This document shows positions 1 through 49,387 of a stretch of 49,387 nucleotides of DNA, in pieces. The stretch's first letter is position 1. Each line of letters opens with the position of its first letter. Source of the stretch: Planctomycetaceae bacterium. Lineage in GTDB: Bacteria > Planctomycetota > Planctomycetia > Pirellulales > UBA1268. The position numbers were made by a program, and so were the translations under genes. The notes under the pieces are model-generated. The model did no database searches, was not told the origin of the DNA, and saw only the letters and a program-made list of their open reading frames with translations. The stretch lies in NCBI GenBank assembly GCA_021300535.1, contig JAJTED010000006.1, positions 1 through 49,387 on the forward strand. The letters run 5' to 3'.

Positions 1-272
1 TGATCGTGGTTGCCGGGGATGGCGTAGACCGGCACGGGCATCTCGCCGATCACGCCGAGGGCCTGGGCGACCACCGTGCGGGTCGGCGTGGGAGAGTCGA
101 ACAGGTCGCCGGCCACGAGCACGAATGCCGCCCGCCGCTCCACGACGGCGGCGCGGATGCGGCGGATGGCCTCGATCCGCTCCTGCTGCACGAGCGACCG
201 CTTGGTGACGTCGCGAATGCCCGCGAACGGCTTGCCCAACTGCCAGTCGGCGGTGTGGATGAAGGTGGTCAT
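1..272 (-). CDS. SbcD/Mre11-type DNA repair exonuclease, N-terminal fragment (cut by window edge)
   Basis: Metallophosphoesterase of the SbcD/YhaO/Mre11 nuclease family; only about 90 N-terminal residues are inside the window. Reading down from 272 gives MTTFIHTADWQLGKPF, then LVAGDLFDSPTP and AIPGNHD. These are the first metal-binding motifs of the family: D-x-H-like HTADWQLG, GDLFD and GNHD. Family members process DNA ends and hairpins, usually with an SbcC/Rad50-type ATPase; the partner would lie left of the window. The gene starts 20 bp after the recD stop in the same direction, so it is probably the fourth gene of the recC-recB-recD operon. The HTADWQLG start resembles the YhaO type more than classical SbcD, but the C-terminus is needed to decide. 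Confidence 0.85.
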   Translation of the reverse strand, partial: MTTFIHTADWQLGKPFAGIRDVTKRSLVQQERIEAIRRIRAAVVERRAAFVLVAGDLFDSPTPTRTVVAQALGVIGEMPVPVYAIPGNHD

Positions 273-292
273 GCGGAGGTCGGGGGTGATGG

Positions 293-2062
293 TCAGCCGT
301 CAGTTGTAGGGTATGGCGGTCGGCCGGCGAGCCGCGCGGCGAGGCCCGTGGCCCGGCGAATCGGCCGCTCGATCGCCGTCCGGATCACATCCTCCGCACC
401 GATCACCGTCACCTGCTTCGCGGCCCGCGTGATCCCCGTATAGAGCAGTTCCCGCGTCAGCAGGCGGCTCCGAGCCTCCGGAAGCACGACGATCGCGTGC
501 CCGTATTCGGATCCCTGACTGCGGTGGATCGTGAGGGCGTGGACCGTGGCCACCTCCTCGAGCCGCGTCACAGGCACCCGGATCACCTCGTCGCCGAGGG
601 CGAACACGGCATCTTTGCGGCGGCCGGTCGGCGGCGCCGCGGCCGACTCCGCCGCCGGCACGACGACCCCCACGTCGCCGTTGAAGAGTCCCAGCTCGGG
701 GTTGTTTTTCGTGACCATGATCGGCCGCCCGGAGTACCAGCCGGCGGCGGGGCCGAGGCCGAGCCCGCGCTCGACCCGCTGGTTCCAGCCCGACACGCCC
801 GCCGGCCCGCCGCGCCGCGCGCAGAGCACCTGCAATTCCCCCTGGGCGCCGAGCACCCGCTGCGCCCGCTCCGCGGCACTGCCCGACTCGTCGCGGGCCA
901 GTTCGCGGAGCCGCCGGGCGTGCTCGCGGACGATCGCCGTGATCTCGGCCAGGCCGGCGGCATCGCCGGGCTTGATCCAGCGCACGTCGTCCGTGCCGGC
1001 TGCCAGCGCGGCCAGCCCGCCGCCTGTGTCGCCGGTGCGGATCGCCCGGGCGAGGCGGGCGATGGCGGAGTTCGCGTCGTAGCGGTGCTGCCCGCCGAGC
1101 TCCGTGAGCCGCTGCGCGAGCGGCGTGCTCCCGTCGCGGCAGGCCCGGGCGATGTCGGCGAGGACCGAGCCCGCCTCGACGCTCGCCAGCTGATCGGGAT
1201 CGCCGACGAGGCGGATGGCGGTCGCGGGCCCGACCGCCGCAAGCAACGCCTGGAGCAGCGAACTCGACACCATCGACACCTCGTCGATCACCACGAGGTC
1301 GTAGTCGAGCGGATTGGCGGGTCCGAAGCCGAACTGCGGGGCTCGGTCGGGGTTGTACTTGAGCAGCCGATGGATCGTGGTGGCCGGAGCGGCCCGCACG
1401 GCCTTGAGGACCGCGGCCGACGCCTGGGCCTTGAGGCAGCGATCCTCGAGCGCCTTCGTCATCCGCGCCGCGGCCTTGCCGGTCGGGGCGGCCAGCGCGA
1501 TGCGCGGCGGGGTCGCCGACCGTTCGCAGACTTCGATCAGATCCTTGGCGAGCGTGAACGTCTTGCCCGACCCGGGCCCGCCGAGCAGGATGCTGACGTG
1601 CCGCGACTCGTCGCGGAGCAGCGCCGCGGCGATCGCCTCCTCCGTGGAGAACGCCTGGCCGAGATAGAGGCGGGCGTCGCAGCCTCCGGCCGTGGCGGCC
1701 CCGTCGAGGATGAACGGTCGCGCTGCGGCCGGCCCGCCGACGAGCGCGGGCAGCGCCTGCAGCGCGTCGATCCACGGCCGTGGCTCCGTGGGCCAGGGCA
1801 GGGCGGCGGAGTCCTGGTCGATGCCGCCGGCCCAGTCGGCGATCTGCCCGAGGTGCACGCAGGTGTGGCCGTCGCGCGGGGTGCGCAGCGCCAGGCACAT
1901 GCCCAGCCATGCCAGCAGCGACGGCTCCACCGCCGCCCCGCCTTGGCGGGCGAGGCCCACGAGCATCCGGGCGGCCGCGACGTCGGCCGGAGCGATCACG
2001 CCGGCGGCGCAATAGTCGTCGAGGGTCAGCGGCCTCGTGTCCGGCGGCGCGGGTGCGGTCAT
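293..2062 (-). CDS. recD: RecBCD enzyme subunit RecD (exodeoxyribonuclease V alpha)
   Basis: 5'-3' DNA helicase subunit of RecBCD, which unwinds broken DNA ends and prepares them for RecA loading. The 589-residue product is close to the usual RecD length of about 600. A Walker A motif GGPGSGKTFTL lies near residue 160 and a Walker B-like VVIDEVSMV near residue 260. The C-terminal part has TIHRSQGSEY and LLYTGITRA, typical of superfamily 1 helicase motifs V and VI. A longer frame extends 13 codons upstream, but I chose the ATG at 2062 because it overlaps the recB stop as ATGA, indicating translational coupling. It is followed 20 bp later by the SbcD-type nuclease. Confidence 0.95.
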   Translation of the reverse strand: MTAPAPPDTRPLTLDDYCAAGVIAPADVAAARMLVGLARQGGAAVEPSLLAWLGMCLALRTPRDGHTCVHLGQIADWAGGIDQDSAALPWPTEPRPWIDALQALPALVGGPAAARPFILDGAATAGGCDARLYLGQAFSTEEAIAAALLRDESRHVSILLGGPGSGKTFTLAKDLIEVCERSATPPRIALAAPTGKAAARMTKALEDRCLKAQASAAVLKAVRAAPATTIHRLLKYNPDRAPQFGFGPANPLDYDLVVIDEVSMVSSSLLQALLAAVGPATAIRLVGDPDQLASVEAGSVLADIARACRDGSTPLAQRLTELGGQHRYDANSAIARLARAIRTGDTGGGLAALAAGTDDVRWIKPGDAAGLAEITAIVREHARRLRELARDESGSAAERAQRVLGAQGELQVLCARRGGPAGVSGWNQRVERGLGLGPAAGWYSGRPIMVTKNNPELGLFNGDVGVVVPAAESAAAPPTGRRKDAVFALGDEVIRVPVTRLEEVATVHALTIHRSQGSEYGHAIVVLPEARSRLLTRELLYTGITRAAKQVTVIGAEDVIRTAIERPIRRATGLAARLAGRPPYPTTDG

Positions 2063-5000
2063 GGACGGTCTCCGGCGAACAGGCGGCTCAAGCGGGGCCA
2101 CAGGGCCGGTGGCGGTTGCCAGACGAACATGCCGTGGCGGCGGCCGGCCGCATCGACGGGGCCATCCGCGCCCCGCGTGCCGCGGATGAACGCGTAGACG
2201 ACGCCGGCGATGCAGTCGGCCGGATCGGCTTCCCCGAGCCGCCAGCGGAGCATCCGATAGACCGCCGTTCCGTAGACAGCCGCCTGCAGCGGATAGTGGT
2301 GCTCGGCCATCGCGGCCACGAGCCCGGCGTGTGCGTAGGCCTCGGCGGGCCGGGCCGCATCGGCCCGATGCAGCTTGTTGGTCTTGTAATCGGCGATCAC
2401 GAGCCGCGGTCGGCCAGCCCCGGTATCGCGGATTCGCAGCACCGCGTCGATCGAGCCGTTGATCAGTCCGGCGAGCGGAATGTCGAACGACGGGTCGCTC
2501 AACTCCGCCGCATAGCCGTGGAGCGGATCGGAGGGGGGCAGCAGGGCGGCGAACACGCGGCCCACGTCGCTGGCCCGCACCGCGGCGGTGCTGTCCGCCA
2601 GCGCCATCTCGAAGTCCATCTCCGCAAGGCGGTCCGCGCGGGAGAAGTCGGCGAAGCAGCGGTCGCCGAGCGGGCCGCCGAAGGGCGTCTGCATGGCCCG
2701 CGTGATCGTGTCAGCGAGGACGGGCTGGCGGCCGGCGAACAACTGCGACGTGGCGGTCTCCGCGACGACGGCCCGCACCTCCTCCGCGAGCGGTCGCCCG
2801 CCGTCGATCCGCTCGAAGATCTCGTGCACGACGCTGCCGAACGCCGTGCCGGCCGGCAGGTCGGGCACGGCGAACTCCGCGGAAGATGCCGCGCCGGTGG
2901 GCACGGTCGCGTCGGCCTCCGCGTCGGCGGGCGACAGGTCCGACTCCTCGTCGGCTCCGCCGCCAGTGGCTGCGAACTCGGTGGCCGCCCGCTTCTGCCG
3001 GCGGGCCGTGATGCCGCTGAACGACGTCCGCTCATAGGTCTGCTGGACGCCGCCGCGCGGCAGCGGCGCGATCGCGGTCGGCGGGGTGTCGGTCCGGTCG
3101 CCGGGCCGGTGCCAGCGGGCGGGCAGGGGCGGGAGGTCGTCCACGGGGCGGGGCGTGAGGATGCCGTCATGGCAGAGGACCTCGGGGAGGATCGATGCGT
3201 CTGCGGACTGGGCGGTAAGCACGCAGAGGAAGTGCTGGGCCCGGGTGACGGCGACGTAGAGCAGGCGTTTTTGCTCCTCCCGGTACAGCCGCGCCACCTC
3301 GCGGGCGGCCGTCGGCGACTCCTGGCCGAGCGCGGCGGCGAGATCCAGCACGCGGCGGCCCTGCGGATCGTGGAACACGCCGACAGCGCGCGTGTGCCGC
3401 TGGTTCCGCGCGGCCTTCCACAGGTCGGCCACGATCACGCAGGGGAACTCGAGCCCCTTCGCGGCATGGACCGTCATGATCTTCACGGCGTCGTCGTCGC
3501 TCTCGACCCGGCGGACGACGGTATCGTTCTCGTCGTCGAGTCGCTCGAGCCGGGCGAACGTCGCGAGCAGCTCGTCGGGCCGGCAGCCGCCATCGGGACC
3601 GTGCTCATGGAGCAGCTCGACGATGTGGGCGAGGTCGGTGAGGTGCCGCTGGCCCTCCGTGCCGGCCGTCACATTCCGCATCATGTCGCGGTCGGCCGCG
3701 ATCGCGGCTCCGCAGGCGGCGATCCCGCGCCGCTGCACGATCGCCGCCAGGGCGGCGACGGCCTCCTGGACCGGACGGATCGCGTCGTCGGAGAGCGAAC
3801 CGGCGTCGCGGAGTGAATGGCCGCCGAAGAAGCGGCTCACGGCGGCCCGACGGAGGCGGCCGGGGTGCGACGGCCGGGCCATCGCCTCGAGCAGATCGCG
3901 GATGGCGCCGGCCATCTCCCCCTTCATCACGCTGGCAGTGCCGGCCGTGACGGCCCGGATGTGGAGCCGGGCGAGGTGGCCGGCCACCTGGTTGCCGACG
4001 TGCTTCGTCCGCACGATGACGCAGATGTCGCCGGGGTTCACCGGCCGCGTGGCTTCCCCGACCCGCAGTGCCGTCGCCTGCGGATCGAGCAGCGCGACGA
4101 TCCGCCGGACCACGGGCTCGACGAGCTGGTTTTGGCTGTTGGCCGCGCCGACGCACAGCATCTCGACGGGGTCCGGGCCGACGATCCGCGGCCCGGCCTG
4201 TGGATCGGCGGCGGTGACGGGTTCGTAGCGGACGTGCGGGCGGGCAGGATCGGCGGGATCGGCGAGGAACACCGCCCCGTCCATGACCTGGTTGAGCGTC
4301 TCGACGATCGGCCGGTCGGACCGTCGGTTCACCGGCAGCGTGCGCCGCTCGGCGGAACGGGTGAACGCGACGTAGGCATTCACGTCGGCGCCCCGGAAGC
4401 CGTAGATCGCCTGCTTCGGGTCACCCACCGTGATCAGCCGCCGGTCGTCGTCGCCGGGGAAGAGCCGGTGGAACAACTGCCACTGCAGGGGATCGGTGTC
4501 CTGGGCCTCGTCCACGATGGCGAGCTGGAACCGCTCCCGGAGCTGGGCGACGACGGCCGCGCCTCCCTGTCCGTCCACGACCTCCCAGGCGAGCCGCAGC
4601 AGGTCGTCGTAGCTCGGCTGCGCCGCCATCGCCCGGTGCACCCGCGCGACGCACCGCGCGACGACGTCACCGACGGCGGCAAGCTGCTCCCGCTGGTCGC
4701 GTGCGGCCGGGGTGTCGGGGGCCTCCGCGGGCTCGATCCAATATCCCATGAGCGGATCGCGGGCCGCGGTGTCGACCAGCGCCACGATCCGGTCCTCGGG
4801 CCACAGGCGGCCGTGCACCGATTCGCGGACGAGTTCGTCGTTGACCACCTCGGCGAGGATCCGGTCGCGGGCGTCCTCGCGGTTCTCGTTTTGCACCTGC
4901 CGGCCCGCGCACGCCAGCACCCGCCCGCAGACGGCGTGGATGGTGGCGATCGTGGCCGTGTCGAACTCGGCGGCGGCCCGCTCGAGCCGGCCGGCGACCG

Positions 5001-5340
5001 TGGCCGGATCGCCCGCCGCGCCGCCGCGGAGATGCGCGTCGAGCGCGTCGGTCGGTTCGAGGGCGGCGTTTCGCAGCAGCGCCGCCGTGGCGACGATCCG
5101 CCGCCGCACGCGGTCGCGGAGCTCGGCCGCGGCATTGCGGGTGAAGGTGGTGACGAGGATCTTGCCGATGCCGAGCGTGGCGTCCGTGGCGAGGGCGAGC
5201 GTCACGTGGGCGGCGACGGCATACGTCTTGCCGGTGCCGGCGCTGGCATCGACGACCGTGCCCACGGGGAGCGGGTATGCGGTGTAGTCGAAGCCCTGCG
5301 GGGCAGTGCGCGGCGGGTGGCTGGCGTGGTCGCCGCTCAT
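2059..5340 (-). CDS. recB: RecBCD enzyme subunit RecB (helicase-nuclease, exodeoxyribonuclease V beta)
   Basis: 3'-5' helicase and sole nuclease subunit of RecBCD. The 1,093-residue product begins with the UvrD/Rep-type Walker A ASAGTGKTY at about 32-40, followed by TTFTRNAA. It has FQLAIVDEAQDTDPLQW (motif II) and KQAIYGFRG (motif III), then VMTVHAAKGLEFP-type motif V and LLYVAVTRAQ (motif VI). The C-terminal nuclease domain keeps a VVHEIFE histidine near 838, NGSIDAV near 961 and IADYKTNK, corresponding to the catalytic His, Asp and Asp-x-Lys of E. coli RecB, so nuclease activity is expected. Both ends overlap neighbours by 4 bp (ATGA), so recC, recB and recD should be made stoichiometrically. 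Confidence 0.96.
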   Translation of the reverse strand: MSGDHASHPPRTAPQGFDYTAYPLPVGTVVDASAGTGKTYAVAAHVTLALATDATLGIGKILVTTFTRNAAAELRDRVRRRIVATAALLRNAALEPTDALDAHLRGGAAGDPATVAGRLERAAAEFDTATIATIHAVCGRVLACAGRQVQNENREDARDRILAEVVNDELVRESVHGRLWPEDRIVALVDTAARDPLMGYWIEPAEAPDTPAARDQREQLAAVGDVVARCVARVHRAMAAQPSYDDLLRLAWEVVDGQGGAAVVAQLRERFQLAIVDEAQDTDPLQWQLFHRLFPGDDDRRLITVGDPKQAIYGFRGADVNAYVAFTRSAERRTLPVNRRSDRPIVETLNQVMDGAVFLADPADPARPHVRYEPVTAADPQAGPRIVGPDPVEMLCVGAANSQNQLVEPVVRRIVALLDPQATALRVGEATRPVNPGDICVIVRTKHVGNQVAGHLARLHIRAVTAGTASVMKGEMAGAIRDLLEAMARPSHPGRLRRAAVSRFFGGHSLRDAGSLSDDAIRPVQEAVAALAAIVQRRGIAACGAAIAADRDMMRNVTAGTEGQRHLTDLAHIVELLHEHGPDGGCRPDELLATFARLERLDDENDTVVRRVESDDDAVKIMTVHAAKGLEFPCVIVADLWKAARNQRHTRAVGVFHDPQGRRVLDLAAALGQESPTAAREVARLYREEQKRLLYVAVTRAQHFLCVLTAQSADASILPEVLCHDGILTPRPVDDLPPLPARWHRPGDRTDTPPTAIAPLPRGGVQQTYERTSFSGITARRQKRAATEFAATGGGADEESDLSPADAEADATVPTGAASSAEFAVPDLPAGTAFGSVVHEIFERIDGGRPLAEEVRAVVAETATSQLFAGRQPVLADTITRAMQTPFGGPLGDRCFADFSRADRLAEMDFEMALADSTAAVRASDVGRVFAALLPPSDPLHGYAAELSDPSFDIPLAGLINGSIDAVLRIRDTGAGRPRLVIADYKTNKLHRADAARPAEAYAHAGLVAAMAEHHYPLQAAVYGTAVYRMLRWRLGEADPADCIAGVVYAFIRGTRGADGPVDAAGRRHGMFVWQPPPALWPRLSRLFAGDRP

Positions 5341-8300
5341 GACAGCACGTACGTTCGTGAGAGCGTGAACAGCCGGGCGAACTCCGTATGGAAGGCGACT
5401 TCCGGGGAGGCGGGACCGAAGATGTCCTCGAACCGGGGCGACCTGCCGTAGACCAGCTCTTCGTCGGAGCCCTCGTAGGCGAACGACAGGTGGTTGGTGA
5501 ACTGCTGGCGGGCCCCCACGCGATCGCCGGTGGCCAGTTTCTCGGCGATCGAAGCCACCAGGCCGCCGAACCGTCCGCAGGGCGTGGCCAGGGCCCGTGG
5601 CAGGAGATCGCAGATCTGCGCCAGCCGTTCGGCAGCAGCCGTGCGGTCACGCAGGGCGTCGGCCAGTTGCACCGTCCGCGGGATCGCGGCCGGTCCTTTG
5701 GAGTTCGGCGGTTTCCAGTCCTTGTGGCGGGAGACGACGATCGCCCGGTCGGCCGCCAGGCCGGCCGCCCGCGCGACGAGCAGGCGCAGGGCGGCGATGT
5801 GCAGCGGCAGGCCCCATGACTCGCGCTCGCCGCGCGTGACGCGAATGTCGACGAGCAGGTCGCCGGCGGACGTGTCGGGCCGAGCGGCGTAGCCGGTCAG
5901 TGTCCCCGACAGCAGCCGGCCGGGGAGCGCGACGCGGACCGGCTGCGTGGTGAACCCGGTCAGGGGAATCGGCTTCTTCGGGTCGGCGGCGACGGCCAGG
6001 ATTCCGTCGACCAGCGCGATGATCTCCGCGACTGCTGCCGCGCCGAACCGGCCGAACGGGATTCGGCCCGCCGCCCGGGCGGCCTCAACCCAGCCCGCCA
6101 CGTCGCCCCCGGCGTGGAGGCGGTGCGCCAGCAGGCTCTCCATCAGCTCGCGGGTCTCGCGCGGCGTCAGCGCCAGCGGGAACGTGGCCGCCGGAAACTC
6201 CTCCTCGTCGCGCCACGTGTCGATGCCGAGCGTCTTGCGGAGATAGAGCCGCAGCGGGTCACGGACCATGTCTTCGAGCACCGGCAGCTCGACGATGGGC
6301 AGCTCCGGCGGGGATCCGGCCGCCGTCGCGCGGTGCGGAATGTCCGTGCCCAGGGCCTGCGCCGCGTCGTGGGCGGCGGCGTCGTGGCTCCACGTGCGGC
6401 CCGGCTGCACCGCGCCGGGCTCGAAGTTCCGCCGGCCGACGGCATGCCGCGGATGCCGGATCTCGATGCCGCTGGGATTTTCGCCGGCGGCGGACCGCAC
6501 GCCATGGCGGACGGCGAAGTCGACGAGCTCGGCCAGGGGCGTGACCAGTGGCAGCGGCTTGTTGTTGCGGATATCCATGCCGATGCAGGTGACGAGCAGC
6601 CGGTCGCGGGCCGCCAGGACGCAGTCGAGCAGCGCCCGCCGGGTGTCGATCCGCGGGTCGCCGTCGCCGGCGAGCGGCTGCCGTGAGATGAGATCGTCGC
6701 CCTGTGACTCGGCGGCGGCGGCCGCCCGGTCGTCATAGCCTGCGACGCAGACCACGCGGAAGGGGACGTCGCGGAGGGGCACCAGCGACGTGGCCGTGAT
6801 CGCCCCGGTGCGCAGCGGCTGCCGGCCGACGACCGAGGTCAGCGCCTCCTCAAGAACCGTGCGCACGTCGTGAAACGGCACGGCGGTATCCGATGCGGCC
6901 GCCCGCAGCCGCCGCAGGGCCTGCAGCGGCTCGGCGAGGTCGGCGGCCGCGGGGCCGCAGAGCCCGAAGAGGGCGTCCTCGACGGCCCCGCACCACGCGG
7001 CCGTGGACCGGGCGGACGAATCGCCACAGCAAGCGTCGTCAAGGTCGCGAAGAACCTCGAAGATTCGCGCCAGCGTGGCGATCGCCGGGAGGTCGCCGAG
7101 CGGCACGTCATCGAGCGGGATGGTGGAGGTAGCAGCTGGATGCCCGGTGTCACCGCCGGCCGCGGGTCGCGGCCCGGCCGCTGCCGCCGGCAGGACCGCC
7201 CCCAGGAGCATGCGTTCCAGGCCCGCCCGCCAGGTGTGCGGCGTCGCCGCCGCCGCCGGAAACTGCTCTCGCGCGCGGTGGGCCGCGTCGAATCCCCAGT
7301 GGATCTTCGTCCGTTCGATGAGCCGGTCCCAGCGGCGGATCATGTCGTCGTCGCCGCCGAAGTGCTGCTGCACCAGCGGGTGCGTGGCCACGGCGCGGAA
7401 CTCCTCGATGGAGCACCGCGAGCCGACGAGCCGCATGACGTCGATGAGCAGGCGGGCGGGGTCGCTCACCTCGTGGAGCCCCCGGTCGGCCACGACGAAC
7501 GGCAGCTTCACGGTCCGCCCGTCATCGCCGGTGACCTCCCGGTCGAACACGGCCGCGAGGTGCGGCGCGAGCTGTCCGAGGCACGGACTGACGATGACGA
7601 CGTCGTGCGGCTGGAGATCGGGCAGGTCGTGAAACGCATGCAACAGCGCGTCGTGCAGCACCTCCGCCTGCCGGGAGAGCGTGTGGCAGCGATGGATCGT
7701 CAGGGAGGCGTCGGTGGCGAGGTCGTGCGGCTGGGGGACGGGCCGGGCCGCGGTCGTGATCGCCTGCTGGATGCGGCCCAAGAGCGTGGCCGGATCGGCG
7801 GCCGTGCCGTCGGCGGCGGCGGGGTCGTGCTCGGGAGTGAGCCCCTGGGACGCCAGCAGGTTCTGGGTTTCACGGGCGCCGTGCAGCCAGGTCGCCACGA
7901 GCGGGTCGAGATCTTCGGGCAGCTCGGCCGGCGTGCGCGGCGGCGGCACTTCGACCGACACGGGCGGCGCCGTCGTCGCCCAGCGCGACCGCAACGGGGC
8001 CGCGGGATGGACGAGCAGCACGGTCACCTCACAGGCCAGGCCGAGCGTGCGCAGGGTGGTGATCTGCTGGAGCGAAAGCGACTGGAGCCCGGCGACGAGG
8101 AGCGGCTCACGGCTGGCGTCGTCGTGCAGCTGCGTGCGGGCCGGGGGGCTGGGTGTGCCGATCGTGTCGCGCACGGCCCGCCAGACGCGGAACTGCCAGG
8201 CATCGTCCGCGGCGAGCGGGTCGGCCGCCCATTCGCTGTCGATGCTCCGCTTCTCCGTGGCGACGGGGCTGAGGTGTGGCAAGCCTGCTTCCCACCGGGC

Positions 8301-8732
8301 GATCATCGCCGGTCGGCGGACGTGGTAGGAGTCGAAGAGCCCCGCGATCCGTCGGGCCGTGAGCAGCGGTTCGCGGGTGACGTCGAGCGGAATCTGCAGG
8401 GCCGCGGCATCCGCGCTGCTGATCACGTCGAGCACGGCGAACGTGAGCCGGTCGAAGGACCACGGGTCGGCCGCGCGGCCGGAGGGGGGCTGCAAGAGCC
8501 CGAGGATCGTGCCCGGATAGGAGATCTCGACGTTGGCGACGATGCCGTCGCCATGGCCCGGTCCGCTCGCCCCGAGCATCTTCGCCAGCTCGCTCCACAG
8601 CCACGCCTTCGCTCCTGCCGTCGGGACCACGATCCGGGGCGTGGCGAACAGATCGCGGTCCCGCGCGAGAAACTCGCGGGCCGGCGCGACGATCTCCCGC
8701 AGGCTCGTGACGTAGCGGATGGTGAGCGGCAT
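5337..8732 (-). CDS. recC: RecBCD enzyme subunit RecC (exodeoxyribonuclease V gamma)
   Basis: Scaffold and Chi-recognition subunit of RecBCD. At 1,131 residues it matches the usual length of about 1,120. The N-terminus MPLTIRYVTSLREIV is followed by RIVVPTAGAKAWLWSELA, as in RecC; the degenerate helicase core includes VVIVSPCLGQLAPHL and VVCVAGYDD. Assignment rests on gene order as well as sequence, since the following gene is unmistakably recB. It is the first gene of the operon; the recB ATG overlaps its TGA. The 213 bp upstream are shared with the divergent glycosylase gene and hold a plausible promoter. No Shine-Dalgarno sequence stands out before the ATG at 8732. Confidence 0.92.
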   Translation of the reverse strand: MPLTIRYVTSLREIVAPAREFLARDRDLFATPRIVVPTAGAKAWLWSELAKMLGASGPGHGDGIVANVEISYPGTILGLLQPPSGRAADPWSFDRLTFAVLDVISSADAAALQIPLDVTREPLLTARRIAGLFDSYHVRRPAMIARWEAGLPHLSPVATEKRSIDSEWAADPLAADDAWQFRVWRAVRDTIGTPSPPARTQLHDDASREPLLVAGLQSLSLQQITTLRTLGLACEVTVLLVHPAAPLRSRWATTAPPVSVEVPPPRTPAELPEDLDPLVATWLHGARETQNLLASQGLTPEHDPAAADGTAADPATLLGRIQQAITTAARPVPQPHDLATDASLTIHRCHTLSRQAEVLHDALLHAFHDLPDLQPHDVVIVSPCLGQLAPHLAAVFDREVTGDDGRTVKLPFVVADRGLHEVSDPARLLIDVMRLVGSRCSIEEFRAVATHPLVQQHFGGDDDMIRRWDRLIERTKIHWGFDAAHRAREQFPAAAATPHTWRAGLERMLLGAVLPAAAAGPRPAAGGDTGHPAATSTIPLDDVPLGDLPAIATLARIFEVLRDLDDACCGDSSARSTAAWCGAVEDALFGLCGPAAADLAEPLQALRRLRAAASDTAVPFHDVRTVLEEALTSVVGRQPLRTGAITATSLVPLRDVPFRVVCVAGYDDRAAAAAESQGDDLISRQPLAGDGDPRIDTRRALLDCVLAARDRLLVTCIGMDIRNNKPLPLVTPLAELVDFAVRHGVRSAAGENPSGIEIRHPRHAVGRRNFEPGAVQPGRTWSHDAAAHDAAQALGTDIPHRATAAGSPPELPIVELPVLEDMVRDPLRLYLRKTLGIDTWRDEEEFPAATFPLALTPRETRELMESLLAHRLHAGGDVAGWVEAARAAGRIPFGRFGAAAVAEIIALVDGILAVAADPKKPIPLTGFTTQPVRVALPGRLLSGTLTGYAARPDTSAGDLLVDIRVTRGERESWGLPLHIAALRLLVARAAGLAADRAIVVSRHKDWKPPNSKGPAAIPRTVQLADALRDRTAAAERLAQICDLLPRALATPCGRFGGLVASIAEKLATGDRVGARQQFTNHLSFAYEGSDEELVYGRSPRFEDIFGPASPEVAFHTEFARLFTLSRTYVLS

Positions 8733-8820
8733 GGCGGAGTGGACGATGCGGGGCAGAGGAGTGGCGGACGACGCCCGCGGGGCGGACTGGTCGCCGCCGG
8801 TTCGTCATGCCGTGGCACGC

Positions 8821-8848
8821 ATTGTCTCCCCTGCCGGAAAGGGGGCAA
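8821..8848 (-). promoter_or_regulatory. Possible promoter of the recCBD operon
   Basis: On the minus strand TTGCCC (8848-8843) and GACAAT (8826-8821) are separated by 16 bp, a reasonable sigma-70-like match. This would start transcription near 8813, about 80 bp before recC. It is the best match by eye in the divergent intergenic region; no experimental or comparative support. Confidence 0.35.
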
Positions 8849-8945
8849 TACGTTGAACGGCGGACGGTTCATCCACCGCCGCCGCAGGCCGGGAAAAAGC
8901 GCGAGGATGGGGTATTCTCTGGCACCGAGTCGCGAGGATCCGCAC

Positions 8946-9660
8946 ATGAAGCCCGTGGCGATCGCCCGCCGGTTGGCCCGCGAGGTGGATGACCTCGTGT
9001 TTCGCGCGCCGACGGACTGCACGTACAACCCGCTCGTCTATGCCCGCAAGCCCCACGAGGCCTATCTGGCCCGCTACGCGCGGCAGGGGATCGACGCGGT
9101 GCTGGTGGGCATGAACCCGGGGCCGTGGGGCATGGCCCAGACCGGCGTGCCCTTCGGCGAGGTCCGGCTCGTGCGCGAGTTTCTCGGCATCGAGGAGCCG
9201 GTGCGGCAGCCGCCGCGGGTGCATCCCGCCCGGGCTCTGGGGGTGGGTGCAGGATCGCTTCGGATCGGCAGAGGCCTTCAGCCGGCGGTTTCTGGTCGTC
9301 AATTACTGTCCGCTCGTGTTCATGGAAGCATCGGGCCGGAACCGCACGCCGGACAAGCTGCCGGCCGCGGAGCAGGCGCGGCTGTTCGAGCCGTGTGACG
9401 ACGCGCTGCGGCGTCTCGTGGCCTGGTGCGACGCGAAGCAGGTGATCGGCGTGGGTGGTTTCGCCGCGGATCGGGCCAGGGAGGCGCTGGCTTCGACCGG
9501 CTTGCCGATCACGAGCATCCTCCATCCCAGCCCGGCCAATCCCGCCGCCAACCGCGGCTGGGTCGCGGCCGTCGAGCGGCAGTTGCGCGGCCACGGGATC
9601 AGACTGCCACCCGTCCGCGGCACGGGCAAGCCACGCGGCGGGGACGGGCGGCGGGCATGA
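8946..9660 (+). pseudogene. SMUG-type uracil-DNA glycosylase, frameshifted with an internal deletion
   Basis: Base-excision repair glycosylase of the SMUG group, removing uracil and related damage. The frame from 8946 (SD GAGGA 7 nt upstream) gives the family motif GMNPGPWGMAQTG at about residue 55 and continues to VHPARALG near 9240. The rest of the protein, LWGWVQDRFG, FLVVNYCPLVFME and the second active-site motif LHPSPANP, lies in a different frame from about 9235 to 9660. Between VHP and LWGW family members normally carry some 15 more residues (an RSEVSG-type segment), so a deletion of about 45-55 bp that is not a multiple of three appears to have occurred. It could be a true lesion or an assembly error. 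All other catalytic motifs are intact, so loss would be recent. It is transcribed away from recC. Confidence 0.8.
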
Positions 9661-9687
9661 CCGTCGTCGAGCGGGCGGCCTTCGCGC

Positions 9688-9766
9688 ATGGCACGCGGGA
9701 AGGCATGCCACCCGGAGTCCCCCGGCTTCCGCCGGGGGCTTTTTGTGGGTGCGTTGTGCGTGTGCC
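9688..9766 (+). repeat. 79-bp direct repeat, copy 1 (palindromic element arm)
   Basis: This 79-bp unit recurs identically at 9917-9995. It contains a self-complementary core, CCCCCGGC-TTCC-GCCGGGGG, and forms the left arm of a larger inverted-repeat element whose right arm lies at about 9815-9850. Confidence 0.9.
9719..9744 (+). terminator. Intrinsic terminator for the glycosylase gene (repeat-borne)
   Basis: Perfect 8-bp GC stem (9719-9726 with 9731-9738), TTCC loop, then C and five T. It lies 59 bp after the glycosylase stop in the correct orientation. Confidence 0.75.
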
Positions 9767-9814
9767 TTTGAAAACAACGCCGGGCGATTCTCAGGGGTGC
9801 GTTGCGCGTGTGCC

Positions 9815-9850
9815 CAAGAAGCCCCGGGTGGAAACCCGGGGACTCCGGGT
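9815..9850 (-). repeat. Right arm of palindromic element, copy 1
   Basis: Stem 9822-9829 with 9834-9841, GGAA loop, followed by GACTCCGGGT. It is the imperfect reverse complement of the 9711-9744 arm. On the minus strand the stem is followed by CTTCTT, so it can also terminate minus-strand transcription. The flank after it (TATGAAAACC to CCATGCCGCAC) is shared with the copy near 13420. Confidence 0.8.
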
Positions 9851-9916
9851 ATGAAAACCACCCCGCTATCCATGCCGCACGACGGTCCGTGATGTTCCGG
9901 TTGAAACCTCCAGGAG

Positions 9917-9995
9917 ATGGCACGCGGGAAGGCATGCCACCCGGAGTCCCCCGGCTTCCGCCGGGGGCTTTTTGTGGGTGCGTTGTGCGTGTGCC
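9917..9995 (+). repeat. 79-bp direct repeat, copy 2
   Basis: Identical to 9688-9766, offset by 229 bp. It carries the same terminator-like hairpin at 9948-9973. Confidence 0.9.
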
Positions 9996-9996
9996 C

Positions 9997-10031
9997 AAGA
10001 AGCCCCGGGTGGAAACCCGGGGACTCCGGGC
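9997..10031 (-). terminator. Right arm of palindromic element copy 2; terminator for the SH3 gene
   Basis: Stem 10003-10010 with 10015-10022 and a GGAA loop. On the minus strand it is followed by CTTCTT. It lies 56 bp beyond the stop of the SH3-domain gene, in the right orientation to end that transcript. Confidence 0.6.
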
Positions 10032-10086
10032 TTGAATGCCATCCCGCCCCCCATGCCGTTTGGCTGCTCACGCCGTGGCTGCGGCT

Positions 10087-11532
10087 TCACTGCGTGCGGT
10101 CGCCCGCCGCGGCCTGCGGTGTCGGCACCGACGCGATGCGCGTGCGCGCCTCGGAGGCCACGAGGTAGGGCCGCTTGTATTCGGGCATGTAGCCCTTCGA
10201 GCCGCGGACGCTGACCTGCTGGCCCACTAGCGGCGCGAGGTTCACACCCGCCTGCGGCGCGACGAACGCCAGCACGTTGTTGTGCTCGTCCACCAGCGCC
10301 CACCGCGGCGCATCGGGCCGGCGGGAAACCACGGTCGCCAGTCGGCCGGTCGTCTCGACCTGGTCGGGCGGGGTCCAGGTCGGCTGGCCGCCGGCCGGCG
10401 CGCCGCCGGGCATGACGCCGGGCCGAACCGGACGCGATCCGAGCGCCGAGAGGCTCGACCACATGCCGCCCAGCCGGAGCGGCGTCTGATCCGGAGCGGC
10501 GCCGGCCACGATCGCCTTTTGGCGGGCCTGGACGGCTTCGAATCGTGCCAGCCGGGCGTCGATCGCCTGGGCCCGCGTCCGCTCGTTCTCGGACGTGGCC
10601 CGCGTCGCCGCCAGCCGGAGCCGCTCCCGCAAGGGCGCGAGGTTCCATGCGTCGCTCGGACCGGTCACCGCCAACGAGAGCGCCAGATCGATGTCGGCGA
10701 GTTCGTCGCCACTGACGGCCACCGCGCCGCCGCTGACGGCTGTGGGCTGCGGCGCGGCCGACGGGTCGAACACGCCGGCGCCCAGCGGCAGCCAGCCGGC
10801 GAACAGCTTTGCCGCGCCAGCCGGCGGCTCGATCGGCCGGGGCTCCGCGGCCGGGGCAGGGGCGTTCATTTCCGCGACTGCCTGCCGAACGGCGGCGCCG
10901 GCTTCGCGGATCGCAGCCACGGCCTCCCCGGCAGCCGCCAGGCCGGCGCCGGGTGGCGGCGCCGCGCTGGCCGCGGGCGCGGGGGCCAGTTCCGCGGGAA
11001 GCTGCAGGTCTTCGCAGCGGGCCCAGCGAAACTCCCCCGCCGGCGGCTCGATTCGCACCCAGGTGCCGGCGTGCCGGCCGTTGTTCACGGTCACGGTCTC
11101 GAGCACGGTGACGCGTTCCCCCGCCTCGAGCGCCACCTGTGAGACGTGCCGCAGCTCATTGAGCTGTGAGCCCACCCGGGCCGCGACACCGTCGGTGACG
11201 ACCACGCCCGTGAAGCCACCGCGCGGCGCGGCTGCCGCCGGCTCACGCTCGACATCCTGCAGCCGCAGCCAGCTGAAACTGCCGGTGACCGGCCGCACGG
11301 CGCAGTATCCGGAGCCATCGATCGCCCAGACTTCGAGCATCGTGCCGGCTGCGATCCGCTCGGTGGGATAGAAGTCGTCGCTGGGCCCGGCCCGCAGCAG
11401 CGTGTGCGCTGCGGTGACGGGCACCGTCACCGGCAGCGGCGCGGCGGCGACTGCGGGCATCGCCAGCCCCCACGTCGTGACCGCCATCGCCGCGGCGACC
11501 AGCGCCCGATCCATCCATGGATCTCGTCGCAT
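10087..11532 (-). CDS. Secreted SH3-like domain protein of unknown function
   Basis: A 481-residue exported protein. Residues 1-30 form a signal peptide with a hydrophobic core ending AMPAVAAA. Two bacterial SH3-like segments follow: LLRAGPSDDFYPTERI with YCAVRP at about 45-85, and GVAARVGSQLNELRHV with TWVRIEPP at about 110-170. An Ala/Pro-rich stretch of about 100 residues leads to a charged helical part (ENERTRAQAIDARLARFEA) and a C-terminal beta-rich unit, WALVDEHNNVLAFVAP to VRGSKGY. Bacterial SH3 domains usually bind peptidoglycan or peptides, so an envelope role is likely but inferred. GGAG lies 6 nt before the ATG. Its transcript probably ends in the repeat block downstream. Confidence 0.8.
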   Translation of the reverse strand: MRRDPWMDRALVAAAMAVTTWGLAMPAVAAAPLPVTVPVTAAHTLLRAGPSDDFYPTERIAAGTMLEVWAIDGSGYCAVRPVTGSFSWLRLQDVEREPAAAAPRGGFTGVVVTDGVAARVGSQLNELRHVSQVALEAGERVTVLETVTVNNGRHAGTWVRIEPPAGEFRWARCEDLQLPAELAPAPAASAAPPPGAGLAAAGEAVAAIREAGAAVRQAVAEMNAPAPAAEPRPIEPPAGAAKLFAGWLPLGAGVFDPSAAPQPTAVSGGAVAVSGDELADIDLALSLAVTGPSDAWNLAPLRERLRLAATRATSENERTRAQAIDARLARFEAVQARQKAIVAGAAPDQTPLRLGGMWSSLSALGSRPVRPGVMPGGAPAGGQPTWTPPDQVETTGRLATVVSRRPDAPRWALVDEHNNVLAFVAPQAGVNLAPLVGQQVSVRGSKGYMPEYKRPYLVASEARTRIASVPTPQAAAGDRTQ

Positions 11533-11570
11533 CGTGTTCTCCGCCGATCCGTGGCGCAGTTCGCGGGAGG

Positions 11571-11617
11571 CAAAAAGAAGCGCGTAGACGAGGCTTGGGC
11601 GTCCTCGTCTACGCGCT
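11571..11617 (-). terminator. Intrinsic terminator of the dehydrogenase-like operon
   Basis: A perfect 15-bp stem (11579-11593 with 11603-11617) with a 9-nt loop. On the minus strand it is followed by TTCTTTTTG. It lies downstream of the 11779-12688 gene and 46 bp before the SH3 gene start. Confidence 0.75.
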
Positions 11618-11624
11618 CACGTTC

Positions 11625-11690
11625 GGGCGGCTGAAGCCGCCCTGCCGCTGACCTTGTAGACCACGGGCCGGCGGCCGCTCAAGCGGCGAA
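11625..11690. repeat. Cluster of short GC palindromes
   Basis: GGGCGGCT and AGCCGCCC form an 8-bp stem at 11625-11642, and GCCGCT/AGCGGC form another near 11674-11687. Their composition resembles extragenic palindromes, but I see no second copy in the window. Confidence 0.5.
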
Positions 11691-11778
11691 TTTTCCCGCC
11701 ATCGGGGAGTGGAAAAAAGGCCTGTTTGCGACTGTTTCCTGCCCCGGGGGACCACCAAAACCCACCCGACCCGGTGGT

Positions 11779-12688
11779 TCAGGCAGACTGCGGCGACGGT
11801 GCCGCCGGCCACTCGACCTGTGACTGCTGTGCCAGCGCCAGCACCAGGGCCTGGGTGCCGAGCCGGCCCCCGCCCTGCGCCAGCATCCGCGCGTAGAGCG
11901 CCTCGGCCAGCGCCAGGCCCGGCAGCTCCAACTGCATGCGGCGGCACTCCTCGAGCGCGATCCGCATGTCCTTCACGAAGTGCTCCACCAGGAAGCCGGG
12001 CGCGAAGTCGCCACGCAGGATCCGTGGGGCAAGGTTCGTGAGCGACCAGCTGCCCGCGGCGCCGGGCGCGATGCCGCGGAGCGTGGTCTCGAGGTCGAGC
12101 CCGGCGCGGTGCGCGTAGAGCAGCGCCTCGCACATGCCGATCATGCCCGACGCGATCGTGATCTGATTGGCGATCTTCGTGCGCTGCCCGGCGCCGGGGC
12201 CGCCGCAGGCCACGACCGTGCCCGCGGTCGCCTGCCAGCAGCGGGCGACCGCCTCACGGGCCACCGCGTCGCCCCCCGAGGGCCCACGTATCGCGACCGG
12301 AGGCCGTCGTGGCGATCTCCTCCGCCAATTCCGGCGCGCTGGTGGTGTGATCGACGAGGACGCCGCCGGGAGCGAGTCCGGCCAGCGCACCCTCGGGCCC
12401 GAGCACCACGGCCCGCACGTCGCCCGGATGGCCGACCATCGTGAACACCACGTCGCTCGCGGCGGCGACATCCCGCGGGGAGTCGGCCCAGGCGGCGCCG
12501 CGGTCGAGGAGGGCCGCCGCCGATTCCCGGCGCCGGCTGAAAAGGGTCAGCGAAAACCCGGCGTCGAGCAGCCGTCCGGCCATCGACCGGCCCATCACGC
12601 CGACGCCGATCCAGCCCAGCCGCGTGGCTGCCGGGGCGGCGACATGCGGCGGCGTGCGTGTCTGGTTCGCCTCCATGCCGTGCTCCAT
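11779..12688 (-). pseudogene. 3-hydroxyisobutyrate/6-phosphogluconate-type dehydrogenase, frameshifted
   Basis: NAD(P)-dependent beta-hydroxyacid dehydrogenase. The N-terminal frame (from 12688) has the Rossmann motif GWIGVGVMGRSMAGRLL, then [14 protein letters not shown] and [18 protein letters not shown]. It then runs out of frame near 12280, where the substrate motif DAPVSGG should be; only the trailing GGDA survives. The remaining protein is in another frame: [13 protein letters not shown], containing the catalytic Lys and Asn, through to SQVEWP at 11779. Between AREA and VARCW about 15 residues (the usual LSIMVGGD segment) are also missing. So there are two deletions, about 14 bp (frameshifting) and about 45 bp (in frame). 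The start overlaps the upstream stop as TAATG. Either a degrading gene or an assembly problem. Confidence 0.8.
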
Positions 12689-13308
12689 TACCAGCGGTCC
12701 GTCGGACGATCGAGCACCTCGCGGAGCAGGATCAGCTGCCGGAGCGTGGCCGGATTCCGCAGCATGGTCACGAGTTCCGCGGCGGGCTTGACCACCGCCG
12801 TCCGCGGCTCGACATCGCTCGCCGCGCCGGCCGCGATCGACGTGGAGAGATGCTCCAGTTCGTGGGCGAAGGCGTCGTGTACATGCCGCGCCACGTCGGC
12901 TGGGGCCGCCGCGGCCACCGGCCGCTCGGCGACGCGCGGTTTTGCGGGGGCCGCCGGCAGGGGCGGCGGCTCGCGTCCCGCGCCGGTTTTGGCGGCCGGA
13001 CGACCAGCCACCTGCGGTCGAGCGACGGGCCGCTGTCGGCCCGGCTGGCGTGGCCGCTCGGCAGGCTGACCTCGACCCCCGGCCTGCCGCTCCAGAAACT
13101 CACCGATCTGCCGTTCGAGCTGACCGCGGATGTCGTCGGCCCGCGGAACGTCGGCCGCCGGCCGCGGCGGCCTCACGACCGGCGGCTGCGGTCGGCCCTT
13201 GCCCGCGGCCTTGAAGGCGTTGAACACCTGCGACACGATCCAGAAGAGCACGAACAGGACCGGCAGCAGGCCTTCAAGCCAGTCGAGTCCGGCGGCGAAG
13301 AGGTTCAC
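12688..13308 (-). CDS. Membrane-anchored protein of unknown function
   Basis: A 206-residue protein with one N-terminal membrane segment, LEGLLPVLFVLFWIVSQVFNAF (about residues 11-32), and a long Pro/Arg/Ala-rich cytoplasmic part. The C-terminal TMLRNPATLRQLILLREVLDRP is a helical motif common in small planctomycete membrane proteins. I recognise no enzyme domain. The frame is open to 13434 with an upstream ATG, but that part covers the palindromic repeat. The GTG at 13308 with GGAG 9 nt upstream is the better start. The stop TAA overlaps the ATG of the dehydrogenase-like gene. Confidence 0.7.
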   Translation of the reverse strand: MNLFAAGLDWLEGLLPVLFVLFWIVSQVFNAFKAAGKGRPQPPVVRPPRPAADVPRADDIRGQLERQIGEFLERQAGGRGQPAERPRQPGRQRPVARPQVAGRPAAKTGAGREPPPLPAAPAKPRVAERPVAAAAPADVARHVHDAFAHELEHLSTSIAAGAASDVEPRTAVVKPAAELVTMLRNPATLRQLILLREVLDRPTDRW

Positions 13309-13390
13309 GTTGCTGAGCTCCGCATGCAGCCGGGAACAGCGTTCGCGCCCGGTTCGATTGTAGGTGTCACTGGACGTGGGGTGCGTGTAC

Positions 13391-13427
13391 CCAAAAAAGC
13401 CCCGGGCGGAAGCCCGGGGACTCCGGG
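13391..13427 (-). terminator. Intrinsic terminator of the nfeD-floA operon (repeat-borne)
   Basis: Stem CCCCGGGC (13398-13405) with GCCCGGGG (13410-13417) and a GGAA loop. On the minus strand it is followed by six T (13396-13391). It is one arm of the palindromic family at 9.7-10.0 kb, including the GACTCCGGGTATG flank, and lies 102 bp after floA. Confidence 0.8.
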
Positions 13428-13528
13428 TATGCAAGCCAATCCGTCATCCATGCCGCACGGCCGAAACCGCTTGTCTGGTTCCGGCGTGCATCGCTTGGCC
13501 GCTCCGTGTCTTTCAGCGTCGTCGCCCA

Positions 13529-14554
13529 TCACGTGCCCGCCGCCGCCGTGGGCAGCGTGCCGGTGGCGATCGTCCGCCGCATGTCGGTGTCGGCCTGGAG
13601 ATTTCGCAGCTGATAGTAGTCGAAGATCCCCAGCTGTCCCGAGGTGAGCGACTCGGCGACCGCCTTGGGCACCTCGGCCTCGGCCTCGACGAGGCCGGCC
13701 CGGCTCTCCTCGATGCTGGCGATCATCTCCTGCTCGCGGGCCACGGCCATCGCCCTTCGGCCCTCGGCGTTGGCCCGGGCCACGCGGGTGTCGGCCTCGG
13801 CCTGGTCGGCCTGGAGGCGGGCGCCGATGTTCGCGCCCACGTCGATATCGGCGATGTCGATCGACACGATCTCGAAGGCGGTGTTGGAATCGAGCCGGCG
13901 GGCCAGCACCGTCTTCGAGATCACGTCGGGGTTCTCGAGCACGTCCGAGTGCCGCTCCGCCGAGCCGATCGCCGACACGATCCCCTCGCCGACGCGGGCG
14001 ATGATCGTCTCCTCGGTGGCTCCGCCGATGAGCTGGTTGAGGTTCGTGCGCACCGTGACCCTGGCCTTGACCTTGAGCTGGATGCCGTTCTTGGCGACGG
14101 CGTCGAGCGATTCGCGGCCGCTGTTCCGGCCCGGGCAGTCGATGACCTTCGGGTAGACGCTCGTCTGCACCGCCTCGCGGACGTCGCGGCCGGCCAGGTC
14201 GATCGCCGCGGCGAGCTTGAAGTCGAGCTCCGTGATCTTCGCCTTCTTGGCGGCGATCAATGCCTGCACGACCAGCGGCACGCGGCCGCCGGCGAGATAG
14301 TGGGCCTCGAGCGCCTGCCGGGTCACGCCGCTGGAGTCTCCGAGGCCGGCCTGCACGGCCATGATCTTGCTGCGCACGATGACGGTGGGATTCACCTTCT
14401 TGAAGCTCATCGCCACCAGGTCGAACAGCCCGATGCCGGCGCTCGACGCGTAAGACTGCACCCACAGCCGCAGGTAGCGGGCCACGAGCGCGAACACGGC
14501 CACGACGAGGAAGATCGCCAGGCACAGGAGGATGAGGGGCAGGAGCTTGATCAC
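13529..14554 (-). CDS. floA: Flotillin-like SPFH protein FloA
   Basis: Membrane scaffold protein that organises lipid-raft-like domains. At 341 residues it is close to B. subtilis FloA (331). The N-terminal hydrophobic hairpin [22 protein letters not shown] (about 4-25) is followed by a conserved [20 protein letters not shown], the SPFH core ([20 protein letters not shown]) and the Ala/Glu-rich coiled coil [31 protein letters not shown] chose the GTG at 14554: the longer frame upstream is low-quality sequence, and GGAG lies 6 nt before this GTG. It is last in the operon long nfeD - short nfeD - floA, the same association seen in B. subtilis (yqeZ-floA). Confidence 0.93.
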
Positions 14555-14612
14555 GGCGAACTCCGATGGAGGTGGCAGGGCCCCGCAAGCCTTGTTCGGG
14601 GACCGGCGCGAG

Positions 14613-15227
14613 TCAAGATTTGGGCCGGTCGAGGGCGTCGAACTCGAACTCCTCGAGCACCCGGGAGAGCCGCTCGGGCGGCGCCGGGTCCGGTTTTTCC
14701 GCGGCTTCCGGTCGCAGGGGCTCCGCTGCCACCGGCCGCGGTGCGGCCCGCACCACCAGCGCCCCGCCCTGCACGCCCACCACTTCGACCTCCGTGCCGG
14801 CGGCCACAGGCCCGGTTTCACTGACAGCCTCGAACTGTCCGTCGCCCACCGCTACGGCCCCCCAGGGCACCAGTTCGCTGACGACGCGGCCGCCGCGACC
14901 GACGAGTTGGCGGAGCCGCCGACGCCGGTCGGCGGCGGGGATCACGTCCTCCGGGGCCGGCGGCGGCGGCAGCACGCGGCGGCCCAGCGGCGTGTCGGGA
15001 AACCAGCGGAACGCCACCGCCAGCACGGCCGGCACCGCCGCGAAGGCCACGGCGAGCACCGCCATGCCGAAGCCGGCCCCCTGCTCCATGAAAGCCATGA
15101 CGATCGCGGCTCCGATCGCCATGAGGCTCAAGAAGCCGAGCACGCCACCGGAGGGCACGAACACCTCGAGCACCATCACGGCGAGGCCGACGAGGAGCAG
15201 CGCTCCGACCCACAGCAGAGTCTGCAT
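14613..15227 (-). CDS. Short NfeD-family membrane protein
   Basis: A 204-residue NfeD-like protein lacking the protease domain. Membrane segments occur at about 3-20 ([19 protein letters not shown]), 28-48 ([19 protein letters not shown]) and 53-73. A C-terminal beta-barrel (OB-fold) domain follows ([19 protein letters not shown] to [16 protein letters not shown]). NfeD proteins partner with flotillin-type SPFH proteins in the membrane. Only 4 bp separate it from the stop of the long NfeD gene, and 58 bp from floA, so the three are one transcription unit. Confidence 0.88.
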
Positions 15228-15231
15228 GGCT

Positions 15232-17355
15232 TCAGATCGACCTCACGTGCAGGCGGCCGCCGCGCACGTCGGCCACGCGCACGCGGACACCGGGCTCGAT
15301 CAGCTCGCCGTCACTGGTGACGTCGCGGACCGCGCCGCCGATCCGCGCCTTGCCGGCCGGCGCGAGCCGCGACGTGGTCGTGCCCTCGGCGCCGAGCAGG
15401 CCGTCGAGGTCGTCGTCGCCGACCTGGTCGCCGGGGCCGGGTGGCACGAGCAGCACGTCGCGGAGCACGGGCGTCGCCGGCAGCCAACGCCGCAGCAGGA
15501 AGCCGACCGCGGCCACGCCGGCTGCCGCACCGAGAATGCCGAGCAGCGACCACTGCATCTGCCGGATCTGATAGTCGTTGGCCGGCAAGACGAAGGACTG
15601 ACTCGCCAGCACGAGCGCGGCGATGACGAGCAAGCCGCCGCCGAGGCCGAGCACCCCGACGCCCGGGAGCACGAAGATCTCGGCGGCCACGCAGAACAAG
15701 CCGGCGAGAAACAGCATCACTTCCAGCCAGCCGGAGGTGCCGTGCAGGTGCTGGCTCCAGAAGTAGACGATGAATGCGACCATCGACACGAAGCCGCCCA
15801 GGCCGACGCCGGGCGTCTTGAGCTCGATGTACAGCCCCGCACCCCCGATGAGGAGCAGGAGCCAGGCGAGCTCGGGGCTGGCCAAGGCCTGCAGCAGCCG
15901 CTCGGCCCAGCCGGGCTCCGTGAGGGCCGGGGCGGCGACAAGGCCGTATGCCTGACGCAGCCCGGCGATGTCCGCGACCACGTGCGTCGCCAGGCCGAGC
16001 GCATCGGCCGCGGGGCCGGCGAGCTGGATCGGCCCCACGCCGATCGGCTGGCCGACTTCCCAGGCCGCGCGGTCCGGCCGCCGCGCCAGTTCCTCGGCGG
16101 TGAACGCCGCGATCCGGCCCGTGCCCTTCTCCACGGCGCGGCTCACGGCCATCCCCGGCACCACAAGCGCCACCGGCAACGACCACGGCCGCCCGCGCTC
16201 CCGGGCCACGCCTCCGCGCCACGCCTCCGCAATCGCCTCCCCCTGCCGTGGGCTGATCGCGGCGGCGCCCTCGCCACCGAGCACGGCGGTCGGATGCATC
16301 ACCAGTTCGTCGCAGGCCACCGCCACGAGCGCCGCGTCGCCACGCGCCTCGCGGGGCACGTAGGCCACGGTGCGCACCGCCGCTGGATCGAGTGCGGCCA
16401 GCGCCGCGGCCAGCGCCAGGCTCTGTTCGGGGGCGCCGCCCGCGGAGTCGATCCGCAGGCAGACCAGGTTCGCACCCTGGGCGATCGCCCGCTCCACGGC
16501 GGTACGCACGCGGGCGGCCGCGGCGGCGGTGATCGGCCCGGTGAGCGGGACCATGGCCGCCTGCCAGCCGCCGCCGAGCGACGGATCTCCCGCCAGCGCC
16601 GTCTCCGGGATGTCCAGGCCGCGGGCGATTTCCGCCGGGCCCGACGCGAGCAGCCGCACGAATCCCAGTTCCCGCGCGCGGCGGCCTGACAACGCCAAGG
16701 GCGCCGGCTGGAGGTCGTCCACTTCGAGGACGGCCGCCTCCCGCCGCACGCCGTCGAGTTCCGCGCGGTTCACGAACCGCTCGCCAGCGTCGGTCGAAAC
16801 ACGCACCACGCGGGCCGCCGGATCGACCAGCGCCACCGCCACTGCCGGCGGCACGGCCCGGCGTCGGGCGGCGATCTGCGCATAGGCCGCCCGCATCGCC
16901 TCGTCCACCGCCGGCTCGGCGGCGTTCGCCGGGCCGAGCGTCGCGTCGGGCGGCATCACGATCTCCTCGCAGGCCAACGCCGCGAGCACGGCGTGGCCGG
17001 TGGCACCGGCGGGCAGCCAGGCCACCGTCTTCACGCCGGCGAGCCGGTCGGAGGAGAGGAACCGGGCCAGCGAGACCGCCCGGCCGAAGTCGCTGTTCGC
17101 CGCCGGCTCGCCATCGCCGGCATCGAATTGCAGCACGAGCACCCCGCGTCGGCCCGCATCGCCGCGCAGCCGATCCAGGGCTTTGAAGACCGCGGCCTCG
17201 ACCTGTGTGTCGCGGGTGCCCACGATCGGCAGCCGCACGGGCACGACCACGGCGGCGGCCGGCGCCGCGACCGCCGGCAGGGCGGCGATCGCAAGCAGGA
17301 TGACCGATGCCAGGCCACTGCACCGCATTCCCAGGCGTGTCGGCACAGGCCGCAT
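15232..17355 (-). CDS. Long NfeD-like membrane protein with two degenerate ClpP-type domains
   Basis: Membrane-bound ClpP/NfeD-class protein, 707 residues, longer than the typical 430-470. A signal peptide (SVILLAIAALPAVAA) precedes two tandem ClpP/crotonase-like domains. The first has VLVLQFDAGDG, then GATGHAVLAALACEEIVM; the second has LVCLRIDSAGGAPEQSLALA, then ARGDAALVAVACDELVM. In active relatives the corresponding stretch has a nucleophilic Ser (ASAG); here both domains appear to have Gly at that place, so proteolysis is doubtful. Membrane helices (LAWLLLLIGGAGLYIEL, GFVSMVAFIVYFW, VMLFLAGLFCVAAEIF, LLVIAALVLA) and a C-terminal OB-fold follow. The ATG at 17355 has GGAG 6 nt upstream and is preferred to the ATG at 17406, which would put 17 odd residues before the signal peptide. 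Confidence 0.85.
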   Translation of the reverse strand: MRPVPTRLGMRCSGLASVILLAIAALPAVAAPAAAVVVPVRLPIVGTRDTQVEAAVFKALDRLRGDAGRRGVLVLQFDAGDGEPAANSDFGRAVSLARFLSSDRLAGVKTVAWLPAGATGHAVLAALACEEIVMPPDATLGPANAAEPAVDEAMRAAYAQIAARRRAVPPAVAVALVDPAARVVRVSTDAGERFVNRAELDGVRREAAVLEVDDLQPAPLALSGRRARELGFVRLLASGPAEIARGLDIPETALAGDPSLGGGWQAAMVPLTGPITAAAAARVRTAVERAIAQGANLVCLRIDSAGGAPEQSLALAAALAALDPAAVRTVAYVPREARGDAALVAVACDELVMHPTAVLGGEGAAAISPRQGEAIAEAWRGGVARERGRPWSLPVALVVPGMAVSRAVEKGTGRIAAFTAEELARRPDRAAWEVGQPIGVGPIQLAGPAADALGLATHVVADIAGLRQAYGLVAAPALTEPGWAERLLQALASPELAWLLLLIGGAGLYIELKTPGVGLGGFVSMVAFIVYFWSQHLHGTSGWLEVMLFLAGLFCVAAEIFVLPGVGVLGLGGGLLVIAALVLASQSFVLPANDYQIRQMQWSLLGILGAAAGVAAVGFLLRRWLPATPVLRDVLLVPPGPGDQVGDDDLDGLLGAEGTTTSRLAPAGKARIGGAVRDVTSDGELIEPGVRVRVADVRGGRLHVRSI

Positions 17356-17437
17356 ACTCGGCTCCGGTCTCGGCTGCGAATCAAGGAGAATTTTAGGACC
17401 CGCCACCGGCGAGTCAAAAACGGCGGCCCCATCCTTA

Positions 17438-17443
17438 TATACT
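17438..17443 (+). promoter_or_regulatory. Possible -10 element of pyrE
   Basis: TATACT within an AT-rich patch that stands out in GC-rich surroundings, 54 bp before the pyrE ATG. No convincing -35 element is visible. The long nfeD gene starts divergently about 80 bp away. Confidence 0.4.
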
Positions 17444-17497
17444 GCGGCTCCACGGGCTCGACCGCCCTACATCCCATTCGACCACCTGGCAGCCACC

Positions 17498-18076
17498 ATG
17501 AGCACGACTTCCCCTGCCGCACCCGCCGCTGAACTCGTCGACCTGATCGCGACCAAGGCGCTCAAGCGCGGCACGTTTCGCCTCGCCTCCGGCCGGGAGG
17601 CGAGTTTCTACCTCGACGCCAAGCAGGTCGTGCTCGACGCCCGCGGATCCATGCTCGTGGGCCGGGCGATCCTCGAGCGGCTCAAGGCCCTCGGGCCGCT
17701 GCCCACCGCCGTGGGGGGGATGTCGATCGGGGCGGACCCGGTGACCAGCGCCGTCGTCACGATGGCCGGCGTCGAGGGACTGCCGCTCAAGGGATTCCTC
17801 GTCCGCAAGGAGCCCAAGGATCACGGCACCAAGCGATACGTCGAGGGTCCGGTCGCGCCGGGCGACCGCGTGGTGATCGTCGAGGACGTGGTGACGACCG
17901 CCGGTTCGTCGCTCGTCGCCATCGAGCGGGCCCAGGAGTTCGGGCTGGTCGTCGAGCGCGTGGTCGTGGTCATCGACCGGCTGGCCGGTGGCCGCGAGGC
18001 CTTGGCGGCCCGCGGGATTCCGCTGGAGTCGTTGGTCACGATCCGTGACCTCGGCATCGATCCCGACGCCCCCTGA
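17498..18076 (+). CDS. pyrE: Orotate phosphoribosyltransferase
   Basis: Converts orotate and PRPP to orotidine 5'-monophosphate in pyrimidine synthesis. The 192-residue product begins MSTTSPAAPAAELVDLI, followed by RGTFRLASGREASFYLDAK, typical of PyrE. It has GGMSIGADPVTSAV, the KEPKDHGTKRYVEG loop with the catalytic lysines, and the PRPP-binding signature VVIVEDVVTTAGSS at about 128-141. The length is normal. A longer open frame upstream reads through non-coding sequence; the ATG at 17498 fits the family start. It is followed after 51 bp by the HEAT/TPR gene; the gap holds a GCCCGG/CCGGGC hairpin without a T-tract. Confidence 0.95.
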   Translation: MSTTSPAAPAAELVDLIATKALKRGTFRLASGREASFYLDAKQVVLDARGSMLVGRAILERLKALGPLPTAVGGMSIGADPVTSAVVTMAGVEGLPLKGFLVRKEPKDHGTKRYVEGPVAPGDRVVIVEDVVTTAGSSLVAIERAQEFGLVVERVVVVIDRLAGGREALAARGIPLESLVTIRDLGIDPDAP

Positions 18077-18115
18077 CGCCGCGACCGCGGCTTGCCCGGG
18101 CCCACTGGCCGGGCG

Positions 18116-18121
18116 TAGGCT
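18116..18121 (+). promoter_or_regulatory. TANNNT box directly before the HEAT/TPR gene
   Basis: TAGGCT ends 6 nt before the ATG at 18128, and no Shine-Dalgarno sequence is present. This spacing is typical of leaderless transcripts, where the -10 box sits immediately before the start codon. Inferred from pattern only. Confidence 0.35.
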
Positions 18122-18127
18122 TGCGGC

Positions 18128-19987
18128 ATGGCTGGATGGTCGCGTTTCCACCTCGTGCCGGTTGGTGCAGCCTTGTGGCGGGTGTCGCTCATTACCGTCA
18201 TGGCCGTGGCCACGGCCGGGCCGCGGGCCGCAGCCGCCGACGCTTCAGCCGCGGAGATCGCCAGCCTGATCGCGGCCCTCGGTGACACCGACTACGCCGT
18301 TCGCGAGACGGCGGCGGCCAGTCTGGCGGCGCTCGGCCCGGGCTCCGTCGACGCGCTGCTCACGGCCGCCGAAACCAGCGCCGACCTGGAGGTGGCGCTC
18401 CGCGCCCGCTGGCTGGCGGACTCGATCCCCCCCACGTCGCCGCGTGATCCGCCGGCGGTGACGGCGGCGTTGCAGCGGTATGACCGGGCCGATTTTCCGC
18501 AGCGGCTGCAGATCATGCGCCGGCTGTTGCGGCTCGACGACGACGCCGGCATCGAGGCCTTGGCGCGGCTTGTGCGGCAGGAGCGGTCTCCCGACGCCGC
18601 CCGCGCCGCCGCGGCCTTGCTGGTCCTCGAGTGGCGGCCTGGCGACCCGGCCTGGGAGCGGATCCGGCCGCTGATCGCCGCGGGTGTGCGGGAGAGCGGG
18701 CGGCCGGCCGCCCGCTTCCTGCGGGCGCTGGTCGCGGGCAGCGTGGCTGCTGGTGCGGCCCCGGCGGCCGACGAGGCTGCCGCCGCGCTGGCGCTGCTCG
18801 AACAGGCGGGCAGCCGTCGCGCGGATGACGCCCCCCGTGCCGACGACACCCTGGCGGCCGACGCCGGCGCCACCACGCTGTGGATCTTTCGGCGCGGCCT
18901 CGTCGACCTGCTCGTCGCGGCGGACCGCCGCCCCGAGGCGGTCGAACAGATGCGACGCATGTTCGACGCGGGGCGGGACGAAGCGGGCGCGGATGAAGAC
19001 GGCGCCGACTTCATGGTCGCGAACCTGATCTGGGCGGTCGAGCATGGACTGCCCGAGGCGGTGGATCTGCTCGCAGCTCGCTGGCCCGGCCTGGCGATCG
19101 ACCAGCCGGTGACGGCCTACGCCGCCGCGGTCGCGCTGGCGGCCCGGGGCGACCGCGACCGTGCCGAGCGGATGGCCGAGCAGGCGTTCCTGGCCGGAAA
19201 CGCGGCAGATGGCGGCTTCACGGGTCGGCTCCGATCCGGCCTCTTGCTGGCGAAGTGGGGCGCGGCCGAGTGGGCGATGCGTGAGTACCGCGCGCTGCTC
19301 GACGATCCGCAGACCCCGGCTGGGGAGTTCGCGCTGGCCGGGATCCTGTGCTCCGAGTTCCTCCACGACCTCGGCCACGACGACGAGGCGGCCGACGTCC
19401 TCCGCCGGGTGGTCGGCGGCCGCGCCGCCGACGCGGCGGAGGCCGAGGACACGCTCCGCCGCCTGGACCGCGACCCCGATGCCATCCGTTCGCGGGCGGC
19501 CTTCTTCGCCTCGTGTGCCGCGGCAAGCCGTGGCGATCCGGCCGGCCGCCGCCGGCTCGTCGAAGATGCCTTGCGGCATCACGGCCGCGACGTCGATGCC
19601 CTGATCGCCCTGTACGAGATCTCCGCCGCCGACCCGCAGGAGCGGGCCGCCGCCCAGGCCCGCGTGGAGCGGGCGCTGGACCGCATCGAGGACGAGATCC
19701 AGGCGCTGCCGGATGATGCCAACGGCTACAATGAATACGCCTGGCTCGTGGCCAACACCACCGGCGACGTGCGCAAGGCGGTGCGGTACTCGAAGAAGTC
19801 GCTGGAAATCAGCTTCGACAACCCGAGTTACCTCGACACGCTGGCCCACTGCCAGTTCGCCGCCGGCGACCATGCCGCGGCCGTCCGCACGCAGGCGGTC
19901 GCCCAGCGGCTGGAGCCGCACAACCGCACGATCCGCCGGAACCTGGAGCGGTTCCGCAGCCACGCCAGCGCACCGGCGCGGCCATGA
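18128..19987 (+). CDS. Secreted HEAT/TPR repeat protein of unknown function
   Basis: A 619-residue repeat protein. The first 36 residues include a hydrophobic segment (LWRVSLITVMAVATA) ending in AAAADA, consistent with a signal peptide. HEAT-like helices follow at about 40-75 (IASLIAALGDTDYAVRETA), with Ala/Arg-rich helical repeats in the middle. Clear TPR-like helices appear at the C-terminus: YNEYAWLVANTTGDVRKAV, NPSYLDTLAHCQFAAGDHAA, AQRLEPHN (about 535-600). Such solenoids mediate protein-protein contacts; no catalytic motif is visible. Its stop overlaps the ATG of the alpha/beta hydrolase by 4 bp (ATGA), so the two are translationally coupled. Confidence 0.75.
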   Translation: MAGWSRFHLVPVGAALWRVSLITVMAVATAGPRAAAADASAAEIASLIAALGDTDYAVRETAAASLAALGPGSVDALLTAAETSADLEVALRARWLADSIPPTSPRDPPAVTAALQRYDRADFPQRLQIMRRLLRLDDDAGIEALARLVRQERSPDAARAAAALLVLEWRPGDPAWERIRPLIAAGVRESGRPAARFLRALVAGSVAAGAAPAADEAAAALALLEQAGSRRADDAPRADDTLAADAGATTLWIFRRGLVDLLVAADRRPEAVEQMRRMFDAGRDEAGADEDGADFMVANLIWAVEHGLPEAVDLLAARWPGLAIDQPVTAYAAAVALAARGDRDRAERMAEQAFLAGNAADGGFTGRLRSGLLLAKWGAAEWAMREYRALLDDPQTPAGEFALAGILCSEFLHDLGHDDEAADVLRRVVGGRAADAAEAEDTLRRLDRDPDAIRSRAAFFASCAAASRGDPAGRRRLVEDALRHHGRDVDALIALYEISAADPQERAAAQARVERALDRIEDEIQALPDDANGYNEYAWLVANTTGDVRKAVRYSKKSLEISFDNPSYLDTLAHCQFAAGDHAAAVRTQAVAQRLEPHNRTIRRNLERFRSHASAPARP

Positions 19988-20826
19988 TGACCGTCCATCA
20001 CGTCCCCGCTGCCGGCACGACGTTGACGGTGCACACCGCCGGCGCGGGCCGGCCGCTGGTGCTGCTCCACGGCTTCCCGCTCGATCACCGCATGTGGGAG
20101 TCGCAGACGGCGCTGGCCGACCACGTTCGCCTGATCGTGCCCGACCTGCGCGGGTTCGGCGGCAGCGCGGCCGCGGTGGCGACGTCCATGGAGCAGCTGG
20201 CCGACGACGTCGCGGCCCTCCTCGCCGCCCTGCACGTGACGACACCGGCGGTGATCTGCGGGCTCTCGATGGGCGGCTATGTCGCCCAGCACCTCGCGGT
20301 CCGCCACCCGGACCGCGTCGCGGCGCTGGTGCTGGTCGATACAAAACTCGAGGCCGATACGCCCGACGCCCGCGCGGCCCGCGCCGACCTGGCGGCGAAG
20401 GTAGGCCGGCTCGGCCAGGGAATCCTCGCCGACGCGATGATTCCCCGACTCCTGGCCGGCTCGGCCGCGGCCCGCGGTCTGCCGCACCGGGCGGCCGTCG
20501 AGGAAACCCTGCGCCGCACGATCCTCGAGCAGCCCGTGGCCTCGATCCAGGCGGCGCTGGGGGCGCTCGGCAGCCGGCCCGACATGACGGAGGCGATGCG
20601 GCACGTGCGGGTTCCCACGCTGTTGATTGCCGGTGCCGAGGACGCCATCACGCCGCCGGAGTGTCTGGAGCGGGCCGAGGAGATCATGCCCTGCACGCGG
20701 CTGCTCATCGTGCCCCACGCCGGCCACATGACACCGCTGGAAACGCCCGCGGTGTTCAACGCGGCGGTGCTGGAGTTCTTGCGGCATCCTCCGGGAACGC
20801 TGGGCGGGGCCGTCCCTCCGGCCTGA
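19984..20826 (+). CDS. Alpha/beta hydrolase
   Basis: A 280-residue alpha/beta-fold hydrolase of the 3-oxoadipate enol-lactonase/haloperoxidase-like group. LLHGFPLDHRMWE is the oxyanion-hole region. GLSMGGY holds the nucleophile Ser95, AGAEDAITPP supplies the acid Asp, and VPHAGHMTPLE supplies the catalytic His, so the triad is complete. The substrate cannot be inferred from sequence or neighbours. It is coupled to the upstream HEAT/TPR gene by an ATGA overlap. Its last 71 bp overlap the 3' end of the convergent sigma-factor partner gene. Confidence 0.88.
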   Translation: MMTVHHVPAAGTTLTVHTAGAGRPLVLLHGFPLDHRMWESQTALADHVRLIVPDLRGFGGSAAAVATSMEQLADDVAALLAALHVTTPAVICGLSMGGYVAQHLAVRHPDRVAALVLVDTKLEADTPDARAARADLAAKVGRLGQGILADAMIPRLLAGSAAARGLPHRAAVEETLRRTILEQPVASIQAALGALGSRPDMTEAMRHVRVPTLLIAGAEDAITPPECLERAEEIMPCTRLLIVPHAGHMTPLETPAVFNAAVLEFLRHPPGTLGGAVPPA

Positions 20827-21742
20827 ACGGCGGTCGCTCCTCGCGCCGCGGACCACGCGGCGGCTCGAAGGCCGGGCCGTCGCGCGGCGGTTCGCCGGTC
20901 CCTTCCGCCCGCGGCCACCGCGGCCGCAGATCCGGGCCGACCCGGGGCGGACGATCGCCGCCGCGGCCCTCGAACCGCGCGGCATACCAGTCGAGCCACT
21001 CGAGCCGTTTGTCCGTGCCGCGGGCGACGATGGCGGGACGGTCCTCGGGCCGCGCCGCCAGCAGCCACTGGTGCCAGGCGACCGCCGCTTCCCGCAACTC
21101 CGGCCGTGCCGGATCGACGAGTGACCGGGCCACGCTGTCGAGCGCCCGCCGCTCGGCCGTGGAGAGCCGCGCAAAACTCTCCGCCGCCCGTTCCAGTTCG
21201 ACCCGCTCCTCCACCGGCAGCGCCTGCACGGCGGCACGGCGGGCGGCCAGCCGATCGCCAGCCGGGTCGATGGCGAATGATGCGCGCAGCTCGGCCACGG
21301 CAGCCTCGAACTGCCGCTTCTCTTCGTCGCGCACCTCCGGACTCTTCCGCACCATGAGCCGTGGCGGCAGCGGGTACCGGCGCCGCTGCATCTCCTCGAG
21401 GAACTTCGTCGAACCGGCCTCCCGGAGCAGATCGAAGTGCTGCACGAGCGGCAGGTGTTCCAGGATCCGCAGATCCGGGTCGGGCGCGGTGAACCGGCCC
21501 GCCACGATGCCGGTAAACAATGCCGCTGCCACCGTCGCCGCGGGGCCGAGCCAGCGGACGATGTGGCGGCGGACGCCGCTCGGGCCTCGGGAGCCCCGAA
21601 CGCCGGCGACGGCCGCGAGTTCCACCGTCGTCGCCGCCAAGGTGGCGGAGGCCGTGGTGCGGGGGAGCGCGTCGAGCACGTCCCACATCGGCCCCAGGTC
21701 GGCGGCGGGAGAGCACGGGGAGTCCTCCTGCGGGGCGGTCAT
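20756..21742 (-). CDS. Membrane protein coupled to ECF sigma factor (putative anti-sigma factor)
   Basis: A 328-residue protein with one transmembrane helix, LGPAATVAAALFTGIVAGRF (about residues 68-87). It has a short N-terminal cytoplasmic part and a long charged external part ending in a Pro/Arg-rich tail (RPEGRPRPAF). The ATG at 21742 overlaps the sigma-factor TGA (ATGA). The topology and coupling fit an anti-sigma factor, but I do not see the zinc-binding HxxxCxxC motif of the common ASD class, so this role is inferred from context. The middle part (LSTAERRALDSVARSLVDP) resembles periplasmic helical DUF3106-type segments seen beside planctomycete sigma factors. Confidence 0.65.
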   Translation of the reverse strand: MTAPQEDSPCSPAADLGPMWDVLDALPRTTASATLAATTVELAAVAGVRGSRGPSGVRRHIVRWLGPAATVAAALFTGIVAGRFTAPDPDLRILEHLPLVQHFDLLREAGSTKFLEEMQRRRYPLPPRLMVRKSPEVRDEEKRQFEAAVAELRASFAIDPAGDRLAARRAAVQALPVEERVELERAAESFARLSTAERRALDSVARSLVDPARPELREAAVAWHQWLLAARPEDRPAIVARGTDKRLEWLDWYAARFEGRGGDRPPRVGPDLRPRWPRAEGTGEPPRDGPAFEPPRGPRREERPPFRPEGRPRPAFPEDAARTPAPPR

Positions 21743-22359
21743 GAGTCGCCTCTCTGCAGATAGGGTTCCAGCGCCGCGCGGAGCTGGTCGCGGGCGCGCA
21801 CGAGGAGCGACTTCACGGCCGGCACCGAGATCTTCATGCTCGCCGCGATCTCCTCGTAGGAGCACTGCTCGAACTTCGCCAACAGCACCGCCATGCGCTG
21901 CCGGTCGTTGAGGCCGGCGAGCGCCTGCTGCACGACGGCCTGGAGTTCGCCCCGATCGGCCTGCCGCGTCGGCATCAATCCGCTGGCAGCGACGGCGATC
22001 TGATCGAGGCCGATGCCGCTCGACGAGGCCGACACGCGCGCCGGCATGCCGTGCTCACGACGGCGGTAGGCCCGCTGCCGCAGGTCGCTGGCCACGTTGC
22101 CGGCGATGGTGTGGATCCAGGTGGTGAACTTCGCCGTCGGCTGATAGGAGCCGCGGGCCCGGTACACGCGGAGGAAGACTTCCTGCGCGAGGTCCTCGGC
22201 GGTGGCGTGGTCGCCGGTCTGGTGGAGGAACAGCGTCACGAGCCGGTCCTGCCAGAGCGACACGAGCCGGGCGAAGGCCTCGGCGTCGCCATCCCGCACG
22301 CGCAGCATGACCGCCGTGGAAGGATCGACCGCCGCCGGCATCACCGCGGAATCGGCCAT
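21739..22359 (-). CDS. ECF-type RNA polymerase sigma factor
   Basis: A 206-residue extracytoplasmic-function sigma factor that directs RNA polymerase to stress- or envelope-related promoters. Region 2 is clear at about 20-95: FARLVSLWQDRLVTLFL, ATAEDLAQEVFLRVYRA, FTTWIHTIAGNVASDLRQR. Region 4 is at about 145-200: LAGLNDRQRMAVLLAKFEQCSYEEIAASMKIS, then VPAVKSLLVRARDQLR. The linker is longer than average and Ser/Gly-rich. An open frame continues upstream across tRNA-Ala; I chose the ATG at 22359 because it gives a normal ECF N-terminus and has a GGAG about 7 nt upstream. The coupled downstream membrane protein is probably its regulator. Confidence 0.92.
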   Translation of the reverse strand: MADSAVMPAAVDPSTAVMLRVRDGDAEAFARLVSLWQDRLVTLFLHQTGDHATAEDLAQEVFLRVYRARGSYQPTAKFTTWIHTIAGNVASDLRQRAYRRREHGMPARVSASSSGIGLDQIAVAASGLMPTRQADRGELQAVVQQALAGLNDRQRMAVLLAKFEQCSYEEIAASMKISVPAVKSLLVRARDQLRAALEPYLQRGDS

Positions 22360-22387
22360 TTGCCATCTCCGCTCCCTGCTGCCTGTG

Positions 22388-22414
22388 GGCGACGCTCGCC
22401 GCAGGCGAGTCGCC
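22388..22414. repeat. Inverted repeat in the sigma-factor leader
   Basis: GGCGACGCTCGCC and GGCGAGTCGCC pair around a GCA loop. It lies about 30 bp upstream of the sigma-factor ATG and could affect its translation; function inferred only. Confidence 0.4.
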
Positions 22415-22531
22415 CCGCCGCCGCCACCCCGTGGCGGCCACGCTCGCCAAGACGGCGGGCAAAGCCCGCACGTCGGGATGGCGAGCGTCCGCCCGTCCGG
22501 GCACACCTCGGCTGTGCCCGCGACGGGCAAG

Positions 22532-22562
22532 GCCTGCCGGGGCCAGGGATGGCCCGGCAGGC
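22532..22562. repeat. Hairpin just downstream of tRNA-Ala
   Basis: A 13-bp stem with one bulged G: GCCTGCCGGGGCCA against TGGCCCGGCAGGC. It begins 6 bp past the tRNA 3' end on the minus strand. It may act in tRNA 3' processing or termination; there is no T-tract. Confidence 0.5.
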
Positions 22563-22568
22563 CTGAAA

Positions 22569-22641
22569 TGGAGCGGAGGAGGATCGAACTCCCAACCTCG
22601 GCATTGCGAACGCCGCGCTCTCCCAGTTGAGCTACCGCCCC
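22569..22641 (-). tRNA. tRNA-Ala(CGC)
   Basis: A full cloverleaf can be drawn on the minus strand: acceptor GGGGCGG pairs with CCGCTCC (one G-U), the D arm is GCTC/GAGC, and the anticodon stem CGGCG/TGCCG encloses loop TTCGCAA with anticodon CGC (22608-22606). The T arm GGGAG-TTCGATC-CTCCT is followed by discriminator A. CCA is not encoded. It decodes GCG, fitting the GC-rich codon use. Confidence 0.95.
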
Positions 22642-22719
22642 GCAGGGGTCGGGCCACGGCCCGTTTCCCCATGGAAAGCCGATCGTACGGCACCCGCAGG
22701 CGGCTGTCCAGAACGGGCT

Positions 22720-22725
22720 TACAAT
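22720..22725 (+). promoter_or_regulatory. TACAAT -10-like box directly before uvrA
   Basis: TACAAT ends 6 nt before the uvrA ATG at 22732 and no Shine-Dalgarno sequence is present. This suggests a leaderless uvrA transcript. No good -35 element is visible. Confidence 0.4.
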
Positions 22726-22731
22726 GCGGTC

Positions 22732-25700
22732 ATGCACGTTCCCCCGATCGTCGTCAAAGGTGCCCGCGAGCACAACCTCCGCGACGTGACGGTGGGGCTG
22801 CCTCGCGGCCGCCTGGTCTGCCTGGCGGGCGTGAGCGGATCGGGCAAGTCGAGCCTGGCCTTCGACACCCTCTACGCCGAGGGGCAGCGGCGCTACGTCG
22901 AGAGCCTGTCGACGTTCGCCCGCCAGTTCCTCGGCCAACTGCCCCGGCCCGACGTGGACAGTGTGACGGGCCTGTCGCCCGCGATCTCCATCGCCCAGAA
23001 GTCGGCCGGCACCAATCCGCGGTCGACCGTGGCGACGATGACGGAGATCCATGACTTCCTCCGCGTGCTCTACGCCCGCGTGGGCACGGCCCATTGTCCG
23101 ACCTGCGACGCGGTGCTCGAGGCCCAGCCGCGGGACCAGATCGTGGAGCGGATCATCGCCGCCCGCGCGGGCCAGCCGGTGATGGTGCTCGCGCCGCTGG
23201 TCCGCGAAGCCAAGGGGGAGCATCGCGACCTGTTCACGGATCTCGTGCGACAGGGGTTCACGCGGGCCCGCGTCGACGGCGCCGTGTGTCGCGTCGAGGA
23301 TCCGCCCGCGTTGGAGAAGCAGCTCAAGCACACGATCGACGTCGTCGTGGACAGGCTCGTGCCCACCGAAGCCACCCGCAGCCGGCTGGCCGAGGCGGTG
23401 GAGCTCGCCCTCCGCACCGGCGGCGGCCAGGTGATCGTGGCGGCCGAACCGGCCCGCGAAGGCGGGCAGGCCGGCCGGAGGCCGGGTGAGGATGCCTCCG
23501 GTGGATCCAGCGCCGCCACTGCACCCTCAACCCGGCCCGCTTCCGGAAAGAGAGGGGGAGGCGGAGGAGATCTCGTGCTCTCGAGCCGTTACGCCTGCAC
23601 GGCGTGCGGCGTGAGCTACGACACCCCGGAGCCGCAGCTCTTCAGCTTCAACAGCCCGCAGGGTGCCTGCCCGGCCTGCGACGGCCTCGGCGACATCTAC
23701 GGCATCGATCCCGCGAAGCTCGTCACGGAGCCGGCCAAGACGCTCCGCAAGGGCGCGATCGGCGTGCTCGGCAGCTTCCGTGACATGCCGCGGTGGATGC
23801 GGCGGCTGTTGACGGGTGTGGCGGCGCACGCGGAGGCCAAGAAGAAACTCCCGCCCGGCACGCTCCTCGACACGCCGTGGCAGGAGCTGACGGCGGCGCA
23901 GAAGCGGATCTGGCTCGACGGCACCGGCCTGGAGGAGATCCAGCTCGCCTGGCGGCGCGGCCGGGCGGAGCGCGGCGCGAAGACGAAGTTCGAGGGCATC
24001 CGGGCCCTGCTGGCGAACCGGTGGCGCAACGCCAAGAGCGGCATCATGCGGCGGATGCTCGAAAAACTGATGAGCGTCACGCCCTGCCACGCCTGCCACG
24101 GCGCCCGGCTCTCGCCCCAGGCCCGGGCGGTGCGGATCACGACGGCCGTGAAGGGTTGGGGGCAAGGCACCATCGCCCCGGCCCTCTCCCCGAGGGCGAG
24201 GGAGAGAGGAACATCGAAGCCTCTCCCTCCGGGAGAGGCCGGCCGCAGGCCGGGTGAGGGTGCTTCGCCCGGCACCGAGCTCTCCCTCGACGCCCTGTGC
24301 AGCCTGCCCATCGCCGATGCGCGGGCGTTTCTCGCCGACCTCGCGCTCGACGGCACCCAGCGGGTGATCGCCGTCGAGCTGCTCAAGGAGATCAACGGCC
24401 GGCTCGCGTTCCTCGATCAGGTGGGGCTCGGTTACCTCGCCCTCGACCGTAAGGCTCCCACCCTCTCCGGCGGCGAGAGCCAGCGGATCCGGCTCGCCGC
24501 CCAGATCGGCTCCGGCCTGTCGGGGGTGCTGTACGTGCTTGATGAGCCGTCGATCGGCCTCCATCCCCGCGACAACGTCAAGCTCCTCGGCGCCCTCGAG
24601 GCCCTGCGGGACAAGGGCAACACGGTCGTCGTGGTCGAGCACGACGAAGACACGATCCGCGCCGCCGACTGGGTCGTCGACTTCGGTCCCGGGCCGGGCA
24701 AGCGCGGCGGCGAGGTGGTCGCCGCCGGCACGCCGGACGACGTGGCCCGCAGCCCGCGGAGCGTCACGGGGGCGTTCCTCGCGGGCCGCGACGGGATTCC
24801 GGTGCCGGCCGCGCGGCGCAAGCCGAATGGCAAGCAGCTCGTGCTCAAGGGGGTGCGGCACAACAACCTCAAGGGCGTCGACGTCGAGATTCCGCTCGGG
24901 CTGTTGGTGTGCGTGACGGGCGTGTCGGGGAGCGGCAAGAGCTCGCTCGTCGGCGACGTCCTCGAGCCCGAGCTGCGGCGGCTGTTGGGCAGCGAGGCGG
25001 CGATTCCCGGCGCGTTCGATTCGATCCACGGCGCCGACGCGCTCGACAAGGTGATCGTCATCGACCAGTCGCCGATCGGCCGCACGCCGCGGAGCAATCC
25101 CGCCACCTATGTGAAGGTCTGGGACGACATCCGTGATCTCTTCACGATGCTGCCCGAGGCGAAGAAGCGCGGCTGGAAGGCGGGCCGTTTCAGCTTCAAC
25201 GTCGCCGGCGGCCGCTGCGAGGCCTGTGAGGGCAACGGCTCGGTGCGGCTCGACATGGACTTCCTCGCCGACGTGTGGACGACCTGCGAGGTGTGCGGGG
25301 GCGCGCGGTTCGCGAAGGACACGCTGGAGGTCCGCTGGAAGGGGAAGAACGTCGCCGAGCTGCTGGCCATGGAGATCGGCGAGGCCCTGGAGCTGTTCGC
25401 CGAAGCCCCCGACATCGCCCGCAAGCTGCAGACGCTCCACGACGTGGGCCTCGACTATCTGCACCTCGGCCAGCCATCGCCCACGCTGTCCGGCGGCGAG
25501 GCCCAGCGGGTGAAGCTGTCCCGTGAGCTGGCCAGGCGATCGACGGGCCAGACGCTCTACATTCTCGACGAGCCGACGACGGGCCTGCACATGGCCGACG
25601 TGCGGCAGCTGCTGGCGGTGCTCGAGCGGCTGGTCGAGGCCGGCAACACCGTGCTCGTCGTGGAGCACAACCTCGACGTCGTGAAACGGGCCGACTGGGT

Positions 25701-28700
25701 GATCGACCTCGGACCGGAAGGGGGCGCGGGGGGCGGACGGATCGTGGCCGCCGGCACGCCCGAGCAGGTGGCGAAAGTGAAGGCATCGCACACGGCCCGG
25801 GCGCTGGCGCCGATCCTCGCCGCGGGGCGGGCCAAGGCACGGCCGGCCCGCAAGCCGGCGGTCCGCCGCAAGCCCGCCGCGGACCCGGCGGCGGCCGTTC
25901 GCGCGATGCTGGCCACGGTGACGAAGTCGTCACGCGATCCCGGCCCGCCGGCGATCACGATTCGCGGTGCGGCGCTCCACAACCTCAAACATGTCGACCT
26001 CGACGTGCCGCGCGGGGCGTTGACGGTGTGCTGCGGCCCCAGTGGCAGCGGCAAGACCTCGCTGGCCTTCGACACGCTCTACGCCGAGGGGCAGCGGCGG
26101 TACGTGGAGAGCCTGTCCCCTTACGCCCGGCAGTTCGTCGGCCAGGTGCCGAAGCCGCTGTTCGAGAAGATCGAGGGCCTCGCGCCCGCGGTGGCTATCG
26201 AGCAGCGTGGCGGCACCAGCACGCCGCGGTCGACCGTGGGCACGCTGACCGAGATGTACGACCACTTCCGCGTGCTCGCCGCGCGGCTGGGGACGATGCA
26301 CTGCCCTGCATGCGGCACGCCGGTGGGGGCGCAGAGCGTCGATCAGACGGTGGAGCGGCTGCTCGCGCACGGCGCCGACACCCGGCTGATGCTCCTCGCC
26401 CCAACCGAACTCAAGGTGGGCCAGACGCCCGAGGCCCTGTTCGCCGCGCTGCAGGCCGCCGGTCATGTCCGCGTGCGGATCGACGGCCGCACGGTGCGGC
26501 TCGACGACAAGCCCGTCGTCGATCGCAAGCGCAAGAGCCGGATCGAGATCGTCATCGACCGCGTCACCGCCGCCCCCGCCGATCGCAGCCGGCTCGCGCA
26601 GAGCGTGGAGGCTGGGTTCGCCGCGGGGAACGGCACGCTGCTCGTGGCCCGGGCGGTGGACGGTGTCGACGAGCCCGACTGGCCGGTGGAGGTGTACAGC
26701 CGCCGGCTCGCCTGCCCGACGTGCGGCCGGGGCTTCAAGCCGCTCGAGCCGCGGCAGTTCTCGTTCAACAGCCCGCTCGGCTGGTGTCCGAGCTGCGACG
26801 GCCTCGGCACCCGCACCGGCGTGGATCGCAAGGCCCTCGTCCGCGACCCGGCGCTTTCACTCGGCGATGGCGCGCTCGATCTGTGGCCGACGCTGCAGGG
26901 TCCGGCCGCCCGCCAGGTGGGCCGCCTGATGCTCGAGGCGCTCTGCCGAGCGACAGGGCTGCCGCTCGACGTGCCGCTGGCCGACCTCTCGGGGCTGCAG
27001 CAGCGGGTGCTCTTCGAGGGCACGGGTGAGAAGTGGATCGACGTGCCCGTTCCGTCCGGCGGGCCGCCGACGGGCAGGCACCCTCACCCCGGCCCTCTCC
27101 CAGAGGGAGAGGGAGAAGGGAAAAGTCTCCTAGCGCAACCGAACGAGGTCACCTCTCCGCGCCGCCAATCAAAAGGCGCGACACCCACCATCTCCCCTCT
27201 CCCTCTGGGAGAGGGTGGCCGAAGGCCGGGTGAGGGTGCCCCCAAGGATTCCATGGACACGCAACCCGTGGCGGTTTCTGCCGCAAGAAGCCCCGGACGG
27301 AAGCCCGGGGACTCCGGGTCGCCTCCGAGCCCGGTGTGGTTCTCCTTCCAGTTCCAGGGCCTGGAGGCCGCCTGCGAGGAGGCGGCCCGGCTGGTCGCGG
27401 CCCTGCGCGGCAAAGTCGACGCGGTCATGGATGAGGTGCCGTGCAGCGAATGCGGCGGCAGCCGGCTGGCCGACGTCGCCGCCGCCGTCACGCTCTGGGG
27501 TCGGCCGCTCGACGTCTGGTGCCGGATGCCGCTGGGGCGGCTGCAGCGGGAGCTGGCGGCGGTGGAACTCGCGGCCGACGAGAAGAAGATCGCCGGCGAC
27601 CTGCTCCGCGAGCTCACCAATCGGACGGCCTTCCTCGTCGACGTGGGCCTCGACTATCTCGACCTGGCCCGGCCGGCGGGCAGCCTCTCCGGCGGTGAAC
27701 TGCAGCGGATTCGCCTCGCCGCCCAGGTGGGCAGCGGGCTGACCGGCGTGCTCTACGTGCTCGACGAGCCGACGATCGGCCTGCATCCGCGCGACACCCA
27801 TCGGCTCGTCGCGGCGCTGGGGAAGCTCCGCGACCTCGGCAACACGGTGGTCGTGGTCGAGCACGATCGCGATGTGGTGGCGGCGGCCGATGAGGCGGTC
27901 GACTTCGGTCCCGGCAGCGGCCGCGACGGGGGCACGATCGTGGCCCATGGCCCCCCCGCGAAGCTGGCCGGGATGAAGACGAGCGTCACCGGTCCGTATC
28001 TGGCGGACAAGCGGGCCTGCGACGCGGTGCTCGCGCGGAAGAAGGCGCTCGGCCGCCGCGAGCCGGCCGGCTGGATCGAGGTCCGCGGCATCGCCCACCG
28101 CACCCTGCGCGGCCTCGACGTGCGGTTTCCGCTGGGAGTGCTGGCGGCGGTCACGGGCCCCAGCGGCAGCGGCAAGACGTCGCTGGTGCTCGAGGTGCTG
28201 TGGCGGGCGGCGGCCCGGCGGCTGCACGCGGCCCGCGAGCAGCCGGGGCGGCACGCGGCCGTGAAGGGGCTGGAGGCGATCGATCGTGTGATCCTCGTGG
28301 ACCAGGAGGCGATCGGCGTGACGCCGGGCTCCACGCCGGCCACGTACACCGGCGTCTTCGATCACATCCGCCAGCTGTTCGCCAACGTGCCCGAGTCCCG
28401 CACCCGCGGGTTCATGCCGCGGACGTTCTCCTTCAACGTCGCCGGCGGCCGCTGCGAGGCTTGCGAGGGTCTCGGGCAACGGCGGGTGGAGATGCACTTC
28501 CTGCCGGACGTTTGGGTGGAGTGCGAGGCCTGCAAGGGCCGCCGCTACTCCGCCGAAACGCTCCACGCCAAGTGGCACGGGAAGAGCATCGCCGACGTGC
28601 TGGAGATGAGCGTCGCCGACGCCGCGGCGTTCTTCGCGCCGGTGCCGCCGATCGCGCGGATCCTGTCCACGCTGGTGGACGTCGGCCTCGGCTACGTGAC

Positions 28701-29211
28701 GCTCGGTCAGCCGGCCCCCCAGCTCTCCGGCGGCGAGGCGCAGCGGGTGAAACTCTCCCGCGAGCTCGCCAAGCCGGGCACCGGCAGCACCCTCTACATC
28801 CTCGACGAGCCGACGACGGGCCTCCACTTCGCCGACATCGAGAAGCTTCTCCACGTGCTCGAGCGGCTGGTGGACGCGGGCAACACGGTGCTCGTTGTCG
28901 AGCACAACCTGGAGGTCATCGAGGCCGCCGACTGGGTGCTCGACATGGGTCCCGAGGCGGGCGCCGGTGGCGGTCGGATCGTGGTCGAGGGGCCCCCGGA
29001 GGATCTCGTGATCCACGCCCGCCGCTGGCGGCAGCAGGAGGCCGGCGGCGGCACCGGCGACCTGCTGCGGAGCCACACCGGCGAGGCGCTGGAGGCGTTC
29101 CGCGCCGCGGCGGCGGCTACCAGCGGGCCTCCAGGCCCGTCGTCACGCCGTGCAGGAGCACGCTCCCGTTCGTGTCCAGCCGGGCCGTCGACGGGGGGTT
29201 CGCGAGGTTGA
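22732..29211 (+). CDS. uvrA: Double-length excinuclease ABC subunit UvrA (two fused UvrA units)
   Basis: DNA-damage sensor ATPase of nucleotide excision repair, which loads UvrB at lesions. The 2,159-residue product contains two UvrA units (about 1-1018 and 1075-2140), against about 940 residues for one normal UvrA. Four Walker A motifs (GVSGSGKSS at about 33 and 729; GPSGSGKTS at about 1101 and 1808) and four ABC signatures (LSGGESQ, LSGGEAQ, LSGGELQ, LSGGEAQ) are present. The zinc-finger CxxC pairs are intact (CTACG/CPACDG, CEACEG/CEVCGG, CPTCGR/CPSCDG, CEACEG/CEACKG). Fused UvrA of this kind is known in Chlamydia. Three low-complexity inserts at about 245-280, 479-511 and 1443-1533 are translated palindromic repeats. 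The ATG at 22732 is chosen because the upstream frame crosses tRNA-Ala. Its last 95 bp overlap the convergent BBP7 gene. Confidence 0.95.
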   Translation: MHVPPIVVKGAREHNLRDVTVGLPRGRLVCLAGVSGSGKSSLAFDTLYAEGQRRYVESLSTFARQFLGQLPRPDVDSVTGLSPAISIAQKSAGTNPRSTVATMTEIHDFLRVLYARVGTAHCPTCDAVLEAQPRDQIVERIIAARAGQPVMVLAPLVREAKGEHRDLFTDLVRQGFTRARVDGAVCRVEDPPALEKQLKHTIDVVVDRLVPTEATRSRLAEAVELALRTGGGQVIVAAEPAREGGQAGRRPGEDASGGSSAATAPSTRPASGKRGGGGGDLVLSSRYACTACGVSYDTPEPQLFSFNSPQGACPACDGLGDIYGIDPAKLVTEPAKTLRKGAIGVLGSFRDMPRWMRRLLTGVAAHAEAKKKLPPGTLLDTPWQELTAAQKRIWLDGTGLEEIQLAWRRGRAERGAKTKFEGIRALLANRWRNAKSGIMRRMLEKLMSVTPCHACHGARLSPQARAVRITTAVKGWGQGTIAPALSPRARERGTSKPLPPGEAGRRPGEGASPGTELSLDALCSLPIADARAFLADLALDGTQRVIAVELLKEINGRLAFLDQVGLGYLALDRKAPTLSGGESQRIRLAAQIGSGLSGVLYVLDEPSIGLHPRDNVKLLGALEALRDKGNTVVVVEHDEDTIRAADWVVDFGPGPGKRGGEVVAAGTPDDVARSPRSVTGAFLAGRDGIPVPAARRKPNGKQLVLKGVRHNNLKGVDVEIPLGLLVCVTGVSGSGKSSLVGDVLEPELRRLLGSEAAIPGAFDSIHGADALDKVIVIDQSPIGRTPRSNPATYVKVWDDIRDLFTMLPEAKKRGWKAGRFSFNVAGGRCEACEGNGSVRLDMDFLADVWTTCEVCGGARFAKDTLEVRWKGKNVAELLAMEIGEALELFAEAPDIARKLQTLHDVGLDYLHLGQPSPTLSGGEAQRVKLSRELARRSTGQTLYILDEPTTGLHMADVRQLLAVLERLVEAGNTVLVVEHNLDVVKRADWVIDLGPEGGAGGGRIVAAGTPEQVAKVKASHTARALAPILAAGRAKARPARKPAVRRKPAADPAAAVRAMLATVTKSSRDPGPPAITIRGAALHNLKHVDLDVPRGALTVCCGPSGSGKTSLAFDTLYAEGQRRYVESLSPYARQFVGQVPKPLFEKIEGLAPAVAIEQRGGTSTPRSTVGTLTEMYDHFRVLAARLGTMHCPACGTPVGAQSVDQTVERLLAHGADTRLMLLAPTELKVGQTPEALFAALQAAGHVRVRIDGRTVRLDDKPVVDRKRKSRIEIVIDRVTAAPADRSRLAQSVEAGFAAGNGTLLVARAVDGVDEPDWPVEVYSRRLACPTCGRGFKPLEPRQFSFNSPLGWCPSCDGLGTRTGVDRKALVRDPALSLGDGALDLWPTLQGPAARQVGRLMLEALCRATGLPLDVPLADLSGLQQRVLFEGTGEKWIDVPVPSGGPPTGRHPHPGPLPEGEGEGKSLLAQPNEVTSPRRQSKGATPTISPLPLGEGGRRPGEGAPKDSMDTQPVAVSAARSPGRKPGDSGSPPSPVWFSFQFQGLEAACEEAARLVAALRGKVDAVMDEVPCSECGGSRLADVAAAVTLWGRPLDVWCRMPLGRLQRELAAVELAADEKKIAGDLLRELTNRTAFLVDVGLDYLDLARPAGSLSGGELQRIRLAAQVGSGLTGVLYVLDEPTIGLHPRDTHRLVAALGKLRDLGNTVVVVEHDRDVVAAADEAVDFGPGSGRDGGTIVAHGPPAKLAGMKTSVTGPYLADKRACDAVLARKKALGRREPAGWIEVRGIAHRTLRGLDVRFPLGVLAAVTGPSGSGKTSLVLEVLWRAAARRLHAAREQPGRHAAVKGLEAIDRVILVDQEAIGVTPGSTPATYTGVFDHIRQLFANVPESRTRGFMPRTFSFNVAGGRCEACEGLGQRRVEMHFLPDVWVECEACKGRRYSAETLHAKWHGKSIADVLEMSVADAAAFFAPVPPIARILSTLVDVGLGYVTLGQPAPQLSGGEAQRVKLSRELAKPGTGSTLYILDEPTTGLHFADIEKLLHVLERLVDAGNTVLVVEHNLEVIEAADWVLDMGPEAGAGGGRIVVEGPPEDLVIHARRWRQQEAGGGTGDLLRSHTGEALEAFRAAAAATSGPPGPSSRRAGARSRSCPAGPSTGGSRG
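23464..23570. repeat. Palindromic repeat ends inserted in frame in uvrA (insert 1)
   Basis: GGCCGGGTGAGGATGCC (right end of the element) followed by GCACCCTCAACCCGGCCC (left end). It is translated as a Gly/Arg/Pro/Ser-rich linker just before the first zinc finger of UvrA unit 1. The ends are related to those of the copies at 24166 and 27077 but arranged right-end then left-end. Confidence 0.7.
24166..24263. repeat. Palindromic repeat inserted in frame in uvrA (insert 2)
   Basis: A 98-bp element with imperfect terminal inverted repeats (GGCACCATCGCCCCGGCC at left, GGCCGGGTGAGGGTGC at right) and inner arms CCTCTCCC and GGGAGAGG. It is translated in the loop between LSPQARAVRITTAVKGW and LSLDALCSLP. 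Confidence 0.8.
27077..27240. repeat. MITE-like palindromic repeat inserted in frame in uvrA (insert 3)
   Basis: A 164-bp element with perfect 13-bp terminal inverted repeats, GGCACCCTCACCC (27077-27089) and GGGTGAGGGTGCC (27228-27240). Matching inner arms CTCTCCCAGAGGGAGAGGG and their complement flank a unique centre of about 65 bp. It is read through in frame in the second UvrA unit. Confidence 0.85.
27285..27318. repeat. Terminator-type palindromic arm inside uvrA
   Basis: The same family as the arms near 9822, 10003 and 13398: AAGAAGCCCCGG, a GGAA centre, then CCCGGGGACTCCGGG. It is translated as RSPGRKPGDSG. Its T-tract lies on the minus strand only, so it should not stop uvrA transcription. 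Confidence 0.8.
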
Positions 29212-30481
29212 GGTTCGTGACCGAAAGCTGGTTGGCCGGCACGGCCACCCCGCTCAGCCAGAACAGCGAGTAGCCCAGCCGCCAGGCGAGCCAGTTGGTG
29301 AGCTGCAAGTTTCCGTTGACGCCGAGCTCTCCGAAGAACGCGATGCCGTCGGCCTGGGCTCGCACCGATTCGAACGAACCGAGGCTGTCCTGGTACTTCG
29401 AGGCTTGCGCGGCGTGGTTGAGGAACGCACCGGCCTTTCCGATGCCGTTGACGTTGAACGTCGAGCCGGTCCAAAGGCCGAGGTCCATGCCGAGCTGACC
29501 GCCGTAGAGGTTGTTGATCGTGTCGGTGCGGAACAGGCTGGTGAAGGCACTGCCCGCGGCAACCTCGTCCACGTGCAGCTGCTGGTCCCATTCCACCCAG
29601 CGGAAGCCGGCCAGCCAGGTGATCGGGCACCAGCATTCCCGCTTCCGCCAATTCAGTTCGGCCGACTGGATGCCGGCCCGCGTGAAGATGGTTGCCGAGT
29701 CGAAGACGGTGTCGGTGTCGATGGGGAACGTGTTGCCGGCCAGGTTGTTCTCGACGATGAACCCGGGGCGACTCGTGGCCTGGCCGGTGAACGGCCGGAC
29801 CTGGAAGTAGTTGCCCTCGATCGCATGGCACTGGTTAAAGTTGTAGATCAGTCCCACCCGCGGACCGGCCGACATCGGCGGCTGGGCCTGATTCGCGTTC
29901 AGGGCCGTGGGGCCGACGACGTCGGTGACCGGATCGTAGGAATTGAGCAGCGGCCGGCTCGCAATGTTGGCCGGCCAGAGCATCAGGGCGTCGATCTGCA
30001 CCACCCAGCGCGGACAGGCGTCGCCGCACAAACGCTGGAAGAGGCCCGCAACATGGCTGTATCGGCCGCAGCCGGCACCGCCGCACGCGCCGCAGGCATT
30101 CTCCCCTTCGCAGCCAACGCCGGATCCGTCGAGGCATGTGGTCCCGTTGGCGACTTCCCACGCCTGCCCACTGGTCCACGTCTCGACGTCGCCGCCTGGG
30201 CCGGCCGCCGGTTGCTGCACCGGGAGCGCCTCGGGGTCTGCGGACGGCACGAGCACCGAATCGTTCGCGGTGCGAACGGATCTGCGCTGGAGAGTCTGCG
30301 GTCCGGGCTGTGGTGCGACGAAGTTGTCGAAGCCGTCCGCGGCGGCCGGCGTGCCTTCGGTGCCGATACCGACGGCGGTCACCACCATGCAGAGCAGCAT
30401 GATGCCTGTCCGGGACCGCGGCCCGATCCCCGCATGACCGGTCCTGCTGGAACAACCCCGATTCGTTTCATGACCGTTCAT
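29117..30481 (-). CDS. BBP7-family outer-membrane beta-barrel protein
   Basis: A 454-residue outer-membrane protein of the planctomycete BBP7 type. The N-terminus has a hydrophobic segment, IMLLCMVVTAVGIGTEG (about 28-44), acting as signal peptide. A cysteine/glycine-rich patch (GENACGACGGAGCGRY) is followed by alternating beta-strands typical of the family: WVVQIDALMLWP, GPRVGLIYNF, AIEGNYFQV, AELNWRKRE and LAGFRWVEWDQQL. The product ends LLHGVTTGLEARW with a C-terminal aromatic residue, as for barrel proteins. The ATG at 30481 is preferred over one 30 bp upstream because GGGAGGG lies 11 nt before it. It follows the giant surface-protein gene after 246 bp. Its 3' end overlaps uvrA by 95 bp. 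Confidence 0.85.
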   Translation of the reverse strand: MNGHETNRGCSSRTGHAGIGPRSRTGIMLLCMVVTAVGIGTEGTPAAADGFDNFVAPQPGPQTLQRRSVRTANDSVLVPSADPEALPVQQPAAGPGGDVETWTSGQAWEVANGTTCLDGSGVGCEGENACGACGGAGCGRYSHVAGLFQRLCGDACPRWVVQIDALMLWPANIASRPLLNSYDPVTDVVGPTALNANQAQPPMSAGPRVGLIYNFNQCHAIEGNYFQVRPFTGQATSRPGFIVENNLAGNTFPIDTDTVFDSATIFTRAGIQSAELNWRKRECWCPITWLAGFRWVEWDQQLHVDEVAAGSAFTSLFRTDTINNLYGGQLGMDLGLWTGSTFNVNGIGKAGAFLNHAAQASKYQDSLGSFESVRAQADGIAFFGELGVNGNLQLTNWLAWRLGYSLFWLSGVAVPANQLSVTNLNLANPPSTARLDTNGSVLLHGVTTGLEARW

Positions 30482-30727
30482 GGCGGTGCGACCCTCCCAG
30501 GAAGACATCCCGGAGGAGGTTTCGACATCGCTTCGTGCCGGTCGTGACCAACGATCCCGGAGTACCGGTCGCGGCAACCAGGGAAGAACGGGAAGCAGGG
30601 TGAATATTCCGGCGGTGCAACAACCCCGGGCCGGAAGTCTGGGCAAGATCGGCAAACGCAGGCCGGCGGCCGGACTCCTCCCGCGATCGGGCGTAAATCC
30701 GGTCCGTCGCCCGCTCGTCGGCTGGGA

Positions 30728-33335
30728 TCAGAAGGGCCGGATCAGGGCCGAGGCGGCCGACCACGGACCCAGGCCGGCGGCGTTTTGTGCCGCCACCCTG
30801 AAGCGATAGCCGAGGCGGCTCGTCAGCGTCGTAATCCGCGCCGTCGTCGCGTTGCCGACGGCCAGCGGCAGGGTCACCCACTTCGCGGTCGACGTGTTGG
30901 CCCGATATTGGATCACGTAGCCCGTCACGGGCGCCGCCGTCGAGGACGGCGCCGCCACCCAGTTGAGCGTGATCGCGCCCGCCGCACCCCGGCCGGTGAC
31001 GGCGGTCGGTGCCGCCACGGGGACCGCCACGGGCGTGAGGCCGAGGGTGCCAGACGTGAACACGCCCACCCCGTCGGCGTTCACCGCAGCCACCCGGAAC
31101 AGGTACCGCGTGCCGTTCACAAGCCCGGTCACGGAGCCGATCGTCGCCGCAGACACGCCATCTGCGAACGTCGTCCATGCCGAGCCCGCGACGTTCGTCC
31201 GGAACTGGATCACGTAGTCAGTGATCGGTTTCGACGAGGCGGCGGCGGTCCACGCCAGGTTCACCCGTCCGCTTCCGACCGTGCCCGTGAGGCCGGTCGG
31301 AGCCGCCGCCTGGATGAACGGCACCACCGGGCCAGCCTGCACGGTGGTCGAGTTGCCGGCCGCGTTCTGGGCCCTGACGCGGACGTAGTACGTCACGCCG
31401 TTCGTCAGCCCGGTGATCGTCGCCGACGTCGCCGTCGATACGCCATCCCCGAAGTCTACGAACCCGCTGGTCGAATTCGTGCTCACGCTGATCAGGTAGT
31501 CGGTGATCGGCACGCCACCGGTGGTCGCGGGCGCGGTCCAGGAGACGTTGATACGGCCGTTGGCGCCCGTGGCCTGGACGTTGCTTACCGGCCCGGGCAC
31601 GGTCCGGGGTGTCACCGACGCCGATTCGATCGCGGTTCCCGTCCCGGCCACGTTCACCGCCGCCACGCGGAACATGTAGGCGGTGCCGTTCGTCAGGCCC
31701 GTCACGGTGGCCGACGTCGCTGTCGACGTGCCGTCGGCGACCGTCGTCCACGTCGCGGCCGCCGTCGTCTTGAATTGCACGACGTAATCCGTGATCGCCG
31801 CACCGCCGTCGGAGGTGGGCTGGTTCCAGGAGAGCGCGACCTGGCCGTTCTGCGGCGTGCCCACGAGATCGGTCGGCATCCCCGGCACCGTCCGCGGGGT
31901 CAGCGGCCCGGCCTCGGTCGAGGCGGCGCCGGTGCCGACGGAGTTCACCGCCTTGACACGGAACAGGTAGGCGGTGCCGTTGGTCAAGCCCGTGAACGTC
32001 GCCGAAGTGACCGCCGACGTACCGTCGGCGAACGTCGTCCACGATGAGCCGACCACGGCGGTCCGGTACTCCACGACATAGTCGGTGATCACGGCACCGT
32101 TGGCCGCCGGGGCCGTCCAGGTGACCGCCACCTGCGCGTTGCCCGGCACGCCCGCGAGCCCGGTCGGCGCCGAGGGCACGGCCCGCGGCGTCTCGGTCAC
32201 CTCGTTCGAATAGGCACCGCTGCCGACGCTGTTCACGGCGGCCACGCGGAACAGGTAGGCGGTGCCGTTGGTCAGGCCCGTCACCGTCGCCGACGTCGCC
32301 GTCGAGGTGCCATCGGTGAACGCGCTCCAGGTCGCGGCCGCCACCGTCTTGTATTCCACTGCGTAGTCGACGATCGCCGCGCCGCCGTTCGAAGCCGGGG
32401 CCGTCCAAGCGAGCGTCACGGAGCCGTCACCGAACGTGGGCGTCAGGCCAGTCGGCGCCGAGGCCGGCATCGCCGGCGTGTACGGCCCGGCCTGGCTGGA
32501 GGAGGCACCCGTTCCGACCAAGTTCACCGCCGACACCCTGAACAGGTAGTCGGTGCCGTTCGTCAGGCCTGTCACGGTCGCCGCGATCGCCGTCGACACG
32601 CCGTCGGTGAACGTGCTCCAGGTCGCGGCGGCGGTCGTCTTGTACTCGATGACGTAGTCGGTGACCGCGGACCCGTTGGCGACGGCTGCCGTCCAACTGA
32701 GCATGACCTGCGAATTCCCGGCGACGCCCGCCAGCCCCGTCGGTGCCGAGGGCACGGCCCGCGGTGTCTCCGTCACCTCGCTCGAGTACGTTCCCGTGCC
32801 GACGCCGTTGACGGCCGCCACGCGGAACCGGTAGGCGGTGCCGTTTGTAAGCCCGGTGACAGTCGCCGTCAGCCCGGTGCCGACACCGTCGGCGAAGGTC
32901 ATCCACGACGATCCGATGACGTCGGTCCGGTACTCGACCACGTAGTCCGTGATCGGCGTTCCGCCGTCCGAACCGGGGGCCGTCCAGGCCAGCCCAACAG
33001 AACCGTCACCGAACGTCGGCGTCAGATTCGTCGGCGCCGAGGCGGGCGCGGAGGGCGTGACCGGTGCCGACTCGGCGGAGAAGTCACCGGTCCCGGCGGC
33101 GTTTACCGCCGCCACGCGGAACACGTATGCCGTGCCGTTGGTGAGCCCCGTGACCGTGGCCGCCAACGTCGCACTGGGGCCATCGGCGAACGTGCTCCAC
33201 GTCGCGGCCGCGGTCGTCTTGTACTGTATCACGTAGTCCGTGACGCCGAACGCGTTGGCCGGGGCCGTCCAGGCGAGGCTCACCTGGCCGTCACCGGGCG
33301 TGCCGGCGACGCCGGTCGGCGCCGACGGCACGTCG
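30728..33335 (-). repeat. Nine tandem fibronectin type III domains in the giant protein
   Basis: Units of about 95 residues (about 285 bp) with APTGL starts, AWTAP cores, DYVI-YKT strands and VTGLTNGTAYLFRVAAVN. Units 2-3 and 4-5 look like a duplicated pair: TPTFGDGSV units followed by PRAVPSAPTGLAGV units. Confidence 0.85.
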
Positions 33336-36300
33336 ACGAGCAGCACCCGGAACGTCGTCGTACCGTCGATGTTGTTGTTGAGGAGCAGGTTGTTCGCCAG
33401 GTCGGTGAGATAGCCGTCCTGGGTACTCGTCGCTGGCCGCGTGGTCGCACGGATCTCGTACTCGCCGAGCGTGAACGCCGAAGGCGACTCGAACACCACT
33501 CGGTTCGTGCTCTCCAGGTACCGGAAGACGTAGTCCACCCCCTCCGTCAACGTCGTTCCGTTGCGAAGGACCGTGAACGCCTGCTTGACGACCGTGGTCT
33601 TGTCGATCCCCACGCCGACGTCGTTGATTTGGAGGATGAACTTCGCCATCCCGGAGCCGGCCGGCCCCGTAAGCGTGACGGCATTGAGCGTGGCATCGGC
33701 GTCCTGCGATCCCTGGTCGAGCGGATCGGCCAGCGTCAGCCAGGGCTGTGTGAAGTCCACCCGGTCGATCGCGCCGAGGTCCTTGAAGACGTTGCTGCCG
33801 AGGCCCGGGCGGGTCTCCTGGCCGGGGTCGTCAGACCGCAACTGCCCGAACAGGTCGCGACTCGGGACGATGATCGGGGACACCGGCAGGCCGAGTGGCT
33901 GGGTCACGGCGACGGAGGCGGGCCGATCCTGGAGCACGTCCAAGGCGCCGTCGATGATCTCGGCCTTGGCGGCCGGATAGAAGTTTCCGCGGGCGGCGTT
34001 CACGAACGGGTCGGACGTCAGCGTGACCGCATTCTCTCCCGCCACACCCGCTGACGTCGTGTTGTGGAACGCCGAGAAACCGACCACGGTGCTCGCGGAG
34101 CTGCCGTCGACCTGGATGCCCGTCGCCAGGCTCGCGAACACGTTGTTGAGCAGCGTCGGCGAGGCGTTGTCGGTCACCTGCACGCCCACCGTGCGGAAGG
34201 CGAAGGTCAGCGCGACGCCGGTCCCAGCCGCCGTGGCGGCATGCGTGAGCGTGACCTGGGTCGGCGAGTCGATCGACAAGATCCGGGTGTCAGCCGGAAT
34301 ACCGGTGCCGGTGACAACCATGCCGGCCCACAGCTGGGCGGTAGTCGGCACCGCGACCACCGGCGAGGCGGCGACCAGCGCGGCCGAGGCCGTCACCGGC
34401 ACACCGCCATGGATCGTGTTGTTGACGATCCGGCCGTAGGGCACCGGTGCGGCAAGGCCGCTAATCGGATCGCCGCTAAAGAGAATCCCGGCCTCGCCCT
34501 GAGTGCTCGCGATCACGTTGTTGGTCACGACCACGCCGGGCACGAGTCGGCCGGCGTTCACCACCGGCGTGTTCTTCACGACGCCCATGGTGCTCGTGCC
34601 GGTGGCCGCGTCGCGGGCTGCGGCATCGATGCGGATGCCGTACTGGTCGGCATGCGTGATGACGTTGCCGTCGATGATGAACTGCCCCTGCCCACGGGGC
34701 GTATTCTCGTCGCCACGCAGGTTCTGCCCCGGCGTCACGCCGTTCAAGTAGACAAGAGGGTCGGCAGACGGGTGGGGGTTGCCCCTGACGAGGGGCGATT
34801 CCGTGTCCACGGTCCTGAAAATCTGCACCGCCCCGGCGAGTTTGCTCGTGAGACCGCCGTATTCCATGCCGCGGCGAATCTCCAACTGGTACGCCCCCTG
34901 CAGGTTCTGCTGCGGCGTCGTGACGGAGACGGGTGTTCCGATCGTGAACATCGAGGTGTCGGCCGTCGCGCCGGTCACCATCTCCCCGTGCTCGGCGAAG
35001 CCGACGATGAAGTCGTCGACGTACATCCCCCTGGAGACACCGCCGATCGCGATGGGGTTGAACAGGAACCGCAGTTGGACGTCGTTTTCCCCAGCGAACT
35101 CTCCAAGGTCGATTCGCGCCTGCCGCCAGCCGGTGTTCTGGAACAGCTCCTGCACCAGTTGGTTGGGCTGCTGGCCGATGCGGGATGACACGGAGGGGAA
35201 CGCGGGCAGCGGCTGGTTGTCGTCATCGAGGTTTGATCGAAGGCCGTCGTTGCTGGCGATCGTGATCCACTCCCCGCCACCGTCGACCGAGGCCTGGACC
35301 TCCGCGCTGCCGGCCCCGGCATCGATCAAGTAGTTGAAGTACAGGGTCGGCTTGTCGGTGTAGTCGTAGCCCTCGAGGCTGAACGAGTTCGTCCGGATCG
35401 CGATCCCCTCGCCGGTGAAGACGAGATCGGTCGGTGGGCCGTCCTCCGGCGTGGTGGCGGTCGCAGCTCTGTTCAGCGTGACGACCTGCCCGTCGATCGC
35501 CGTGATGATCGTGTTCGGAGGGATTCCGGGCCCCGACACGCTCATGCCGACCTTGAGCTGGCCGGCCTGCGAAACCCGCAAGTCCCTACTGTCGAGTGTC
35601 GTGAAGCTGGGCAGCGTCACCCGACCCGCACCCTTCACCGGCAGGTTGGCGACCTCGCTACCAAAGTTGCTGATGAGGTCGCTGAGCCACTGCGACCCGT
35701 TTGGACCGAGATGGAGATGCCGGAGGACCGTGCCGGGCGTGCCGGGGGGCGTGCCGTCCAGGGCCGTGCCCCCACTGCCGTCGAGCCCGTAGTAGATGCT
35801 CGTCAGGCCCTGCGACTCTGGCGGCGTGGATTCGTCGTAGTCGAAGAGCCCGTCCCGCGTCCGGTCCGGAGCAACGGTCACGCCATGGCCGGTTTCGCCG
35901 CCGCGATTGTTCGTCGCCCGCCAGAGCGGAATATCGAGCGGCGAGAAGGCGAAGCCCGTGAAGACGCCCGGTGCTTCCGGGTCGCCCTTGAACGACCTCG
36001 ACTCCGTGTTGTTGTCGAACACATTGAGCCGGTTCCCGTTGGCGTCGATGCAATACAGCCAGCCATCGCGATCGAGCGCGAACAGCTTGTCGGCGAAGAA
36101 GCCGGGTGTCAGGGGGTCCGAGGGGCTGGACCTGCCGGCAACGTTCTGCGGGCCGTTGGCCAGCGCCTGGAGGTTGGGGATGCCGAGGTCGCGCACGACC
36201 GTCGCCACGGCCGTGAGGGGGTTGATCGTGAACAGGAAGCCGTTGGTGTCCACGCCATAGAGCGTGTTGCCAATGAACGCCATTCCCGTGGTCAGGCCGA

Positions 36301-39300
36301 GATCGTTGCCGGCGTTCTGGATGACCCCGGTTCCGCGGCGGCCAAAGGGTGCAGCCCCGGTCGCATCCCCGGTCACGGGGTTCGCCCGGTAGAGCCTGGA
36401 CTGTCCGGTCTCGGCTCCAGTGGTAAAGTTGACGTCACGGACCGAGTAATAAAGCTCCCTGCCGGCCGCGCCGCGACCCCAGGCCAGCGCATCGACCCTG
36501 TCGGTCGTGACCATGTTCGGTGCGGGCGGATTGGGGTTGAACGTGTAGGTCACCGTGGTCATGCTCACGCCGGAAAGCAGGACGTTGGCCCCCGAGCCAT
36601 TGTCCGTCCATGTCACCGTGACGAGGCCGGCGGCATTCACGGTGCTGCTCACACCGCTGGCCGGAAGGGGCATGGTTGCGGGCACGCCGAACACCGGAGT
36701 GAACGTCAACTGGCCTGTCGCATTCGACGTGAATGTCCACGTTCCCGTGCTCGGCAGCGGGTTGTTCGGAAGCGTGACCGTGTACTGCAGCGTGCCCGAC
36801 ACTCCCGCCAGGTCCACCGTGCTCGTGGCGGAGGGATGGGCATCGAGTTGAAATGGCGTCGTCGTGTCAAACAACTTGGCGGACGTCAGGGTGGCCACCG
36901 GATCGGTGACCTTCGTGGGCGCTTTGAACGGCGGGTAGTCGGGGATGTTGTCGTTGCCGACGACTGTGACCGCGTTGGTGCGGATGTCGATCGAGCGGAG
37001 CGTGCCGGCGGTGTTCGTGCCGCCTGGGACGCCGGCATACGTGTAGAGCCGGCCGTCAGACCGCATGGCCAGGTCGTCAGCGGCAAAGCCGGCCGTGGCC
37101 GCCGTGCCCGAGAGATAGGTCACCACATCGTCGAGCGTGAACGGCGCGACCTGCGACTCCAGGGTGGGCAGGGAAAACAGCGGCCCACGGGTTGGCGCGA
37201 CATAGGTGTAGTCGTCGACGTCATTGCCGGTGACGAACTCACCTGAATGATATCCCTGCAAGCCAATGCGATCCTCCACCACCCGCGCGACGGAGTTGAC
37301 AGGCTCGAGGCGGACGAGCGTGTTCGTCGCCGCAGATTTGAAGGTCATGTCGAGCTGGGCCGGCAGTTGCTCGTTCGACGACACCGCCACGTAGTAGCGG
37401 GTGGTCTCCGTCGCGACGGCATTCGGGCCGGCGGGGGGCGTCACACCACCCTCGCCGACGCTCGAGCCGGGAAGGCCGGTCGGGAGGTGCACCGGACCGA
37501 TGAACGGATCGAGCTTGCCGGCCGAACCGCGCGACACGTCCTCGAAGTTGGTCTGCCCGTCCCCTGGCTGATCGTCGGCGACGTTCGAGTCTCGGCCGAC
37601 GTAGATCAGTCGCCCGCTGGAATCGAACACCGAGAGCGTGAGGTCGCCGCGAAACCCGTCCGCGTAGTCGATGTCGAACACCGTGGCCCAGGTCTTAAGG
37701 CCGTTGTTGACCCCGCCGATGGCCTGGATCTGCTCGTAGTTCAGGTCGAGCACGTACCAGTCGACGTCGGATGCCGATGAGATCGCCCCGGCCACCGAGA
37801 TCGTGTTCAGGTCGGAGGTGAGGAGATTGCCCACGTACTGGGCCTTGCCGAACGTGTCGTTGTCGCTGGCCGCCGGCTGGGTGGCCGCGAACGACCAGTT
37901 GATGATCTCCTGCCGCTGCGAGCCGGTGCTGCCGGAGGCCGCGGTCAGCCCGACGTAGGCCAAGCCCTGCGTCAAATTGAGGGCGGTAGCGAGATTGACG
38001 GCGACCGACACCCGCGGCGTCGACATGTCGTCGAGGAACACCGACAGCGTCGTGCCATCGTAACGCACGACGACGTCGTGCACGGCACCGTCCGACAGGT
38101 TCGGAATCGCCGCCACGGCCGTCCGGGCCAGCGACGTCCCGGCGAGGATGGGCGAAGTGGGTGTCCGCAGCCGAATGTCGATCTGATTGTCGTTGCCGGC
38201 CAGGTCGTCGGCTTCGGGCTCGGCGTTGAAGGCGGTGTCGAACTCGACGGCGAGGAAACTGCCGATTCCCCGGTAGCCGAGGCCGGAGCCGGCGCTGCCC
38301 AGCTCGCTGGTGCCGAGATTCTGGATCACGAACGCCAGACCGTCGGCGCCCGCGGCCACCAGATCGCCGATGCGGAAGCGGAACCGCGACTCGAAGCCGG
38401 TGCTGACCGCATACGGCTGCCCGCTCCACACCGCCGAGGCGCCGGCCGTGCCGCTCGCCGTCATCGCGAGCCGCCCGCCCACGACATTCACCGGACCGTT
38501 GGTCCGGAGGCCGCTCGCGTTGGTGAAATTCGGATACTCGAACACCGACCGGCTGCCCTCGCCGATCGTGCCGGTGAGGGGCGATCCCTGCGGCAGTCCC
38601 TGCACGTCGACGCCCACCACGGGATAGCGGATGTCGGCGTAGCGGACCGTCGAGCCGGGCTTCTCGTCCCGCTGCTTAAGGCGAATCCGCAGTTCGTAGC
38701 TGCCGCTGGTCGCGCCGCTGCCGGCCACCGCTGGATCCTGCCGCAGCAGCCCTTCGTAGGCGGACAACGCGGCGTTCGCCGCGACCTTCGGCTGGCTGCG
38801 GACCCGGATGGAATACTGCAGGGGCTCGTCTCCCGTCACGCCCGGCAGCACCACCCGCATGCCCGGATCACGCGGGTTCTGCGAATAGAAGTCCAGCCCC
38901 AGGGCCAGGTTCTTGATGAGCGGCGCGCCGATGCCGAGGGTCGCCGCCGTGAGGCTCCCGTCCCGCTGCCAGTCGGCCGAACGGGCGAGCACTGCGCCGG
39001 AAGAGTCGAGCAGTTCGACCATCGCGTCGAGCGCGGGGCTCGTGTTGTCGATGTCGATCCACACCTCGGAGCCTGCGTAGCCGCCGAAGCTGTAGACGTC
39101 GACGTCGGTCGGATCGTCGACGGCGATCGTGCCGTGGACTTCGAAGCCCAGCCGGCGGTTGTCGTCGCCGCCGAGTTCGTTCGGGGCGAGGACGCCGAGG
39201 TACTGGGCCACGTCCGGCGTCAGGTTGACGTCCACGCCCCCGGTCACCGCCGGCTCGGACTCGCGGAACACGGCGACGTTGCGGTCGTTCGAATAGGGGA

Positions 39301-42300
39301 GGAACCGCAGCCCTCGCCACTCGCCGGCCGTCGGCCGCGATGCCGAGCTGTCGCCGTTGGTGTCGGTGACGGTGACACCGATCGGATCAATGCTCGCGCC
39401 CACGGTGTCGTCGGCGAGCGCCGTGAGGATCACCGGATAGCCGGGCTGGCCGATGACCTGCACGGTGCCGCCGATCCGGTCGTCTATGTCGAGGCCATAC
39501 CCGCTGGCCGTGAAGCCCGCGTCCTCGCCGCGAAGCTTGACCACGAGGCTCGCGGTCGGGCTGCTCATCAGCCTCAGCCCGGTGGCCGTGTGGAAGTTGG
39601 AGACGACGATCTCGTTTCGCAGGACGTGGACGATGTCGGTGTCGTCCCAGACGCTCTCGACCGTGATCGTGTCGCCGCGGACGACCATCCCGGTGACGCC
39701 GCCGGCAGTCACGGTATTGCCCCGGACGAGCGGCCCGCGGTTGCCGTCATACTGCGCTAACCGGCCGCTGCCACCGGTCATCCGCCCGGGATCGGCCACC
39801 TCTCGGCTGTTCAGCGAGTTGGCATCGACGCTGATCAGGTCGCCGCCATTGCTGCGGAAGTCGTTGCGGACGATCACCGGCTGGGCACCGGTCACGAGGA
39901 TGCCGCTGGCGTTGTTCTCCACCCGGCTGTTGGCCAGCCGCAGCGTTCCCTGATCGACGGAGAGGGTGTTGGCCGTGGCGAACCCTCCGGCCACGGGCGT
40001 CTGGCCGCCGCCGTAGCTGATCACGGCGTTGTCGACCGATGCCGCGGCGGCGTCGTTGACGATGATGCCGCCCCAGTCTCCGGCGAGCGGCACGTTGCCG
40101 GTGCCGCCGGTGACGACGAACGTGCCGCCGGCGCCGAAACGGTTGTCTTTGGTGCTGGTGAAGATCACCCGCTTCTGCGGCGTGCCTTCGGCGTAGAGCT
40201 GCGCGTTGCCCCGCTCGAGCTCGATCCGCGAGCCCTGCAGCTTGACCACGACGCCAGGATCGATCGTGAGACGGCCGCTGGCCCGGGCCATCCGCGTACC
40301 CGTCTCGAACATCAGCGTGACGGGTGAACCGGATGCCGTGGCGGCCGCCGACAGCGTGATCGTGTTGTTCGTCGCGTCGATGCCCGAGATTGTCGTGCCA
40401 CTGGGCACGCCGGGGCCGCTCACCAGCATGCCTGCCGCGAGTCCGCTGACATTGGCCAGTTGGCTGACCGTCAGGCTGCCGGCGACAAGGCGTCCGTTGC
40501 GCTGGAGGACGGTCTCGTAGCCACCGACGCCCCCGGCGACGAAGAGGTTCTCGGGGATGACGTAGGTGATGTCAGGGCTCGCGAACCGCGCCGCCACGCT
40601 CAGCCGGTCGATCGGCTGGCCGAAGGCGGTGCGAATCCTGACGAGCAGGCCGTTGACCGAGTTGTCCCGAACGGTATTGCCGCGGATCGCCGGTCCGGCA
40701 CGGCCGTTGCTCTCCTCGAAACTATTCGGGTCGGCGGAGATCGCGGCGCCGGCACTGTTCCGCACGTCGTTGAAGGCGATCGTCGGCCGCGACGATTCGA
40801 GGTGCAGCGGCGCGATTACCTGCTGGATGCCGTCGATCACGACCTGGCCGCCGCCGTAGCGGACGGTGGCGTTAGTCACGCTGTTGAGAAACACCCGCCT
40901 CGTCGCCGAGTCGGAGTCTTGCCGGAAGATGATGCCCCCCCACTGCCCGCCGGCAACGGCCGGCCCGACGCCGTCGGAGTTCCCCCCGATGGAGTCGTCG
41001 TGGTAGGAGGTGAATTGCACGCGGCTTTCGGGCGTGCCGAGCACCTGGAGCGCCGCCCCGGCACGCGACACGATCGGCGACGAGCTGCCGACGTCGATGA
41101 CCTGATTGCGGAACTTGAACACCGCCCCCGCGTCGATCATCACCGTCACGCCCCGGGGGACGGTGAACGAGGTGCCGTCGGCGAGCGGCTGATTGAGAGA
41201 ATTGGTTCCCACGAGGTAGGGCGTCGCCGCGGCATTCCCGACGATCCGGACGATCGACTTGCCGCTGCTGGCGGCAGTGAGGCCGGCCGCCACCGTGTTG
41301 TATGGCTTGGCGAGTGACCCGTCGGCTCCGACCGCAGGGGCCAACTTGTCCACGTAGACCGTGTTGCCATCGGTCGAACCGCGGAACCAGAAGTTGAATG
41401 CACCGCCGGCAAGGCCGTCGCGGTCGCCATCGAGAGGCCTGCCCGTCGCGTCGACGATCGTGTTGGAGCTCTCGCCCGCCGGCGTGAACGACATCCGCAG
41501 CCGGTATGCTCCGTCGCTCCGCCCATTCGCGCCGCTGTTCTCCACCTCCGGGTTGAAGGCGGTGTTCCCGGTGCTCGTCACTGCGAGATAGTAGGTGTAG
41601 GGATCGCCGGAGCCGTTGGTCGCCTCGAGATCGAGCCCAAGAAAGGAATCGCGGCCGAAAGAGTCGTCGTTGCGGGCGACCAGCTCGCGCCGTCCGGTGG
41701 CCGGATCCTGGCGATAGAGCGTGAGCACGCTGTCGAGCAGGCTCGTGACAGGCTGGCCGGGTCGCGCCACGACGGTCTCGGCCGCCAGCGTGCCGCGCGT
41801 GTCGACCCGGAACGAATAGACGTCGATGTCGGTGCCGTTGGCGGGGTAGAGCACGGAGAGGTGAACGAGGTCGTGATCGCCCGGCTGAACCGTCGATCCC
41901 TGCGCGCCCATGATCGACGGGATGTCGTACGAATGGCCGAGCCCAAGCGAATGGGCGATCTCGTGCATCGCGACCCCCTGCCAGAGGCCGCCATACTCGC
42001 CCTGTCCCCAGTCGAGTGAGCCGTTCATGATCGACATCGTCGGTCCACCGAGTCCGGCAGGGCCGTTGGGCACGGGAATGTTCGGGTCGAGGACCCGGAG
42101 GTCGCCGGTCACGACGGCCAGGCCCGAGTTCAACGTCTCCACGAAGCGGATGCCGGTCGCCCGCGAGTAGAGTTCGAAGATCTCCCGGGCCCGCTGCTTT
42201 TGGTTCTCCGTGATCGCGTTGATCAGCGGGTTGCCCTGGGCGTCGGTTCCGTAGATCCGCGGGAAGCAGTACTCCTTCACCGCAGCCGGTTCGGCTCCCG

Positions 42301-43774
42301 TCAGCGACGAGGCCGGCATCTCATGAGTCTCGACCGGCAACGGGATCTCGCGATGCCCAGGCTCGTCGACGGTACCCGGCGGCGACGGGAACCACAGGCT
42401 GCCGGCGGGCGTGGAGATCGTCGGCCGCACGTCGATGGCAGCGTTGAACGCCTGCCCCGCGAGGCCGAGCGTTCCCAGGCCGGTCGCCTTGTCGAAGCTC
42501 GAGTTGTCGTCGTCGGCGTCAATCGTCGCTGAGGAGAAGATATCGAGGCGATAGCCCCCGCTGGTCGTACCGCCGCCCGCCCCCGTTCCGTCGACCGCGC
42601 TGTAGGTGGTGTTCCCCACGCTGGAAAGGCCAACATAGAAGGTACCCGCCGCCTGTGCGGTATAGGTCAACTGGTTGGCCACCGAAACGTCTGCCGCCGG
42701 GATCGAAGCGCCGTTGCCGTCAAACAGCCGCAGCGCCGGCACGAAGCCGGAGCCAGGCAGGGGCGTGACACGGACGGTCAGGGCGGCGCCCGCCGTCAGG
42801 GACAGCCTGTAAAGATCGACGTCGTTGAAGCCGGCGGTGCCGTCGCCGAGGAACGAGTTGGTCGTGTAGGCGGGGATCGTGGAGGGCGTCTGCTGAAAGA
42901 CCGTGCCAACGGTCACGGCCGTCGCGGTCGTGCCGTTCTCGTCGTCAGAGCCGCCGACCTGGAGCCGGTAGAGTTTGTCGCCGAGATCCGCGGCGAACGT
43001 CAGCGTCGCCTTGCCGGCGACAGAGTCGTATGCCACCGCCACGGGAATCTGGATGGCGACGTCCTCTCCGTTGGTCGGATTCGTCTCGACGAGCCGGTAG
43101 TTTCGCGGGTTCTGTGCCGAGCCTACGAGCAGCGGATCGTTGGCGTTGAAAAAGACCTCGACCGTGCTCCGTGCCTGCTGAATCCCGCCACCGACGGTGC
43201 GATTGATCGGCTGCGGCACGACCGACACCACCTGGGCGCCGAGATCGAGCCGGAAGTCGAGGCTGAAGGAACCGCCGTTGCGGAACGACTGCGCCGGCGC
43301 GGAGGGGCCGGCAGCGAGCGTCTTCAGGCCGCCACCGATCGTGATCTTGTAGAGGTCATCCGGAAGCGTCTCGGCGAACCGCAGCACCACCTGGTTCTGG
43401 TTCGGAACATCATCCACCGCGACGATGCCGATGCCGCCCTGCGGCGTCATGGTGACGTCGTTGCTATTGCCCAAAACGGGGTCACCCCCGGAGCGGACGA
43501 TAGAGATCGCGCCGAGCGTGGCCGGGTCGATCTTGGCGCCGGGGCTGAACCGCAGCGTGATCTGCTGGGGTGCCTCCTGGAGGACCGAAGCCTGGGTGAT
43601 GAACTGGCCGGCGTTGGGGAAAGCGGAGACGAAGTCGAACGCCATGACGCGGCGTTCCTCGAGCGATTCGGCGCGATGCACCGCGGCCGGACGACGGCGC
43701 AGGCCGATCCGGCGGCCATCTCGACGGCGGGAGAACAGATCGCGGAGGGACGTCAGCCAGGATGGACCTTGCAT
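30728..43774 (-). CDS. Giant surface protein: metzincin-like protease, PPC, beta-helix, lectin-like and nine FN3 domains
   Basis: A 4,348-residue protein. The Arg-rich N-terminus with LEERRVMA (38-45) matches the LExR-type motif of large exported planctomycete proteins. A PPC-type beta-sandwich (FNDVDLYRLSLTAG) lies near 320-420. The zinc-protease site HEIAHSLGLGH (604-614; His604, Glu605, His608, His614) with Met-turn SIMG nearby marks a metzincin-like peptidase. Further PPC-like units, right-handed beta-helix stretches (about 820-1450 and 3025-3290), an L-type-lectin-like domain (about 1740-1970; FLAVEFDTAFN) and a bacterial-type beta-propeller-like part follow. Nine fibronectin type III domains (about 3480-4340) form the C-terminus. 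It probably acts at the cell surface in adhesion or polymer degradation, which is inferred. No frameshift is seen over 13 kb. Confidence 0.85.
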   Translation of the reverse strand: MQGPSWLTSLRDLFSRRRDGRRIGLRRRPAAVHRAESLEERRVMAFDFVSAFPNAGQFITQASVLQEAPQQITLRFSPGAKIDPATLGAISIVRSGGDPVLGNSNDVTMTPQGGIGIVAVDDVPNQNQVVLRFAETLPDDLYKITIGGGLKTLAAGPSAPAQSFRNGGSFSLDFRLDLGAQVVSVVPQPINRTVGGGIQQARSTVEVFFNANDPLLVGSAQNPRNYRLVETNPTNGEDVAIQIPVAVAYDSVAGKATLTFAADLGDKLYRLQVGGSDDENGTTATAVTVGTVFQQTPSTIPAYTTNSFLGDGTAGFNDVDLYRLSLTAGAALTVRVTPLPGSGFVPALRLFDGNGASIPAADVSVANQLTYTAQAAGTFYVGLSSVGNTTYSAVDGTGAGGGTTSGGYRLDIFSSATIDADDDNSSFDKATGLGTLGLAGQAFNAAIDVRPTISTPAGSLWFPSPPGTVDEPGHREIPLPVETHEMPASSLTGAEPAAVKEYCFPRIYGTDAQGNPLINAITENQKQRAREIFELYSRATGIRFVETLNSGLAVVTGDLRVLDPNIPVPNGPAGLGGPTMSIMNGSLDWGQGEYGGLWQGVAMHEIAHSLGLGHSYDIPSIMGAQGSTVQPGDHDLVHLSVLYPANGTDIDVYSFRVDTRGTLAAETVVARPGQPVTSLLDSVLTLYRQDPATGRRELVARNDDSFGRDSFLGLDLEATNGSGDPYTYYLAVTSTGNTAFNPEVENSGANGRSDGAYRLRMSFTPAGESSNTIVDATGRPLDGDRDGLAGGAFNFWFRGSTDGNTVYVDKLAPAVGADGSLAKPYNTVAAGLTAASSGKSIVRIVGNAAATPYLVGTNSLNQPLADGTSFTVPRGVTVMIDAGAVFKFRNQVIDVGSSSPIVSRAGAALQVLGTPESRVQFTSYHDDSIGGNSDGVGPAVAGGQWGGIIFRQDSDSATRRVFLNSVTNATVRYGGGQVVIDGIQQVIAPLHLESSRPTIAFNDVRNSAGAAISADPNSFEESNGRAGPAIRGNTVRDNSVNGLLVRIRTAFGQPIDRLSVAARFASPDITYVIPENLFVAGGVGGYETVLQRNGRLVAGSLTVSQLANVSGLAAGMLVSGPGVPSGTTISGIDATNNTITLSAAATASGSPVTLMFETGTRMARASGRLTIDPGVVVKLQGSRIELERGNAQLYAEGTPQKRVIFTSTKDNRFGAGGTFVVTGGTGNVPLAGDWGGIIVNDAAAASVDNAVISYGGGQTPVAGGFATANTLSVDQGTLRLANSRVENNASGILVTGAQPVIVRNDFRSNGGDLISVDANSLNSREVADPGRMTGGSGRLAQYDGNRGPLVRGNTVTAGGVTGMVVRGDTITVESVWDDTDIVHVLRNEIVVSNFHTATGLRLMSSPTASLVVKLRGEDAGFTASGYGLDIDDRIGGTVQVIGQPGYPVILTALADDTVGASIDPIGVTVTDTNGDSSASRPTAGEWRGLRFLPYSNDRNVAVFRESEPAVTGGVDVNLTPDVAQYLGVLAPNELGGDDNRRLGFEVHGTIAVDDPTDVDVYSFGGYAGSEVWIDIDNTSPALDAMVELLDSSGAVLARSADWQRDGSLTAATLGIGAPLIKNLALGLDFYSQNPRDPGMRVVLPGVTGDEPLQYSIRVRSQPKVAANAALSAYEGLLRQDPAVAGSGATSGSYELRIRLKQRDEKPGSTVRYADIRYPVVGVDVQGLPQGSPLTGTIGEGSRSVFEYPNFTNASGLRTNGPVNVVGGRLAMTASGTAGASAVWSGQPYAVSTGFESRFRFRIGDLVAAGADGLAFVIQNLGTSELGSAGSGLGYRGIGSFLAVEFDTAFNAEPEADDLAGNDNQIDIRLRTPTSPILAGTSLARTAVAAIPNLSDGAVHDVVVRYDGTTLSVFLDDMSTPRVSVAVNLATALNLTQGLAYVGLTAASGSTGSQRQEIINWSFAATQPAASDNDTFGKAQYVGNLLTSDLNTISVAGAISSASDVDWYVLDLNYEQIQAIGGVNNGLKTWATVFDIDYADGFRGDLTLSVFDSSGRLIYVGRDSNVADDQPGDGQTNFEDVSRGSAGKLDPFIGPVHLPTGLPGSSVGEGGVTPPAGPNAVATETTRYYVAVSSNEQLPAQLDMTFKSAATNTLVRLEPVNSVARVVEDRIGLQGYHSGEFVTGNDVDDYTYVAPTRGPLFSLPTLESQVAPFTLDDVVTYLSGTAATAGFAADDLAMRSDGRLYTYAGVPGGTNTAGTLRSIDIRTNAVTVVGNDNIPDYPPFKAPTKVTDPVATLTSAKLFDTTTPFQLDAHPSATSTVDLAGVSGTLQYTVTLPNNPLPSTGTWTFTSNATGQLTFTPVFGVPATMPLPASGVSSTVNAAGLVTVTWTDNGSGANVLLSGVSMTTVTYTFNPNPPAPNMVTTDRVDALAWGRGAAGRELYYSVRDVNFTTGAETGQSRLYRANPVTGDATGAAPFGRRGTGVIQNAGNDLGLTTGMAFIGNTLYGVDTNGFLFTINPLTAVATVVRDLGIPNLQALANGPQNVAGRSSPSDPLTPGFFADKLFALDRDGWLYCIDANGNRLNVFDNNTESRSFKGDPEAPGVFTGFAFSPLDIPLWRATNNRGGETGHGVTVAPDRTRDGLFDYDESTPPESQGLTSIYYGLDGSGGTALDGTPPGTPGTVLRHLHLGPNGSQWLSDLISNFGSEVANLPVKGAGRVTLPSFTTLDSRDLRVSQAGQLKVGMSVSGPGIPPNTIITAIDGQVVTLNRAATATTPEDGPPTDLVFTGEGIAIRTNSFSLEGYDYTDKPTLYFNYLIDAGAGSAEVQASVDGGGEWITIASNDGLRSNLDDDNQPLPAFPSVSSRIGQQPNQLVQELFQNTGWRQARIDLGEFAGENDVQLRFLFNPIAIGGVSRGMYVDDFIVGFAEHGEMVTGATADTSMFTIGTPVSVTTPQQNLQGAYQLEIRRGMEYGGLTSKLAGAVQIFRTVDTESPLVRGNPHPSADPLVYLNGVTPGQNLRGDENTPRGQGQFIIDGNVITHADQYGIRIDAAARDAATGTSTMGVVKNTPVVNAGRLVPGVVVTNNVIASTQGEAGILFSGDPISGLAAPVPYGRIVNNTIHGGVPVTASAALVAASPVVAVPTTAQLWAGMVVTGTGIPADTRILSIDSPTQVTLTHAATAAGTGVALTFAFRTVGVQVTDNASPTLLNNVFASLATGIQVDGSSASTVVGFSAFHNTTSAGVAGENAVTLTSDPFVNAARGNFYPAAKAEIIDGALDVLQDRPASVAVTQPLGLPVSPIIVPSRDLFGQLRSDDPGQETRPGLGSNVFKDLGAIDRVDFTQPWLTLADPLDQGSQDADATLNAVTLTGPAGSGMAKFILQINDVGVGIDKTTVVKQAFTVLRNGTTLTEGVDYVFRYLESTNRVVFESPSAFTLGEYEIRATTRPATSTQDGYLTDLANNLLLNNNIDGTTTFRVLLVDVPSAPTGVAGTPGDGQVSLAWTAPANAFGVTDYVIQYKTTAAATWSTFADGPSATLAATVTGLTNGTAYVFRVAAVNAAGTGDFSAESAPVTPSAPASAPTNLTPTFGDGSVGLAWTAPGSDGGTPITDYVVEYRTDVIGSSWMTFADGVGTGLTATVTGLTNGTAYRFRVAAVNGVGTGTYSSEVTETPRAVPSAPTGLAGVAGNSQVMLSWTAAVANGSAVTDYVIEYKTTAAATWSTFTDGVSTAIAATVTGLTNGTDYLFRVSAVNLVGTGASSSQAGPYTPAMPASAPTGLTPTFGDGSVTLAWTAPASNGGAAIVDYAVEYKTVAAATWSAFTDGTSTATSATVTGLTNGTAYLFRVAAVNSVGSGAYSNEVTETPRAVPSAPTGLAGVPGNAQVAVTWTAPAANGAVITDYVVEYRTAVVGSSWTTFADGTSAVTSATFTGLTNGTAYLFRVKAVNSVGTGAASTEAGPLTPRTVPGMPTDLVGTPQNGQVALSWNQPTSDGGAAITDYVVQFKTTAAATWTTVADGTSTATSATVTGLTNGTAYMFRVAAVNVAGTGTAIESASVTPRTVPGPVSNVQATGANGRINVSWTAPATTGGVPITDYLISVSTNSTSGFVDFGDGVSTATSATITGLTNGVTYYVRVRAQNAAGNSTTVQAGPVVPFIQAAAPTGLTGTVGSGRVNLAWTAAASSKPITDYVIQFRTNVAGSAWTTFADGVSAATIGSVTGLVNGTRYLFRVAAVNADGVGVFTSGTLGLTPVAVPVAAPTAVTGRGAAGAITLNWVAAPSSTAAPVTGYVIQYRANTSTAKWVTLPLAVGNATTARITTLTSRLGYRFRVAAQNAAGLGPWSAASALIRPF

Positions 43775-44332
43775 GGCAGGCTCTCGGGCGTGAAGGTGCG
43801 AAATCGGGGAAAAACTCGGAACGGGCGGTCCCTGCGGATCGCAGTAGATCCTCGGGAACGACCGCTCTCAAACCTCAAGCCAGTTTTCCGAGCTTCCCTG
43901 CAGGCCCGTTGGCCAGGCCGAACCGGGATCGCTCCCCGGTGTCCATTGATCAACCTATCATCATCGGGCACGGTCGGACGGACACAGCTTTTCGAAGCAT
44001 GCCGCCATCTCGGTTGCTCCAGACTCTGCAAACTACCCGGATTGCTTGTTCGTAAGGGGTCCCAAAAAGCCGCGATACGCAAGGTGAATCTGCCGTTTCG
44101 GTGGAATCAACCGACAGTTTCCCGCGGGCAAACTCCCGGTGGTGCGGGATTTTGCGAGCGGACAATGCGAGCAGTACGCATGAACCGCGCGGATGGTTCA
44201 AAATTAGCAGTGGCCGTAAGCCAGCACAATCAACGGGTCGCCCGCGATTTCCAGTGAATTTGCCGGCGGCATCCGCCCACATCGCCCAGCCTGGCCCCGG
44301 GCATCGTTTCCCTCGGCCCTCATCCCGGCCTG
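43775..44332. other. 558-bp intergenic region upstream of the giant gene
   Basis: It should contain the promoter of the giant surface-protein gene and the end of the ThuA-like transcript. A small inverted repeat GAACC-GGTTC (44181-44198) is followed by AAAATT. No gene or convincing promoter was recognised; short open frames have no family features. The region is less GC-rich than its neighbours. Confidence 0.5.
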
Positions 44333-45343
44333 TTACCGCAAGTCCGCCGGCTTGACGCCTTTCCGCGCGCCGTTGAAACTGAAAGCCGTTGGCACGAACT
44401 CGCCCACCAGATCGACGTTTGCCGCCGCCGGGATTCGCGCCTCGAGCCCCACGGCCCAGTAGCAGCCGTTGACGAGCAGCCGCCGGGTGCCGGCGGCCAC
44501 CAGGTCGGTCGCCGCCCCCATCGTCGTCGCGAACACACGGCCAGCCGGACCGCCCGCGACCGAGTAGGTCTTCGTCCAGGCCAACGGCATCAGCGGATCG
44601 TTCTTCGGGCCCACGACGGGCGCCGACCCGGGCTGCATGTCGGAGAGCACCTGGCCGAGGACCAACGGCCGCGTGTCGCCGGGCAGCGGCAGCCGCACGC
44701 CGTACACGTCGGTCGGGCCCCAGATGTCGCCGTCGTTGATGCCGCGGAGGATCGGATGCTCCGCAGCCCCCGGTGCCAGGAGGCCCCGCGTGCTCTCCTT
44801 GCCATGGCGGCCGTGGTGCGAAATCCAGGTCTCGCCGAGCACATGGCGGCCGAAGCCCTGCGGCATCACTTCGCCCTGGTGGTTCCACGCGTAGTGATGG
44901 AAGGCTCGGCCTGCGGGAATGTTGAAGGCATGCGTCGCCGTCCGCATGCCGACCACGGGCCTGCCGGCCCGCAGGTAGGCGTCGATCTCCCGCATCTGCT
45001 CGTCGGGTAGGTTGCGGAACCGCGTCGCGATCACCATCAGGTCGGCCGTCCGCAGCGACTCCAGGCCGGGAATGTTGTCGACGATGCTGGGGGAGATATC
45101 GCCGGTCGCCGGGTCGATGGCATACAGAACCGTGCAGTCGAAGCCGTGGTGCCGGGCGAGGATCTTGCCGAGTTGCGTGAGCGCCTCCTCGCTGCGGTAC
45201 TCCTCGTCGCCGCTGACGAGCACGATCTTCTTGCCCTGGCCCGGCCCCTCCCCGCCGGGCAAGGCGAGCCAGGGGTCCGCGGCCACGGCCATGGCGGCGA
45301 TCAGCCACAGGATCGGCACGAGGCTGAGGGCGATGGGCGGCAT
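44333..45343 (-). CDS. Secreted ThuA-like domain protein
   Basis: A 336-residue protein with an N-terminal signal peptide (SLVPILWLIAAMAVAADP) and a ThuA/class I glutamine-amidotransferase-like fold: KKIVLVSGDEEYRSEEAL, LGKILARHHGFDCTVLY, ADLMVIATRFRNLP, IDAYLRAGRPVVGMRTATHAF. The family is abundant in planctomycetes and linked to sugar metabolism, but the reaction is not established. An open frame extends upstream; the ATG at 45343 is supported by GGAG 6 nt before it and by the signal peptide. It is transcribed divergently from hflK, with a 124-bp shared promoter region. Confidence 0.85.
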   Translation of the reverse strand: MPPIALSLVPILWLIAAMAVAADPWLALPGGEGPGQGKKIVLVSGDEEYRSEEALTQLGKILARHHGFDCTVLYAIDPATGDISPSIVDNIPGLESLRTADLMVIATRFRNLPDEQMREIDAYLRAGRPVVGMRTATHAFNIPAGRAFHHYAWNHQGEVMPQGFGRHVLGETWISHHGRHGKESTRGLLAPGAAEHPILRGINDGDIWGPTDVYGVRLPLPGDTRPLVLGQVLSDMQPGSAPVVGPKNDPLMPLAWTKTYSVAGGPAGRVFATTMGAATDLVAAGTRRLLVNGCYWAVGLEARIPAAANVDLVGEFVPTAFSFNGARKGVKPADLR

Positions 45344-45454
45344 GGGGTTCTCCGATACGGGTCTACGGGCGGTGCCGCCACGATATCGCGTCCGCCGGGG
45401 TTCCGCATGGCGCGGCCGTTGAAACCGCGATTCGACGAACCGCCGGCGCGAGGG

Positions 45455-45460
45455 TAGTCT
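45455..45460 (+). promoter_or_regulatory. TANNNT box directly before hflK
   Basis: TAGTCT ends 7 nt before the ATG at 45468 with no Shine-Dalgarno sequence in between, suggesting a leaderless transcript. Inferred from spacing only. Confidence 0.35.
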
Positions 45461-45467
45461 CGCCTCC

Positions 45468-46466
45468 ATGGCCGATTTCCCGCCATTTTCCCGCCGTCCA
45501 TCCCTGCCTCCCGGCGGCATCTCGCTGCCCTGGGTAGCCGCGGCCGCTCTCGCCGCGATCCTCGTCGCCGGCCTGGCCCGTGGCATCTACACCGTGGGCA
45601 CGGAGAGCGTGGGCGTGGTGCAGCGGTTCGGGCGGTTCGTCGGCACCACCGGCCCGGGCCTGCATCTCAAACTGCCCTTCGGCATCGACCGGGTGACGAT
45701 CCTCCCGGTGAAGCGGCAACTGAAAATGGAGTTCGGCTTCGGCTCGTCGGGGGCCACGAATCCCGACCAGGTGTCGCAGGAGGGCCGCCGCGAGAGCGAC
45801 ATGGTCACGGGCGACCTCAACGCCGCCCACGTCGAGTGGGTCGTGCAGTACGAGATCTCCGATCCGGAGGCGTATCTGTTCAACATGCGCGAGCCGGGCC
45901 CCACGCTTCGCGACCTCGCCGAAAGCGTGATGCGGGAGGTGGTCGGCGACCGCACCGTCGACGAGGTGCTCACGATCGGCCGCCAGGGGATCGAGAACGA
46001 CGCCATCGCCAAGCTCACGGCGCTCGTGCAGGACCTGCGGATGGGGCTCCGCGTCCAGCAGGTGCAGCTCAAGAACGTGCATCCGCCGGCGCCGGTACAG
46101 CGGTCGTTCGACGAGGTCAACCGCGCCCAGCAGGAGCGGGAGCAGATGATCAACCAGGCCAACGGCGAATACAACAAGGTGGTGCCGCGGGCCAGCGGCG
46201 AGGCGGCCAAGGAGATCAGCGCCGCCGAGGGCTACGCGCTCAAGCGGGTCAACGAGGCGGAGGGTGACGTGGCTCGCTTCCGCTCCCTGCTCGAGCAGTA
46301 CGAGAAGGCCCCCGAGGTCACGCGGCAGCGGCTGTACCTGGAGACGATGGCCGACGTGATTCCGCGGCTCGGCGGCAAGATCATCCTCGACGCCGACGCC
46401 CGGCAGTTCCTGCCGCTGATGAATCTCCGCCCGCCCGAGCCCGCCCCCGCGAGGGCCCAGCCGTGA
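45468..46466 (+). CDS. hflK: HflK-like SPFH membrane protein
   Basis: A 332-residue stomatin/prohibitin-type protein. With HflC it forms the membrane complex that surrounds and modulates the FtsH protease. One transmembrane segment (LPWVAAAALAAILVAGLA, about 20-38) is followed by GIYTVGTESVGVVQRFGR, PGLHLKLPFGID, the SPFH core (ESDMVTGDLNAAHVEWVVQYEISDPEAYLF), LRVQQVQLKNVHPPAPVQRSFDEV and an Ala/Glu-rich coiled coil. This is the HflK pattern, although it lacks the Gly-rich N-terminal extension of E. coli HflK. Its TGA overlaps the GTG start of hflC (GTGA), so the two are translated together. Confidence 0.9.
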   Translation: MADFPPFSRRPSLPPGGISLPWVAAAALAAILVAGLARGIYTVGTESVGVVQRFGRFVGTTGPGLHLKLPFGIDRVTILPVKRQLKMEFGFGSSGATNPDQVSQEGRRESDMVTGDLNAAHVEWVVQYEISDPEAYLFNMREPGPTLRDLAESVMREVVGDRTVDEVLTIGRQGIENDAIAKLTALVQDLRMGLRVQQVQLKNVHPPAPVQRSFDEVNRAQQEREQMINQANGEYNKVVPRASGEAAKEISAAEGYALKRVNEAEGDVARFRSLLEQYEKAPEVTRQRLYLETMADVIPRLGGKIILDADARQFLPLMNLRPPEPAPARAQP

Positions 46467-47518
46467 GCCCGCTGCCGATCAACCATCCGCTGCTCCAGTT
46501 CGCCCGTCGGGTCGGCGACTTCCTCGTCTCGCCGGCAGGCGTCGTCGCCGCCGTGGTCGCGGCGATCGTGATCTTCGGCTGCGCCTACACCGTGGACCAG
46601 ACGGAGCAGGTCGTGATCACGCAGTTCGGCAGTCCGGTCGGCCAGCCCATCAACTCCAACGCCCCGGACGCCGCGCCCGGGGCCGGACTGCACTTCAAGA
46701 TACCCTTCGTGCAGACGGCCAACCGGTTCGAGAAGCGGATCCTCGAATGGGACGGGCCGCCGAGCGAGATGACCACGCGCGACAAGCTCTACATCGTCGT
46801 CGACACGTTCGCCCGGTGGCGGATCGTCGATCCGCTCGTCTATTTCCAGAGCCTGCGCGACGAGCGCAGTGCCATGTCGCGGATCGACGACATCATCGGC
46901 AGCGAGACGCGAAACGTCGTCGCCCGGCACGACCTGGTGGAGCTCGTCCGCTCCGACAAGGGCCGCATGCCCGAGCAGGACGCGGCCCTCGCCCAGGCCG
47001 GCGCGGCGGTGGGCGGCCTGGCGCCGATCCGCTTCGGCCGCAAGGAGCTGGAGCGGGAGATCTTCACGGCCGCCGCCCCGAAGATGCACCTCTGGGGCAT
47101 CGAGCTGCTCGATGTGCGGGTCAAGCGGCTCAACTACAAGGAGGGCGTGATCGAGAAGATCTACGACCGCATGATCTCCGAGCGGATGCAGATCGCGGAG
47201 CGGTTCCGTTCCGAGGGGGCCGGCGAGGCGGCGAAGATCGAGGGCCGCAAGGAGCTCGACCTGCGGCGGATCCAGTCCGACGCCTACCGGAAAGTGCAGC
47301 AGATCAAGGGCACGGCCGATGCCCAGGCGTCGGAAATCTACGCCCGCGGCTACACCGCGAGCCCGCGGGCGGCCGACTTCTACGCCTTTCAAAAGACGCT
47401 CGACACCTACCGCACGGCGCTGGGCGCCGACAGCACGTTGATCCTCACCACGGACAGCGACTTCTTCCGCCTTCTCAAGCAGGTCGAGTCCGCCGGTCCG
47501 CCGGCGCCGCCCCGCTGA
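46463..47518 (+). CDS. hflC: HflC-like SPFH membrane protein
   Basis: A 351-residue partner of HflK. A transmembrane segment (GVVAAVVAAIVIFGCAYTV, about 26-44) is followed by DQTEQVVITQFGSPVGQP, GAGLHFKIPFVQTANRFEKR, KLYIVVDTFARWRIVDPLVYFQ, then IELLDVRVKRLNYKEGVIEKIYDRM and the C-terminal helical YRKVQQIKGTADAQASEIYA, all characteristic of HflC. The GTG start at 46463 overlaps the hflK stop by 4 bp. It ends 19 bp before the convergent DUF1080 gene. FtsH itself is not in the window. Confidence 0.92.
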   Translation: MSPLPINHPLLQFARRVGDFLVSPAGVVAAVVAAIVIFGCAYTVDQTEQVVITQFGSPVGQPINSNAPDAAPGAGLHFKIPFVQTANRFEKRILEWDGPPSEMTTRDKLYIVVDTFARWRIVDPLVYFQSLRDERSAMSRIDDIIGSETRNVVARHDLVELVRSDKGRMPEQDAALAQAGAAVGGLAPIRFGRKELEREIFTAAAPKMHLWGIELLDVRVKRLNYKEGVIEKIYDRMISERMQIAERFRSEGAGEAAKIEGRKELDLRRIQSDAYRKVQQIKGTADAQASEIYARGYTASPRAADFYAFQKTLDTYRTALGADSTLILTTDSDFFRLLKQVESAGPPAPPR

Positions 47519-47537
47519 GGCTGCGGGGGCCTGGCCG

Positions 47538-48170
47538 TCAGGGCGCCCCGGCCTTCACGTTGCGGAACTCAACCTTCATCCGCACGTTCTTGTGGACCTG
47601 GAGGCCGATCGGCGCCGGCTCCCCATGGGCTGGGGCCGTGTACGTCGACACCTGCTCGCCATTGAGCCACACGGTGAACGTGTCGCCGCGGGCGACGATG
47701 CGGAGTCGGTTCCACTCGCCGGGCTTGAGGATCGCACCGGCCCGCTTCGCCTGCGCCTCTTCCGGATATTTGCCGACGTAGAACGATCCGGTCATGTCGC
47801 GCTTCAGGCTCCGCGAGATGCCGATCTGCACCTGCACCTCCGGCTTTCGCATCATGACGCCGCTGTCCACGTCGCCCTGGAAGCGGAACTCTGCCTCGAA
47901 GTCGACGTCGCCATAGGTCTTCTCGGTGTAGAGCATCGATCCCTTCATGGCGTCGTCGCTCTCGCCGACGATCGCGCCGTTTTCCACGCGCCAGTACGGT
48001 TCCGCGGGCACCTTCCAGCCGGTGAAGTCCCGACCGTTGAAAATCTCCGCGAGCGTGACCGCATCGGCCCGCTCGGCCGCGGCCATCGTGAAGCGATGCG
48101 GCGCGACGGCCATGCAGGCTGCCAAGCCTGTCAGGACCAAATGACATGCGAACGAACACCGATGGGTCAT
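47538..48170 (-). CDS. DUF1080 (3-keto-disaccharide hydrolase family) lipoprotein
   Basis: A 210-residue exported protein of the DUF1080 family, with a concanavalin/laminin-G-like fold associated with sugar binding or hydrolysis. The N-terminal CHLVLTGLAAC has a lipobox-like LAAC at Cys19, so it is probably a lipoprotein. Family motifs are FNGRDFTGWKV, YWRVENGAIVGE, DVDFEAEFRFQGDVDSGVMM, GEWNRLRIVARGDTFTVWLNGE and GLQVHKNVRMKVEFRNVK. I chose the ATG at 48170, which has GGAG 8 nt upstream; the longer open frame would run across the tRNA remnant. It is convergent with hflC and divergent from the tRNA half. Confidence 0.88.
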   Translation of the reverse strand: MTHRCSFACHLVLTGLAACMAVAPHRFTMAAAERADAVTLAEIFNGRDFTGWKVPAEPYWRVENGAIVGESDDAMKGSMLYTEKTYGDVDFEAEFRFQGDVDSGVMMRKPEVQVQIGISRSLKRDMTGSFYVGKYPEEAQAKRAGAILKPGEWNRLRIVARGDTFTVWLNGEQVSTYTAPAHGEPAPIGLQVHKNVRMKVEFRNVKAGAP

Positions 48171-48283
48171 GGGATGGTCTCCGGAGGCGGCAGGCCGTGC
48201 GGCGCACGGACTGTTTTCTCCATCGTATCCAACTTGTCGCAGCGGTACAGGCGGCCGGGCCGCACGCCCTGGTTCGCGGGTTC

Positions 48284-48289
48284 TATACT
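48284..48289 (+). promoter_or_regulatory. -10 element of the disrupted tRNA-Met gene
   Basis: TATACT lies 9 nt before the first tRNA base, the usual spacing for a tRNA promoter. It shows that the tRNA half keeps its expression signal. Confidence 0.5.
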
Positions 48290-48298
48290 GCCGTCTTC

Positions 48299-48336
48299 GG
48301 GCCCGTAGCTCAGTGGTTAGAGCAGGGGACTCATAA
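48299..48336 (+). pseudogene. 5' half of tRNA-Met(CAT), cut in the anticodon loop
   Basis: GGGCCCG (acceptor), TA, D arm GCTC-AGTGGTTA-GAGC, A, anticodon stem GGGGA and loop CTCATAA with anticodon CAT are all correct. From 48337 the sequence no longer pairs with the anticodon or acceptor stem, and no 3' half is found nearby. The pattern of the first 38 nt fits an elongator tRNA-Met. It looks like a recombination or integration breakpoint at the anticodon loop. Confidence 0.75.
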
Positions 48337-48406
48337 GATTTGAGCAGCACCCAACCGGTCAAATAATTCGTCGTAAGTCCTTGGAAATCCTCGATCGTCC
48401 TAATGT

Positions 48407-48426
48407 GCGGTTGTCGCGACAACCGC
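48407..48426. repeat. Perfect 20-bp palindrome
   Basis: GCGGTTGTCG followed by its exact reverse complement CGACAACCGC, with no spacer. It lies 70 bp from the tRNA breakpoint in otherwise non-coding sequence and could be a protein-binding site; function unknown. Confidence 0.6.
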
Positions 48427-48503
48427 TTGCTCGGACCTTGCGTCTTCCACCCTTGCACGACTCCGAAGCGTGTCATCTGCGGGTGTGAAAAACCAACTCG
48501 CCG

Positions 48504-48782
48504 ATGCCCTCCCCTACCCCTCGTCGCGACTCCTCCCGCTGGCTCGTCTACCTGCTTCGCTGTCGGGATGGCTCGCTCTACACGGGCATCACGAACGACC
48601 TGCCCAAACGGCTCAAGGCCCACGCTGCCGGTAGGGCCTCGAAATACACCCGCAGCCGGCTTCCCGTGCGGCTGGCCTACAAAGAAGCCCAGAGGTCCAA
48701 ATCGGCGGCCCTGAAACGCGAAGCGGCCATCAAGAGACTGCGCCGAGCCGAGAAAGACCGGCTGCTTGCTCCGCGTAAATAG
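48504..48782 (+). CDS. Small GIY-YIG nuclease-domain protein (UPF0213 type)
   Basis: A 92-residue stand-alone GIY-YIG domain. The signature LVYLLRCRDGSLYTGITND (positions 13-31) supplies the paired tyrosines and YTGIT. KRLKAHAAGRASKYTR carries the conserved Arg and the G-x-x-S-K-Y-T-R motif typical of UPF0213/YhbQ-like proteins. The C-terminal KSAALKREAAIKRLRRAEK contains the catalytic Glu region. Such proteins are often stand-alone, with proposed roles in DNA repair; homing activity is not implied by sequence. No Shine-Dalgarno sequence is visible. It lies 167 bp after the tRNA breakpoint, which may be coincidence. Confidence 0.85.
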   Translation: MPSPTPRRDSSRWLVYLLRCRDGSLYTGITNDLPKRLKAHAAGRASKYTRSRLPVRLAYKEAQRSKSAALKREAAIKRLRRAEKDRLLAPRK

Positions 48783-48927
48783 CACCGGTCGCCGCGTTCC
48801 CACGCGCCGGCCCCTCACGCCAAAGCAGCGCCGCCCATTCCCGGTGCGCTTTTTCCCACCCACTCACGCCATATCTCAATAGGCACAGGAGCGGGATTCC
48901 CATTTCCCACCAACCCAACCCGAACCA

Positions 48928-49387
48928 ATGAAACTCCAACCCTACGAAGAAACCGGCCTCCCGACCTACGACGTCGATCTGGAGGCCCCGCCCGATACCC
49001 GCTGGAACCACATCGCCCGGCAGGAAGCCAAGAACATAGGCCGCCTGCTGGATGACGTCGTGAACCTCTGCGTCGAACAGGCCGAATGCTACCCCATCTA
49101 CATCTGGCCTCTCGTGGTCGCTGCCGGCAAAGGGATCGCGAGACTTGGCGGCCGCATGGTGGACCTGATCGCTGGTTGTTTTGGCGAGGAATACGTCGCC
49201 GAGATCAGGGCCATCGCGAAGCACTCTGACCAGCCCTTGAGCCACGTCGTCCTCGGCAACCTCATGTACGACGGGTGCCAGATGGCTGAGATCTACGGGG
49301 CGGTTGGCTGCTCAAGCTACTCGTGCAACATCGACGGTGCGCCCACGCTCGTCCGCAATATGGATTGGGTGTGGCCGCGCAGCACCG
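48928..49387 (+). CDS. Acid-ceramidase/NAAA-like Ntn hydrolase, N-terminal part (cut by window edge)
   Basis: The frame is open from the ATG at 48928 to the window end (153 residues). It starts MKLQPYEETGLPTYDVDLEAPP and continues with AIAKHSDQPLSHVVLGNLMYDG. It then shows GCSSYSCNIDGAPTLVRNMDW, which matches the nucleophile-Cys region and R-N-x-D-W strand of acid ceramidase/NAAA and related linear-amide hydrolases. In those enzymes the Cys becomes N-terminal after self-cleavage. The substrate cannot be inferred. The start is a guess by frame; no Shine-Dalgarno sequence is seen. Its base composition is less GC-rich than most of the window. Confidence 0.7.
   Translation, partial: MKLQPYEETGLPTYDVDLEAPPDTRWNHIARQEAKNIGRLLDDVVNLCVEQAECYPIYIWPLVVAAGKGIARLGGRMVDLIAGCFGEEYVAEIRAIAKHSDQPLSHVVLGNLMYDGCQMAEIYGAVGCSSYSCNIDGAPTLVRNMDWVWPRST

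Follow-up and report, generated by a model that had tools for sequence, protein, structure and literature searches.

Hairpin repeats read in frame within bacterial genes have been described before: in a 2013 report (Di Nocera et al., PMC3733652), many in-frame REPs lie in DNA-repair genes, among them the two uvrA genes of Opitutus terrae, each with double REP insertions, and the uvrA of Thioalkalivibrio, with two REP dimers, so in-frame palindromes in uvrA are already known. The same paper describes the terminal inverted repeats (TIR) of TIRYT tyrosine transposases and the Rickettsia palindromic elements (RPE), palindromes read in frame within protein genes. Another class is the PIT/TM 'intrastrand triplex' element, reported from Enterobacteria and from more than 260 bacterial genomes; its representative TM_ECO, according to Holder et al. 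2015 (PMC4666352), has 23 copies in MG1655, pairs A and B types in inverted orientation, is always intergenic in E. coli K-12 and has a link to genome instability.

Here we analyzed a window of 49,387 nucleotides, positions 1 to 49,387 of contig JAJTED010000006.1 from a Planctomycetaceae bacterium (host genome G000), in which a double uvrA gene carries four segments, each a copy of a palindromic repeat that is dispersed in the genome and each read in frame. By profile match they are assigned to two families, F1 (segments I1 to I3) and F2 (I4), and they resemble the intragenic GTAG/CGTC REPs of PMC3733652 in being in-frame hairpins, often dimers, in DNA-repair genes including uvrA and at more than one site per gene. 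Unlike GTAG REPs, the F1 A arm, the F1 B arm and the F2 consensus have no GTAG tag at the hairpin foot, and the uvrA cases given in that text come from other phyla and other families than F1 and F2. The TIR motif GGGGWSAS is fitted by F1 B (GGGGTGAG) and one F2 variant (GGGGACAC), and the F2 form GGGGACTC and F3 (GGGGACGG), a further family, are one position off. As with the TIRYT repeats described in that source, copies of F2, of F3 type and resembling a fourth family, F4, adjoin Y1 transposase ORFs; F2 units stand on both sides of a Y1 gene, the arrangement of REPtrons and TIRtrons, whereas F1 had no transposase neighbor. The original prediction had likened the inserts to RPE and placed them in one unrelated repeat family. 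In behavior the likeness holds, the host and the repeat being different and the two set apart here by description rather than sequence, but this uvrA holds two families, of which F1 is already known as PIT/TM.

The assignment of F1 to the PIT/TM type is made by its B arm, in which 32 of 34 nt are identical to TM_ECO no. 1/4 (PMC4666352, Table 1), and by a GGGTGAGGG tail behind a hairpin CCCTCTCCC..GGGAGAGGG; a triplex would be putative. As in PIT/TM, an A-type arm is paired with a B-type arm in inverted orientation, but the F1 A arm has an additional CCGGCCG.AGGCCGG hairpin in place of the TTA linker, and F1 copies occur within genes. The B arm, nearly identical between planctomycete and E. 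coli, matched 4546 of 5426 E. coli genomes (E up to 10), 4478 of them at a query coverage of at least 80%, and the best 12 matches had 95-97% identity over 39-40 nt with no annotated feature beneath. The F1 copies within proteins extend in-frame colonization by bacterial hairpin repeats to the PIT/TM class. We found no report of PIT/TM elements within proteins and no mention of the insert peptides in the open-licence literature; such protein-borne copies, and the recurrence of four families in the same UvrA loops of related genomes, seem to be new.

Four repeat-derived segments in a double UvrA

The uvrA reading frame is uninterrupted along its whole length and encodes a 2159-aa tandem-fused UvrA (NCBIfam UvrA, 2406 bits against a cut-off of 1147; Pfam UvrA also matched), both copies of which can be aligned to UvrA structures. 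We scored it with profiles trained on 43 F1 arms and 47 F2 units, all from outside the window; the A/B labels of these arms are rough, since 11 of the 31 filed as 'A' are B-type, which bears on the type label and not on detection. Reversed uvrA sequences, used as control, reached a top score of 7.0 bits.

Table 1. Repeat units and the double uvrA gene in the window (scores from the profile of the family named).
Feature	Position	Strand	Score (bits)	Remarks
Double uvrA	22732..29211	+		copy 1 about 22732-25953; copy 2 25954-29208
I1, degenerate F1 dimer	23468..23560	+		site 1, directly past UvrA interaction domain; tails inward
I1 A arm	23468-23495	+	19.3	F1 profile
I1 B arm	23521-23560	-	27.9	F1 profile
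I2, F1 dimer	24167..24263	+		site 2; tails outward
I2 B arm	24167-24209	-	34.3	F1 profile
I2 A arm	24220-24263	+	46.5	F1 profile
I3, F1 pair	27077..27240	+		site 3, copy 2; tails outward
I3 B arm	27078-27120	-	50.0	F1 profile
I3 A arm	27196-27239	+	47.9	F1 profile
I4, lone F2 unit	27284..27319	+	37.6	F2 profile; read as ARSPGRKPGDSGS
F2 cluster of four units	9710..10030		41.8-45.5	9710-9746 -, 9814-9850 +, 9939-9975 -, 9995-10030 +
F2 unit	13394..13428	+	40.5	at margin of called minus-strand ORF

These scores, together with dispersed copies throughout the genome, bear out the prediction that the in-frame inserts are mobile DNA palindromes, and the search for further copies returned 46 exact F1 tails and 677 F2 units. 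Some details changed. Two inserts had been credited with GGCACC..CCC/GGG..GGTGC terminal inverted repeats, which in I3 are perfect over 13 bp and in I2 imperfect, and the supposed terminator-type arm at 27285-27318 is instead the F2 unit I4. The middle of I3 (27121-27195), between both F1 arms, matched none of the repeat families recognized here.

Folded as single-stranded DNA, I3 (z = -8.5) and I2 (z = -3.8) stood out, and I1 (z = -0.07) and I4 (z = -0.8) were unremarkable; the latter two are identified through sequence rather than fold. A consensus fold of ten F1 dimers gives no support for a conserved RNA structure, because no base pair had changes on both sides. AlphaFold2 models, built with 32 aligned sequences for copy 1 and 31 for copy 2 (mean pLDDT 82.2 and 80.5), fell below pLDDT 50 over more than 10 residues solely at 243-278 (I1) and 479-512 (I2) in copy 1, and at 370-458 (I3 and I4) and the C-terminal tail in copy 2. 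The predicted strands flanking these loops are 233-238/281-284 for I1, 467-471/516-518 for I2 and 361-366/461-466 for I3 and I4. I1 to I4 are thus modeled as low-confidence loops between strands, in agreement with the surface-loop position between conserved parts that had been proposed, and in the alignment the loop length at sites 1-3 varies among relatives too.

Distribution of the families and their transposase neighbors

The F1 A arm reads CCTCTCCC-N-GGGAGAGG-CCGGCCGNAGGCCGGGTGAGGGTGC and the B arm CCCTCTCCC-N-GGGAGAGGG-CCGGGGTGAGGGTGC. The exact matches of the F1 tail GGGTGAGGGTGC are spread over the 4.01 Mb host genome, and at up to one mismatch there are 101, against 37 for the reversed pattern. 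Among 28 fetched loci we found 19 inverted pairs with tails inward, 18 of them A+B by eye and one (L115) with an arm too diverged for typing; I1 has this inward layout, and the tails point outward in I2, I3 and L103. Amplification is lineage-specific: of 146 genomes from the order, 9 have the A-arm pattern (22 copies in the host, 8 in G051, 7 in G046, 5 in G123, 0-2 in the rest), and across six congeners of the host it was present as one copy in one and absent from five.

F2 (AAGAAGCCCCGGGNGGNANCCCGGGGACNCC) is more numerous, its host copies being counted at up to two mismatches against 0 for the reversed pattern. Across 18 genomes it is abundant only in the host and in G100 (113 copies), with 0-2 elsewhere and 0-1 in six congeners of the host. 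The single Y1_Tnp ORF recognized in the host assembly (L009 1330-1827; Pfam 27 bits, cut-off 23; NCBIfam IS200 26.5 bits, under the cut-off of 55) has F2 units on both sides, at 1044-1135 and 1862-2026. F3 (AAATGGGGACGGGACTGATTTTT and its complement) counts 31 copies in G100, 2 in G143, 1 in G076 and 0 in the other 15 of 18 genomes. A Y1 match in G076 (L187 1501-1839) is bracketed by inverted F3-like copies at distances of 329 bp and 77 bp, and in G100 one F3 copy adjoins a Y1 match; on the other side of that match the contig runs out in GGAAATTCA, the first letters of an inverted copy. F4 (AAGCCCGAGGCGYGAGCCGAGRGGATGCC) matched with zero mismatches at uvrA site 3 of G132 and G069 (L156 579-607 and L166 3249-3277, both minus strand), F4-like copies with 2-3 mismatches occupy seven places around, and on both sides of, the Y1 ORF of G069 (L195), and one copy at two mismatches occurs in the host (L105); the reversed F4 pattern had 0 matches in the sequences compared. 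F2, F3 and F4 are therefore all adjacent to transposases.

For F1 we sought a mover and found none: no F1 match lay beside the Y1 ORF of the host, and of 24 Y1 loci scanned for neighboring F1, G077 (L179) was the only one with F1-like arms. Since the sole recognized Y1 ORF of the assembly, which is 86% complete, is flanked by F2 and not F1, we infer the mobility of F1 from its distribution alone. At L179 the F1-like arms form 74-nt direct repeats (990-1063 and 2074-2147), 95% alike, that enclose about 1 kb with a Y1 transposase and lie outside that transposase's own inverted repeats.

We then counted F1 copies in genes over 33 loci, comprising 30 outside uvrA with the exact 12-nt tail plus I1-I3 and leaving out loci with only a diverged tail (e.g., C134:3640). 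Ten of the 33 overlap coding sequence, a depletion relative to the 0.85 of sequence called coding by a simple gene finder on 297 kb (p about 2e-12); in the same 297 kb, 52 of 55 F2 copies were outside called genes. Five of the ten F1 copies lie within proteins, three in uvrA and the others in a short-chain dehydrogenase and a TauE/SafE transporter. In the dehydrogenase, F1 makes up residues 126-152 and is absent from both PDB alignments shown, which are aligned up to 123-125 and again from 153-155; 304 residues of the transporter match 236 profile positions. The remaining cases are terminal and may be end effects of ORF calling: an F1 dimer in the N-terminal region of a cysteine desulfurase (L100 2920-4590, minus strand), a B arm that seems part of the N-terminus of the protein at L117 4094-4939 (minus strand), ahead of a pilin-type methylation motif, and C-terminal copies in an acyl-carrier-like protein, an LpxI-like protein and a phosphofructokinase. 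The five A arms read in sense (I1, I2, I3, dehydrogenase, cysteine desulfurase) all share one frame, giving GRRPGEG or a near variant. F1 is not unusually open to translation, a possibility that we ruled out: 15 intergenic F1 dimers had 3.87 of 6 frames open against 3.70 in other intergenic 110-bp stretches, and shuffled sequences had 3.10. A crude frame test over 30 A-arm-pattern loci, 24 of them from other genomes, gave no in-gene copy; with a codon model trained on the host only, this speaks weakly against F1 in the proteins of other genomes.

Translation by eye placed one further candidate, L090 5887, between two genes, and we excluded it from the coding count. The desulfurase at L100 resembles encapsulin cargo (NF041166, 728 bits, under the cut-off of 800), and the probable acyl carrier protein at L113 4708-4998 terminates in an F1 arm whose tail TGA is the stop codon.

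The same UvrA loops in related genomes

UvrA was found in 17 of 18 genomes of the host's own family, the host included (G112 had no match). Of 18 UvrA stretches fetched, 17 gave a UvrA frame (L172 gave none), and with four further relatives added the alignment was usable at site 1 in 18 relatives and at sites 2 and 3 in 19 each. As anticipated, F1 was absent at site 2 and at site 3 from all 19 relatives usable there. In the UvrA tree G132 is the sister of the window, with 89.5% identity over the 1559 columns common to both, and G082 branches next. The UvrA of G132 is without I1-I4, so I2-I4 are younger than the split from that genome. At site 1, G082 has a decayed F1 pair in the layout of I1, the best arms scoring a weak 10.5 and 7.9 bits; I1 may therefore predate the G132 split, in which case it is older and was lost in G132, or else it had two separate origins.

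Beyond F4 at site 3 of G132 and G069, other repeats occupy these loops. In G100, which belongs to a different genus, site 2 holds an F2 unit (35.3 bits, E 1.7e-9) and site 1 an in-frame F3 palindrome (L164 about 1590-1672). The near relative of G100, L012, has F3 in frame at site 1, from 1688, and no F2 at site 2; compared with G100, both arms are altered together (GAGCGA for GACTGA), which would fit either conversion by a second copy or an independent insertion. At site 1 of G143 there is an F3-like palindrome resembling the two dispersed pattern copies of that genome. Genome-wide copy counts indicate that the loops are occupied, in the case of F1, F2 and F3, by the family amplified in the genome concerned, G143 with its two copies being an exception in number. 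Four repeat families have thus repeatedly used the same UvrA loops in related genomes, largely tracking which family multiplied, and in 13 of the other relatives, with full or partial loops, these profiles and patterns recognized no repeat; at least ten had none at any site. The series G000, G082, G132, G100, L012, G143 and G069, with the same loops carrying four families or no recognized repeat, allows insertion bias to be weighed against tolerance, and the clustering of REPs in repair genes, as noted in PMC3733652, becomes a question countable across genomes.

Two weak signals were discarded: a decayed F2 at site 3 of G100 (5.9 bits) is not claimed, and an F1 match in G007 (10.7 bits) lies away from sites 1-3. 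The records L011 and L012, titled Candidatus Kuenenia stuttgartiensis, encode a double UvrA with 77-80% identity to the window in the best segment, and the label may be wrong.

Origin of the inserts and competing readings

We favor, with a probability of about 85%, insertion of non-autonomous hairpin elements, amplified in this lineage and tolerated in loops. F1, as PIT/TM-type A/B pairs, and F2, whose units also flank a Y1/HUH transposase ORF, would have spread mostly into intergenic DNA, probably copied by transposases. The few copies that land in genes would for the most part be removed by selection, and those retained would be in frame and placed in a length-variable loop flanked by two beta strands, where they are presumably translated as Gly/Pro/Arg/Glu-rich linkers. 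Offering several such loops (sites 1-3), uvrA would gather whichever family is active. Because the loops have diverged, neither a target-site duplication nor the exact junctions of the uvrA inserts could be delimited.

Two doubts concern whether the repeats are genuine. Ordinary low-complexity protein linkers, palindromic by chance, have a parallel in the Lys/Ala/Pro-rich linkers without detected repeats that L010 and L011 carry at the same sites, but the reversed control reaches 7 bits where the F2 unit scores 38 and the stronger arm of each F1 insert 28-50, and the dispersed copies are intergenic. That reading is already refuted for I2-I4, and with I1 standing on 19-28 bits and its arm layout we regard it as practically negligible overall. 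Misjoining of repeats into uvrA during assembly is also very improbable: assemblies break at repeats, and that of the host is fragmented into 197 contigs and 86% complete, but the frame is preserved through every insert, the elements measure at most about 165 bp, and these loops carry other repeats in independent genomes (G100, L012, G132, G069), with a decayed copy in G082. Co-option of the inserts, as mRNA hairpins or protein linkers that tune UvrA expression or contacts, would agree with the strong folding retained in I2 and I3 and with the frame shared by the five sense A arms. Against it, I1 is decayed and its fold lost, loop lengths and sequences vary freely among relatives, and the shared frame can be explained as a filter for a hydrophilic linker, which leaves co-option improbable.

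The original prediction had left it between a gene that tolerates inserts and a hot spot; tolerance in length-variable loops is supported, and a hot spot is suggested by the clustering. If uvrA were a preferred target, with the machinery or replication/repair intermediates steering hairpins there beyond tolerance, one would point to the three of five internal F1 inserts in this gene (under uniform placement about 7e-8 for uvrA and 8e-6 for any gene), to different families at the same sites in relatives (site 1 with F3 in G100, L012 and G143, site 2 with F2 in G100, site 3 with F4 in G132 and G069), and to the REP insertions in Opitutus and Thioalkalivibrio uvrA reported in PMC3733652. The clustering figures, however, assume five independent inserts and a coding fraction of 0.85, and they were computed for a gene chosen beforehand for its inserts; F1 copies also occur in unrelated genes, 13 of the other relatives, with full or partial loops, have no repeat that these profiles and patterns recognize, and uniform insertion with survival in length-tolerant loops alone predicts the same pattern. 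Preferential insertion into uvrA, although suggested by the clustering, is in our view rather unlikely. It is likewise doubtful that UvrA is a general landing site, its same few loops being hit repeatedly in unrelated bacteria by unrelated families, each the one active in its genome, through steering or because hairpin-laden uvrA is favored; in the latter case, repair-gene expression could, for example, be coupled to how much hairpin DNA UvrABC encounters.

Around the double uvrA, a tRNA-Ala (cgc) gene lies just upstream on the opposite strand (22569-22641), with tRNA-Arg at 16430 and tRNA-Pro at 21557. Downstream, the minus-strand ORF at 30728-43774 encodes 4348 aa with a C-terminal run of repeats that by eye resemble fibronectin type III domains.
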